Of a stretch of DNA of 64,000 bases, positions 1 through 64,000 are shown in pieces. Under the pieces are notes generated by a model that saw nothing but the letters and a program-made list of their open reading frames with translations, searched no databases and was not told the origin of the DNA. The stretch is from Morinoia aosen. Lineage: Eukaryota; Arthropoda; Malacostraca; Amphipoda; Talitridae. Within the stretch, counting starts at the first letter, position 1; each line of letters begins with the position of its first letter. The position numbers were made by a program, and so were the translations under genes. The stretch covers positions 52,889,602-52,953,601 of the forward strand of contig CM059563.1 of NCBI GenBank assembly GCA_030386875.1, written 5' to 3'.

Positions 1-1150
1 CGGCAAGATTATTTAACACGCTTAGTACGACGAGCTTATTCTACACACTTAGTACGGCAAACTTATTTTACACACTTAGTACGGCAAGCTTATTCAACAC
101 ACTTAGTACGGCAAGCTTATTCAACACACTTAGTATGACGAGCATATTCTACACACTTAGTACGGCAAGCTTATTTTACACACTTAGTACGGCAAACTTA
201 TTTTACACACTTAGTACGGCAAGATTATTCTACACACTTAGTACGGCAAGCTTATTCAACACACTTAGTATGACGAGCATATTCTACACACTTAGTACGG
301 CAAGCTTATTCAACACACTTAGTATGACGAGCATATTCTACACACTTAGTACGGCAAGCTTATTTTACACACTTAGTACGGCAAACTTATTTTACACACT
401 TAGTACGGCAAGATTATTCTACACACTTAGTACGGCAAGCTTATTCAACACACTTAGTATGACGAGCATATTCTACACACTTAGTACGGCAAGCTTATTT
501 TACACACTTAGTACGGCAAACTTATTTTACACACTTAGTACGGCAAGATTATTCTACACACTTAGTACGGCAAGCTTATTCAACACACTTAGTATGACGA
601 GCATATTCTACACACTTAGTACGGCAAGCTTATTCAACACACTTAGTATGACGAGCATATTCTACACACTTAGTACGGCAAGCTTATTTTACACACTTAG
701 TACGGCAAACTTATTTTACACACTTAGTACGGCAAGATTATTCTACACACTTAGTACGGCAAGCTTATTCAACACACTTAGTATGACGAGCATATTCTAC
801 ACACTTAGTACGGCAAGCTTATTTTACACACTTAGTACGGCAAGATTATTCTACACACTTAGTACGGCAAGCTTATTCAACACACTTAGTATGACGAGCA
901 TATTCTACACACTTAGTACGGCAAGCTTACTCTACACGCTTAGTACGGCAAGCTTATTGTACTTACTTAGTATGACAAGCTTACTCTACACACTTAGTAC
1001 GGCAAGATTATTCAACACACTTAGTATGACGAGCATATTCTACACACTTAGTACGGCAAGCTTACTCTACACACTTAGTATGACAAGCTCACTCTACACA
1101 CTTAGTACAGCGAGCTTATTCGACATACTTGGTACGAGAAAGATAGATTA
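1..1150. repeat. 27-bp minisatellite with higher-order structure
   Basis: About 42 head-to-tail units of 27 bp run from the window edge, so the array starts before the window. Each unit holds a variant of TTATTCTACACACTTAGTA followed by CGGCAAGC. Variants (gc/ac/at before the TTATT, CGGC versus TGAC at the junction) recur in fixed order, giving blocks of five units (135 bp) alternating with blocks of two (54 bp), which is higher-order amplification. Because 27 is a multiple of 3 and the unit lacks an in-frame stop, a 338-codon open frame (135-1151) results, encoding nine-residue repeats such as LFYTLSTAS. It has no other protein-like feature, and I read it as non-coding. The last five or so units, up to about 1135, are increasingly diverged. 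Confidence 0.95.
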
Positions 1151-1151
1151 G

Positions 1152-4100
1152 CTGAGTTGAGAGGAGTAACAGACTAGAAGAAAAAAATTATCCCAATACC
1201 GCAAAGGTGAATTTAAAAATACAGCTCTGAAAAAGGTCTAATACAATGCAAATCTTGTCGAGTTTGTACCTTAATCTGTTCTTTGAAGACCACAGCCGAA
1301 GGGTAGTTCCTTCCTTATTCTGACGTCGGTGACAGTCTAATGCCTGAGCGAGTCTAATATCGGCAATTGTAAAAACGGTCGCGTTGGGAAAAAAATCGTA
1401 CGCTAAATAGTTGAAACTGACGTGTTTCGGGTGGTTGTCAATTGCTGCTTCTTTTTTGTTACACAAGTTCTATCTATACGTATATTCCAGTCATAAAAAG
1501 TTGCTTAATGTAATAAACGAATTGTAATTATTTCATATACTGCGCTAGGCAGTATAAGTCGACTTTTGCGATCCACGAGTTTTATAAACGTTGTAATTGA
1601 ACGTAAATGTGGAATAAATTTACCAAACACATCAAGAAAATAAAGCGACGAGCCCATCAAAGTTTTTTCGCAACCATAACCAAGCTCATTGTGCGTTACG
1701 AGTAGATAAATCGTCGCAGCTTACACCTCAGTTACATTGATTAGCTCTTTAAAAACATTTGATTGGTCTACTGAGGCGTTCAATTAATATCATTAAATAC
1801 TGCATAACTCGAATACGCGATGTCAAATTTCAACTCATAGTTACTTGCTGTTTACATACAACGACAATGTCTTAAAGGGGGTGGGTTTGTTTAGGCATGG
1901 TGATGGAAAACGCCGAAGTAGCACAGAACGATTCAATTTTTCACCAAAATATACGATGCCTTGAGGTGGTTACGTACTCATCTGTAGAACAGAGCTCATA
2001 AGTTTGTCCATGTCTATATGCCTTGGATTTTTCAGTTCATGCGCACACTAGTGCCTGATTTCAGCTCCAGTCAATCGCACCAAATGTCTGAACCGCAAAA
2101 TGTACAGCAGTGCATCACTGCAGTCATTTCTTAATCATATCTTGTGCCATGTAGCTATTCGTAAAAGTGTTCTTTGAAAATAGTATTTTAATGTATCCAG
2201 AAATGCATGATCCTTCGCTCTACAAGATGATCCTTCGCTCGGCTCAACATCTCTGTAAAACTGCATTTTTGCACACAAACTGAAATAAGGTTTTAGCGAC
2301 TGTTTTCAAGATCAGGACTTCGGGACGTTATGCTCGCACGACGATTTTATTTTTTTTAGAAATTGAGCTTAGCAGAGTGCAGTTGGATTTACTTGGGTTC
2401 TATTAAGACACGATTGTATAGGAGGGCTGTGATTATATATTCAGATGCCATGGGAGTTAAAAAGCTCAATGTTTTTTCCAGTAATGTTGTATATCTTAAT
2501 TTTATTTTATTAACTCCCTTTGCAGCAAGCAGCTCGGTTGAAATTTTCCTGGACCTGACTCACTGTCTGCTTACAGCACCTGCGTCATTCCTTTTTGCCT
2601 GTTTAGGCCAGTGTATGTATACACAAGAGAAAGGCGCTGTTGCATGGTTACCCCAGTGAATGAGTTCAACATAATGCAAATGAATTAGACAATTTTAATA
2701 CGATAAAAAGTCGAAGAACCGTGAAGGAGCGGAGCGTGCTTGGCTTGCGTGAGGAATACTATTTTTCTGTGGTGAAAGAAAACAACATCATAAGGCAACT
2801 CATTAATTAAATATACTCTATTCTAGGTACTTATTGATGCCATCAAATCTTCTACTTCGTTTGATTGATTCATCCTGCCAAGTGGGTTCTTGTTTTTTGC
2901 ATAAGGTCTGCTTTGCTATACAATTTCTTGTGAGCCATTGCAGTGTCATTTTAACTGTAAACTTCAAAAGCTCCTAATAGACTTGGTTGATTCAAACCAG
3001 AGTTCTGATGACATTAAAATAATTGTTTGATTACAGCACTTCAGTTTCCTCAAAGGCTTCTGAGTTGCGTTCATTAAGAAATTTTAAATCCAGTATTCCA
3101 GGATTGGTAGAAAGAGACAATAATGATTCAAGTCTCTTTAGAATTTCTGCGGGTTATCTGTGGGTATGGGAGCAATTAAAATTTCTGAAACGCACCATGG
3201 TTTGATAATGGTCACTCGTAAAAATCGGGGCAGTACCACAGCAGTTCGGCGCAGTAATGATGATGCAGCGACACAAACGTCATGTCTGTTTTTATAACAC
3301 TTTTCTTGTACCGTAGCTGAGAGTGTCACTGCAGTAATTTTGACAGTCAACTCCTCTGATCGGAAGCGAACCACAGTGGGTGGTTAAACAGTGTTTCCCG
3401 CTATTAACACACTGTCCTGTACCGTTCTACGTTCTCATAATTTTCCGGGTAATAAATATTTGCACCAATTTTTCGCACGGAATCACATCAGTGAGAACAG
3501 AATGAAAAGCTGAAGACATTGTAATACTAGGCCTTGATTTTCTTTTCATTTCTCAGGTAAGCAAGTTTTTTTTTAACAAGTAATGTGTATTTTAGAACGA
3601 GAATCATTTCGTTCCATTGCGCTTTTGCTGTTAAATAAATGGTATTCGGTCGATGAGGCTAATTCCGCCATCTTTAATTACCATGAAGTAGGTTTGTACA
3701 GCTAGTCCTGAGCTTGACAAGTTTAGGAGATTTATTTGCAAACCAGGTCTAGCTTTAATTAATAGGCATTTGAGTATTTTTAAGAGCCAATAAACCTTTA
3801 TTGAAATTTTCTGGTGTAATCCTGCATCAATAATTTAGCTTTCAACGGTCAACGAAGGCTCATATTCTGAAACAGTCCCGGTGTTCCTTGATCTACTTAT
3901 CTTTTTTTTCAAGACTATAACCTTTCTTTTTGTTGCACACAGGCATATTTTACACGATTTCATTCCTCAACATGCGTTCAACCGTTCAACTCACCAACAC
4001 ATGATAGAGGCCTCGTCTAACGTAAGAAGAATCAATCATTTTTCAATTAAGCGAGACATTCTTCGTAAACTTTTTGACTTTTTGATCAATAGTTCATTCC

Positions 4101-4341
4101 AAACTTTCATTTTTAGTTTATATCGGTAGCTCTGGTCTGCTCCGGAAGTGCATTGCGCTACATGTGTAGAAAGTATTTTCTCTCACTTTTTAAGGAAGGT
4201 TTCAGAGCGTCAGATGTTACTACGTAGGTAGAATCATAGGCTCCAGCCTAATGAATAGTTAAAATAGAAAAAGCCGCAGCACTTTGATCAGGTGACTACA
4301 AGAAAGGCCGCGTTTCTTTTATCCGAAGTTTTGTTATTTAA
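1152..4341. other. AT-rich stretch, no gene recognised
   Basis: Only short open frames (under 100 codons) without domain signatures or plausible splice context. A 20-bp direct repeat around 2208-2240 (gatccttcgctc twice) is the only local structure I noticed. I see nothing else I can support. Confidence 0.5.
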
Positions 4342-4476
4342 TGGTACCCACCCAGTCTAACTTTTTTGCCACCGGTATGCATGTTTTTAGCCGCCTAAGC
4401 GATTTATGCGATTAAATCGCTTAGGCGGCAAACAAAATGCAGGCAGGCGGTGAAAAAGTTAGACTGAGGAGTACCA
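4342..4476. mobile_element. Foldback / hairpin MITE-like element
   Basis: The segment is one long inverted repeat. The left arm is 4342-4406, the loop is the six bases TGCGAT at 4407-4412, and the right arm is 4413-4476. The innermost 17 bp (GCCGCCTAAGCGATTTA and its complement) pair perfectly. The outer parts pair with mismatches (AGTCTAACTTTTT on the left, AAAAAGTTAGACT on the right; TGGTAC/GTACCA at the ends). It has no coding capacity. Full-length terminal inversion with decay outside the core fits a small foldback transposable element; the superfamily is not recognisable and no clear target-site duplication was seen. Confidence 0.55.
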
Positions 4477-7400
4477 CTCCTGCTGTGCCTAGCGTGACCT
4501 GTGAAAAGGCGTTGTGCCGCCCTGTCAAATCAAACAATTAGTTTTCAGAATGCTTTTCACTTTCTCGGAAAGCAGGAGTGAAAATTTAGTTCAGAAAAGC
4601 ATTTCAACTTTATCTATCAACTTTCTAAGAAAAATCACTTATGCAGTTTCCAAGTTCTGTTTCTTGGAGGTTTGTGTGTTGCACGCATTTACTTTTTGAG
4701 GAATAACAAACTCGAGTTTTTGACAATGTCTTCCATGGATTTTCATGCACCGTCATTTCACTAGCTAACTTTTAGATTGACATCTTCGAGTCACTGACAC
4801 ACATTCCTCATTGATCTCTTTCGCGTGACTCCTCCTTTGACGGCTTTGACAACCTTGCTAGCCCGAGAAGTTCGAACGCGATTTCATCGAGGACTCTTCC
4901 AGTGGCTCTGAATTCTTCAAACCGACTCGGAATAAGAAAACCATAAAAGTTTGCACGATTGGCAATTTTAAAATCTCTGATTTTGTGTTACACTTGTAAT
5001 ATAGCTCAACTAATGATGCAGGTTTGCAACTCGTTTTACTAAATGTGCTGGGTCATGGGAAATTGAAAAAAAAAATTATGTGATGATAGACATTTCATTT
5101 CATTTAAGTACTTTGGCTGAATGAACTGATTCTCACTCTATTTTTATTCAAGTAGATAACTTGTCCAAAAATTTGTCTGCACTGTAAAACTGAGCTTTCT
5201 TGTTTTTGCGTGGGTTAATTATACGTAAGCTGGCTGTTTGGAATTGAACCTCTGAATTAATTCAATTTTTTCTTTGTTCTCGGATGCGTTATTTTACTAT
5301 TAGGATTGAGCCGACTTCCAACTCCAGGAGGTAATTTTTCCTTTTTCAGTTGATTTAAGAGTCCGCTCATTCTTCTTCCTTCTTCGTGAGCTGTTTTTAC
5401 CTTAAAAATTTAACCACCCTGCGTCTACGAGTGGTAGTTTTACCATACAGTTTTACGAAACCAATTACACCATTTTGTACCACTTCACATTGGGCTCATT
5501 TTTAACATTCATCTTTCGTCGATTTTCGTGGGCGGGTTTTACTCAGCCAGTTCATCTGGCGACCATTCGGTTGGCTTTAGCCTGGCAATTCATGCTTCCT
5601 CGATCCTCCTTTTCTGTTATTTTTCATTGCCGTTCCCACTGACTTCACAGTGGGCGTCAGAAGTTATAACTCGCTCAGAAAGGCTCGAAAGTTTGGCCAG
5701 CTCCAACACACTCTGGGCATTTCTTCTCTATTGTGCTTTTTTGAATGATAGCAGTTATATATTCAGCGAAGTTAGGGTATCTTCAAACACCACGGGAAAA
5801 TCTATTCTAAAAGCGATTTTATTCCCCTGGAGCGCGTGATTCAGCGATGTGTATTTATTTTTTGTATTTCATTACATTGTGTTAAAATGATTTGAATGTC
5901 TCATGCTTCTGAAGTGAAACTAAAACTATTTGTTGTATTTTATGATTTTAAATCCTGTAATAAACATACGTCCCTTATGTTCGACGATGAAGTAGTTCAA
6001 ATAGTTGTATTAATATAATTAATGATGATATGTTAATGGACGAAATCAGGACCTCAAAGTGATCAAATTTGTCTAAATTGTTCAGTTTTTAATTTTTCGC
6101 CCCTCCTGGTTATCAAAAATTTCTACTATGATCATGAATTCCCTCACATTGCTATTTATCAATATGAAGTTAATCAATTTTACCACAATGAGAGCGCTTA
6201 CGATCCGAATAAAATACCTAATTTTATCTCTGAGAATAACACATGGTGAATATTCTCATCATTAGTCAAAGCGAGTTGAATAAACAACTTTTTAATTGTT
6301 GATTGTTAATTTTTGCTTTTTTTTGCGCAACTCTACCTTCATCTCAAGCGCATCAATGGCATCACCTTGGCTTAGCTGCTAATGAGTTCTGATTTACTGA
6401 TACCGTGCGTTCTCCTACGAATGAAAAACCATCAATTAAGTGATGATCTGAAACAAATTTCAAGTCCATGCGGTGACGAGAAAGATAAGTTTAATTCATT
6501 TGGTCATTTAACATTTCGAGTGTAATTGCATAGGAATTAAAATACTTGTATTTTGGCCTGCTCTCTCGCCTGCTCATGGAATTTAGCGGTAACCAAAGGT
6601 ATGCCAAACTCTCGTTCACAGGTTTTGGCATTGTTAAAAACAGCGTTTCGTAAATAAGGTTGAATTTTTTAGTTTACAAACTTGAGCCTATATCATGTAC
6701 AGAAATCTTAAGCTGATCAACAGCTAATACAAACATCTTGTTAGGCATGTGGTGAATTTCATTGTTTCTGTCGGTAATGACAGTTGAATCGAGCGTGCAA
6801 CACAAAGTTATTCCAATTCTGTTCAAGCTTTGCATTTTGTCAAGCATTTTTCCTGCCAAACAGTTCTCTGAGATCCAACTTCATGGAATTCGTCAGCGGA
6901 GTCTGACTGGGTAATTAGAGTCTTTTGAAATGCCTCTCCTGGCATCCTTGATTGAATTCCCGTGGTCTGAAGAGCGCCTGAAAGTTATAGTTCCGCCGTT
7001 TTTTATCGGCTTTGTGAATGACGTTTATCTAGGATGGGCGCGGCAAAAATTAAGGTACTTGAAACTTGGCCCAACTATTTAGGGATCGAGAGATATTTTT
7101 ACACAACTGATACAAATATTTCCGACTCTGAATGCGCTCGCCTCTCACAGAGACGAAACTTCATTGTATTTTTGGATTTTCGCAACTACAAACACGCTCG
7201 AATACGAAAGTATTATTATTTTTGTGTTCTCAACACGTTCATCGTGTTTCCGCAATTGTTAACGGTGGGTTTGGTTAGGTTGTGAGTAGCAAAATAGGGA
7301 AATCGACTTCACTGCTCGAATCCATTTCTACCCATCCTAAAAAATAAGAAAATACAAGTGCGCAATAATATATCATCTCGTATGAGAATATTAATTTTTT

Positions 7401-8634
7401 AAAAATGTAGCGAAACGCAGGAAGTGCCATTCATTTAAACTGGAACGTGACAGAGTAACTTACCGACTGGTACACATGTGGCTCGAGGAACGTGTTAAAG
7501 GACGAATCTTGAGATATATCGTTAAGTTATTAACTGTATTAACTGAAAGTTTCGTTGAGTATTACATCATCTCCGTTAATTCAGAGTCAATGAAATATTT
7601 CGCGAACACACTTGTACTAACTTGAATTTTTATTGAATTTGAATTTTGATTCAGTGCTATGAAGACGTTTCGAACATACGCTGGTGCATGTGTCGCATTT
7701 TAATGAGTCACCCTCCAGTTGTTAAAAGTGCAATATTCTTCTCTTATCCCTAAAACCATAATATTATCGATTTCAAAATAATGTTATGGGAGAGCTCAAT
7801 CTTTATTAGATTTCTATTCAATTTTCATTCATATTCTTTTACTAAATGTTAAAAAAGCGAAATTCTCGTGAGCGAAATTCGCAGTGGATTTTACGATCGC
7901 TTTTTGACGTATCCGTCTGGTGATTCTAGAAATTCAGGCTTGGAAATTATGTCTCAGAAGCCAAGTATTGATGAAGAGACATCGCTCCTCTGTCTCTCGT
8001 ATGACATATTCTTCAGTGCCCTGGGCCCAAAATTGACCACGCAGTTTTTGGAAAAAGTTTCAACTCTGAAGTTTGCTCGTAAATTCTGGTCCCACGTTCA
8101 TGGATCTGCCATTCAACTTCCGCAATCTAAGTTACCAAGTGTATAATACAGCGTTCATGTCCATTGACTAAGCTTGATCCCGTGTTATTATTTAAATGAT
8201 TATGATGTAATTAGCAGTGTGCTTTTTGTCACATGACAATGCTTTGATTCTATTTTTCACATTGTTTATATTGCAAGACAATGGTCCTATTGCGCAAGCC
8301 CCACTACACTGTTATGTGGTCTTTGTCACGTGCTTTAAATTCTCTTGTTGACTCTCATTATGTAAGTTTCAGTAACTGAGGTCACGTGAGTTTCATCTCC
8401 CCTTCAAAGTTATAATATATTTGTTTTTGACACGTGAGTGAAGGGCCCTCACGTGGCCGAATAAAGCCAAGGATATTTTCAATATTGCTGAAGAGCAGCG
8501 CTAATGCCCTCTTGAGCCAGGCATATTGAGCGATAATGCGATTTTGTGCTTAGGAAAACCACTCCTGGCCTCGTAATCATGGCGAGACTTACGCGGTATG
8601 GCGCATCAGTAGAGCGCACCCACGGTACGTATTG
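4477..8634. other. AT-rich stretch, no gene recognised
   Basis: Open frames at 5528-5839, 7034-7285 and 7868-8146 are about 80-103 codons, carry no motif I recognise, and are of the size expected by chance in this much sequence. No tandem arrays or strong hairpins stood out. Confidence 0.45.
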
Positions 8635-8800
8635 AAGCTTCTGTACAATGATTTATAATGATAATACGATTAGCAGCTTGGGGACCGTCAGCTTGTTTGT
8701 GAGTACAGATTCATACGCAGCTTCTGTACAATGATTTATAATGATAATACGATTAGCAGCTTGGGGACCGTCAGCTTGTTTGTAAGTACAGATTCATTTT
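8635..8800. repeat. 83-bp tandem duplication
   Basis: Two near-identical copies, CTGTACAATG starting at 8641 and again at 8724, give an 83-bp period. The copies differ by only one or two bases (GTGAGTACAG versus GTAAGTACAG), so the duplication is recent. No coding role is apparent. Confidence 0.9.
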
Positions 8801-9000
8801 TTAAAGGCTATTGTGACATGAAGTTACACATGAAGGCTACAGTAACATGCAAAAGGGGTGTCAAATTCTTTCCAGGATTCGAGATTCCGAAATATTTTTT
8901 CAGGATCACACGAGCGAGTTGAATTTGATGGTCTGATTAACGAAAAATCCTTGATTAAATGCTTTCTTGATCATGCGCGTACTTATATTTCCATCCAAAA

Positions 9001-9822
9001 AAATCATATAAGTGTCTTCATGTAAGCATTAGACTATGAATAATGTGTATATTTCGTTTATACTGTGACAGATGGTAAAATTTTTTGAACTCATTTCAAC
9101 TCAATTATTACTTTACATGAAATGATTAATGTATTATCTAGTATTCAGTTTGTTTATGTACTGGTCTATAAGCCTCTTATTACTCTGAGTATGGACGGCA
9201 GGAAAATTTGAAATACATCGGATCGATTTCTCTAACATTCATAAATATTATCCATGGTCAGGCTATTGAGCATATTTTGTAAAGCCCAAAAATATGAAGG
9301 CCTTGAAGTGAAACTTTATTTAACTCACTGATGGCTTTTTAACAAACAAATATGCCAAACGTTACAGTCGCGATGAAATCAAAATAATGGTCCAGGATTT
9401 GAGAAAAAGCTGATTTGCTGAATAGCTGACTAGCACTCGAATGAAAAAGCTGATAATTTTTTTGCGGCTCAGAGAGAAATCAGTGCATCTAAGCCAGGTG
9501 ACATATCAAAGTGAATTTCAAACGTAAGAAATCCATTCCTCAATTTTAGCTCTTATTCTGCAACACCACGCAAAAGTCGTAAATGTAGAACTCTTATTTT
9601 CCATAAGATAGTTTTCTAAATTAAGTAATCAATTTTTTTCCCTACATGGGAACACGTTGGAATGGAGGGATGAGCGTACTTGCATTTCAAATCCATAGAA
9701 GTTATAAAAGTATCTTTATGCAAATATTAGACCACGAATAATGTCTCTATACTTTGTTTACTCTGCGACAGATGGTAAAATTTTTTTATGAAGTATCAAG
9801 TTCATAATTACTTCATAATTTT
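9001..9822. repeat. Two copies of a diverged dispersed repeat
   Basis: Segments 9001-9120 and about 9699-9822 are related in direct orientation. Both contain a run resembling aagtgtctt...attagac, then gaataatgt, then GACAGATGGTAAAATTTTTT, followed by a similar AT-rich tail. Their divergence is greater than in the neighbouring tandem arrays, so this looks like an old interspersed repeat or an old segmental duplication of about 700 bp spacing. No open frame or terminal structure identifies it. Confidence 0.6.
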
Positions 9823-9839
9823 GATCTGATCAGATTCGG

Positions 9840-10760
9840 ATGAACGTGAATCAACCCAACCTCGCATTCGCCCAGTTTTCACAGGTCACGTAATGTTCGT
9901 TACCCGCCGTCCGTCAGTGCTAACGACGGCCGCAAACATGCGGTGACGATCAGAAGTGATATTTCTGGGCCAGTTTTACGGGAGTTGAGGCTTCGCGTTT
10001 CAGCCACAAAGACTGAAAAACCTAATCAAATTGGGTCACGCTTGGCGAGAAATTTCAATCTTGCTTGGAAAATCCCTAGCTTATTTTAAGTAAATTTCAA
10101 TTCAGAGTCTAAGCCCTCTCAGAAGTTCGGAGACTTCATAACTCGAGGAGGAGGTTTTAAAGTGACTCCAGTTTAGCTTCTTACTATAAATACTTGGGGA
10201 GAAATTACCGCCGGCCAACTCCAGAAGGAATCCAATTATAGAAGTCTCCAGGAGGGCGCGTAACGGCCATTTTTTGTCGTGGCGTTATTGAACAATATTT
10301 TCCAGGACGACATTCACTTGCCTGATGCCATGCTAGCCTTATTGGCGAGCGGCAGTGAGTGCTGTCTCTATCTCGGCGGCGAAATAATTTATAGAAAAAT
10401 ATCCCCTCTCGGGAGAACGCTTAGCCATCCACCGATGGCGGGAAGAAAAAATGACGTGAAATATCCACGGCCGTTTGGGATGCGACGAAAAATGCCTCAA
10501 CGCGCAGATACAAGGCAGGCTTTATCTTGCTGAGAAATGCTCGCGACCGACTGAAAGCAATGGCTTCCTCGCCAGGACGCCTGCGTCTGGCATCATCACA
10601 ATAAACTCGTGCGCACAAATATTCTTCGAATAGGACTGGCAACCTCCTACCGAGATACGACCTGCAAACAGACTGACGTCAGGGCCAGGTGGCTCCTTCT
10701 TGTAATCGTTGTGGGCGAGCGCTACTTGGAACTGTGCGCGTCTCTCCGTTGTATCTTCAG
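9840..10760. other. CpG-rich island, function unknown
   Basis: Base composition changes sharply here: runs such as gttacccgccgtccgtcagt and ggccgtttgggatgcgac are rich in CG dinucleotides, while DNA on both sides is AT-rich. An open frame of 84 codons (10279-10533, beginning with a non-ATG codon) and a 73-codon minus frame overlap it, but neither shows a domain. Possible explanations are an unrecognised exon or 5' untranslated exon, a promoter, or a conserved regulatory element about 15 kb upstream of the Dpr coding start. The sequence alone does not decide. Confidence 0.35.
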
Positions 10761-13700
10761 AACGGAATCATAACATTTCAGATGCGTTTGAAATCCAGCT
10801 CTATTATTAAATTTAAATGAGGTGGAAAGTTTTAGAGGGCTTTTAATGTTTTTTGAGTATTTAATTGTTCGACGTGGATATGAAGATGTTTCCTTAAACC
10901 CTTAAAAAATGCCTTACAGTTTCGTTCTCGATGTACCAAGAGATGGCACTCGTATGAAGAGAAACAATAGCGTGACCATCTGACACAAGACTCATGCCAG
11001 CTGTGTCAGCTTCTTGTGCGATGCACCAGCTGCAACTGATTTGCCCTGCCAGCGTTGCAGGCAATATGAGAGCTTCACAACATATGGCTTCTCTTATGGA
11101 TCCAGAGCTTCATTTTGCACGCTTTGAAGTGTTTCTCCTTAAGGCTTAGAAAGATTAAAGTCAGGACTTGAGGCAAGCGTCAGATACATCTCGAATGGCA
11201 ATGCCTTTGACGTTGCAGAATTCCTGCTTTTCCTTTTGGAAGACGCAGTTCTTCAGTTCCTCGAAACCGCAACTGGGTCAGGGCCTGAATGTTCGAGGCT
11301 TGATATGTGAGAAATTGTAGAATAGATCGGGGCTGCTTCCATCAAGAAACTGTTGTGACTTAGCGATCGAGAACGATTTGGATGAACAAGAATGCTACTC
11401 TTCACTTAAAGTTTCACACTGGGCGTGTACGCTGCAAAACTGCTACCGTTTAAGACCTGCCAGCAGGAAATGCACGGCGAGAAGCCTTCTTCACTTCAAC
11501 CAAAGACGATACGAAGTTTTTCAATAAAACCTTCGCTGTTTTGAATTCTGTTTACAGCAAATATTCCCGCCAAAAATTCTCAAGAATCCATTTCAAATTT
11601 AACTACAATTGGACGTGGCGATTTCTTCCTTAGACTCCATGGTTCCTGGAGCAATTCCGCAATATATACAGCATCGTCGGCAATACTGGGAAATTGTTCC
11701 GATAGTCCTCGGCTTCAGACTGGGGTTTAATTTTTAAGCCTTCGTTCAGCGCGAAGGTTTCAAGATTGTGGCTTCTTGCTTTGTTTTGATCTCGGTGCAC
11801 TCAATGCAAAGTTTCCAGCGCAGTAAAAGTTTGTGCTCAGGAAGCGCATGCCGTTTTTCATTATTACAATTCGATTTTCACCTGGCAATTTTCATATTAT
11901 GAGTCATGAAACGATCACTTGAGTAAATTCTACGCTTCTGTTTTGCACTCCAGAAGCAACAATCAACCTTTTATTCCAATAACTCGGATCTTGTGTATGC
12001 ACGTATGCCAGCTTTTATAATGTTTGTCGAGTAAATTCGTTGAGCGGAAAAGGCCGTGATATTACACTGCGCTATCTCTGTTATTGCTCCAATATGCAAA
12101 ATGCGTATCAGATGTGAACACTTAACCACGATTGTTGTGCTAGTGCTATTCAACGAAACGTTCGACTGCGTAAACGATCAGTGATGATTTTATCTACAAT
12201 GTTCCAAAATTGCAGAAGAAAGTTAAAGGAACACATATTTTTAAAATGTCAGGGAGCACTTCACACGAAATTAACAGCAGTTGAATCAAAATCCAGCTCG
12301 TACTTTTTATCCATCTGCACACCAATACCAATAAAAGTTTATGATAAAATTGTTACCCAGAATGATTCTTTCAGGTCGGTCATTGAAGCTGTCTGCTTTT
12401 CAACTTTTTATTTATCTAAATAAATAACTATATTTCTTCCAAATACGTTATCGATCGCTTGGTATCTGGAAGTAACTTATGTTAAGGTATTTTTAGTTTC
12501 TATCATCTACAGAATGAAGGTCATACAACAAAGGCCGACTTACTGTTAATCACGGACGTATAATCACGTAGTCACCTACTTTGACGTGACACTTGAAATT
12601 TGATACGAACATTTTCATTTTAAAGTGGTGAAACTTTCCATTGAGGTGAAACTTGGAATTTTATATGAACATCTCATTTTAATACGTTTTTATTCGCAAT
12701 CACGTCAACCTTTTATGACAGATATGAAAATGTATGTTTAACAGATAAGGAAGTTTTACTTGTGCTACACTACGTTGGATGCTCACAAAACTGCTCTGAT
12801 GAGAAGACGTTTAGCTAAGGAATTCAAGTGCATTCGTTTTTTGAAGAATTATATTTTCTTCCGAGAGAAGTCTTGAAAACGTGTGGTACTCTCAAACAAC
12901 GTAATTTAATTTACGATATGACGGAAAATAAGGCCACCTTAAAATTTCTGAAGAATTTGTTCTTGGTTGATGGGCTATTTTATGTCTCTTTTCAAAATGA
13001 TTAACGATTGATTTTAACATATGCAAACATTACCGTGAGTTTACATGAAAACTTTGAGCACACAGATGATCAAATGAGGTCAAAAAGAGGCCAAAATTCG
13101 TTTCTCCAGCTTTTAGTTTAGAATTAAAAAGACGTTACATTGCTTCGTTTGATGTCTCCCTCTTAGCACAGATTACGTCCCACTCAGGGTCGCGTGTTCC
13201 GCTCAAATCTGCGTTGTGGTTTTGAGAGCTTTCGCTCACTCTGCGTTGGGTGTGGCTCTGTCGAGCAGAATATTTTTCTGTGAAAAAGTTTGAATGTATT
13301 ACTTCTGAAGAACAAACAATTAGGCTTTATTGCTTACCTAATGCGTCGGATTATTACATCGTATGAAAGAAATTACAACTCCTTTAGGAAAAGTTAGAGA
13401 GCTAGGGGACATTTATAAACACATTTTTAGACTAGCAGGACCGTGAATATGACGCAAACATGTATGAGCAAGTTGGTTTAATTTAACGAGAGTGAAGATA
13501 ATGAATATTTTTTCCATAAATACCATCCAGAATGTGATGAAAGGTAAAAGGGCAAATCAATAAAATGGAAAGAATTTATCAGTTTCATTAATATTATTAA
13601 AAAAATAATTTAATAAACATGTAGCATACGTAAAAGGGCAAATGAATTTATTTTTAATGAGAATGAGGGAATTGAATCTCTTATACCATAAATATCAACC

Positions 13701-16285
13701 AGAATATAATTACAGGTAAAAGTTTAGCGTAATTCAAGTGTGAAATTGCTGTAGTCAGGGTGCGTCAGTTGTAGTCAATCTTTTTATGAATAGATTTGCC
13801 AGACATTATTGATGTTTGCAAAAATGCACACTTCCTTCTCTTAATACGAATTTCATTGAGTATTTTTGAGCACGACAAACACGTTTCTTCTCTGTTGACC
13901 TTCATTACGACGTGAAATTCTCCCCGTATTCAGCTAACTTTTTTGCTGACAAGGAAATGGGAAATGAATTCAAAGGTTCACGGTTAATAATCTTTCATTA
14001 ATCTATGATTTCGATAATCAATACGACAATAATGCATTGTTCTAGGATCTGGGTTTCGATATTTGAAGAGAAATATCTGTTACACTTAGCTAACTGCACT
14101 TTGGCTGGTATCGCATTGGAAGGATGGCATTCATTGTCACATCTGCAATTATTCTGCATTGTATAGCTGAGTTCGCTAATGAATCTGAACGCATTTCTGT
14201 CGTTTTTGAGGATCAAAATAAATTCCAAAGGATTGATAAATGCTGAAAGCTGTTACAAATTCTCCCCATTAATGAACTAGAGGCTAATAACTTGTTACAA
14301 ATTTTCCCATTAATTAACGAGAGCTGATAACCAAGTTGGACTCGTTTATTTCTCGGGGGTAAGATGTTTATGATGGGCGGGCAATGGGCATGTGACTTGA
14401 CTCAGAAAGCTCATGAAGAACTCGGCATGCTCTTGATAAATGTAATGTCGAAAAGAGAATATGAGTTCCATGGAACTCATCAGTACGCAATGCTAAGCAT
14501 TTATATATCATTTTCATGTCAGAGCTCCGTCTATAGTCAGTACCATTGCAACAGAGAAGGGTTTTTATGCGAACTTGCTGCAATACAAGAATCGTGCGTC
14601 AACTTTATTTTATTCGATGTTAGGTACAGGTTTGGAACTCAAATGAAGGTATATAAATAACAAGTAAGCGTAAACTATGTAGCAAAGCATCAAAGCTAAA
14701 GCATTTAGAGCCTCCTATTTCCACCGTTACTTAACATGTACGAAGCAGAATGGCAGAAAGCGATTGTGTCCAGAGTAATCCTGCTGCTGTTTGAGACATG
14801 GGGAGTCTGATTCTCTCAAGCCTCCAACAAATTAACTGAGAGCCCGTTATATGTGCTATTTGAGACCTTCGTGACCATATATGGAATTCTCCATGAAAAT
14901 CGTAAATGCGCAGCCATGGAGGGTTGAGTGTGCTGCCCATTGCAACCGCTAGCTTTTACATGTGATTTGTCACATTTTTCTGCAGCGTTAGCAAATGAGA
15001 AGTTAACATAAGAGCACAGAAAATAAAATTACTCTATACAGATTGTGTAAAATAAATACTGGGCAATAGTATAGGGATGCATTTCAGTGAGTGTATAGGA
15101 AATTACGCGCACGTCAAACAGACTGATGCTAACTAGTGTTACATGGATTGTTGAGACTGCAGAAGTATTATAGATGGTCTGTAAGCTTCAAACGACTATA
15201 CTTCAAATGGCTTCCAATTTGACTTGGAAAAAAACCTTCTTTCCAAAGTTCTCGCGTATGAAAGGTCTAACTATGATAGATGAGAAGAAATCCTACATTC
15301 ATTGCGCATGGTAAGATTAATTATGAAGTGTAAGCGCTTCTGATGTTTGGTTTGATAAAGAGGTCATGAATTAATTAATTAAGAATAACTCTAATAGACA
15401 CCGAATTTGAAGTTATTATTGACTCAATTGAATAAGGCTAAGCACTGGCTCGACTTGTCATGAAGTTCTTGTATCATGATCGTTTTTTCCCATCATGATT
15501 TAGGATGCCGTCAATTCAATTTACTATTTGTAGTCCCTGGAATAATATCTGATAGGATTAAATTCTTTCAACTTTTTTTGTATGAAATATAATAGCTTCA
15601 ATCAGAAACTGCGAATGTTAGGGGGGAAATGGAGTCATTCTTTAGCACGAACAGTAAAAAAGTAAAACAAAGTAACACACATTAATTCCTGACTCATTAT
15701 GGATAAGAAATTTGTTGTTAGTAGCGAAAAAAAATTAAAGCGCGTGCGTCAATAATTGGTAAAAATTTAACGGCTTTAGAGCCATACCCAGATAGAAATA
15801 TCTATAAAAAAGTGCGAGTGGACTTTTTCAATGTGGTGTCGAAAACAATTTCTCTGACCATTCACTGGGCAAGTCTCAAAAAGAGGCACGACTTTCAAAA
15901 TGTTACTTGAAAGATAGTTTTTTATGACTTTCTGGTAGAATGGCCCACGGAGATAATGTTAGCTAATTTAGAGTAAAACCTCTAAAAGGGTCATCAAAAT
16001 TTCCTCTAATGTAATGTGTACAATTACCGTTTTTCACAGCAAATTCAGAAGCCATCAACCATGTTCAAAAGACTGCATGCAACGATACCAAATGGTCTTA
16101 ATTTAGGAAAAACAACATTTTGAATTGTATCGCCTAATGCATTTCTTCGTAAATACGCGGGGAAATTCTCTCTCACAATGACGACCCAATTTTGCTGCGT
16201 GTTGTTCTATACAAGTCTGTTAGCATATTCAACGTTCGTACATCACGACAGCCAAAAAATCCCCGGAGGCACATGAGTGGCATAG
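10761..16285. other. AT-rich stretch with minor local duplications
   Basis: No gene recognised. Three small duplications were seen: a two-copy repeat of about 65 bp at 12583-12690 (gtgacacttgaaatttgata / gtgaaacttggaattttata), a two-copy repeat of about 155 bp spacing at 13480-13723 (ccataaataccatccagaat / ccataaatatcaaccagaat), and a two-copy repeat at 14246-14335 (ttacaaattctccccattaa). Open frames at 14364-14660 and 13998-14228 have no recognisable motif. Confidence 0.5.
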
Positions 16286-16289
16286 GCAG

Positions 16290-16480
16290 CACATGCCTCG
16301 TTTATTGATCGTTCGAATGAAGACACAAGGCATCGGCTTCGGCTTAGACGAGCGCCAGACTCGGCCGTCATCGCGTTATCGGAGGAATTGTCCTCGTCGT
16401 CTTTTTATGGCCCTTGTATTTTGTCTCTTGAAACCCGGCGGCATTGGATACGGCAGAGGTGGGAACGCGCTGCTGGAGTG
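16290..16480. other. Short CpG-rich island
   Basis: About 190 bp with many CG dinucleotides (gacgagcgccagactcggcc, gtgggaacgcgctgctggag) sits in AT-rich DNA. Overlapping plus-strand frames of 86-87 codons cross it without a recognisable domain. It could be an exon of an unrecognised gene or a regulatory element. Confidence 0.3.
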
Positions 16481-18194
16481 CCTTGTCACCTCAAAAAATT
16501 GGCTATTTCCAGTGCCCTCTTCCACTTTGTTTATTCCTCGGCAATATGTATGTTAACAGCAAAAGGACTCCTTGAACATTCCTTTTGTGTTTATTCAAAG
16601 ATTTTTCTTGATGTATTGGAATCTTCTTTTATCATAAGCTTCTTTTAGAGACTCTTCGGAGTGATCAAACCAAGTTTTCAAGTGTGTGTGAATCTTTTAT
16701 ACTAATCCTTGTGGCACACACACAAGCGAGTTTGCACAAATTCAAGAGCAGACAGTCGATTCAGCTTTTTCCTTGCGCTACTCTTTTTTCGCGTTGAGTT
16801 TTTCATCGCTTCCATCTAAGTTTATTCAGTGAAAGCATCTGTGTTTGTTCTAGTTATATTTTCTGGAAACAACAGCCTTTCAACCACACAAAGATAGCAC
16901 TTCAAAGGACAGTTTGTAGGTATATTCTACTGTCGTGAAACAAAATGCGCTCCTAATAACAGAGTCTGAGTCCGAAGTTACCAACGCATAAGCTAGCTAC
17001 GCAAACTCGCCTACGTAATGGGATTGTTCCGAGGCTAACGTTCTTAACAATCAACCGCAAAGCCTTGAAAATGAACGGAAAAGCCTCTTTGCGCAATAGT
17101 AATATTCTCTGTGAATGTACCTCTTCTCTTCCTGATGTGGCAGAGCACCGGGGTAAATTATGATTTACTTGTGGTTTGCATTTCAAACCCTGAGGCAGTA
17201 ATCAGTATATCTATTTGAAGTTAAAAGTAACAACTCTGTTCATTAAAATATTTATATTATGCAGTTTGCAATCAAATAATGTACAAAATTGCAAGAGTAC
17301 TCACTTTCAAGCTTTTCTTTGTTTCACATAAATTTGTTCCGCGACGAGATTGACTGTAGTAACAAGTGTAAGTCGAATAAATGCTTGGCAATTATGCTCG
17401 GAAAATAATGTGGAAGTTGAAGAGAAGTTGAACGTGTATAGTGAATATAATTTTTTCAATTGACATTCAGTGAATACCATGTTTCGAAATTGAATAGTAT
17501 TTATTATTGACTTTGTTGAATTTTCTGGCACTTCACCCCTGTACATACCATTGAAGAAGTGCAGTTAGTCCCTCTTGATCCAAACTATCACTTGTGTGCA
17601 CCTTATTTCAATGGCGTTTGAAGTAGCAACGGCGAATAGCAGTTCAAGAACGAATATTTTCATGAGCATTTGATCTTTTTTTATTTTACAGTTTCCCATT
17701 ACCGAAATTAGTCAAATTGGCCACATTTATAAACTGTGAGTAGGAATTCTTTCAAGGAAAACTCGGTTCGACTTGGAGTCCGAATTTTGATTGAGAGGGA
17801 CTGAAAAATACTGGGAAATGACCTTAGGCAGAACTCAAATTAAGTTACTTGGGTCTTAACTAAAACTAGCAATCAGATGGTTCAGCGAATGTTAGGTTCA
17901 GATTCCAGTGTATCATCGTAAGCGGCATTCTCAACAAGGAATTTCATTCTGAGCGATCATATATTACGCTGTCTCTATTTGTTGAAAGAAATATATAATA
18001 TATCGAAAAAAGAAGACTCTGGCACTCGCCTTAGGCATTATATTATTCAACATATTTTTGCAGTTCATTTTCACTACATGAAACATATTGTATTTTATAC
18101 GGAATTTTACTTTCTAAGGATGTTATGATATTTTTCAAAGTTTCTCCTAGCATACCTATTTCTTCTGAGTCATTATTGGTTTCCCCTCAACTTG
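16481..18194. other. AT-rich stretch, nothing recognised
   Basis: Short frames only; no motif, hairpin or array that I can support. Confidence 0.4.
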
Positions 18195-18430
18195 ACAGTT
18201 AGTTAAATACTGGGAGTGTAATCCGTGGACTAAATTACGTTTGTGCTAAACGTATCATGTATGTAGTTACTTAAATACTGGCAGTGCAATCCTTAGACTA
18301 AATCACGTTTGTGCTAAACTGTTAGGTTTGTAGTTAGTTAAATACTGGCAGTTTAATCCGTAGACTAAATCAAGTTTGTGCTAAACTGTTCGGTTTTTAA
18401 TTAGTTAAATACTGGCACTGTCGTCCGTAG
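18195..18430. repeat. About 68-bp tandem array, 3.5 copies
   Basis: Four occurrences of AGTTAAATACTGG (or ACTTAAATACTGG) about 68 bp apart, each followed by cagt.taatcc.tagactaaat and then gtttgtgctaaac. The copies are moderately diverged and the last is partial. Confidence 0.85.
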
Positions 18431-21400
18431 ACTTATTTGCAGATTAAACATGCGATTTGAGAGGTTGAAGTGAATATGCTCATCTTTCAATTTTTTTTTC
18501 ATTATACCTACTGTTGTAGGTTAATTTATAACTGAATTACTGTTTTTTTCTTCCTATTTGAAAAAATTTTCCCTCGCTCATAAGGATTTTCCTGGCATTC
18601 AGGGAATTATTTATGCCGTTCCATATCGGCGGCGAGCGGTCAAACCAGAGTGAGAAATGATGGCTACCTATTTTCTAGGAAAGAAGATCAGAGGAAATCT
18701 TATCCCGTGAGCTTCAGAGCTAGTGAAGAAAAGTGTGCGTGCTTCAAAATAGCTTGAAGCTCCTACGAATGTTATTTTTATAATTCCTAATATTACCGCA
18801 AGGTTATTTTAAAGCGCTTCTTCATTTTGGCCAATGGTGTGGAAGTATTTATTCTGCAAAAATCCCTTGAACTGCGCAGAGCTTTTTGTACACTTGATAT
18901 AAATTCATCTCAAATTATTCCTTCTGAAACGTTGCAAAATTTTCTTGTTCGTTGTGACTTTTTATTATCTGTGGAAAAGAATCATGCACCAGAAGTTAAT
19001 GTCTAAGTATTAATTAATGATATTTTTAATATGTAAATATGATTTGAGCAGATTTTATATTCAGGCAAAAAAAAATTATTTCTGACGTTTGCAAGAATTC
19101 CTAGGAAATCAAAACTGTTTCCAAATATCTTATTGTTCTTTTGCATTTTCATATAGTTTCCTTAGATACTTTCATTTCATGTTTTTAAACAAATAAATAC
19201 ATAGTTCTTGTGATATATGCAAGTCCCGCAGTTTTTAGTTATGTCTGTACGCGAGAAAATATTTTCATAGGCTCACTTCAATTGAACGAGAGGACAATAT
19301 CTAATAAATTACTTTTGTTAGTGCTTTAAGGCATTTTTTACAATTCGAGAGATTGCGATATTTTTAGGGACGCATGAAGTATGACACTCATGTATCTGCT
19401 TTGACGCTACCGTAAGGTGCGTTCATACGTATAATAACTGTCATCACAAGATCGTCCCACTCGAAAGAAATACGGCGTGTCAGTAGGAGAATGCATGGTG
19501 CCGGTATGTTTGAAATGAAAATAACACCATGCTTGCAAGAGATTTTCACAAACTTATTTTCTGTGAGAATTCAGTTGTCTCATATTTAAGAGAGTACAAT
19601 CTTCGTCACAACGTTGAAATGTGCCTCCTTGTCATAAATGTGGATCTATAATGTAGGAAAAGGTAAAAGAAACCACATAGGAGAAATGAAGCTATTTCTG
19701 AGACGTCCAAGAAAAGAATGCCAAACATATCATTCAGTTCGACGTCGAAACAAGTTTTTCACTATACAGACTTGAATGGAAAAATGAACAACAAAATAAA
19801 CTTGTAAGAAATTATTGAAATCGGTTTGCTATTTTTTTAATCAATTTTATTATTAATTTTGTAAATAATGAAGTAAAGAATCATTTTTGTAAATGAATGT
19901 TTACTTATCTGTAACCAATTAATCTTCATCTTTAATAATTGATTTCAATTTACGGGTGATTTCATACTATAAAAGAAAATCCACGGTAGATATCATACTA
20001 TACCAGAAAACCGACGGTAGATATCGTACTATACAGACAACGAATGCATCTTACGCATTTTCGGCTCTGTTTTCTTAAGTTAAGAAATTCAAACAAAGGT
20101 GGAAGAAAAATTCAAACTTTTGCTCGCTCCGGAAATGCAACTTATTTAATGAGCTTCAATGGTTTGTGGCTGAAATCAGTTTTGTACGGTCAAAAAGTGT
20201 TACAAAAAATTGATAATATAGAAAAATATAAAAGCTTTCTATTAGGTTTATATTTTGGTACCTCGTGTTAGCATTGACGGGAAGGGCTTCGGAGCTCTCT
20301 GACAAATATTTTGGTCAGCTTTTTGGATGAGGCCTAAAATAAATATCCCAGTTGCAATCGCTGACATTATTTCATGCGTGCTACAATTAATTTGAAGTCT
20401 CTAAACGCATAATCTAACACTTACGCCGACTTCTGGAGTTTGTCTCTCAATACTTGCTCTTTGTTTAAATTTAGGGTTTCGTGTCTGTTACATTGCTTGC
20501 ATAAACACAATCCTACTAGCATAGCTCTGACCTTCACACAATGCTGACAATTTGACCCTTATTTCATTTCATGGATATACTTTCCTCAAGATACATTTTC
20601 TCCTCTGAATTTTGCGAGTTAAATTCAAAATACAACTGTCCGTGTAACTCCTACTGGCCTTAATAGAAGGCCCCATTGATTCTGAAGAGGCTTTGTGTGA
20701 AGGTGGTATCTCAGTATCTAGGAACAATAGGGCGTAGATATCAATGACAGCTCTATATTATTGGGCGAGACGTACCTCGGCAACGTGATTGGAACTGCAC
20801 ACTGTATCTTCACTCCGCCATTTCGAAAAGGATTCATTTCCGTGTAAAAATGACTGAATTCACACATTTAAATTTAAAACATTAATGATGGGTTTTCTAC
20901 AATATTTTTTTGCTACCACCATCTTTTCTTCATTTAAACGCGGATCTATAAGTCGGAACTCAAAAAAGTATTTATATTTTGTGTATGTTTAAAGAGGGAT
21001 CTTTGCCATTTACTGTAGTGAACGTCGGTCGATGATGAAGGTGGCAAAATCTTAAACGTTGGGTTTTTGAATACATTTTTAACGGTGAGGAAACTTTTTT
21101 CAATAATTTTGAAGCTGCATTAAATACAACTCGCTGAGAATCTGGTGCGAACAAGGAGCTCCTTCAAAACGTTACGACCATGAAAAGCTCAGGTGATATT
21201 GATCTTCCTATTGATTTTTGTTCGTTGGCAATGAAGCGCGACCTCGCCAATCCTTTCGGAAGCATTGCCGAGCAACAGGCACGTTCTCAAAATCAAAACA
21301 AGTGGCAAAAGAGCACGAGATTTAACATGAAACCGAATTTCATGTTGACCCACCTTCCTGAGGATTTTTTAACAAGTTTCGAGTGCCGTTTTAAAAGTCT

Positions 21401-24400
21401 CCTCACGCTGTTCAAAATGGTATTAATATTCATTTTGTTGAACTATTAGAAATTTCCACGTTTTATATAATCTGGACAGTGTAGTTTTTACTCAAAATAT
21501 ATCAGTAGAATCATTACTTTGAGGTACAACATTACACTTGTTGAGGAATCAGAAAATCAGTAAACTAATTTGAATGTTTGTTAAAATAGTCGAGGAGTAA
21601 TGTTCACTTCGCAATTTATCCTTTTCTTTAATTCATTAAAAACGCTGAAAACAACACGAATGTTGAAATTCACTTCTCATAAATGTATTGTTTACTTTTC
21701 ATTGACCAATATTCACATTGTTTATTTAGTTGTCACTTTTGAGTTTGAGGCTTTACAATTGTACATATTTTTGTTCCACTGCCATTGTATGTCAGGGCTA
21801 AGCTGAAACTTTTGAAGGTGTCTTTTATAATTAACTTGCACTTTTTACACATTCTTGAAGATTCTATCCGCTACAATCGCATTCCGGAGCAAGATGTCTG
21901 AACAACTCCCTCGATCTGTATATTACATTCTTTATTTCAGGTACACTATAACGTCTGAATTTCATTCGCATCCAAAAGCAAACATTTACACCCAGCTCTT
22001 TCACTTTACTCTTCCAAATTATACTAAAAATTTAATTTTCTTTCATGAAGAGTTCGGTTAATGATATAAAATATCATACACAATATCGGTTATAAACATT
22101 AGAAGTGAATCAGACACATGTTTCGTTTTTAATTTTCAATAAGACCATGGAGGTTCCTACAGAATTTTAGAGAAGCAATAAAGTTCCTCAAGAAACTCTT
22201 TATTCCCTTCCTCCACTTTAGAAAAAAAAACTCTCTACATTCAGAAGCCGAGGACGTCGTCGCCCTTACGTCCTCAATTTAGCTCCCACAAGTAAACCGA
22301 ACTAGAGAATTCTATCTATAAGAAGTTTCACATTTCTTCTAATCAAACGACTAAAGCAACTGCGATGCATTTTGATCCCCAGGAGTCATCAACAATGTAA
22401 CGATCCTGTCCGCCTTTAGGTCCTGAAACTCTAACGATGTCACCGATACTTTTTGGGGCATTCTAGTCACCGGCAATTGGATTACATCCTCCAGCTCTTC
22501 AGGGATGCAATGCACACCTCAGGGTGGCTATCGCGCATGGGACGGTGGAAAACTTCTCTGATGAGTCTCTTGCGTCAATAACGCTATAATGAACACTGCT
22601 GCTCGCTGATAGTGACGGGAGTAATAAAGAGATACAAGACGAGACCGAACATGACGCATCAAAGACGTCCTAGGCGGAGATGATCGGTTTTTTAGGTCAT
22701 GATGCTCGGCAGGGTAATTAATCACATGTTCAAACGTTGTAAAATAGTTTTTATTTCTGCCAACACTTTGGAGTGAAATTGAGCCCTGTGCTCTCATTAA
22801 ACTCAGTTGAATTAATAATATTTTTTTATCAAATGCAGTATTTGATGGTCGCGCGATGGAATCAGCTAATAATAATTATATATTCAAAACAGCCACTTTC
22901 TTTGAACTTCGCTTGGCCGTAATGATGATAGAAGAAAACGAACGAGGCTATTTTTAACGAGCTTTGCTATGAATTAAGGAAAAATATATATTTTGACAAT
23001 ATGAAAGACTTATATGAAAGGTCGAGCTAAAATTTGAGTTTACTTGAACAAAACCGTTACCTGATCAAAGAATTCATTTTTTTAGTAAGGTCGTTAAAAT
23101 TTGCACTTGTTCTGATTTTTAACGAGCGTCTATGAAGTTAATTACTCTTCGATCGACTCGTTCGGATGAAAATACACACATCTTTTTTATGCCAGCTGAC
23201 ATAAAAAGGTTTTAAGCAAACAATATTGACTATTGATTTTTCGTGTAACGGGGACACAGATTGGGTATGAATGACCTCAAAAATAAAGTAATTATTTTCT
23301 AAAATTAATTAAAATTATTGTAATTACTCAGTTTTGATGATTTGATACAACTCGTCTCCATAAACCGTGAGATAGAACAGATATTTGGAAATTGTATAGC
23401 TGTTTAAATAACATATGAATTCTGAGTAATTAAAAGCACAAAATGTGCTCAGGGACCATAAAAGTACTCTAATGGACTAAGTTCATTACTGAAATATTAT
23501 TTTTCAGTTTATTTAGAAAAATAAGATTTTAGAAATATTTTTTAAACCTTTGTTGCATTGTTTTTCAAAGCCCTGAGGATGGATTTTTTATGATCCGAAA
23601 CGTTTGTTTTCATCATGTTATTCTTGGCTACGTTGGTTTTCCTCATTGTCCTAGAAGTGAGATTTCCTTGAAACCGTCTTATTTATTCTAGAAATATGTA
23701 CGTCTTGCATCCTTTTTCCATCATGGCTTGGGAGCAAATATCATAAGACAAGAATGGAATAATGGACATCAGACATGAATGAAATTATATTAAAATGGCG
23801 CCAGAAGTTTCAAATCGCTTGCTCCCAAACGCCATTATTACGGGGAAAAATTAAACTAAGAAGAACAACGTTATAAATGCGTTTCATAATGTTGGGTTTG
23901 TAATGTTTAATTATTTATGTGAACATTTGAATTTATTGAATGATTTGAAAGCGTCTTCACATGCAGTTTAAATAGGTTACATATTCTAGTTTTACTTCAT
24001 AGTGAGAGTCGTACGTCAGTGCACGTTTCCATTTCATAATTTATTCTTGTTTTCTTCCCTCCAGGCACTGTGCTCTCTCGCTCCACGTCGCATCACCAGC
24101 AGCATCGCAAGAAAACTTTCCTCCAAGAAATGAATTGACAGAGATCATTAGAAAATTCTAGGAAGATGCAAAATTGGTTAAATTCTTGGGAATATTACCT
24201 TCTTAAAAAAATCCTAACATTATATCAATTAGGCAAAATTATTTTGAAATAAGTATTTTGTTGGTAAAATGATTGCAAATGGGATGAAAAATATTTTTTC
24301 TTAGATTGGCAATTTCTGAAGCGCAAGTTCAAAATCCAATATTTGATTCATCAGTTTCATTGCGTACCCCTATTTTTCATTGGTACTTAAACTCCATGTT

Positions 24401-25300
24401 TATAGTATATGGTATGTTAGACGCATTCTGTTCTCAAATATAAACTTATGAAATAAAGTGTCCTCATTGCTACGCAGTACAGATTCAAGTTTTTGCACGT
24501 GTGATGAATATTACATGTTTTGCCCGTCGGTTTCGAAATGTGTAAAATTTCTATAGGTATCTTTACTACTATTTTTGAAAAAAGGGTTCAAAAATTTTGT
24601 TCAAATTTTTATCGAAAATGAAAGCGAAAATTCTGATTGGTTAGAGATTCTGATTTCTACAGTTTATTTGCTGACATGACTGAAGCATTTCACTGTAATT
24701 TAAAACGGAAATCTTTTTCGTATTCTCGAGCATTGCTTTCAGAATTATTTTTAAAAAGGTACCATGCTTCATATACTATCTCTCTGAGTGTTTTTGCATC
24801 ATCACGTGTTTTTATTTCAAATCTGACTTGAAAATATGCTAACGTATTAAAAACTTTCTAGGTAGCGTATTTTTTTTCGTAGTCAATGCTGTTCTTCAAT
24901 TATATATAATGATAGGCCAGCGAAAATTTTATTTAGATTGGTTTCCATAATCATCTTAATCATAAAAAAGTATCGTTGAATGAATGTAGTCAAGTAAATG
25001 AGAGAGGTACATCGATGTAACAAAGGAATTTGGTTTCCTTTTCAGGAAGTATTTAAACCAACATTCAGATATTCAACCTCCGCGGTTTATAACTCGAATA
25101 ATTGCTATCCTGCTCGTCTAGCTTTTAGATTATTAAAAAAGTTTCTGAATCAGCTCAATTTTCTAGTACCATGAAGAAAAAGTACAGCAAACCTTAAGTC
25201 AGTCCATTCGTTTTACAGTGATGTTAGCCACCTGAAAAATAATCGCTAATTCCGACCTTAATAGATCTGTGGATGTCACTGAAACACGGACATAAACACT
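18431..25300. other. AT-rich stretch upstream of the Dpr coding start
   Basis: No coding gene recognised. A short direct repeat of about 34 bp at 19957-20038 (two and a half copies of gtagatatc.tactata) is present. A ribozyme-like motif at 23571-23607 is listed separately. Any 5' untranslated exons or promoter of the Dpr gene would lie here or further upstream, but I could not place them. Confidence 0.4.
23571..23607 (+). other. PLE-type hammerhead-like motif (candidate)
   Basis: CCCTGAGGAT is followed by GGAT, an AT loop, ATCC and then GAAACG. GGAT/ATCC form a four-base-pair stem between a CUGAnGA-like box and a GAAAC box. The same arrangement occurs in the Penelope-like element of this window at 53516-53551 (minus). 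Hammerhead motifs are known from Penelope-like retroelements, so this may be a relic of one. No reverse transcriptase or endonuclease remains nearby, helix III is not evident, and the match could be fortuitous. Confidence 0.3.
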
Positions 25301-25484
25301 GAAAGAAGACTCTACAGTTGGGCTACCCTTCTCGCAAGGGACAACCCTTTTGTTTTCCTCTCTCTACGTCGAGCAATTCGTGGATCTCGTTCTTCCCTTG
25401 CTTGGAGTTCCTTTTGTTTACCCCGACGTTGGAACATTTCTTGCGCCTTCTCATCCGCACATTGGACGCCCTCCGTGCTGCACA
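25301..25484 (+). promoter_or_regulatory. Probable 5' untranslated sequence of the Dpr gene
   Basis: The stretch before the start codon is pyrimidine-rich and more GC-rich than its surroundings (cctctctctacgtcgagcaa, ttaccccgacgttggaacat), like a transcribed leader. The reading frame of exon 1 stays open upstream to about 25350 but contains no ATG before 25485. Whether transcription starts here or an upstream noncoding exon is spliced in (several AG dinucleotides follow pyrimidine runs, such as ctctacag at about 25318) cannot be told. Confidence 0.4.
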
Positions 25485-25599
25485 ATGCCCAGGGCGAGCG
25501 CCTTTAGAGGTCCGGTGGGCATCTCTTGCTTCCTGTTGGTCGGCGCCCTCCAGCTGCTGAGTGGTTGTTTGGCCGCCAGCGCCGTCAAAGAGTTGCTTC
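25485..25599 (+). CDS. dpr: Dpr exon 1: signal peptide
   Basis: Encodes residues 1-38 plus one base of residue 39. The ATG at 25485 (context CACAATGCC) is the first ATG of the frame. The peptide has a basic n-region (MPRASAFRG), a hydrophobic core ([17 protein letters not shown]) and a small-residue region CLAASA suited to signal peptidase. The exon ends CTT C at a strong donor, GTGAGT (25600-25605). It ends in phase 1, which exon 2 continues. It is separated from exon 2 by an intron of about 5.2 kb. GC content is well above the surrounding intron DNA, as in the other Ig exons. Confidence 0.82.
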
Positions 25600-28500
25600 G
25601 TGAGTAAATATATGAGATGAAAATCTTGAACTATCCTGCTAAACATTTGGAAATGTTTTTACTACTTTTAGATTAGAATATAATGATGGATCAGAACGTT
25701 CAACATTGTTAGTGGTGTATTATATTCCATATTTTTGTTTAAATTGAACTTTGAAGATGCTGATGCTGGAAAAAAAGATGAGATAGAATTAATAGTTTCT
25801 AAAACTTTTGTTGTATTATGATGATTTAGTCTGACTTTGTTAAACCAATAATGTTCATTTCCATTTATCGTGGTTCTAGCTCCTTTGAAAAAAAAGAAAC
25901 TTGTTCAAACTTAGTCCTTTGGGGCAGATATTTATGTAGATAAAATGCAGTTGAATTTTTCCTGAAGAGAATACACAAATGGCATTGGGATATTTAACTG
26001 AGTCCTATGAATAACAGCATTCATAGTTTTAAAAAATAATATTTGAGGGCACCCTGGATTCTCATATCAAATTTTCAATTGTTGTAAGGCTTACATGTCA
26101 CAAAAGTTGGTTTTCTGTACCTTCAAGGAGTCTGTGATGGGAGAAATAAAGCAATGACCGGATACGAAAAATTGAAGTATAATGATTTAGGCCGACTACT
26201 GATGTTTTACCCGGTTTCTTCAGAGGTGCAAATTCCCATAAAAGGGGCTAGTATCTTTCATGAGGATATTATTCTCCAGCCCGAGTATATACTATTCTTT
26301 TATTGCTTACGTACGATAGTAAACGTTGTAATGACCTTTAATGTTTTGTACAATGGGGGAATATTTTTTACCAACTGCGCTTTATCTTCGGTGATACATC
26401 AATTATGCGAAAAATTAAAAATTAGCGTAAAAAAATCAAGTTTGGTCAAAAGGTTCATGAAAAGTAGGGATTTTTTTCAATTCAATAAAGGTTGGTGTTC
26501 CTTGTGGAACAAATATTATACTTCTTAATTCAAAGATAATCGATGGGTATTTTCTGGTGAGTTGAGCAGCGAAAAGGTCCGTAGAATTTATGAATAAATT
26601 GATGATTTTTTTTCTAGGAAAAATATATTTTTCTGAGCATACTTGTTCTTAACATACTTCTTCATACATACTGGGCATACTGAACATACTGGGCATACTT
26701 GTTCTGAGCATTTAAAGTAGGAGCTGGTTTTTGATTCAGCGATAATTGTTAAAAAATGTTTTTTTATTACTAATAAGAAATTGGTAGCCAACGTCATGCT
26801 GCGGAAACAAAACATGGGGATGTGAAGTTACTGGTAATAAATGATCGCAAAACTACAGACAATGCAGTAAAAACATCATTGTGGAAAATTTTTCCTAAAT
26901 CGCTTCAAAGCTTGACGGAACGTAAAAAAACAAAAAGAATATTCCTGAGCAATTTTTTAAGCAAGATATTCATGATTTGCTTAGGGCGACACCATTATTA
27001 GCGTAGTTGTTCAATTGCACAGCATGGACAGTAATTTTCTTTACGGATATCAAAACTGTCAGCGTGAGTTAACCGTAAATGATAGTGATTGTTGCGAACC
27101 TCAGCACCAACATAGTTCCCACAGATAATATCTGACAAAGTTAATCATGCCAAGAACCCAACACAGAAGTTCAAATTAATATCAGTTCTTTCTGAGTTCA
27201 ATAGGAAAATCGAACAATCATTTATACATGAAATTATGTCAACATCAACGTTTTTACCCATTCTTGTATTGTAACTATGTCATGGGAAGTAGGACGATTC
27301 GTTGACATTATTAGGGCCCTCCTCATAATGGAAATCTGAGCATATTTGAAAATAGAAAACCAATCCAACTGAAAGGCTTTGATCGAAGTATACACAATAG
27401 ATATGGAAGCCACGGCAAAGAAATAGATTGACGCCGGGGAGAATAAGGCACCTCGATCAATACTGACTTAACAATATTGATAATTGTAATTATAATAATT
27501 AATGAGGTATCTATAGAGTCGGCTTGTGTTGATTCATATGACTGTGAGCTTCATCTTCTGAGAAATAAATAAAAGATATCTTCCGCGTGTTGAGTTCAAG
27601 GCGAGCCTTCGTGTTGGCTGGATGAAGTGCCAATTCCAGTCCGAGCGAGGTCGCTCTACTCGCGATGTATTATTGATATTCGGTGGCGATGTAGAATTTT
27701 TTATCAGTTATTTTGACTGATAATAATTATTTTTTCGTGTAAGCGCGGTATACTTGGCTGTCTTGCCGTTCCTTCTTAATTTTGTAAATTATTACTGAGC
27801 TATAATTGAATATTATGGTTTTCTTGAATTATAATAACGATTGAGTGAGGAAAACAGAATAGTTTTGACAACCTCTACTGATTTTTTATCAACATAAACT
27901 TACATGCAGCTTAAGCATTCGCATGATAAAGTGCGCTATCGAAACAAAATATATTTGTAAGTATTGAATCGAACATCCAATGAAAAATTCGACGAATAAT
28001 GCGATGGAGAACACAGAATGAATTAGTTACAAAAAAGTGATATTATCCAACATAATCATCCAATCTATAAAAAACGAATGCTCTGGCAAAGGCCTGAATA
28101 ATATTTTACTCATCGTCAGCATTCACGTATATTAGGTCACATTTAAACGTAATAAGAAGTTAAAGTTTCAGTTTAAAATTAAGGTTCTAGTTAAAAATGA
28201 TTCAAGTTTTATCATATTTACATCCAACAATATTTCTATTATCAGGAATTTTGTCCAAATAAAATCGTCCATATAATTCCGTAATGTACACAAGATGTGA
28301 AGAAGTAACTTTCCATTCGATGATCTGCGGCAAAACCTTTTTTACTTGCAGTTTAAAGAAAGGAAATCGTGATATTGAGACAACACACACTACTCGACTC
28401 AATGTTTTATATTAGAGCCGTAATGCAAAGCGGTAAAGGAGATTATTTTCCATGTCGTGAATGTGCTAACTGCATTAATACTAGAAGAATACTGATGTTA

Positions 28501-31500
28501 ATTTTTTAATCTGATATGAATTATTCACATAAAAATCATGTAAATTTTGCGTTTAAAAATTTTAAATTCTCACCACTGATGTTTCAGATTATCATTCGAG
28601 GGCACAACTATCAAAAAGATTATTTAGGTTTATATTTTTCAAAAAATAACTAGTATTTAACGCGTATGTTTCTCAAAACTACCTCACTCCTCAGTCAAAG
28701 GTCTTTTTTACATTAATTTTCAAAAATTTCAAACCTTCAATAACTCCAAATCCATTTAACATCTCCACTGAAACTCATCAACGAATTACCGGCAAATCCA
28801 ACCCCGTTCATACCCTGACGACCGTGGTGCGTTTATCAGAGCCTCTTGTTATCCACAATGCTTGGTTTCGAGTTAACCGCATTTCAGCTGCCCTGGGGAC
28901 CAGGCTCTCCTCACAACATAAGACAATGTGCTCAGAATATCTGTGGTGCCGCGCTCCCTCGCAGCCCAGCTCAATACGCAACTCCTCTTGACACGCCCGA
29001 TCAGATGTACGTGTTTGCCATGATAATTGTGGCCGCTGTCGAGGTGTGTTTGTTGAGGTGTGAGGGAAGTGTTGTAGCGTGTTTGTTGGGGTGTGAGGGA
29101 GAGTGTTATGGTGTGTTTGTTAGAGTGTGAAGGAGAGTGTTGTGGTGTGTTTGTTGGAGTGTGAGAGAAACTGTGGCGGTGAATCGGTCTTGATTATTGT
29201 CGAAAGGGTCAAGTCATTCGCTGTCGTGACTATGTTTTGTGTGCGAAATGTTTCTAATATCAAAACCTCTCACAGAAAATATTTCATGTGAGATGTGCGT
29301 GGATGTATTTTTGCGTTATAAGTTAACTGCGTGGAAGTAAAATGAATGTGAGATAGTTAGACTTTTAATATTACAATATTTTGCTGGAGAATGAGCATGT
29401 GTATCCCACGCCTTCGACTGCTACAGAATAACTGCAATGTTATTTTCAAATTAAACAACATTCAGAGAATTTTGAAATCGCTTATGCATTCAGCGATTGC
29501 AACTCCACAACGCTTAAACATAAGATGACAATTCATTTCACAAAATACGCCAAATAGACGCCTAATTTGTCCTTAAGAAGGGAAAGCATGCACCTGTAGA
29601 CGTCGATTGAATTCAAGTGTTCAGGTATAAAATTTCGAAGTCACGTAAATGAAAAATTTACGACTCTAAATATTTATGTTTTTGTAATGGTTTTAGAGGA
29701 ATTGGAAATCATTATTTTTTGTCAAATCAAATTTAAAATCTTGGCTCAAAATGCATCAGGGTGCTGTTGGAATTTTGCTGTCATCATTTCCCTTTTTTCT
29801 AATCGTACCTCTTGCACTTACGAGTTGATAAAAAAATTCCGTCTTTACATTACTACACTCGCACAATACCTGAAACCCTCCTTTGAAATTTCATCGTCAA
29901 TTCAAAAAATTAGTGTACCCTGTGAGTGAGGCCTAAACAGCTGCCACAAATATAATAAATCTGGTAAAAAGCCTCATTTTCAAAAATTCCCATCTATACA
30001 TTTCTACTCCCACACTACCTGAATTACTGCTATGAAACTTCAACATCAAGATATGAATCATCAGCTTAATGAAGAGAACTGTGCAGCTGCCTCAAATAAT
30101 GACGCTGTTACCATGGCTATTTTTCAAACATTATCAGCATTACATTCCTACTCTCTCAAACTTCCTGATATTTCATGTGAATCTTCAATATCAAGAGATG
30201 AACCATTAATTCAAGTGAAGTAAACAGCTGCTACAAAAAATATATCCGTAAACACGCCACATTTTAAAAATCCTCATCTTTACATTCTTACACTTTTCTA
30301 CACTTACTCCTATGGATGGCCTACTTTAAGACATGATTTATCAGTGCTAGAGAACTTAACAGCAGCCGCAAATGATAAATTCGTTAGCACGTCTCAATTC
30401 CCATCTGTACATTCCTACATTCCAACACGACCTGAATTACTCCTATAAATGCCCTACATCATGACATGAATCATCAGTTTGAGAGTACTGAACAGCAGCT
30501 ACAAATAACAAACCTATTAACGCATCCAAATTTCCAAAATTATCAAATCTTCATTCATTCTAACACTACCTGAATTACTCATATGAATCATCAACATCAA
30601 GACATGAATCATCATTTGAAGAGAACTGATCAGCAGCCACTAATAATATATGTATTAACGTACCCCATTTCCAAAAAATCTCAGCATTACATTCACACTA
30701 CCTGAACAACCTATACCTATAATGCCGCGCATCAAAACATTAATCAGAGTTCTAGAGAACCGAACGGCAACCCCCAAAAAACAAATGTATCAACGCACCC
30801 CACTTGCCAGCAGCTCCACGCCCGCTGCCGCCCCTCACGACAGCGCTGCCGAGGATCTTCGGAGGCCCGCCGCTGCAGTCGACGACGGTGACGGTGCCGC
30901 CGGTCTTCAAGCAGGAGAACAACACGGAACTCCACTCGCAGGTCGGCACCACCGCCGTGCTGCACTGCGCTACTGAACACGTCGGGGAGAATACGGTGCG
31001 TATTATTTATTTAAATTGAGTTTGCTGCTGTTTGTTGCATTTTAAATTTTTCATTACCGAGGATATTCATAATTCTATTGATGAGCTTTAGTGCGATACT
31101 GAACATATCAGGGAGAATACGGTGCTTGTAACTTCTTTAGCGTAACTTTGTGGTTATGTGTTCATATTGTGTTGCATTTTAAGTTTTTCTTTACCGAGGA
31201 TATTTGTAGTTCTAATGCTGAGCTTCAGTGCGCTGCTGAACATGACGAGGAACTTTTTTGACTGAAGTTTGTTATTTTTTCATACCTTCTTCTCTCATAC
31301 ACGTTTTATCTGCGTTATTCTCGGCTTAAATACTAAACCCTACAAACTATTAAACACGTACTGTGACAATGGTGCAAGCAATTTTTAATACGTATCTTCT
31401 GATCCATATTTGTTTTTATTATACCTTTGGTGCCTAAGCTGCCAGTGTTTCTAAAAATCTCAGCTGCGTACGTAGGTCGAAGGAGCTTACCTCATAAAAT

Positions 31501-34500
31501 ATGATTGTGGAAAGTCATTTACTTCGTCGAACTGCATCCTACTCTAACATTTGTCATTTCATTCATCAGTAGGGAATTTCAGGATTGGCCAAATATAACT
31601 TGAGCTCAACGCATTGTTTTATATTTTTAGGAATGTTAACAGAAGCGTAAGTTTGTTGAGTTGCACATTATGATCTAGTGAACATTCTAAAGTTGTGCAT
31701 GGAAAAGACGCATTTCTACTATTGAATAAGCAGTTGAGTTTGTTAACTGATAATTCATTACATTGCATGGATGATAATAGAAATTGCGGAATACTGCCTG
31801 AAAGAATTCTTTATTCATAGGATGTTCGCTTGCAGTATTTTTTCATTCTGGTCATTGGTTCACAAACTCACGATTAAGACCTTAACAGCTTTCAACTAAA
31901 CGTTTATTTACAGTTTTCGTTATACCGAATATTATTCTAACGCGAGATTTTATTCAAGTACAAGTTTGCATATGTTCGAAGGAAATTTGAAAAATTTTCC
32001 CGAGCAGATTTCATCCTAAATGAAGCAATTTCTCAAATCTGATTGGTACGTTTTGATAAGCTTACTTGAAAGCTGGATGACTCTCAATGAAATTGATTAT
32101 GGTTTGTTGGATTATTCTCACACATGTGCACACCGTCCAAAATGATGCGCTTTAATATTTTACTAGAATAAATTTTCCACGTGCGGATGACAAACAAATG
32201 TACTGTATCTCTCCTAATAGGACATGCGATTAAAATATCTTTTTACTTGTGCACTAGCGAAACTCGTATCACAAATACGTCCATTAAAATCCTTGTGAGC
32301 GTGACAAGAAGAAGGAAGAAGTAGACACCAAACAAATATAGGAATAAATAAACACAAAAAAAGTATTATTAGGTAAGATAGACGTGTTAAAATTTTTGTA
32401 CTTAACCCCAGGGTATTTTTACTTCACAGAGTGTTGTTGTCAGAGTATGATATGATATCGAATGTACCGAGAATGAACTGAGTGGAGGAACTCGAAAAAA
32501 TCCCCCGCTTAACTCACTAAAGTGTGCGTTTTTTTTATTTCTATCCTGTATTTTCTATCCTGAATTTGTTGCTCAGTAGAAGTGAAAGTGTTTCACAGCT
32601 CGCCTTTTTCAGTTAACGAGCAAAACAAATGTTTAACTCTTGTTTTTTTATTCTTTACTAAATAAATAAAGAATTATTATTGGATAAGAACGTTTTTAGA
32701 TACACTACAAACATTCAACATCAACTCGCCTGACAACATGAACTTTCAGAATACAACGAGCAATATCAATCATTGATTGACTCTAGCTCCAAAATGTTCA
32801 TGCTTTTATGCGTTGAACAAGGTATGGCATGTTTTACAGATTTGCAGATTTGTCTGGAAGGATCTCAGTCTTGAAATATGTGCAGATTACTTTGACAACA
32901 AATTATAACTTCTTTGACGTCATATCTCGAATGGGTCCGTTCTCGCAATATTTCTTTTTGTTATCACGCATCTGACTCGAAGAGCTAAGAAGTTGCTGCA
33001 TATGTATAGTCTATTCAAATATGCAGTCAGCTTTCACTCTAAATTTTGCCTCACCTTCAGACTAAAACACAAGAAGTCAACTTCTGCGCCTGGAAAGTTC
33101 TTACATTCTCGTGTAAGAAATGGAAAGACCAAATGGAATTCCGACACCAAAATTCACGGCCACTTTGGGCCTTAAGGGTTTGTCTGCTGGAAGCCTCTTC
33201 GAAAGTGAGACGAGAACTCGAAGTGACATCTGAGTGAAGAATAATAAACTTGAAACACTTGACTTTGAAAAGAGACACTAGCTTCTTCGAATCAAAGTTT
33301 ATTTGCACAAGAAATCTATGTTCTTCAGACAGGTCAGGATGGAGTACTTTCTTGGTGCACAAAATCCTATTTCAAAACCGGTGCAGTGTGTAAATAGAAG
33401 CAATGGTTTCTGTACGGCCTTATTTTTGTGTATTCCATGCACTGAAACTGCACACTCGCTACTGCAGTGCATCATACTTTGAACCACTATTGGCTTATTA
33501 TGACTATTTACAATTCAGTGCGGTACTGCCCATCTCAGCGGAGTTCAACGATGCAATTCCTGCAATGGCTAGTCACTTCATTGTTAGTTTCCACCAAATA
33601 GGAGCAGGGAGCAGGTCTCCTTTTGAACGATCGAAAGCTGTGGAAAGTGTAAAAATTCAGCTGTTTAAACAAGTTTTTCTTCTTGATCAAGTAGTTTGGA
33701 AGTGACTCGAGAAGCGAAGAATAAAATAAAGATTGTCATTCGAAATCTTAGACCTCGCTTAACAACATTCAAACGGTGAAGAAATGGTCATTGTGGATTT
33801 AGTAGTCTAAATAAATAGATGACGTTGACTCTTCTTTGCATGTCAGTTTCTGTTCCGCCTCTCAAATCTCCAGAGCCAAGACACAAAAGTTTGCGATGCG
33901 GGGCTAAAGTTTGTTCAAAAGCTTCAGAAAATATATTTCTTTGAAATAGTACAACTTTGGCTTGCAGAACATGGGCGTTGCAACTGGCTTAGACTATATA
34001 AAAGAAATTGAGGTTTTACCCATCACGAGAAATTACCCGCTTTTAGGTAGCGAAATTGTAGACGGAAAAGTATGAACACTATTCACTAACTGAATATAAT
34101 CGAAGTGAACAAACCTGGTTCTAAAAGTGCTTTGCCATTGTCTCCACTTTTCTTAACACCTAACACGGAGTAATGGACCCATTATGGTTGATTTGCATGC
34201 GCTCGTGTGTCTTCTGATACCAATGTGTTTCGGAGGTAAACTGTAGGCACACTTCATGATCCATATATCAAGGTACATTTTCTGTTCTTTTAAGCGTGTA
34301 CAATTGACGGAGTTCATTTACTCAAATGTCCGCTTTGCTAATTTCTGCCTGGTTTCACAATGTTTCCTTGGGTGAATGTTTTACACTTTTCTTATTTCAA
34401 GGTGTATCATTGACAACTTCAAAGAAAACACATATTCACGCCTCATAGACCTCTCAGAGTGGTCGTTTGAACAAAAATAAAATTGAAAATCCTAAATTTA

Positions 34501-37500
34501 ACATACATAAATATGAATTACCTAGGTGATCATCACATATCGCGAAAGTACGTATCAAGTAAGCAAAAAATTTTACTTCTTTTTTCGGAAGCACAAAAGG
34601 ACCCTTCCACAGAAAACCTGCCTTCAATAGGTACCATTTAAATTCACATTAAAGGTCAGAAAACTATTCTCAGAGACTATAGTGAAGCACATCATTTTAT
34701 TATACATTACGTGACAGATACAATGTGCTGAAAGTGTGCCTAAAAATTGCTTCGCTTCGAAGTCTGATTGAAAGGCAAACGCTAATCTAGAATGTGATGA
34801 CAGACAGAGAGAAGAGCTTCTAGATACATTCATGCAAACATTTGCTAAGGAAAGCTCACCTGAAAGATGATTACAGAGCGCGAACTGTAGTGCATTTCTA
34901 TGTCGCAACTGATTTGCCCTTTTAGGTGTGTTTGCATATCATTTGTGAAGGCGCATCGTGAATTCAAGCAGTAAACGGGAAATTTGAATTTTACTGATCT
35001 TAGTTCAGTTGCAGGTAGATTTTGAGTTTTCAGCCATCGATACAACTATCGCGAACTTTCCCCAACATCGATATAAGCACAAGTTTAACTTTCCAATAAC
35101 AATCAATAAAAATACGATTAAATTTTACCGTTACGACCACAATGAATTAACATACGACAAAGTTTTAACCTCATGACAATAACCGACTTCTGTACACACT
35201 GCTTGAAGTTTCGACACAAACCGATTAATAGAAGATGAAATTTAACATTATGGCCACAGCCAATTAATACACAAACCAAGAACATTAGTTGTTTTTTAGA
35301 AAAAATACACAATAGGTTCTCCATGGATTTTCTTCATGTATGTACTCATATAATAAACGAATCATGAAAATTGTTTTCAGTACTATGATGGTAATTTAAA
35401 AGCTTCCTCATTTTCAGTTCTATTAAAAAGCTCGTTGTATGATTTGACGAGCCAATTAATTTTTTTTCTCGCACTTCTGAAAAAACTATCACATCCATAT
35501 GATATCGGTTTACAGCTACAGTGCAAAGTTGAATTTATAATTGCATTCTTAGAAATTTTCTTATTGAATAAGTACTAAGGCCTCAACGAAGAGTGATTTT
35601 AAATACATTCCGTGTGGCTCCTCATATACATCTCAATGTGAGGAGTAATGACAGCAACAGGGTTCCTGCCAGCACGTTTGTTTAAAAAATAACCCTCTTC
35701 CATGAGAAAAGGTAACTGATACCGTCCTATTTGTATAGTATTCCTCACTGCTAGAATTTCGAGCATTAAAAGGGGTTAAGAATTTCCTGAGCTTTGGGTA
35801 ATAGCTTTTGTCGTCGAAATACGACCGTCGACGTGGCCGTTCATAAATCAAAAATGCCTTTGAGCTTTGGAAAGAGACATGAACATCAGCGTTTATGGAA
35901 GCGCGGGCCAAAAATGAAGCTAAAAAAGGTTGCTTGATGGAGGATCTTGAAAGGTTAACCACGGCTTAATTAGAACGTATGCTTTCTCATTAACTTGGAA
36001 CATGCTCTCGTTCTCAGCCATATTGGGTATAATGAGAAGTTTTTTAATTATATGGGATGGTATATGAAACCATGTTAGTTTATCACGAAAGATGTTTCAT
36101 GAATTTTTGGGCACGAAACTGACGAAAAGCATTGTTATACTAATGGCTGCACTAATTCAGAATTTTACTGGTGTTTGCTTTAGTACTTGCAGAATATGTG
36201 AGCCTTGTGTTAATTCCAATAAACAATAAACTTAGCGTCCACTGAAGACATTATTCAAGGCCTTGTATCATGTGAATTAGAAAGTTTTGAGAAACGTCAG
36301 CAATCACTTGTACTTATGTACTTCAAAGGATGAGGTCGTAATTATCACGTCGACAAAGATAGGTTAAACTGAAGTTCACTATTCAACTTAAATTTAAAGT
36401 AAAAATTATTAGCAATTTTAAAAACACCGAACATTAAATGGGTTCATTAAATACCTTTAATTTTAATAGATTGTTAAAATTTTCCATGCGACCCATCACT
36501 GAGTCGTTTTGCACCAGGAAGAATCTAAGCACGACTCATCGATGTGTCGTACCGCGGGCAACGTGTTAACAAAGTCACAAGCCAGCGTATGACCTAATCT
36601 ATTGAGAGTCGTTAATTAATTCACGGAGAGGAAGTTGAAAAAACGTAAAATTGTTCAACAGAAGGAAATTTGAAAGAAGCATCGTTTGTCAGGTTGTCAA
36701 AGAATGACAACCTGTGTCGTACATAGCACGCTAGTGAGAGACGGGAGAATCTGATGAAATCTCCGCTCCCCCTTGCGTTTATCAGATCACGGATTGCTCT
36801 TATTTTTGCTTTTCAAATACGTACGCTAACAGCGAAACGATCCTCTTAAGTCTCGTGTTGTATGGATTTCATGTCATGCCAAAGCTTAATGCAAATCTCG
36901 TTTTAACGCCGTTGCTCTTTTTATAATATTTACTGAGCACATGTGTACTCGATACCTGCAATACCTGCTTCAACATATCTCATTTATTGTTAATGAACGG
37001 TAATGTCCGCTGGCTTAACGAAAACTAATTTCTTTTGACTCATGAGCGGTCAGCACAGTTCACCCACATCCATCTTCCTGGATTTGAAATATCTTGAAAA
37101 ATACTCTTCGAAATGATCAACCTCATACCGTTGCGTTCTCTTGGAAGCACCTCAGACTTTACCACATGAATCGAAAAACATAATGATATTGATGACGGTT
37201 TTCTTCTTCATCTCCTGAAAGCACCTCAGTCTTTACCATATAGAAAGAATAATCGACGATTTAAGGAACACATTCTTTCTCATCTTCTGAAAACCCCTCA
37301 ATCTTTACAGCATGAACCTAATACTTTTATGACATTAATGAAAGTATTTTTTCTCGTGCAGGTGTCGTGGGTGCGGCGTCGGGACTACCACCTCCTGACG
37401 GTTGGGCTGGTGGCCTACAGCACGGACCAGCGCTTCAGCGTCCGCTACGTCAAAAGTGAAAATGTGAGCTGCTCTCGCTAACTTGTGTCTGGAGGTGTGC

Positions 37501-40500
37501 CTGAATGCTTGAAGTTATAGCTAGTTTTGGCTAGGATTGATATTGTGATTGAAGTTGGATCTGGACCTCGCTAGGTTTGGAATTATGTTTGGAGTTATTG
37601 CTAGTCTTGGCTAGGATTGGAATTTCGTTTGAAGTTGGATCTGGACTTCGCTAGGTTTGGAATTATGGTTGGAGTTATAGCTGCGCATGGCTAGGATTGG
37701 AATTATGATTGAAGTTGGACTTGTGCTTTGCTGGAATTAAAGTTCTGCTTGGAGTTGGAGCTGGGCTTGGCTTGGATTAACGTTGTTGATAATCTTTTTT
37801 CATCTAGTTCTGATGAAAAAGGCTTATCAAATATAATTAGTAAGGATTACTAAAGTGTAACATCAAATTGCGGCTCACTGTCTGTTGTTAGTGAACAGAC
37901 GACAGCCGCAGACTGCAAATTCAATGCCTTTATTGAAAATAGTTTTACGTTCAGATCAATAGAACAAAAGCACTGCAATCTAAGCTCTCCCCAAAATGTA
38001 ACGTAGTTCTCGTGAGCTTCACATGGCCTCATAATATCAGTCCATAACATTATTTCTATACTAATCTCTCATTCACATTTACAATACATTATTAATTAAA
38101 AAAAGGAGGACATATTTGTTCTCAATATGAACTAAAAATTGGGTCATACGGCACAAATTTTCAGCTGTGAAGCATGGTGTTGATTAAGAGAAAAATTGTC
38201 AATCACCCACTATGCTTGCGAATCTTTCCATAATAACCTCTATTTAAGGAGTTGAAGAAGGTTTAAAAATTTGAAGTTTACTTCCGTGTTCAAAATTCAA
38301 AGTTGCACCAATTGGCCGCACGTTGTGCTCGGTTCGTTGAAACTTTTCTTAGAGTCTGATGCCGGTGCTGACACGATGAACAGGTTGGAAATTGGTCGTC
38401 CTTCCGGCATCCATAACTGAGTTAAATTCCTGAGCAGTTTGGAAACAGATTACAAGCAACGATTGGAAAAGATCGCAAGCCATTGCCATCGATGTTTCCT
38501 GGTCGACGCCCTCTCAAAGATTGAGTGTTAATGTTCTCCGCAGCTCGGCCAAAGACCAGTGTTTATTGAGTCGAATATAGCACTTGAATTTACACTAATT
38601 TGTTCATACTGTGTAACCCATGAAAGGGGGATAGTTTGAGCCACTTCAAGGCTTATATTCGAGATCGAAACAACACTTACTTGATATGTAGTTACATTAT
38701 TTTAAATTTTGAAAAAGAACAGCGATTTAATCCATTCAGTTAAAGTTATATACTCTAAGGATAATGTGAAGCACGTAAAAAAGCTTAGAACGTCAATCCG
38801 TGTATTTTGTAGCAAAATGGTGCTTTAGAAAAACTATGTTTAGCCTCTGCAAAAATGGTCAAGCGGACTACGTTAGGAAATGAATATTCCCTAGCCCTAC
38901 GATCACAGTTCGAAACTACAGGCCGTTGTTGCAGTAATAAAACAGAAAATTGCAGGCGAGTGAACGCACCATTCCTGCTGTGCATATGGCTCTGGTGTTC
39001 GCATAAACGGAGTCGAGAATTGCAAATTTTCATTCGCTGAATCCTCTTTACCAACGCTTTACTGACGGTTCTGAAACAGCTCAACTCCTACCTCAACATC
39101 CTAAGTACTCTACGCTGTTTACACGCTGAAAAATTTCAACTGTTTACCTCTTATTGACTCTTAGGAATTACAACAATTCAACGAGAGTTCAACTCAGGAC
39201 TGTACATGGAGGCCATCATGAGTGTCGTCTTTTACAAGTCCTGAAAATACTGAGTACATTTTTTCCAATTGGACTGAATCAAAATGCTGAAATTCAGCAG
39301 AACAAATTGAAAGTGAAATCAACGTGCAAAACATGGTCCACAAACCTGCATATTAACGGAGCAAGTACAGCAGCATGCGACATTTTTTATATTCCTAAGT
39401 TGTCGATGCCTTAACATATCTGTAGAGCCATGACATGTAGTATTTAAATATGATCTATATTACAAAATGAGCAATATAAATACAGCTTCATCCGTTCTCT
39501 GTACACGCTATCGAACCAGAACGTATTTGTATGATGTCGAGTTATTGATTATAGTAGAGAAAGATATGAGCAAACTCGTGAAATAAAGATGAGCAATCAC
39601 GTTGTTCATCGTGTAGCTTCAAGCTAGGAAAAGTGTGCAAATTTGACGGTTTGTGTACTTTTCTTTCACTGCAGTCGAATACCATCTGACAATCTTTTTT
39701 GAGGTACGAATCCATTTTGAAACTTTCAAATGTGCGTAGAGCATAACGTAGACAAGCAGAATATAAATGTTGACAGTTTAAATAATTCCATTGCAAAAAG
39801 TCATAAACCTACCCTGAGACATCGTGATGTGAAGGTTGTGCTTCAAATTTCATCATGCGTGTGCTAGATAAATAAGGCCCTTGGAACACAATTTCTTCTG
39901 TTTACAAGTTGTAAACGTTACTTGCATGACTCGAGGTTTTATCTTTTTCTCACCATTAAAATGGATGACAGAGCTGAACAATGGGATCTAGGGCACTGAT
40001 CAGATATGTGTGAATATTTTTCCTAGTTCATGAGCCTTTTGTCCAGTAATTTGACTGTCAAAGTTCATGTGTGGCTTTTTTTACTCACAAGATTCGAAAT
40101 TGAACTATTTTTCACGTTTTGCTCACAAATTCCCAAGCTTCCAAAATATGCGGGAAAACAAATTATTGTTTGCATGGGGACAATCTACATAAGAGACTGA
40201 CATGTTTGATGGCAGTGTTCAAACCGATGGCTCATAGCTTTACAGATATGTTAAGGCATAGACAACTTAGGATAGATAAAAAGTGCGACAAGCTGCTCTA
40301 CTCGCTGTGTTAATATGCAATGAGCCGGTTGGTTCATCGTCTATGGTTACGTTTATCGTCTGTGGTTACGTTTATCGCCTGTGGTTACGCTTATCGCCTG
40401 TGGTTACGTTTATCGCTTGTGGTTACGTTAATAGGCGATAGTTAGGTTTATCGTCTGTAGTTACGTTTATCGCCTGTGGTTACGTTTATCGTCTGTAGTT

Positions 40501-43500
40501 ACGTTTATCGCTTGTGGTTACGTTTATTGTTTGTAGTTAAGTTTATCGCCTGTGGTTACGTTTATCGCCTGTGGTTACGTTTATCGCCTGTGGTTACGTT
40601 AATAGGCGATAGTTAGGTTTATTGTTTGTGGTTACGTGTTTTGTCTAATCGAAATATAAATGGAAGCTAAACATCTCGAGCTAATGATGCATTGTGTGTC
40701 ATTCTAGATTCTAATCATGTTCGCGTATATATATTTGCAATAGATACGAATATTCGCGTGGAAGATTCAGAGTGTATACATGATTACCGTAGTATCTGAA
40801 TTGCCATTGGTGTGTGTGTGGAACTAATGACACATCGAATGCATATTACATAGGTGCATCGTATACCATCCACTTAGGTAAAGAATAATTCTGTGAAGTA
40901 GTACAATATATGCAAGATGAGTATTAAGATCAGTTTGTGCAGCTTCTTTTTTATATTACACGTCTTGATTGTGAAGCTAACTGTATGAGCAAAGGCTGAA
41001 CAAAATATACGATTAAATGGCATAAAAGAAAGCATTTGTTGGCAGGTGTACAGTAACCGTTGGTTCGGTATTTAAAAACTCTGTTTTGTGGTGTAGCCTA
41101 CAAATGTTCGACATCATAGACGACTTTTAGGCCTTAGAATAACAGCAAAATCTGCAATGAGTTAACATCGTTTTAAAGCATAAACGTATCATGAGTTTTT
41201 TTAATCTGTTAGCTTGAGAGTTACCGAAACAAAATTATTGGAAAAATGTTTCTCTGAAATAACGTTTTGTACTCGATAAAATTTAATTTCTACTTTATGT
41301 ATGCATACACTCTTCATGGGCTACTTGCGTTTCATAAAGTTAAATGCTAGATATATCTACTATCTTAGCATAAATTGCCTACAATATTAATATTCAATAA
41401 TTAATCAAGTTGAAGTTTCGTCTCCAAAGTTTCGTAAATGTGATGAATGTTTTCAAGACGCAAGTAACAGGCCATTGTACTGCTGATTGCGACGCTTAAT
41501 GAGTGCCCAGACTCAAGCTATTCACTTTGTTGAAAAAATTCCCTCAATTTTTGGTTTGCCATTCATTTATACTCCTTAAAAACAGTAGATTTCAATTCAT
41601 GTTGAATATTATAGTATAGAGCGCGGAAAAATATTTGAAGAAGACTATGATAACAAGGAATAAAAAGTGTGCGTGTCCAGCGGTCAATCAACTGCAAAGC
41701 TCACAGAGAACATGCAGTTGATCATCCCTAAATACTTCTTTTTTTGACGGTTTTGCAGGACTGGCAGTTGCACATCCGCTACGTCCAGAAGCGCGACGAG
41801 GGAGTTTATGAATGCCAAATAGCGACGCACCCGCCCATCAGTCTCCTGTCCACTCTCCACGTGGTCGGTAAGTGCAGAGGGTGCTGTCAATAGTTCATTA
41901 ACACTATTCAATGACTGGTACTGAGTGCGGTGATTGAAAGCGTCCAGTTTCATATTCTCACACGATCGAGGGAATATATGAAAACCAACTTGCTGCTTAT
42001 GTGTGAGCTCTGAAAGCTGGTTTTCTCCTGCTCAAGAAAGTGTTTGAATGGAAACAGAAACGTTTTTAGAGAAATTATTTCCGCTAGAAGCTCGTTGAAA
42101 ATTAGACGGCGTCAATTCAACATTAATGCGTTTGGGGAAAACACAGGTCGCGTCAGATGTCCTACGAGGATAAAAGGGAATTTTAAAGTATTCTTCAAAA
42201 CTCATATCACGCGTTAACAGCAAACCTGAAGCGAGCAGCTGAGCTTTAGACGCGAAAAAGGACGTCATTTTAATGGAAAGGGAAACTTAAGTGAGCGACG
42301 GAGTTTTATACGCGTAGTACTGTATTTTTTGGCGTGTGAGTTCACATTTTTTAATTTGATACGTTTTAATGGGAAATGGAACCAAATGATGCATAATCAC
42401 TTTTAGACGCGAAAACAGGGCTTGTGTGTTAATGAGAACAGAACCCTAAACGTGGGGCAGGCAATGTTTTACGTACAGCTAGAACTTGCGTTTTAATGAG
42501 AAGAGAACTTTTAACACGCAACAGGTAGTGTTTTATGAGCAGTCAGGACTTGTGTTTTAATGAGAAGAGAACTTTTAACGCGCAACAGGTAGTGTTTTAT
42601 GTGCAGCCTGGACTTAGGTTTTAATGAGAAGAGAACTAACGTGCAGAAGGTAATGTTACACGTGTAGCCAGGACTTGGGTTTTAATGAGAAGAGAACTAA
42701 CTTTCAACCGGTAGTGTTTTATATGCAGCCAGGACTTGTGTTTTAATGAGAAGAGAACTTTTAACGCGCAACAGGTAGTGTTTTATGTGCAGCCAGGACT
42801 TGTGTTTTAGTGAGAAGAGAACTTTTAACGCGCAACAGGTATTGTTTTATGTTCAGCCTGGACTTGTGTTTTAATGAGAAGAGAACTAACGTGCAAAAGG
42901 TAATGTTACACGTGTAGCCAGGACTTGGGTTTTAATTAGAAAAGTACTAACGTGCAGCAGGTAATGTTACACGTGTAGCCAGGACTTGGGTTTTAATGAG
43001 AAGAGAACTAACGTGCAGCAGGTAACGTTACACGTGTAGTCAGGACTTGGGTTTTAATGAGAAGAGAACTAACGTTCAGCATGTAATGTTACACGTGTAG
43101 CCTAGACTTGGGTTTTTAAAAGAGGACCTTAAACGTGCAACATGACGTAGTTCCGCGTGCAGCCAGGAAGCCCTAAACTAGAGCGGTAAACAGACACGTT
43201 GGATGTAAAGGAACTTCAAATGTGTAAACAGCGAGCCGTTATCGAGCAAACAAGGATCTTTAGATGAGCAGTAGATTTAAATTTGTCCTTCTTAGCCCTC
43301 AATCGACCCACCACCATTGATTCGTTGATGGATGTATCAGGGAGCTCAACGTCAGAGCCGTGACGAGATATCTATATTTTCGTTGGATGATCACACGTGT
43401 TCACTCTAATGAAAATAAAAAATGATTGTTATAGCACCAACAGTGTACTCATTTTGAAGTTTAATTCACGGTTTGGGCTAGGTAATGCCATTACGACAGC

Positions 43501-46500
43501 TTAGAAGTATGGAACTAGAGGCTTTTCCCACACGTAATATGGAGTCAGAGAATAATTTTTCAATAAAATGCAATTCTGAAGCTCTAATATAGCCATTCCT
43601 AGTTTTTAACGATCATTACTTCTTGAAAAAATTATTCAATTTGTTTTTTCCCCTCGGATAAAATATCTCAATATTAAGGTCCAAAGTTACACTTGGGATC
43701 AAATACTAATTGACGTCAGTGAGTTTAATTGTAAACAAAAGTGCAAAGAAACACGTTTTTAGAAAGATGGATACCTTATTTAAAAACGTGTTTCTTTGCA
43801 CTATTATTTCTAATTCGAATTTGAAAACGGCAAACCATTTATACATCCATAAGTGCAATTGGCATTGCCTCAACATATGAGCAGCTGCTTATTTGGGGCG
43901 AAAATCTTCAGAAACAGCTCACGTGGCCATCTGTTGCACACATTGGAGTCCTGTTGGGCCTTTTGCTAGTTGCGACAATTTGCTGCACTATTTATGCGCA
44001 GCAGCTCAGGTAGGAGTACAAAGTAGAGTGCGTGCTCGAGGGCTTCGTTTGCAAAACGAAATTACTGTTGATCTATTTTTGTTCATGTCTTGTTGACATG
44101 TTGGTGATGTGATGTCTGTATACCATGCAGATATCAATATCGGTACACAGGTCAGTTACCTTCACCTAAGAGTGAGGATGCCTCGCTGAATGAACTACTC
44201 TCCGGGCCTTATTTCGCAAAACTAAAAGATATTCTTCCAAGTGCACATCCAGCAAAATAGCGAGCAGAGCTTTAAACATGAATTGACGACTCATAACCTT
44301 GGAATGAAACATTTTATTTATGTTTCGTTCATTTCTTTAACGAAAATTTTTACTCGCAGAAAAATAGTTTCCATCATTGGTATCAAAATTTATTGCCCTC
44401 TCGTATTCTGGCTTAGCGTTAAATGGCGGCGGTAAAAAGGTGCGCGTAACAATTTTGACGGTGTTCAAATGATTAACAACCTGCAACGTTTTTGTAAACA
44501 CTTCATTTTAAAAAGAATTAAGGAGTTATGACCAAAGAATCTTCTTCTATAACAGTAACATTAGAAATGTGAGGCTTTGTTTAATACAACAGACATCAAA
44601 TTCGACACGCTTTCTTGCATCATTCTCTCATAGATATCATTGTACATTCAATTTCTTCTGAAGTATTTTTTAATTTAACAATTTAAACAATTTATTTACC
44701 ACAGGAGATACAGAGGTAGAATGTTTCTTAAGTCTAATACAATGGTCAGAGTTGAGTATAGCTACCTGTGGGCCCGAATAAGTTCAGCGACTTCTAGGGC
44801 ATCCTACCATTACATTATTCTAGGGCGTACAATAATGTTTAACCTAATTCACTTAGCCTAGTTTCGCATTAGACTAATCAACAGGATAATGAACTCGATA
44901 TTGATGTTTAATTTTACAATATAGGTCATATGGACAATATTTAACAGTATATTCGATAACGATTTGGGAGCAGACTGAAAATCGGCGATATTACTCATGG
45001 CAAATTGCATTATTAGGACCAGACATGTAGGAGGCAGGATTTGACTTGGTGATCTTACACGACTAGTATTCTGATAAGAAGTGAGACTCAAGATTTCTTT
45101 TAAATACCTTGTAAGAATTACTTTCACGGATCTCCGCAGGTATTGAGTTCCAGGTTTTAGTTCCAACGAATAGTATACTATGTTGCGAGCGGGCCTTTGA
45201 ATAATAAGGAAGCATGAATTTACTTTTATTTCGTGTTAAATGGTCGTGATGACCAGTTTGCGCAGTTAATAACTGTTGAAGGCTATTGTCGCCATCATTA
45301 GCTAATGTTTTGTAGATGAAATTGCAGATGGAGATTTTGTAGAGATCCGAGAGTTTAAGTATTTGTAAATTTTTGAATGAATCATTTGTGTGAGCATTAT
45401 ATTCTAGGTTCTTTACCGCTCTGATGGCTCTTTTTTGCAGAGTAAAAATTATATTTAATAATGCTAATTTCACAAGTGAGATTATAAAATCTTCCTTACT
45501 AAAATGTGATAATGTACACACTTATCATTCGCAAAACTGCACAAAATATTGCAAAGGTCGAGATCAATGCTTCAGGGAGGCTTTCAATGAAGGGGCGTAG
45601 CGAAATTATCGCGTGTCCGCACTGGTCTACCGAGTAAAGTGGCCAGCTGAGTCTCCCATGCGTACGAGAGCAATTTTACACCCACCAATTCTCTATGTAG
45701 GTAAATAAGCAACTCAAAAAATCCATGGGTAGAAAGTACATTTCATTTATTTTTGTTGTGTGCACGAACCTTTCCATCGCATCTTCCTTAACATAATATC
45801 AAAACTACTTTTAAAATTTGATGTCATTTAACTCTAGAAGAAGTGTGATTTGTAATTAAATTTTTTATTTACTGTAGCTCAACATGATGCTTGGAAACAA
45901 ATTGCAAAACATTTTATGACTGTTGAAATTAGGATGAATTGATTTCTCTACCGAGAGATTTAACAACCTGAAGTATTTATACATAATATTATTTACAATA
46001 GCTATTGCACAATAATTCTTGGGATATAGCAGATGAAAGAATCGAGAATGTTTTTGCTTACATACATACTTTTTCCGTTTTTATAGTTTCACGAAAAATG
46101 TTGATCAAATAAAAATTTGAAGCAAAAGCTTAACAACTGGTGACAGACAGAGTCAAATTTTGTCAAATTATGTCAAGTTTTAAATATCAAATTTGAATAT
46201 CAAATCACTTTGAATAAACTTTATTCTGACGTATATTGTCTTCAATGTCAAGTTAGATCTTGAACTGAAAGGCCATAAGCAGATTGTTGTCTTCCTTCCG
46301 AGAGAATAGCAAATGTTGTAGTTTCATTAATTATTCAATATGCTTAATTTCAACCCTTCATCACAAAGTCACAGAGTCGCTCAAATATGAACGAGTTCAA
46401 CACTTCAAAGCTCCATGTAAGAGCCGCCAAGCTTTGAGGACTTCACTTGTTAGAATACATTTTTTCAATTTGAGTCGAACAGTACCTTTGAATAAAATTA

Positions 46501-49500
46501 TGAGATACGTTTGTTTGTGTCTGCAGAAGAATAATATAAATATGTTTCAATTTTATCGATAATGAATTTTATAATGCACACCGTTCATAAGTTTCTGTCT
46601 CAAATGGCTGGTTCTTGCTAAATTCCTGCGTCCGATATTGTAAAGTCATACACTAAGAAGTGTCAGTTCGCTAGCGAAGTTCGGTTGTGAATTTTATTAT
46701 CAAAAACAACTGAGGCGATCTTCTCGAGATCCATGCACTTACTGACACTGTTCAAGTATGAATATTTCTTTTCATTTACTGAATGTAACGCAGCAAAGCT
46801 CTGTGCTTTACTGTCAAAAGTTGTAGACACTGAACATCTGAAAACTGAATAATTGGTTCAGTTATTTGGTTTTAGAAACAATATGAGAAACATGAGACAA
46901 GCATTGAATCGATAAGAAATTTTTGAAATATAAGAACAAATACGCATTGAATCAAATTATCTGCAAATTTTTGCTTACAACAATCTTTTGAAAAGGTAGA
47001 ACAAAGACACTTGATAGTGAAATTAGTACGGTTTTTGCAATATGAATAAAGTAATTTTAGAAAATATAGTAATTGTGCAAAAATTTTTGCTTATGCATGT
47101 ACTCACTAGGCATTTTTTGCTTTTGCATGCATTCAAAATGTATTTTTTGCTTTTGCATGTTCTCGTAAAATATGTTTTGCGTTTGCATGTACTCACTAGA
47201 TATTTTTTGCGTTTGCATCCACTCACTATATATTTTTTTGCGTTCGCATGTACTCACCAGATAGTTTTTGCATTTGCATGCACTCACTAGATATTTTTTT
47301 GCGTTTGCATGTACTCACTAGATATTTTTTTGCGTTTGCATGCACTCACTAGATATTTTTTTGCGTTTGCATGTACTCAGTAGATATTTTTTCCGATTGC
47401 CAGAAGCCACCTCGGAGATCCTGGGCGGCCCCGAGAAGTACATGACGATGGGGAGCTCCCTGCGCCTCGTGTGCGTGCTCAGGAAGAACACGCAGCCGCC
47501 CACCTACGTCTTCTGGTACCACAACGACAGGATGATCAACTATGACACCAAGGTAATCACTTTTTTAAAGTTGGTAATGAGTTTTCATATAAATTTTTCA
47601 ATAACATCTGGTAATTTGACTGAAGTAATGTAATATAATTCCTTTTTGAAGTTGGCTATGCCTTTCAATATCACTTTATAATAACATCAGTTAATTTCAC
47701 TCGAGTTATTTAACATAGGTGATTTCACCCAGTTATTTCACATCAGATAATCACTTTTCACCATCGTTTGATCTCTTATTTTTTCCTTCCTTATTGATTG
47801 AATTTGTTCACATGTAACTGGTTGAGAATCGCGCATTTTAGATGTGAAACTGATAACCATTCGTAAGATTGATAATCCATCAATACCCTCAATTTCCATT
47901 CAAACTCAATATTTCTGAAACGATCTATGATCAAAGGCAGCACCTTGAAACCAACAACAAAATAAAAGATTGCTCTGAGCATTTTGGTTCATCTTCCTTC
48001 AAAGGAGCTGCTTGATCATTTATTCGTTTTGGAAACCAATTCAGTCAATGAGAACCTGCAACTGTTTGTGACAGTGCTGATGAGAATGCTAACTTTCATT
48101 GTTTTCTAACTTAGGTGAAAGTGGACACCGGAGGAGAAGTGAGCGTGCTCTTCTTAGGCGAAGTGGGGCCGCAGTCGTCCGGTAACTACACCTGCATGCC
48201 CTCCAACGCACAGTCCTCGCACATCATCGTCCATGTCCTCAGAGGTCAGAAAACAATTCAGCAACAATGAATAATTCATCAACAAAGTGCATATTTGAGA
48301 GTGAAACTTTACCTCACTTCCTTTACAACACCCAGTAAATGTGTCTTTGATAATGACACTTAACCTGACATCCTTTACAACGCCCTGTAAATGTGTATTT
48401 GATAATGAAACTTTACTGCACTTTCTTTACAACGCCCAGTAAATGTGTAATTGATGACATGATAATTCACATCCTTTACAACGCCCAGTAAATGTGTATT
48501 TGACGAAACTTTACCGCACTTCCTTTACAACGACCAGTAAATGTGTATTTGATGAAAATTTACTGCACTTCCTTTACAACGCCCAGTAAATGTGTATTTG
48601 ATGAAACTTCACCTCACATCCTTTACAACGCCCAGTAAATGTGTATTTGATGAAACTTTACCGCACTTCCTTTACAACGCCTAGTAAATGTGTGTTTGAT
48701 GACACTTAACCTCACATCATTTACAACGCCCAGTAAATGTGTATTTGATAACGGAAATTTACCGCATTTCCTTTACAACGCCCAGTCCTCGTACATCGTC
48801 GTCCATGTGCTCAGAGGCCAGAAAACAACTCAGCAACAATGTATTGGATAGTGAAACTTTACCCAACTTTCCTTTTACATTTTCGTGATTCTGCAGGTGT
48901 TAGTTCTGCAGTCATGAGAGTAAAACCGGTTGTCACCATTGATTTATTTCATTGCTTGATTAAAAGGTTCTGCGATCTAAATAGGCTATGGCGAGAATGA
49001 TTTTCAGCTAAATTGATAGGGTAATTGGTAAATATTTAACCATTATTTTATGTTGATGGCATCACTTGAACTTAAATTTGTTATAAGTGTTTGAAGTCAC
49101 TCTTAATTGTTCTTGGATATGTATTTTTCTTGACCTTCTTGACCTCGGTAGCGAAAATTAGAATTTCTCAGCTGGTAAACGTATTTCTTCGAAATCATCC
49201 TTGACAATTTGAGCGGTAACTACACCGACAAAATTTTCTGCAAACGCGAACACTGCGCAAGATTATTCTTGAGTTCCTTGTATTTTGAAAATAAATAAAG
49301 TTTGAATCCTATTTTGATATAATTTCTGCAATGGAAACACCATAAAATAATACCGATAAAAAGATGCTCAGAATAATTTGACTTTATATTTCATATTCAT
49401 ATTGTTCATCATTTGTAGAACCTGTTTAATATGTAAATGGACTAATTTTTGCACCGATCAGAAGCGGTAATTGAAATGGAACCTACTCTCCTCAGGACAT

Positions 49501-50874
49501 GGAGAGTAAATCTCCTTTCCTTTGTTCTGACGATCAAAAACAATTAGGCCATTCATCACTTATCCTAAAATTTCACATATTCCATTAGATTTCAAAAACA
49601 TGAATTAATGACGTATTATAAGAAATTCATGCGTTCTTAAAGTATCATGGAAGTAAACGATGGAGTGGGCTTCGAACCTGAACCAAATAATCATTTCCTT
49701 TTGAGACAAGTTTCTTCCCAGTAAGATCCGTTTCTTTATTAAAAAATCTCTTATGGCTCACTCTAAGGTTAAATAAATTTATGTTACGTTTTTCTCAAAT
49801 TGAGTGCAGCAGAGATCATCCTTTTATGCGGAGATTCTCATGAAGATCATTTTCGGTGTAGAAAAGTTCTTTTTATACAGATAGGAAACACAATACTCTT
49901 TCACAATGCAATATATTCTGTTCGGGCTGAAGACACATCTTCTAGCCCGGAATCTTGCAATCTAAGCGCGTGGTCTCTATTCACGTTGTACAAATGTTGA
50001 GGTCCCCCACACGCTTTTGTCTGTCTTTCTTGCAACAATGGAGGTTTCCCGCGTTCTTTCAGGCGGTGAGACCCCTGCTGCTATCCATTCAGGCTCGTCA
50101 TCAGCCACGGTGCTGCCCGGTAGCCTGACCAGGCCATTGCTATTCTCCCTAGTGGACCTGGAACACCAGGAAAAGCTTCGGAGAACACGACAAAAGTACC
50201 AGGACCTTCGAGGAATTGGATCGTCGGCCAACCTCCTTGATGCTGCTGGACGTCCAGGCGAAAGTAGTGCATATCTGGGAAGTTTAGGAGACACTGAGTG
50301 TGGCTCTACAGTGAGACGAATTCGGGGCGTCAAAGGTGTTTTGTCCCTGAAAGAATTTTTGGTGGTCTTCAATTGGATAAGAAAATTCGCCCTCGCATTC
50401 TGTCCTTGCGCCACTCGGGTTGTTGCATGTGTAGGTCTGATGATGTCTTTGATATTGGATGCGATGTATTTTATTCTGAAGATAACCGTTCCACTTGTGG
50501 TGTTTTTCGTGCAAAATTGGTGTACGAAATGTCTTTATCTGCAAAACACATCGAGGGCTGCAAATTTGTATTCTGACGATGCCCCAAAACGTGATTATTC
50601 TGGTTTTGAAAACACTAAGGCGAAAGAAATGCCTTATGCATTGGACAATCATGAGCAAGGGATGGGCCAAGACGAAACGTATTTTATCGTAACAGGTAAG
50701 GATGTCGTCGCTAACAAACCTCAGCTTCAAAACATTGCTCCTCGCATGAAGACTTGGCAGGGCAAAGAATCTTTAAGAAAAACCATGTCGTGCCACCGCA
50801 TGAGCACGATGATGGAATCAATCAAGGAAATACACAGCTCCAGCCATAGAAAAAAGTTCCCTAGTCTTAATTAG
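25485..50874 (+). CDS. dpr: Dpr-family two-Ig cell-surface receptor gene (7 coding exons)
   Basis: Joining exons 25485-25599, 30811-30995, 37362-37463, 41759-41867, 47404-47552, 48115-48244 and 50063-50874 gives 1602 nt with no frame break: 533 residues plus stop. Layout: signal peptide (about 1-33); Ig1 (about 68-170; Cys91, Trp103, Cys153 in DEGVYEC); linker with EILGGPE; Ig2 (about 180-262; Cys194, Trp208 in [12 protein letters not shown], Cys247 in SGNYTC); then GETPAAI (265-271), a hydrophobic stretch (about 372-414) and a polar tail. HLLTVG with DQRF in Ig1 and the GE-x-PAA motif after Ig2 are hallmarks of the arthropod Dpr (defective proboscis extension response) receptors. Dprs act at neuronal surfaces and bind DIP partners to specify synaptic connections; that role is inferred from family. 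The paralogue is not assigned. Sequons are N75-N-T and N245-Y-T. All six introns are GT-AG. Confidence 0.88.
29042..29178. repeat. 34-bp tandem array, 4 copies
   Basis: Four copies of a G/T-rich unit resembling GTGTGTTTGTTGGAGTGTGA followed by gggagagtgttgtg. It lies within intron 1; the strong G/T strand asymmetry is its only notable property. Confidence 0.85.
29780..30810. repeat. About 138-bp array running into the exon 2 acceptor
   Basis: Six to seven diverged copies with spacing of 133-144 bp. Anchors are aacagcagcc.caaat (near 29937, 30080, 30224, 30359, 30492, 30631 and 30765) and cactacctgaattactc, atcaagacatgaatcatca. The last unit reads tatcaacgcaccccacttgc and then CAG at 30808-30810, where earlier units read tattaacgtaccccatttcc. 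The exon 2 acceptor is therefore built on the final repeat unit. Confidence 0.85.
30811..30995 (+). CDS. dpr: Dpr exon 2: start of Ig1
   Basis: Encodes residues 39-100: a proline-rich lead ([13 protein letters not shown]), [18 protein letters not shown], then the first Ig strands [18 protein letters not shown] with the B-strand Cys91 and a glycosylation sequon at N75. The acceptor is CCAGCAG, so either AG (exon start 30811 or 30814) keeps the frame; the difference is one alanine codon. The donor is ACG|GTGCGT at 30996, phase 0. The exon is strongly GC-rich against its flanks. It ends in NT, directly preceding VSW of exon 3, exactly as Ig1 of Dpr proteins requires. Confidence 0.85.
30955..31262. 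repeat. Tandem repeat duplicating the exon 2 / intron 2 boundary
   Basis: The exon 2 end (TACTGAACACGTCGGGGAGA then ATACG|GTGCGT) recurs as ATACTGAACATATCAGGGAG then AATACG|GTGCTT at 31097-31125, and more distantly at 31234-31252 (GCTGAACATGACGAGGAAC). Between copies the intronic part is also repeated (tgcattttaaatttttcatt / tgcattttaagtttttcttt, then accgaggatat). Spacing is 126 and 137 bp. The first downstream copy keeps a GT donor-like site but has no acceptor before it. Confidence 0.85.
31263..37139 (+). other. Body of intron 2
   Basis: AT-rich intron sequence. Open frames at 33003-33705 and on the minus strand at 34624-35045 and 35633-35962 are of chance length and show no domain. A faint 112-bp-spaced similarity lies at 35125-35280. 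A possible piggyBac-type MITE (36474-36569) and a short perfect hairpin (36690-36714) are present. Confidence 0.6.
36474..36569. mobile_element. Possible piggyBac-type MITE
   Basis: A 96-bp segment is bounded by TTAA on both sides, the target site of piggyBac elements. Its two halves are inverted copies: CGACCCATCACTGAGTCGT on the left against ACGACTCATCGATGTGTCG on the right (16 of 19 pair). Read from the right, the end is TTAACACGTTGCCCGCGG, similar to ends of short non-autonomous piggyBac elements as I remember them. There is no coding capacity. TTAA is common in AT-rich DNA, so this is tentative. Confidence 0.35.
37140..37361. repeat. About 74-bp array ending at the exon 3 acceptor
   Basis: Three diverged units start ggaagcacctcagactttac (37143), gaaagcacctcagtctttac (37217) and gaaaacccctcaatctttac (37289). 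Each ends in a pyrimidine run (ttttcttcttcatctc, tctttctcatcttc, ttttttctcgtgcag). In the third unit this run is the polypyrimidine tract and AG of the exon 3 acceptor. Confidence 0.8.
37362..37463 (+). CDS. dpr: Dpr exon 3: Ig1 C-C'-D region
   Basis: A 102-nt phase-0 exon coding 34 residues (101-134). It opens [15 protein letters not shown], carrying the conserved Ig core tryptophan (Trp103) and the HLLTVG motif diagnostic of Dpr Ig1, then [11 protein letters not shown], matching the family's Y-x-x-D-x-R-F strand. The acceptor is CTCGTGCAG and the donor is AAT|GTGAGC. In Dpr proteins this face of Ig1 contributes to binding of DIP partners (family knowledge). GC-rich with clean boundaries on both sides. 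Confidence 0.9.
37493..37785. repeat. About 39-bp array starting just after exon 3
   Basis: Seven to eight diverged units of variants of ttggaattatgtttggagtt followed by attgctagtcttggctagga, with alternating forms giving dimers of about 79 bp. It begins roughly 30 bp after the donor of exon 3 and is purine/T-rich with few C on the plus strand. Confidence 0.85.
37786..41758 (+). other. Remainder of intron 3
   Basis: AT-rich intron with a 19-bp array at 40331-40637. Overlapping short frames around 38785-39084 and 39154-39414 show no motif. The acceptor of exon 4 (gacggttttgcag) is preceded by no array that I can see. Confidence 0.6.
40331..40637. repeat. 19-bp minisatellite
   Basis: About 16 units of GTTTATCGCCTGTGGTTAC with variants (CGTC, CGCT, TGTTTG). 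Two units carry the same altered segment, gttaataggcgatagttagg, at about 40426 and 40602, so a block of roughly 176 bp was itself duplicated. Confidence 0.9.
41759..41867 (+). CDS. dpr: Dpr exon 4: end of Ig1
   Basis: Codes residues 135-170 plus one base: [20 protein letters not shown] then [23 protein letters not shown] is the Ig F-strand D-x-G-x-Y-x-C motif, giving Cys153 to pair with Cys91. W-x-L-x-I followed by D-x-G is the expected E-to-F strand spacing. Family members have closely similar runs (W-x-L-x-I-x-x-x-x-x-R-D-x-G-x-Y-E-C-Q). The acceptor is TTTTGCAG and the donor is a near-perfect GTAAGT (41868). It ends in phase 1, matched by exon 5. Confidence 0.9.
42290..43145. repeat. 58-64-bp tandem array in intron 4
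   Basis: About twelve clear units plus degraded ones at the left edge. The core is aggacttgggttttaatgag then aagagaactaacgtgcagca then ggtaatgttacacgtgtagc. Two unit types differ by a few bases in length (gagaactaacgtgcagc versus gagaacttttaacgcgcaac) and occur in runs, indicating more than one round of amplification. Confidence 0.9.
43740..43802. ncRNA. Perfect 22-bp hairpin (small-RNA precursor candidate)
   Basis: AGTGCAAAGAAACACGTTTT plus TA at 43740-43761 is exactly complementary to 43781-43802, with a 19-nt loop. The arm length suits a Dicer product, but perfect pairing is more typical of a recent inverted duplication or short inverted-repeat element than of a conserved microRNA, and flanking bases do not extend the stem. 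Transcription with the Dpr pre-mRNA would produce it as a fold-back. Function unproven. Confidence 0.3.
44670..45450 (-). mobile_element. 5'-truncated LINE: C-terminal end of reverse transcriptase ORF plus 3' UTR
   Basis: On the minus strand the open frame ending at 45063 reads, from about 45443, [18 protein letters not shown], then [35 protein letters not shown] and [14 protein letters not shown] before the stop. This order (LQK-RAIR, L-x-I-L-x-L-x-D-L-Y, T-R, P-x-x-K-x-R-x-x-x-S-I-x-x-x-G-x-x-x-W-N-x-I-P) is the familiar C-terminal extension of jockey/CR1/L2-type LINE polymerases. The frame is intact here. A 3' UTR of about 390 bp follows and ends in an A/T tail (gtaaataaattgtttaaatt, then ttaaattaaaaaa) near 44670. 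The catalytic polymerase domain is missing, as in normal incomplete insertion. It lies antisense within Dpr intron 4. Confidence 0.82.
47095..47403. repeat. 30-31-bp array forming the exon 5 acceptor
   Basis: Ten units of ATGTACTCACTAGATATTTT followed by tttgcgtttgc. The tenth (47371-47400) reads atgtactcagtagatatttt then ttccgattgc, and CAG (47401-47403) then replaces the ATG that would open the next unit. The polypyrimidine tract of the exon 5 acceptor is therefore repeat sequence. Short frames on both strands through this array (about 80 codons) are artefacts. Confidence 0.92.
47404..47552 (+). CDS. dpr: Dpr exon 5: start of Ig2
   Basis: Codes residues 171-220. [20 protein letters not shown] is the conserved inter-Ig linker and A strand (E-I-x-G-x-x-x-x-Y-x-x-x-G-S). 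[13 protein letters not shown] follows with Cys194, then [17 protein letters not shown] with the core Trp208 and the W-Y-H-x-x-x-x-I-N-Y-D motif typical of Dpr Ig2. The first codon is split with exon 4 (G|AA, Glu). The donor is AAG|GTAATC, phase 0. The coding part is GC-rich while the array before it is AT-rich. Confidence 0.92.
47553..48114 (+). repeat. Intron 5, beginning with an 82-bp tandem duplication
   Basis: From the donor of exon 5 two units of about 82 bp follow: 47554-47635 (tttttaaagttggtaatgag ... ataacatctggtaatttgac) and 47636-47717 (cctttttgaagttggctatg ... ataacatcagttaatttcac), with a partial third to about 47765. The rest of this 562-bp intron is AT-rich and unremarkable. 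The acceptor is TTTTCTAACTTAG. Confidence 0.75.
48115..48244 (+). CDS. dpr: Dpr exon 6: end of Ig2
   Basis: Codes residues 221-263 plus one base: [49 protein letters not shown] supplies the second Ig2 cysteine (Cys247) and PSNA-x-S with VHVL is the canonical G-strand end of Dpr Ig2. Between INYD (exon 5) and SGNYTC there are about 23 residues, some eight fewer than I expect for the family, and the usual aspartate before SG is serine. The missing part falls at the exon 5/6 junction, so a skipped microexon is possible. The donor is AGAG|GTCAGA, phase 1. Confidence 0.9.
48296..48840. repeat. About 50-60-bp array in intron 6 ending with a copy of the exon 6 tail
   Basis: About nine units of cctttacaacgcccagtaaa then tgtgtatttgatgaaacttt and accgcacttc. 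At 48777-48816 the array passes into AACGCCCAGTCCTCGTACAT and the following bases, which match the last 40 bases of exon 6 (from AACGCACAGTCCTCGCACAT) and continue into matching intron (gccagaaaacaactcagcaa versus gtcagaaaacaattcagcaa). The donor GT is GC in the copy. See the findings. Confidence 0.9.
48841..50062 (+). other. Remainder of intron 6
   Basis: AT-rich intron sequence with no recognised element. The acceptor of exon 7 (gcgttctttcag) is preceded by a second pyrimidine run (ttttgtctgtctttcttgc, 50013-50031) and by no array. Confidence 0.6.
50063..50874 (+). CDS. dpr: Dpr exon 7: juxtamembrane, transmembrane and C-terminal tail
   Basis: The acceptor TTCTTTCAG gives a phase-1 join to exon 6 (G|GC, Gly264), so VHVLR continues [17 protein letters not shown]-x-PAA followed by G-S-S is the family's post-Ig2 motif, strong support for this junction. 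The frame stays open for 270 codons to TAA at 50872-50874. After a charged stretch ([20 protein letters not shown]) comes a hydrophobic region, about residues 372-414, whose best membrane span is [15 protein letters not shown] plus [10 protein letters not shown]; then a polar tail of about 119 residues with tyrosines and basic clusters. Typical Dprs end soon after Ig2 with a short hydrophobic or GPI-type terminus, so this tail is unusual. ACAG|GTAAGG at 50695 is a possible internal donor. Confidence 0.75.
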
Positions 50875-50908
50875 ATTTTAGCCGTAGAAGCTTATTAGTG
50901 TGCCTGTA

Positions 50909-50914
50909 AATAAA
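50909..50914 (+). terminator. Polyadenylation signal AATAAA
   Basis: AATAAA lies 35 bp after the stop codon of exon 7, followed by AT-rich sequence. It is the first such hexamer after the stop and supports exon 7 as a last exon. Such hexamers are common in AT-rich DNA; other sites downstream could also be used. Confidence 0.5.
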
Positions 50915-53405
50915 GCGCATACAATCGCTTACAAAAGAAACAACAAATCAATCAAACAGATGTTGTTTCTCCGTAAAAGTTGCGTGTCCCTATAGACTTT
51001 AGTTCAATGTCACTCTACTTCAGTAAATTTGATCATGTTTTAGTATAAACGATCCGGGCGTCCAATGTTCGCAAAGTAATGAGTTATCTTCTAAGGCTGT
51101 CTCCATTGTCAAGCGAGTCACATTTTGTAAAAGTATCAGTGCATTAGGATTAATTTTAAATTTGGTTGATAAATTTCTCTGATTCAGTTGAAGGACAATC
51201 ACTTTCTCCACCAGTCTGAAAAAATGTTTTATCAACTTTCTGAAATATTGGTAATGTAAAACCTACCGAATATGTAAGTTCAATATGTGTATGGTTGCTT
51301 CCAGGGCAGTAGCAGAAAATGTAACCGGTAAATGTTATTCTTATGAAACTAAATTTTTAATAGCATCTGTAAAATTTGCTGTAATTTCCCCCTTTACCAG
51401 AACAATGAAATGTCGCTATGGTTTCCTATAATTAAATAAGTACCTAAAATAAAATATATTTCAACCTGTGCTGAAACTTAATGTTTCAGCCGTGCATATG
51501 CTTTCATGAATCTCTTTTCATATTTAAAAAATACATGAATGGGAAAATAACAAATACGTTTTCTGGCTCTTGGTTCGCTATAAATTTTAATTGAAATTAT
51601 GAAACGTTGAAACTGATTTTACCTTCGAAATGATGAGTTTTTCTTGAACAAACTTATGACACGTATGAATTAAAAAAACTATTTAGATTCCCTAATCAAC
51701 ATCAGTTTTCAGAATGTGTTGTCCTGTAACTTTGTAAATATCGGATGTACTGTAAATATGTGAATGTTATTGTATGACACAGTGTGAATTATCATAAGGT
51801 CCTCGTGACAATATTACTTAATACCTGCAGGAAAATATGTGTGGGTTGTTCATTTGTGAGCTATAGTTCAGTTTTCATTAAAATATTCTAAGAAAATTAA
51901 ACTTTTCCGCCACAAGTTACGAAAATTAACTGCGCTCAAATGGTTAGTAAGTTTATAAATACTGCGTCTGCCAACGTCATGTTAGAATATTCTAATTTAA
52001 CCTGCAAAAATCTGAACTGATTTGTGTAAATAGCGTAATGACGTCAGGTCGATCTAGACATGTTTTGTTTATAAAGAAAGATTGATGTTTGTGTATCCAA
52101 TTTTGATTATCCTTACATAGATATTCCATTGAACATCTTCTATTGAAACAAATATACAAGACTTACAGTGCTTTTTACCGAGCATATATAATATATACTC
52201 GCAGATATTTTTAAAGGACGAGTAGAAGGTTTAAGGGCACCATTGAACGAGGTTTAATTTTATACTCATTACTAGGTTAGATTCTTTAGCATTCGAGAGA
52301 ATTTCTGCAACTTGGAATGCTACTAAACATTTTAGCTTTAGGTAATATATAAATTTTCCAAGCTCACTCAATTCACACTTTCCTTGCTGTTCGTAAAGTA
52401 CAGTTAAACCAAACGCTAGGACTGCCGACTAATTTTAACGCACATCGCATCAGTATTAACTGACAAGATAAAAGACTCAAACGTAACATCGGAACGTACC
52501 ATCGATGTATCGAACGTGTTTCTGGGAATATTTGAGCCCGATAATTTCGAGAGCAGGGCCTTCTAAAAGCTTTACTCTGTACCACGCTCTGATAATATCG
52601 CCCTTTGTTTGAAGTGGTTAGCACAAGTTTAAAATTAGTTTCAAATTCATCAAATAAGTTGAAGGATCGACGTCGCTCATTGCTTGTTTGCAAATGAAAT
52701 TATTTTTGAACAAGAGAAATTCCTTTTAATCACTTGATGATTAAAATGTTTGTTTTACAATGCTTTTAAACACGTCATTAGAATCCAAAACCCAAAATCG
52801 ATGTTTTTGACTGCCTTTTTCTACAAAAACCGTTGTTTATCAATGATCATAAGTAGTGGCAATTATTTTTAACTTGTAACTATTCCCCAAGACTAAAACT
52901 CAATGGTATCTTTACTTAGAACGAACATAGATTGGACCGTAAACTAACAGCGCCAACTACGGATACCAACAACTGAAGCAAGTTTGTTCACAGGTGAAGC
53001 AAAGCCCGCGAGCCCCGGTACGAGGTAAATAACTTCCTCATTTGTCAAACTGATCGCTCCAATCGACCTCAAATCGCCCTCTGAACGAAGCAGTAATCTT
53101 AGAGCAGCGGTGTCGAGGATCGATCATACCTAAGCCTTGATCTCAAAGGCATGTGCTAGACTTTTTTCGGTCCGGCCAAGGTGTCATGACGAAAGAATGG
53201 AGCTCGCTTTGATGGCAATATGCTGAAAAGTTTTGAAAGGCTTCAATGAATGCTTAAGAACCCAGAAGAAATTATTCATTTCATTTCAATATTAGATGAT
53301 CGTGTTGCCTGGATTAGGATGAATGAGGAATTACATTCAAAAGAAACATATAAAAAACATTTCATATTTTACCATCAATTTCTTTTCTAACTTTTCAGCC
53401 CTACG
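50915..53405. other. 3' flank of the Dpr gene
   Basis: AT-rich with no recognised gene. The minus-strand frame 52373-52693 (106 codons) has no motif. A possible alternative Dpr exon at 52994-53028 is listed separately. A somewhat CG-richer patch surrounds it (about 52980-53180). Confidence 0.45.
52994..53028 (+). CDS. Possible alternative last exon or microexon of the Dpr gene
   Basis: After TTCACAG the sequence reads GT GAA GCA AAG CCC GCG and so on. Joined in phase 1 it gives GEAKPASPGTR and then TAA at 53026-53028. It is phase-compatible with exon 6 directly, where it would give VHVLR-GEAKPAS resembling the GE-x-PA motif and a short secreted form. It is also compatible with the internal donor of exon 7 at 50695. 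Alternatively ACGAG|GTAAAT is a donor and this is a microexon. The one-in-three phase match and short length make chance quite possible. Confidence 0.2.
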
Positions 53406-53515
53406 AAATAGTTCAATTTCTTCACGTGTAAGTTGGTTAAGAAATGCACCTATCATTTTTGTACTAAAACACAGCAATTCATTAAAATCTATATTTCTGT
53501 CTAATTATAAAATGC

Positions 53516-53551
53516 AACGTTTCGACGTATCAAACATCATCCTCAGGCTGG
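53516..53551 (-). other. Hammerhead-like motif in the Penelope-like 3' region
   Basis: Read on the minus strand: CCAGCCTGAGGAT, GATG, loop TTTGATA, CGTC, GAAACGTTG. GATG/CGTC pair (one G-U) between CUGAGGA and GAAAC boxes. The plus-strand copy in the right arm (about 54474-54511) has the box changed to CCTGGTATGATG, so that copy is damaged. Hammerhead ribozymes are known in Penelope-like element terminal repeats; helix I and III were not verified. Confidence 0.35.
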
Positions 53552-53888
53552 AAAAAAAGAATAATTTTCAGTCACGTTGGAAAAAAATGCAGAAACTAAC
53601 ACTCAAGTAATATAGACTAGATAAGCAGATCACAAAAGACGAAAGCGACTAGACAAAATAACAACCTTTCTTACCACAGAAATAGTAGTATGACTAGATT
53701 TATTGTACAAAACCGATGTTCATCACACGAGAGACAAGAGCAAAATGGTTGAGCAGCTTCGTCGCACCTAGCAAGCTGAAGTTCTGCGAAACAGTTTGAG
53801 AGCGAAAAAATGATTCGTGTTTTCATTAAGGGGAGATTTAAGTTCATGAATGTGTAATGCTTCAACTATATGAATATGATCTTTTTTA

Positions 53889-54256
53889 ATAAATCGTCTG
53901 CATCTGGGGTCAACGATCTGGACAAGGCCAGAGTGATTTATCAATTTAAATGTAACCGAAGAGAATGCAAGTCTCTTGATAAACGTTACATTGGCATGAC
54001 CAGAATAACCCTCAAGCAAAGATTAACCGCTCATAAATATCAAGGTTCCATTTTCAACCATTTTTGTGTTGACCATAGTTGCAAACCATCCAATGAAGAT
54101 ATGTTCCCTAACACCAAAATTCTGTATAATGTTATTAAAAAATATCATATTCACATAATTGAAGCGTTACACTTTCATGAACTCAAACCTCCCCTTAATG
54201 AAAACACGAATGATTTTTTCACTCTCAAACTGTTTCGCAGAATTTCAGCTTGCTAG
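53889..54256 (+). pseudogene. GIY-YIG endonuclease domain of a Penelope-like element
   Basis: Truncated N-terminally, because the frame begins inside the linker (SSASGVNDLDKAR) right at the inversion breakpoint, so the reverse transcriptase that normally precedes it is missing. The endonuclease itself is open through to TAG after RRISAC. GIY is VIY, a conservative change common among Penelope-like copies as far as I recall. It is likely inactive as part of a truncated copy. Confidence 0.75.
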
Positions 54257-54714
54257 GTGCGACGAAGCTGCTCAGCCATTTTGCTCTTGTCTCTCGTGTG
54301 ATGAACATCGGTTTTCCACAATAAATCTAGTCATACTACTATTTCTGTGATAGAAAGGTAGTTATTTTGTCTAGTCGTTTTCGTCTTTTGTGATCTGCTT
54401 ATCTAGTCTATATTACTTAAGTGTTAGTTTCTGCATTTTTTTCCAATGTGACTAAAAATTATTCTGTTTTTTTCCAGCCTGGTATGATGTTTGATACGTC
54501 GAAACGTTGCATTTTATAATTAGACAGAAATATAGATTTTAATGAATTGCTGTGTTTTAGTACGAAAATGCTAGGTGCATTTCTTTACCAACTTACACGT
54601 GAAGAAATTGAACTATTTTACTATCACTATAAAAGAAATAAATTGACCAATTTTCCGCGCACGCGTTTTGTGGGCAGAATAGGCGAGCATTTTGTCCTTG
54701 GATCGGAATAATAT

Positions 54715-54993
54715 CAGTTCATAGGAAGGCGTCTATCGAAGAGAAAAAAATGGCAGTTCACGGAATGATGTCCATCAAAAGAAAGGAAAAACTGGCAGTT
54801 CATGGAATGTGATTTATCAAAATTAAGAAAACTGACAGTCCATGCAATAGCGTCCATCAAAAGAAAGGAAAAAATTAATGTTTAAGGAAAGGTGTCCACG
54901 AACGGAAAGAGTAAAAAGTGACAGTTGATAGAATTACGCCTATCAAAGGTTAGGAGAAACTCACAGTTCATGGAATAGTATACATCAAAGAAG
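54715..54993. repeat. About 41-bp tandem array, 7 diverged copies
   Basis: Units resemble CAGTTCATGGAATGGCGTCC followed by atcaaaagaaaggaaaaactgg. Copies differ by small indels. The array starts about 95 bp after the Penelope-like element. Confidence 0.8.
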
Positions 54994-56554
54994 ACCCTTC
55001 TCAGCTTCGACACTTGGGATAAAAGTGCCAGTTTGTTTGCATGCTATCCAAGGGGCTCAAATGATCCTTTTGCCACTTGTCTCGGCACTTCGACTCTCAA
55101 ATGAACGTCTCGGTCGCTACTTTTTGGGATTTTAATCGCTTGTTTAACCCATGGCAGTATTTAGGGTAGATCGATTAGTGATATTTTTTCTAAAATCTGT
55201 CGGAGTGTCGTCTGTGTGCGTCAGTCGTGTGATGTAAGCAAGAGTATCTGAATTAACCAATAAATTGAACCAAGAAATATGCTATACGGTAGTTACTAGC
55301 TGGGAGTACGTTTCTTTGCGTCAAGCTATATAATGCTGTTGAAAATAATTGAATGGTGTTAGGCATACTTCACATTCAGGATATACGCTCGTAATAAAGC
55401 ACAACATGAAACCTCTAATGTGCTTTTAATTACGTAGCTTCTCTTTCCAAAAACTTCCAATTCCTTCTCATAAAAATAAATCATTAGTTATGGTACTCCA
55501 TTCAGAGCTTGCGCACGAGAAAACACTGTAACACAAAATCGGCACCCTTGCATTATTTTGTATTGAACTCTCGTGAGTGCAACGGTACACCAACAGACGT
55601 CACTTTATGCAGCGTTCCATAATAACTGGTACTACTCATTTATCCCTTTTTAATAAAACGATGTGTCAACATAAGCGACCTGGAAGATAATCGATGCATG
55701 GCAAAGAAGAGCCCAAACGAATTCTCATCATGAGTATCACCCTTAGCGTTCGCAGTCGATAATAGTGGATAATAGTTGTCTGCTATGAGGCAAAAATATT
55801 GAAAGGGAGTGTTTCATAATTCCCGGCTCGTTGCGGGTTTCTTTAAGTACTCTAGATGAAGACAGACCGAGTTTTTTCAATAAGAGAGGGCGTTAAAAAT
55901 TTCAATGTTTTTTATAGTTTAGAGTAAAGAGGTTGATAAAAACCGAAATTGTAAATTGCAAAGCCTGATGCAAAAAAGGCGTTTATGAGCCTAATTAAAA
56001 AGAAACGGAAAAATGAAAAAAACTTTATTTCACAATTATATTCAAGTATATTTTCTCTTGGGGTTAAATCGTTGATTGGTTAACTCCGACTTGATCCAAT
56101 TTTCTCAAATATTAAATTTTTCGTTCATCTTCAAGAGATTGTTCACTCCCGCTGCTTTATAATCTTACAAGATAATCCAAGATTCGCCGTAACGGAAAGT
56201 ATTTTGATATACTTTATTTACGCATGTGGTCAAAGTTCTTAGATTCATTTTCAACGTATAATGTCCTTTATGCTCAGCACCTCATTAAATCACTTTCTCG
56301 TTATAGAAAGATGTAAAAAAGGTAATGGCCTACATGCGTTTATAAATTAAGTTATTAAAATGAAATATCAATTATCGACATCTTACTGAGAGTCTAAAAA
56401 TCTAAAATTTATAACACTTCACTTCGGTTTTGTGATCTAGAAGCTACCGAGTATCGTCATAGGAGTGCTCGTGCTCAAACTTCTCCAAAAATATCAAAGC
56501 TGTCTAAGCAAAGATCTGTCATCGCAGAAAAAGTTGAATGCTGAAGTTAGCTTG

Positions 56555-56805
56555 AGAAATGAATGGTAGTGGAAAATATCATAAAAAATGGTTAGAAAAA
56601 ACTTAAGCCTTTCTCTTATCAAGATTCAGTAGTGCTTCTTACTCATAAAACTTGAAGAGGAAAAAATGCCTTACTATGTAGGGCAAATGTCAGTGGAAAA
56701 ATACCATAATAAACATAGTCATAAAATACTTTAACTTTTCACTAATCAAGATGCAGTAGTAACTACTTCTTACTCACAGAACTTGAAAAGGAAGAACATG
56801 AAAAG
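56555..56805. repeat. Two-copy tandem repeat, about 124 bp
   Basis: gtagtggaaaatatcataaa (from 56566) and gtcagtggaaaaataccata (from about 56689) start two related units that continue through atcaagattcagtagtgctt / atcaagatgcagtagtaact and cttactcataaaacttgaag / cttactcacagaacttgaaa. Confidence 0.75.
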
Positions 56806-58599
56806 GCAGATGTTATACCACCAAAAATTTCAGGAGAGTGTCCGCAGACGACATCGTGTTTTCAGGTAATTTTTTTTTTCAGAGTTTTGGCAAAGCTCAG
56901 CTGAAAGAACCACGGAATGCTTAGAAAGACCCCTAAAAACATTCAGTTTTCTAAAACAAAACAGTTTTCATCATAAAAAAATGATTATCTGTCATGTTGC
57001 CTCGGTCATTTCTAAAATAGATCTATCCCAATTTGGTTTAATGAAAGGGAAATCGAAAAGGAAATTCGTATGTGAAAGAAATTCTGACTGCTTTGCCTCA
57101 GGAAGCTGTATAGCATGTCAGCAGCAAACTCTTCATTTTCCAACAGAACATCGTACCTTCTGTTATGAAGGACAGGAGGCCAAAGTAGCGTCAGAGCCAA
57201 GTTCTTTGGGCAAGGAAATAACGTTTAACTTATCACTTGATCTGAACGCAATTGATTTTTCCCAACGGTCAACTCGGAACACTGAAACCTGACCTTTCAG
57301 CCAAACAAAATCTAAGCTCTGAAGCTGTAAATCATGATTGGGGAAATTTTCAAAGATGCTGCAAAAAAAAATAAAAAGCTGTGGAACCTCGAACGCAATC
57401 CGGGCTAGAAGAGGACATCGCCGTACAACAATAATCGATTGTTATGAATATAAAGGTTTCATGATGTATTGTTTGAACAATTGAATTTGGTTTTATACTG
57501 TATATGAAATCTATTTGTTGAGCATTTTGAACTTGGCCTTATACTGTTTATGAAATCTATTCGCTGCATGAACTATTGTTTCAAATACTTAAACTGGTCA
57601 TTTTTAGTGAAGAGCTTTTCTTCTCATAGTTTTCTAAAATCTTAGTCGCCCATTCAGTCTTTCATCGTAACACCTCACCATTACCTTTCCGTGACATTTT
57701 TCCATTCCATTCCGAGAGCGGAAAATTCACCTATTTCATACAGTTAGTCGAAATTTCCTTTATGTTCTCAACTCCTGACTCCAAGAGGCAAGTGCGTTTG
57801 GCAATGACCTCTCATGATAACTGGAGGTGAATTTATTTAATTTTTTGCATTTGTTCCGACGGATTTGCCAAGATGCTCACATAAGTCTTTTGGAGCCATC
57901 AATTAGAGCAAGTAATTATAATGAATACGTCGTTTGAGAAAATCTCAAATGTTTGAGTAAATTCTGATTATTTTTCAGTCATCATTTTTTGATGCAGTGT
58001 GTGCCACGGGGCTTTAATTTGGCTTGCCAAGATGTTCGAGTCACGAAAGTCGGGCAGCAGCCTTGATGAGAGAAAGGCGAAATATTAACGAATAATTCTG
58101 TTGCATGATTATTTCCTTCTTTATTTTATATTATATTCAGTAATTGATACAATTGAATGCATTTATTATCTTCATTTATATCGTTTGCTAAATTTTGAAA
58201 GTTTTCCCTGTATACTGAAAAAGACTATCTGGTGAAGGTAACCATAAATAATAAACTGGTCCTAGTCCTATTTCCATGATATTTTATTTACTCTTGCAAC
58301 CGTGCGATATCACTTTTCGAGCCTAAAAGCATAGAGAGGCAGCAATGTCCGTTTTAGTAAGGAATGATTCATATGAGGTCTTTAAATACACAGAGTTTGT
58401 TTCATATAACATACAAGAACATTCATTGGCAATGCCGAGTAAAAATTTACGCTTCAGTTTTCCCTCCTATTACGAGTTTCAATAAAACCTTCATCCAACA
58501 ATTTAAAATACTTCCTTTCTCGAATAAATTTCCAAAAACTTCGAAGGGGCCGTATACGAGTTCATTATTATGACCTCACCAAGTAACGTTAAGCTCGCT

Positions 58600-58990
58600 A
58601 TTGCACACATTCAAGATCAAGCTATTTTCCCGAGCATTTCCGAAAGAATATAACCATAGAATGAGATTCGCAAGGGAATCTTTAGATCGCCTGGCTTTGC
58701 AGAGGCGGCGCGGGCTCTGTGTTCTGGAGGTTGGTTCTCATTTAAGCAAATCCACTCAGTCACGCTTCCGCTCTTGTGGTCCAGAAAGCTCCGAAGTTTG
58801 GCGAAGCGATCGATGTCTATCAAGACCTGACGGGCATGTCTAAGAGTTTGATATCATCAGCATAAGAGAGGAGATCTCATGGGTCGATGAACGGTAATAA
58901 CAACGAGAAGGGAAGATTCAACATCAAGACTTTAGATTGACGATCAAATCTTAGGCAAAAGAAGTTAGCAGACGATTTTAGAATCTCTTT
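58600..58990 (-). mobile_element. Decayed LINE reverse-transcriptase fragment
   Basis: On the minus strand the sequence reads LNLPFSLLLPFID, then a stop, then LLSYADDIKL (58841-58872), matching the polymerase block S-N-L-G-P-L-L-F-x-x-F-I-N-D followed by the catalytic L-S-Y-A-D-D-I-K-L of jockey/CR1-type LINEs. After a frameshift it continues DIDRFAKLRSFLDHKSGSVT then EWICLNENQPP, matching the usual D-x-x-x-L-Q-x-x-L-x-x-L-x-x-W-x-x-x-N-x-L-x-L-N-x-x-K region. At least one stop and one frameshift break it, so it is inactive. It extends perhaps another 100-200 bp upstream (towards 59200) in unrecognisable form. Confidence 0.7.
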
Positions 58991-60617
58991 GACAGGCTAC
59001 TTCGGAGACGTCTAGTTTTGCTGTAGAAAAGCAGGAAAACAATGCGCATTACGAGTGAGAAAATGTATACGTAAAAAAATGGTCGAGTTTTTAGGCAATT
59101 GGAAGAATGCTGGCTGTCGAATAATTAAACTGCCGTCGACGTTTCGATGAATAGTAGATATTGATGACGAAAATAGACGTCTTCTAAGTGAAAAATCATA
59201 ACAATCATACGGATGCTGAAGTTTCAATGGATATGTATGTGAACAACAACAAAAAGTACTAAAACACAGGCGTATATTAATGTTCGTATTTTGCGCTTAC
59301 ATAGCATCTGTATTCTTTACAGAATTTCTTTGAGCTCAACGAGCAGGCGTGAGTATTTCAATGCGATAGTCTAAAGTTTTACAACCTCATTTGCTGAAAT
59401 TCCTAAAGCGCCCTTCATGAAATATGCGGGGAAAAGACAGAAAAATCAGGCATACAGAGAAGACGCTCGGGTGATGAATAGTCACAGAAACAAAATAAAA
59501 AAAGTTGAAAGATTCAGGAATCAGATGCCGATAGCAGAAACAAAAATTCCAATGACTGAGAATGAAACGAACCAAAAACGTGGACGCGCATAAATTATGC
59601 ATGAAACGAACTCCACTCAAATTTCAAGCCCATTTCGTTTATAAAAATAGCAAACGACGGAGTTCATTGCAGCATTGCAGGAAAACGAGCATCAACTTTG
59701 AAATTTGAAATTCCGCAACGTTGAAAGTGATTGAGCAGTATAGTGCAGGAGGTTGCCTTAATTAAATACACAGTACCTTCACATGACAGCAATATGCCAG
59801 TTTGGGCAACCATGTCTGGCTATGGTGGAACTTTCAGGCGTACCTTCCTTTTCACACTTTTACGGTTGAGCTGCAGTAGCACCCAGCTATTAGGTATTAT
59901 TTTTAATGGGAAACAATTGAAGATAAACAAAGTCCGTAACATGCTCACAGTAATCCTCGAAGTTCCACGATTAGCAATGAGAGAGTCAGTTAGTGGGTTC
60001 ATTGAGTAAGAGGGGCAGAATGCGTCAAATCAGCAAAGTTGTGCTGCTCTCATGAACAAATCAGAAAAACATAAAAAAGTTGATTCATTCTCAGCACTAA
60101 CTGTCGGATAGAAATATTTGCCAGAGATGATGGTTTTGAAATACAGATACATTTTCATGCTTTAATGATGTACATTTTTATCAAATTACTGAATTAACTG
60201 ATCATAATTTTCACAGGTGTTTGGTACCATTAATACCATTTATACAAGTTGTAATAATACACACATCGAAACAATTAATGTTTATTAACAATTAATTAAT
60301 GTTGAAGAGAATTCCTTCGCCATAAAGGTTCTACGTGGAAAATTTCCCTGAAAAAATACCTTACGATGACCAATTTGCTACGGTAAACCTCAAAGTTCAT
60401 CCAAGTCTTTGCAATTGCAAACAGCCGTTTTTAGAAGTATTGAGTGACATTTTGTATCTCCCTTCTTTCATACTTTTGCATTTGAGCTGAAGTGCTACTT
60501 AACTTTTATTACTACTCCATGGGCCAAAATTAATCATTGATTATTTTCCTTATCCTATTAAACTTTAATGCTGCATTTCAACTGCATGAAGTTAGAATGG
60601 GTGTGTAGTAGCAGATT
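58991..60617. other. AT-rich stretch, nothing recognised
   Basis: Frames at 59387-59620 and 59731-60009 are under 95 codons and lack motifs. The left end may contain further decayed LINE sequence. No arrays or hairpins stood out. Confidence 0.45.
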
Positions 60618-61280
60618 TGTGTGTCATGCAGCATCCACGATGTGCCGTGCAGCATTCACGGTGTGCCGTGCAGCATCCACGGTGTGCCATGCAGCATTCA
60701 CGGTGTGCCGTGCAGCATCCACGATGTGCCATGCAGCACTCACGGTGTGCCGTGCAGCATCCACGGTGTGCCGTGCAGCACTCACGGTGTGCCGTGCAGC
60801 ATTCACGGTGTGCCGTGCAGCATCCACGGTGTGCCATGCAGCATTCACGGTGTGCCGTGCAGCATCCACGGTGTGCCGTGCAGCACTCACGGTGTGCCGT
60901 GCAGCATTCACGGTGTGCCGTGAAGCATCCACGGTGTGCCGTGCAGCATTCACGGTGTGCCTTGCAGCATCCACGGTGTGCCGTGCAGCATCCACGGTGT
61001 GCCGTGCAGCATTCACGGTGCGCCATGCAGCGTCCACGGTGTGCCGTGCAGCATCCACGGTGTGCCCTGCAGCATCCACGGTGTGCCGTGCAGCATCCAC
61101 GGTGTGCCGTGCAGCATCCACGGTGTGCCGTGCAGCATTCACGGTGTGCCATGCAGCATCCACGGTGTGCCGTGCAGCATCCACGGTGTGGCATGCAGCA
61201 TCCACGGTGTGCCGTGCAGCATCCACGGTGTGCCGTGCAGCATCCACGGTGTGCCGTGCAGCATTCACGGTATGCCGCAA
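60618..61280. repeat. 21-bp GC-rich minisatellite
   Basis: About 31 units of GCAGCATCCACGGTGTGCCGT, each with one to three substitutions (CATCC/CATTC/CACTC, CCGT/CCAT, ACGG/ACGA). The unit is a multiple of three without stops in most frames, so open frames of 100-268 codons appear in several frames on both strands at once (for example CRAASTV and IHGVPCS repeats on plus, HTVDAAR and HRGCCTA on minus). This simultaneity argues they are artefacts. The array is strikingly CpG-bearing in an AT-rich setting. Confidence 0.95.
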
Positions 61281-61962
61281 AATTTCAAGTAGAACGTGCC
61301 CGAGGGTTTTTATATTTTCGCAAGAGAAAATGCCGTCAAACGGATTTCTCCCTTCGTGATATATTTTTGCTTTCAAATTTGTTCACCTGTACTGTTATAG
61401 ATCAAACTCCTCTTCGTCCATAATTTAATGAACATGCATGGATTTGTTTGAAAGAAAAGCGAGCTCATGATTAAACATGAGGAATTTTACATATGTGAAT
61501 TCTTGTAGTAATACGTGAAACTACCATGCTGTTAAGAATAAAATTACTCATGCTTCAAATTCGTTTCACTGAGGAAAGAAACCCATAGTTTGTTATCTCT
61601 AGTGACAAACTGACGAACCAAGACACAACTTCAAGTTATTTGAAGAGACACCTCCGTACAAAACAAACTGTTATTTTAGAAGCCCGTTGGAACGTTCGAA
61701 AGACTTCATGATGGTCGAGCGCGAAACTTCCAAAAGTTACCAAAAATTACAGCAATCGCTGACCAAGCTCAACAAGCTTGCCATGTTGTTACAGAAATAG
61801 TTCTTAATGTAACAAAACCCAAAGCAGTTGCCTACGGAATGGTTTAAATTTGTGTTATTTTTGATAGAACTGATACAAGGGTTCGGAAATCTCCGAGTCA
61901 AACCAAACAAATTCAGATTAAGCACCATAAGTTTTTATGTTGATGAGACATCTCATGCGTTG
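61281..61962. other. AT-rich stretch, nothing recognised
   Basis: No array, hairpin or coding motif that I can support between the 21-bp and 45-bp arrays. Confidence 0.4.
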
Positions 61963-62214
61963 AGTCACAAGTCACAAGTAATGGCTGCATATTTGAATGC
62001 AGTCATTACTTGTGACTTGTGACTGAATATTCAGCATTTGAATGCAGTCATTACTTGTGACTTGTGACTGAATATTCAGCATTTGAATGCAGCCATTACT
62101 TGTGACTTGTGACTGAATATTCAGCATTTGAATGCAGCCATTACTTGTGACTTGTGACTGAATATTCAGCATTTGAATGCAGCCATTACTTGTGACTTGC
62201 CCTGAATATTCAGC
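61963..62214. repeat. 45-bp array headed by an inverted arm
   Basis: Nearly five units of AATGCAGTCATTACTTGTGA then cttgtgactgaatattcagc and atttg start at 61996, 62041, 62086 and so on. Immediately before, 61963-61990 (AGTCACAAGTCACAAGTAAT then ggctgcat) is the reverse complement of 61997-62024 with one mismatch, so the first unit forms a 28-bp hairpin with a six-base loop. Each unit also contains the palindrome CTGAATATTCAG. Confidence 0.92.
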
Positions 62215-63139
62215 ACGTCTGTTGATTAGTTACCCAACATAAAGAAACTCTAAATATTCACTAATGGTTTTTTATACGGTAACAAAATAAGAAATTATTT
62301 ACTCTCCAAATTATATCAGAAATGACAAAGGCAAGGAATGGTGCTTCCATCGGAAAACGTTTTTTTCATGAAAACTATCCAAGCAATTGTCCTAATCGTG
62401 CTTCCTGTACGAAGCTTAATTTCATTCCAGAATCCCAAAGATAACTTTGCCATTTTTTGCTCACTATTTTCCCACACAGTACAGTAATGTTTTCAGAATC
62501 ACAACTAAATGAGATTGCCTTTTAGGGGAAGATACAATATTGATAAGAATAATTAAAGACTCTTCATACATCTGATTTCAGCTGTATTTACATTAACCAA
62601 AGTGTAGAGTACTTACAGATAGTACACTGATATTTCATTTCTGGCTGACAAATTTAATTAATTCTTGGGACACTGATAAATCAATATAGTTTGCACTGGA
62701 AGATAAAACTACGCAAACGTTGTAGTAACGAAGCTTTTGAGGAGAAGCTGATGTTGTAGGGAACCAGAACAAAAAACATGGTAAAATTGAATTATTTGAA
62801 CACAATTAATACAAACAGCATGAATTGAATTTACCAAGATCACTGCAGCTAAGTGTGAACACATTATGAAGTATTTCCGGTGTCTTGATATACCTTCCTT
62901 GACTGGCAGAGATTCATTTGCGTGATCGACGTTCGTGCGAGTTTGCTGCATTACTAGTTGGAGTGAATACAGTGACGAAATTTATAAATGGTAGAACCCT
63001 GAAACCAAAACACAAATCAACAAATACGACTTCATACAAGTTGTCCCTCGTAGAAAATTTAACATAATTTCAATAATGGTATTTTGAGTTCTTTCGGGCT
63101 CCTCATGATGGCATGTTGGGACGCTGGATTCCTGCCGTG
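62215..63139. other. AT-rich stretch, nothing recognised
   Basis: Short frames only (62709-62951 minus, 80 codons). No structure seen. Confidence 0.4.
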
Positions 63140-63855
63140 AATGGAAAGACCGCGTCATCGCTTCAGACTTTGGGTGGTTGAAGACATTGATGAGAAAGCG
63201 ACTGTGCCTTCTCAAGCTGGGTGTATCTCTACGCATCTTTAATGAAGCAAAAGCCCGTGTCATCGCGTCAGACTCTGGTTGGTTGAAGACATTGATGAGA
63301 AACCGACTGTGCCTTCTCAAGCTGGGTGTATCTCTACGCAACTTTAATGAAGCAAAAGACCGTGTCATCGCTTCAGACTCTGGGTGGTTGAAGACATTGA
63401 TGAGAAAGCGACTGTGCCTTCTCAAGCTGGGTGTATCTCTACGCATCTTTAATGAAGCAAAAGACCGTGTCATCGCTTCAGACTCTGGGTGGTTGAAGAC
63501 ATTGATGAGAAAGCGACTGTGCCTTCTCAAGCTGGGTGTATCTCTACGCATCTTTAATGAAGCAAAAGACCATGTCATCGCTTCAGACTCTGGGTGGTTG
63601 AAGACATTGATGAGAAAGCGACTGTGCCTTCTCAAGCTGGGTGTATCTCTACACATCTTTAATGGAGCAAAAGACCGTGTCATCGCTTCAGACTCTGGGT
63701 GGTTGAAGACATTGATGAGAAAGCGACTGTGCCTTCTCAAGCTGGGTGCATCTCTACACATCTTTAATGTAGCAAATGACCGTGTTGCCGCTGCAGACAT
63801 TGGATGACTAAAGAATCATGAGAAGACGACAGTGCTTTTTCAACCTGGGAATATG
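63140..63855. repeat. 105-bp tandem array open in frames on both strands
   Basis: About 6.5 units with an exact 105-bp period (AAGACATTGATGAGAAAGCG starts at 63181, 63286, 63391, 63496, 63601 and 63706). The period is 35 codons and both strands stay open: 209 codons on plus (35-residue unit KTLMRKRLCLLKLGVSLRIF, NEAKDRVIASDSGWL) and 272 on minus (RSFASLKMRRDTPSLRRHSR, FLINVFNHPESEAMT). No signal, domain or splice context supports either as a gene. Copies are over 95 percent alike in the middle and diverge at both ends. Confidence 0.93.
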
Positions 63856-64000
63856 TGTAAATCCAATATTGGAGACTAGAAACACAAGGAAATGACCCCG
63901 TCGCATGTTTATCACTGCTATTTCTACACAAGATAAGGTTTTCATTTTCGTACTTACCTTCACACTTGAAAACAAGGCGTCGCAGAAAATTCTGTAATAT

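Follow-up and report, generated by a model that had tools for sequence, protein, structure and literature searches.

Tandem arrays at splice sites of a Dpr-type gene and of other genes of Morinoia aosen, with a probable origin in junction-crossing duplication

Tandem duplications that cross exon-intron junctions are known from isolated examples and from human genes that were duplicated recently. A study by Zhuo et al. (2007) is said, by its title, to concern human introns derived from tandem arrays, and thus intron origin. Human genes in segmental duplications were described to carry internal tandem repeats at exon-intron boundaries, with 27 intron modifications given after inspection (PMC2812944). 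The present arrays resemble these in being minisatellite-type repeats at exon-intron borders, which in human can alter splice-site use; the human case as described there is limited to recent duplicates and to intron gain or retention, whereas several gene families of one genome are concerned here (PMC2812944). In the potato RdRp gene, one case of a tandem genomic duplication across an intron-exon boundary led to a new intron (PMC4974935). The likeness is that a junction-spanning duplication carries splice signals along; unlike that new intron, multi-copy arrays also occur here beside existing exons, inside existing introns (PMC4974935). Intron sliding, and the tandem duplication of exon sequence bearing a proto-splice site, were described for Drosophila, where short tandem duplications likewise reshape exon-intron structure, but the intron positions treated are novel ones inside coding sequence, whereas the present copies sit in introns (PMC2891723). 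Daphnia pulex is another arthropod rich in intronic tandem repeats, with its highest tandem-repeat density in introns, although the words splice, exon-intron and intron boundaries are absent from the main text of that report (PMC3152781). We found no published report of junction-crossing duplications at the frequency described below.

In the window, which is the whole 64,000-nucleotide stretch of Morinoia aosen DNA that was analysed, a Dpr-type immunoglobulin gene was mapped over five exons, A to E (Table 1). A splice scorer returned identical borders for all five, save an exon A start 3 bp later. The joined exons align with Drosophila Dpr4 (6eg0 chain A) along its two Ig domains at an E value of 2.5e-48, and this alignment contains one 4-residue gap, located at the D/E join. 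The host gene encodes two Ig domains that show the Dpr sequence pattern, and its top PDB matches are Dpr4, Dpr2, Dpr1, Dpr10, Dpr6 and Dpr11, every DIP ranking lower; its family is presumably one of neuronal recognition molecules. A second gene copy is located 2.46 Mb away, with 99.7% (B), 99.5% (D-E) and 96.8% (A, and the first 2 kb of C) identity over the compared pieces. Positions of the B acceptor and C donor agree among paralogs within the genome, but B and C form one 211-bp exon in 10 of the 14 paralog exons compared, so that the B-C intron is not common to all paralogs. Pfam searches with the other ORFs gave weak, chance-looking or no matches.

Table 1. Exons of the Dpr-type gene, and arrays and junction copies in its introns (positions in the window).
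Feature	Position	Strand	Basis
Decayed 135-138 bp array, ends 1-2 bp before exon A	29928..30809	+	Relaxed TRF: 6.4 copies, 64% match; last units aligned
Exon A (exon 2 of the sequence-only reading), first half of Ig1	30811..30995	+	GT/AG borders; Dpr4 alignment
Copy (101 bp) of exon A end, donor and intron start, 126-bp spacing	31092..31192	+	Score 63; junction match 30/40
72-bp array, 45-46 bp before exon B	37137..37316	+	TRF
Exon B	37362..37463	+	GT/AG borders; protein 100% identical in second gene copy
40/80-bp array, begins 41-42 bp past exon B	37505..37778	+	TRF
19-bp array, mid-intron, no exon bordered (counter-example)	40332..40637	+	TRF
Exon C	41759..41867	+	GT/AG borders
61/250-bp array, 496 bp past exon C (counter-example)	42363..43168	+	TRF
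30/61-bp array, ends 3-4 bp before exon D	47084..47400	+	TRF
Exon D	47404..47552	+	GT/AG borders
80-bp array, begins 9-10 bp past exon D	47562..47754	+	TRF
Exon E, end of Ig2	48115..48244	+	GT/AG borders
49-bp array, 9.7 copies, 57-58 bp past exon E	48302..48786	+	TRF
Copy of exon E end and donor, GT now GC, at far end of 49-bp array	48787..48844	+	Score 86; junction match 36/40

The arrays consist of head-to-tail units of 10 to more than 100 bp, as detected with TRF, and are hence of the minisatellite or tandem-array type. An array scoring at least 100 was located within 60 bp of 6 of the 10 mapped junctions, namely the acceptors of A, B and D and the donors of B, D and E. The remaining junctions were 604 (C acceptor), 496 (C donor), 187 (E acceptor) and 186 bp (A donor) from the nearest such array. 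When the 10 junctions were rotated through 20-60 kb of the window, a mean of 1.42 had an array within 60 bp (P = 0.0048), which bears out the claim of the sequence-only reading that arrays crowd the splice sites of this one gene. The rotation P was 0.011, 0.0048, 0.0048 and 0.047 at scores of at least 60, 150, 200 and 300, and rose to 0.09-0.31 when every weak row (score at least 30) was kept, so that the result hinges on excluding tiny chance repeats. Seven of twelve exon flanks had been said to be array-bordered; the same seven junctions were affected here, but they are seven of the ten mapped (the first exon of that reading was unmapped), and the seventh, the A donor, carries a duplicated copy in place of a nearby array. 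The arrays do not begin or end exactly at the splice sites, as had been stated, since they are 1-57 bp off or cross the site. The unit lengths were 135/138, 72, 40/80, 30/61, 80 and 49 bp, with the 126-bp spacing at the A donor. An unrelated repeat had further been claimed for each flank; a unit containing a junction is copied from that junction, hence units of different junctions are unrelated. Clear copies of exon bases were recognized at two of the seven affected junctions only (30 bp at the A donor and 41 bp at the E donor), and none was found at the A acceptor, B acceptor, B donor, D acceptor or D donor.

Exons elsewhere in the genome were sampled by gene family, the window gene alone having been picked for its arrays. 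For the V-set, with 13 matches, all 8 loci that were cut were used. Myosin and kinesin contributed their 30 best matches each, out of 79 and 126, the Dpr query 16 paralogs from near the top of a list of 146, and the ion channels 8 of 79 matches chosen with their flanks unseen. Of the 68 search loci, 20 that nearly duplicate another locus were dropped, including L055, a copy of the bordered L054. At the other 48 search loci, 17 of 96 edges were dropped (weak splice scores, both edges of L048 and the L057 donor) and 79 were kept. L083 (a near-copy of L080, both edges bordered) was removed from the 16 paralogs, as were 2 of 16 ion-channel edges, in loci lacking an array of score at least 100. Six edges were set by hand (the acceptors of L007, L008, L054, L080 and L091 and the donor of L079); four of them were bordered, and 19 of 117 edges were bordered when all six were omitted. 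Final counts were made on oriented loci.

Of the 123 exon edges sampled in 68 loci outside the window, 23 had an array end no more than 60 bp away, among them the donors of L004 and L054, located 50 and 59 bp from an array. Shifted intronic positions gave a mean of 3.7 and a maximum of 10 in 5000 draws, and none reached 23. The enrichment of array ends that the sequence-only reading had proposed to check is thus present in this sample of other genes. Match limits used in place of called splice sites gave 11 of 92 edges within 60 bp. Shifted positions falling either close to an array end or within an array amounted to 18.0 of 123 (P = 0.03 against the 23 bordered edges, score at least 100), indicating that the pile-up consists mostly of arrays stopping at exons together with a modest excess. 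With a score of at least 80 the corresponding values were 26 and 18.7 (P = 0.0048), while at 200 or above the excess was not significant (17 versus 15.2, P = 0.28). Array coverage was 0.21 near exons versus 0.126 further out (P = 0.008); over six settings P ranged from 0.0026 to 0.027, and coverage within 260 bp of exons was 1.5-1.8 times that at 400-630 bp. Myosin edges were rarely bordered (2/37) and Dpr/Ig edges often (13/43, window gene apart), which indicates that genes differ in how far the process affects them; the 6 of 10 junctions in the window gene exceed even the Dpr-family rate, for a gene chosen for its arrays.

Copies of the junctions themselves were examined as ungapped matches of at least 27 of 40 bases, comprising exon end and splice site, in the next intron; this junction test replaced an echo of exonic 36-mers by match limits, which had little power. 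An own-junction copy was present at 18 of 133 edges, compared with 2 of 665 swapped junctions. Eleven of the 18 are at bordered edges, five at other sampled edges and two in the window gene; the other 12 bordered edges, of 23, showed no exon bases clearly copied. Bordered edges and window junctions of this latter kind may have had a straddling origin followed by decay, or a purely intronic one. For 109 edges, a sample that leaves out the window gene and the ion channels, the share of 43-mers with a copy nearby was 15% at the junction, 8% over the final 43 bases of the exon, 5% from -60 and 1% from -90 and -120. This smooth fall-off into the exon indicates that the splice site is crossed by the duplications and is not their starting point. 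On the figures for -90 and -120, duplication of whole exons was rejected as the common source. In the Dpr paralog L007, seven copies of 73 bp, each composed of the last 35 exon bases, GTGAGT and intron sequence, form seven tandem donors. An in-frame TAG is common to five of its six intronic copies and absent from the exon copy, as expected of an amplified, decayed intronic copy. L086 has six further copies of exon end and donor, which share 97-98% identity with the functional copy across 20 + 20 bases.

Ordinary junction-crossing tandem duplication, together with selection on the exon edge and with decay and amplification of the intronic copies, is the probable explanation of the arrays at splice sites. 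The genome would generate minisatellite-type tandem duplications at a high rate, the units beside exons measuring about 20-170 bp, and some of these duplications would straddle a splice junction. Straddling would be tolerated when the outermost copy still serves as the exon edge and the rest fall inside the intron. Within the intron, the copied exon end, splice site and intron start could then decay and amplify further, while purifying selection would hold the exon copy. Deep intrusion into the exon would be rare, so that arrays look cut off at the exon border, where their ends accumulate. We infer near-neutrality, this order of events, splicing through the outermost copy, and initiation by no special process. 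The sequence-only reading had suggested that one edge is fixed by selection on the exon and its splice signal as neighbouring sequence multiplies, which fits the excess of junction copies over swapped controls. The higher array coverage close to exons is not predicted by uniform duplication, and it counts against this best explanation, as do the unequal rates of bordering among genes and the bordered edges and window junctions that lack a clear exon copy.

That coverage gradient speaks for seeding at exon edges, by which replication or transcription trouble (R-loops, spliceosome or nucleosome barriers, or the change of exon/intron composition) favours breaks or slippage. The excess of bordered edges at scores of at least 80 and 100 agrees with it, but this excess is small and loses significance at 200, myosin edges show none, and copies extend smoothly past the splice site into the exon, without any step there; we therefore consider such seeding unlikely. 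The splicing- or chromatin-linked process that the sequence-only reading had raised is unneeded for most of the effect, because shifted intronic positions meet an array almost as often (18.0 of 123) as exon edges are bordered (23 of 123); a residual 1.5- to 1.8-fold coverage excess is left over. It is similarly doubtful that exon-intron junctions of this lineage are hot spots starting tandem duplication, with introns lengthening outward by repeated junction copying and leaving rows of decoy donors and acceptors; if so, a single source would feed both the growth of introns and the supply of alternative splice sites. Selection acts against transposon insertions near exons, and dilution may arise from it: the intron beside exons would be older and transposon-free, and arrays would take a larger share there. 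This would add to junction-crossing duplication instead of replacing it, and would account for the gradient and its modest size with no link to splicing; alone it does not explain the junction copies, and we give it somewhat less than an even chance.

Duplicated junctions might also be functional, tandem donors or acceptors providing regulated alternative splicing or stronger exon recognition. GT is kept in all six extra copies of L007 and five of six of L086, and the genes belong to a family presumed to act in neuronal recognition. Over all copies, however, GT was intact in 22 of 26 donor copies versus 0.78 for other adjacent base pairs, and AG in 7 of 11 versus 0.61; the dinucleotides are neither clearly preserved nor purged. 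Frame or splice-site conservation in the copies was looked for as a sign of function and not found: unit lengths showed no preference for multiples of three (6/23), and the stop shared by five of the six L007 copies is in frame. Kinesin and ion-channel exons show the duplicated-junction pattern as well, and function is thus very improbable. Repeat collapse or expansion errors of the assembly at exons are a still more remote explanation. Many near-identical gene pairs on one contig may be unpurged haplotypes, but the arrays recur at the corresponding exon edges in the second copy of the window gene, and decayed copies (64-85% match) are not expected of assembly error.

By the junction test, the adjoining intron holds a duplicate of the junction at about one exon edge in seven (18/133). 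With this frequency the genome offers a test bed for intron lengthening, for tolerance of decoy splice sites, and for whether or not duplication starts preferentially at exon borders. The genome is array-rich, and its short tandem duplications quite often span an exon-intron border. The array past exon C measures 806 bp in the window gene and 927 bp in the second gene copy. A third partial copy of the exon A donor junction was read by eye near 31226-31257.

The protein joined from the five mapped exons (A-E) of the window gene had Drosophila Dpr4 (E 2.5e-48) and Dpr2 as its top solved-structure relatives, and judged by its sequence the gene is Dpr-like. Exon borders in this gene and in the sampled loci described below are predictions from genomic sequence. 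A tandem array of score at least 100 was detected within 60 bp of six of the ten mapped junctions, at distances of 1-57 bp, and the exon A donor was accompanied by a diverged 101-bp duplicate of itself. This bears out the sequence-only reading that arrays border the splice sites of this Dpr gene. A rotation test of the junctions gave P=0.0048 at this score limit and P values of 0.0048-0.047 at four other limits, and was non-significant (P 0.09-0.31) with all weak repeats kept. Counter-examples also exist within the gene, as two arrays lie in mid-intron and exon C and the exon E acceptor are unaffected. Array coverage was 11.8% in the window and 0%, 29% and 11% in three neighbouring 10-kb stretches (relaxed TRF, period at least 10, score at least 100 throughout).

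Exons of the window gene and other elements observed in the window
Feature	Position	Strand	Remarks
Exon A	30811-30995		GT/AG borders
Exon B	37362-37463		GT/AG borders
Exon C	41759-41867		GT/AG borders
Exon D	47404-47552		GT/AG borders
Exon E	48115-48244		GT/AG borders
Mid-intron array	40332-40637		
Mid-intron array	42363-43168		
Hairpin	43739-43803		Near-perfect by eye, formed by AAGTGCAAAGAAACACGTTTTT with its reverse complement; may be a small element of inverted-repeat type
ORF fragment	45063-45521	-	Resembles the C-terminal part of a non-LTR reverse transcriptase; Pfam search, no match at E<=0.1
Open frame	49966-50874	+	302 residues, stop to stop; Pfam search, no match at E<=1
Inverted ORF	53337-53504	-	Flanks 53858-54253; read as inverted copy of 54520-54711
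ORF	53858-54253	+	Weak GIY-YIG matches, below cut-off; resembles the endonuclease portion of a Penelope-like element
Inverted ORF	54520-54711	+	Flanks 53858-54253; read as inverted copy of 53337-53504
Array, 21-bp unit	60619-61277		Unit a multiple of three; long open frames on both strands
Array, 105-bp unit	63145-63859		Unit a multiple of three; long open frames on both strands

Exons elsewhere in the genome were sampled by gene family and not by array (myosin heads, kinesins, V-set, Dpr/DIP relatives and ion channels); with loci oriented and near-copies removed, the counted set comprised 123 edges of 68 loci, a small sample that is uneven across families. Array ends came within 60 bp of 23 of the 123 edges (myosin 2/37, kinesin 6/29, ion channel 2/14, V-set/Ig 5/13, Dpr paralogs 8/30), or of 19 of 117 on leaving out six edges placed by hand. 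Control positions shifted 200-1300 bp into these flanks, which are non-independent within a locus, gave a mean of 3.7 such ends and a maximum of 10 over 5000 draws. Controls either near an array end or within an array averaged 18.0 (sd 2.4; P=0.03 against the 23 observed); the corresponding values were 26 bordered edges vs 18.7 at score at least 80 (P=0.0048) and 17 vs 15.2 at score at least 200 (P=0.28). The difference between 23 and 3.7 is large but that between 23 and 18.0 is small, so the strong claim concerns the positions of array ends. The comparison of array edges with other intron positions, proposed in the sequence-only reading, thus upheld in this sample a concentration of ends at exon edges; the claim that exons attract arrays is weak. 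Mean array coverage was 0.21 at 30-230 bp from the edge vs 0.126 at 430-630 bp (P=0.008), with near and far values of 0.344 vs 0.202 for the Dpr family (P=0.022) and 0.123 vs 0.077 for myosin and kinesin (P=0.11); these P values come from sign flips by locus, leaving out ion channels and the window gene.

The repeat unit of many bordered edges contains the junction itself. In L007, a Dpr paralog (C7:72584551), the 73-bp unit consists of the final 35 exon bases, GTGAGT and intron, and is present in 7 copies of 95% identity. In L086, another Dpr paralog, a 107-bp unit includes the final 50 exon bases and the donor, and 6 more copies match the functional one at 97-98% identity over 20 + 20 bases; L090, also a paralog on contig C7, carries junction copies at the same donor with a 132-bp unit. 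Arrays extend 6-41 bp into the exon at the acceptor side of L077 and L087, the acceptors of L081, L054 and L070, and the donors of L078, L053 and L095. When 20 exon and 20 intron bases were required to match ungapped at 27/40 or more within about 1.2 kb, copies were found at 18 of 133 edges, a set that takes in the window gene, and at 2 of 665 controls with junctions swapped from other exons. Of the 18, 11 belong to the 23 bordered edges, five to the rest of the sample and two (the donors of exons A and E) to the window gene. The copy of the E donor lies at the distal end of that exon's 49-bp array and carries GC in place of GT. A gapped test (18 + 25 bases; window gene in, ion channels out) singled out 22 of 119 edges vs 2.4 expected. 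The remaining 12 bordered edges showed no clear exon copy, nor did the A acceptor or either junction of exons B and D in the window gene.

Over 109 edges, the proportion of 43-mers having a copy close by was 1% deep in the exon, 8% over its final 43 bases, 15% at the junction itself, 16-23% when starting 0-100 bp inside the intron and 10% at 250 bp. This smooth variation indicates that duplications cross the border as though it were absent. The exon would restrict only the depth of duplication that is tolerated, and after a border-crossing duplication one outer copy could act as the exon edge, leaving the remainder intronic. GT was retained in 22 of 26 donor copies and AG in 7 of 11, neither specially kept nor purged, and unit lengths disregard the reading frame (6 of 23 are multiples of three); we infer near-neutral evolution with purifying selection acting on one copy. 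An in-frame stop common to five of the six intronic copies of L007 and absent from its exon copy suggests later amplification of an already-decayed intronic copy. Six additional tandem copies of the exon's own end and donor follow the exon both in L007 (C7:72583051-72586278; GT intact in 6/6) and in L086 (C7:56117225-56118792; GT intact in 5/6), and both donors are good candidates for a splicing assay.

Earlier papers describe tandem repeats at exon-intron boundaries of human genes (PMC2812944), one duplication spanning an intron-exon boundary in potato (PMC4974935) and exonic duplication cases in Drosophila (PMC2891723). Among the open-licence entries listed, no title or opening of an abstract describes frequent multi-copy junction arrays in an animal genome; most subscription papers lie outside that literature.

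The host assembly, presumably of an arthropod given its Dpr gene, spans 1.99 Gb in 29 contigs, and contig C8, on which the window lies, carries another, near-identical copy of this gene 2.46 Mb off (G000:C8:55384602-55401597, corresponding to window positions 30811-48244). The exon-bordering arrays of this second copy occupy the same sites with nearly equal copy numbers; at 496 bp past exon C, the array measures 927 bp there vs 806 bp in the window. A Dpr query over the genome gave 146 matches at E<=0.01, many at separate loci. In the kinesin, ion-channel and Dpr searches, many other matches formed near-identical pairs separated by about 0.7-15 Mb within one contig. The gene pair and the other paired loci may be alleles or unpurged haplotypes, or may reflect segmental duplication; even with duplicated assembly allowed for, this genome seems to contain a large Dpr/DIP family. 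Among 14 paralog exons fetched for this region, 10 had B and C fused as a single 211-bp exon (exactly 102 + 109), the remaining four stopping earlier at 162-168 bp, and intron 37464-41758 separates them in the window gene, as compared with paralogs L076-L083, L087 and L091. This intron may have been gained, or lost repeatedly. Some matches of the Dpr query on contigs C7, C16 and C20 also look split close to the B/C boundary.
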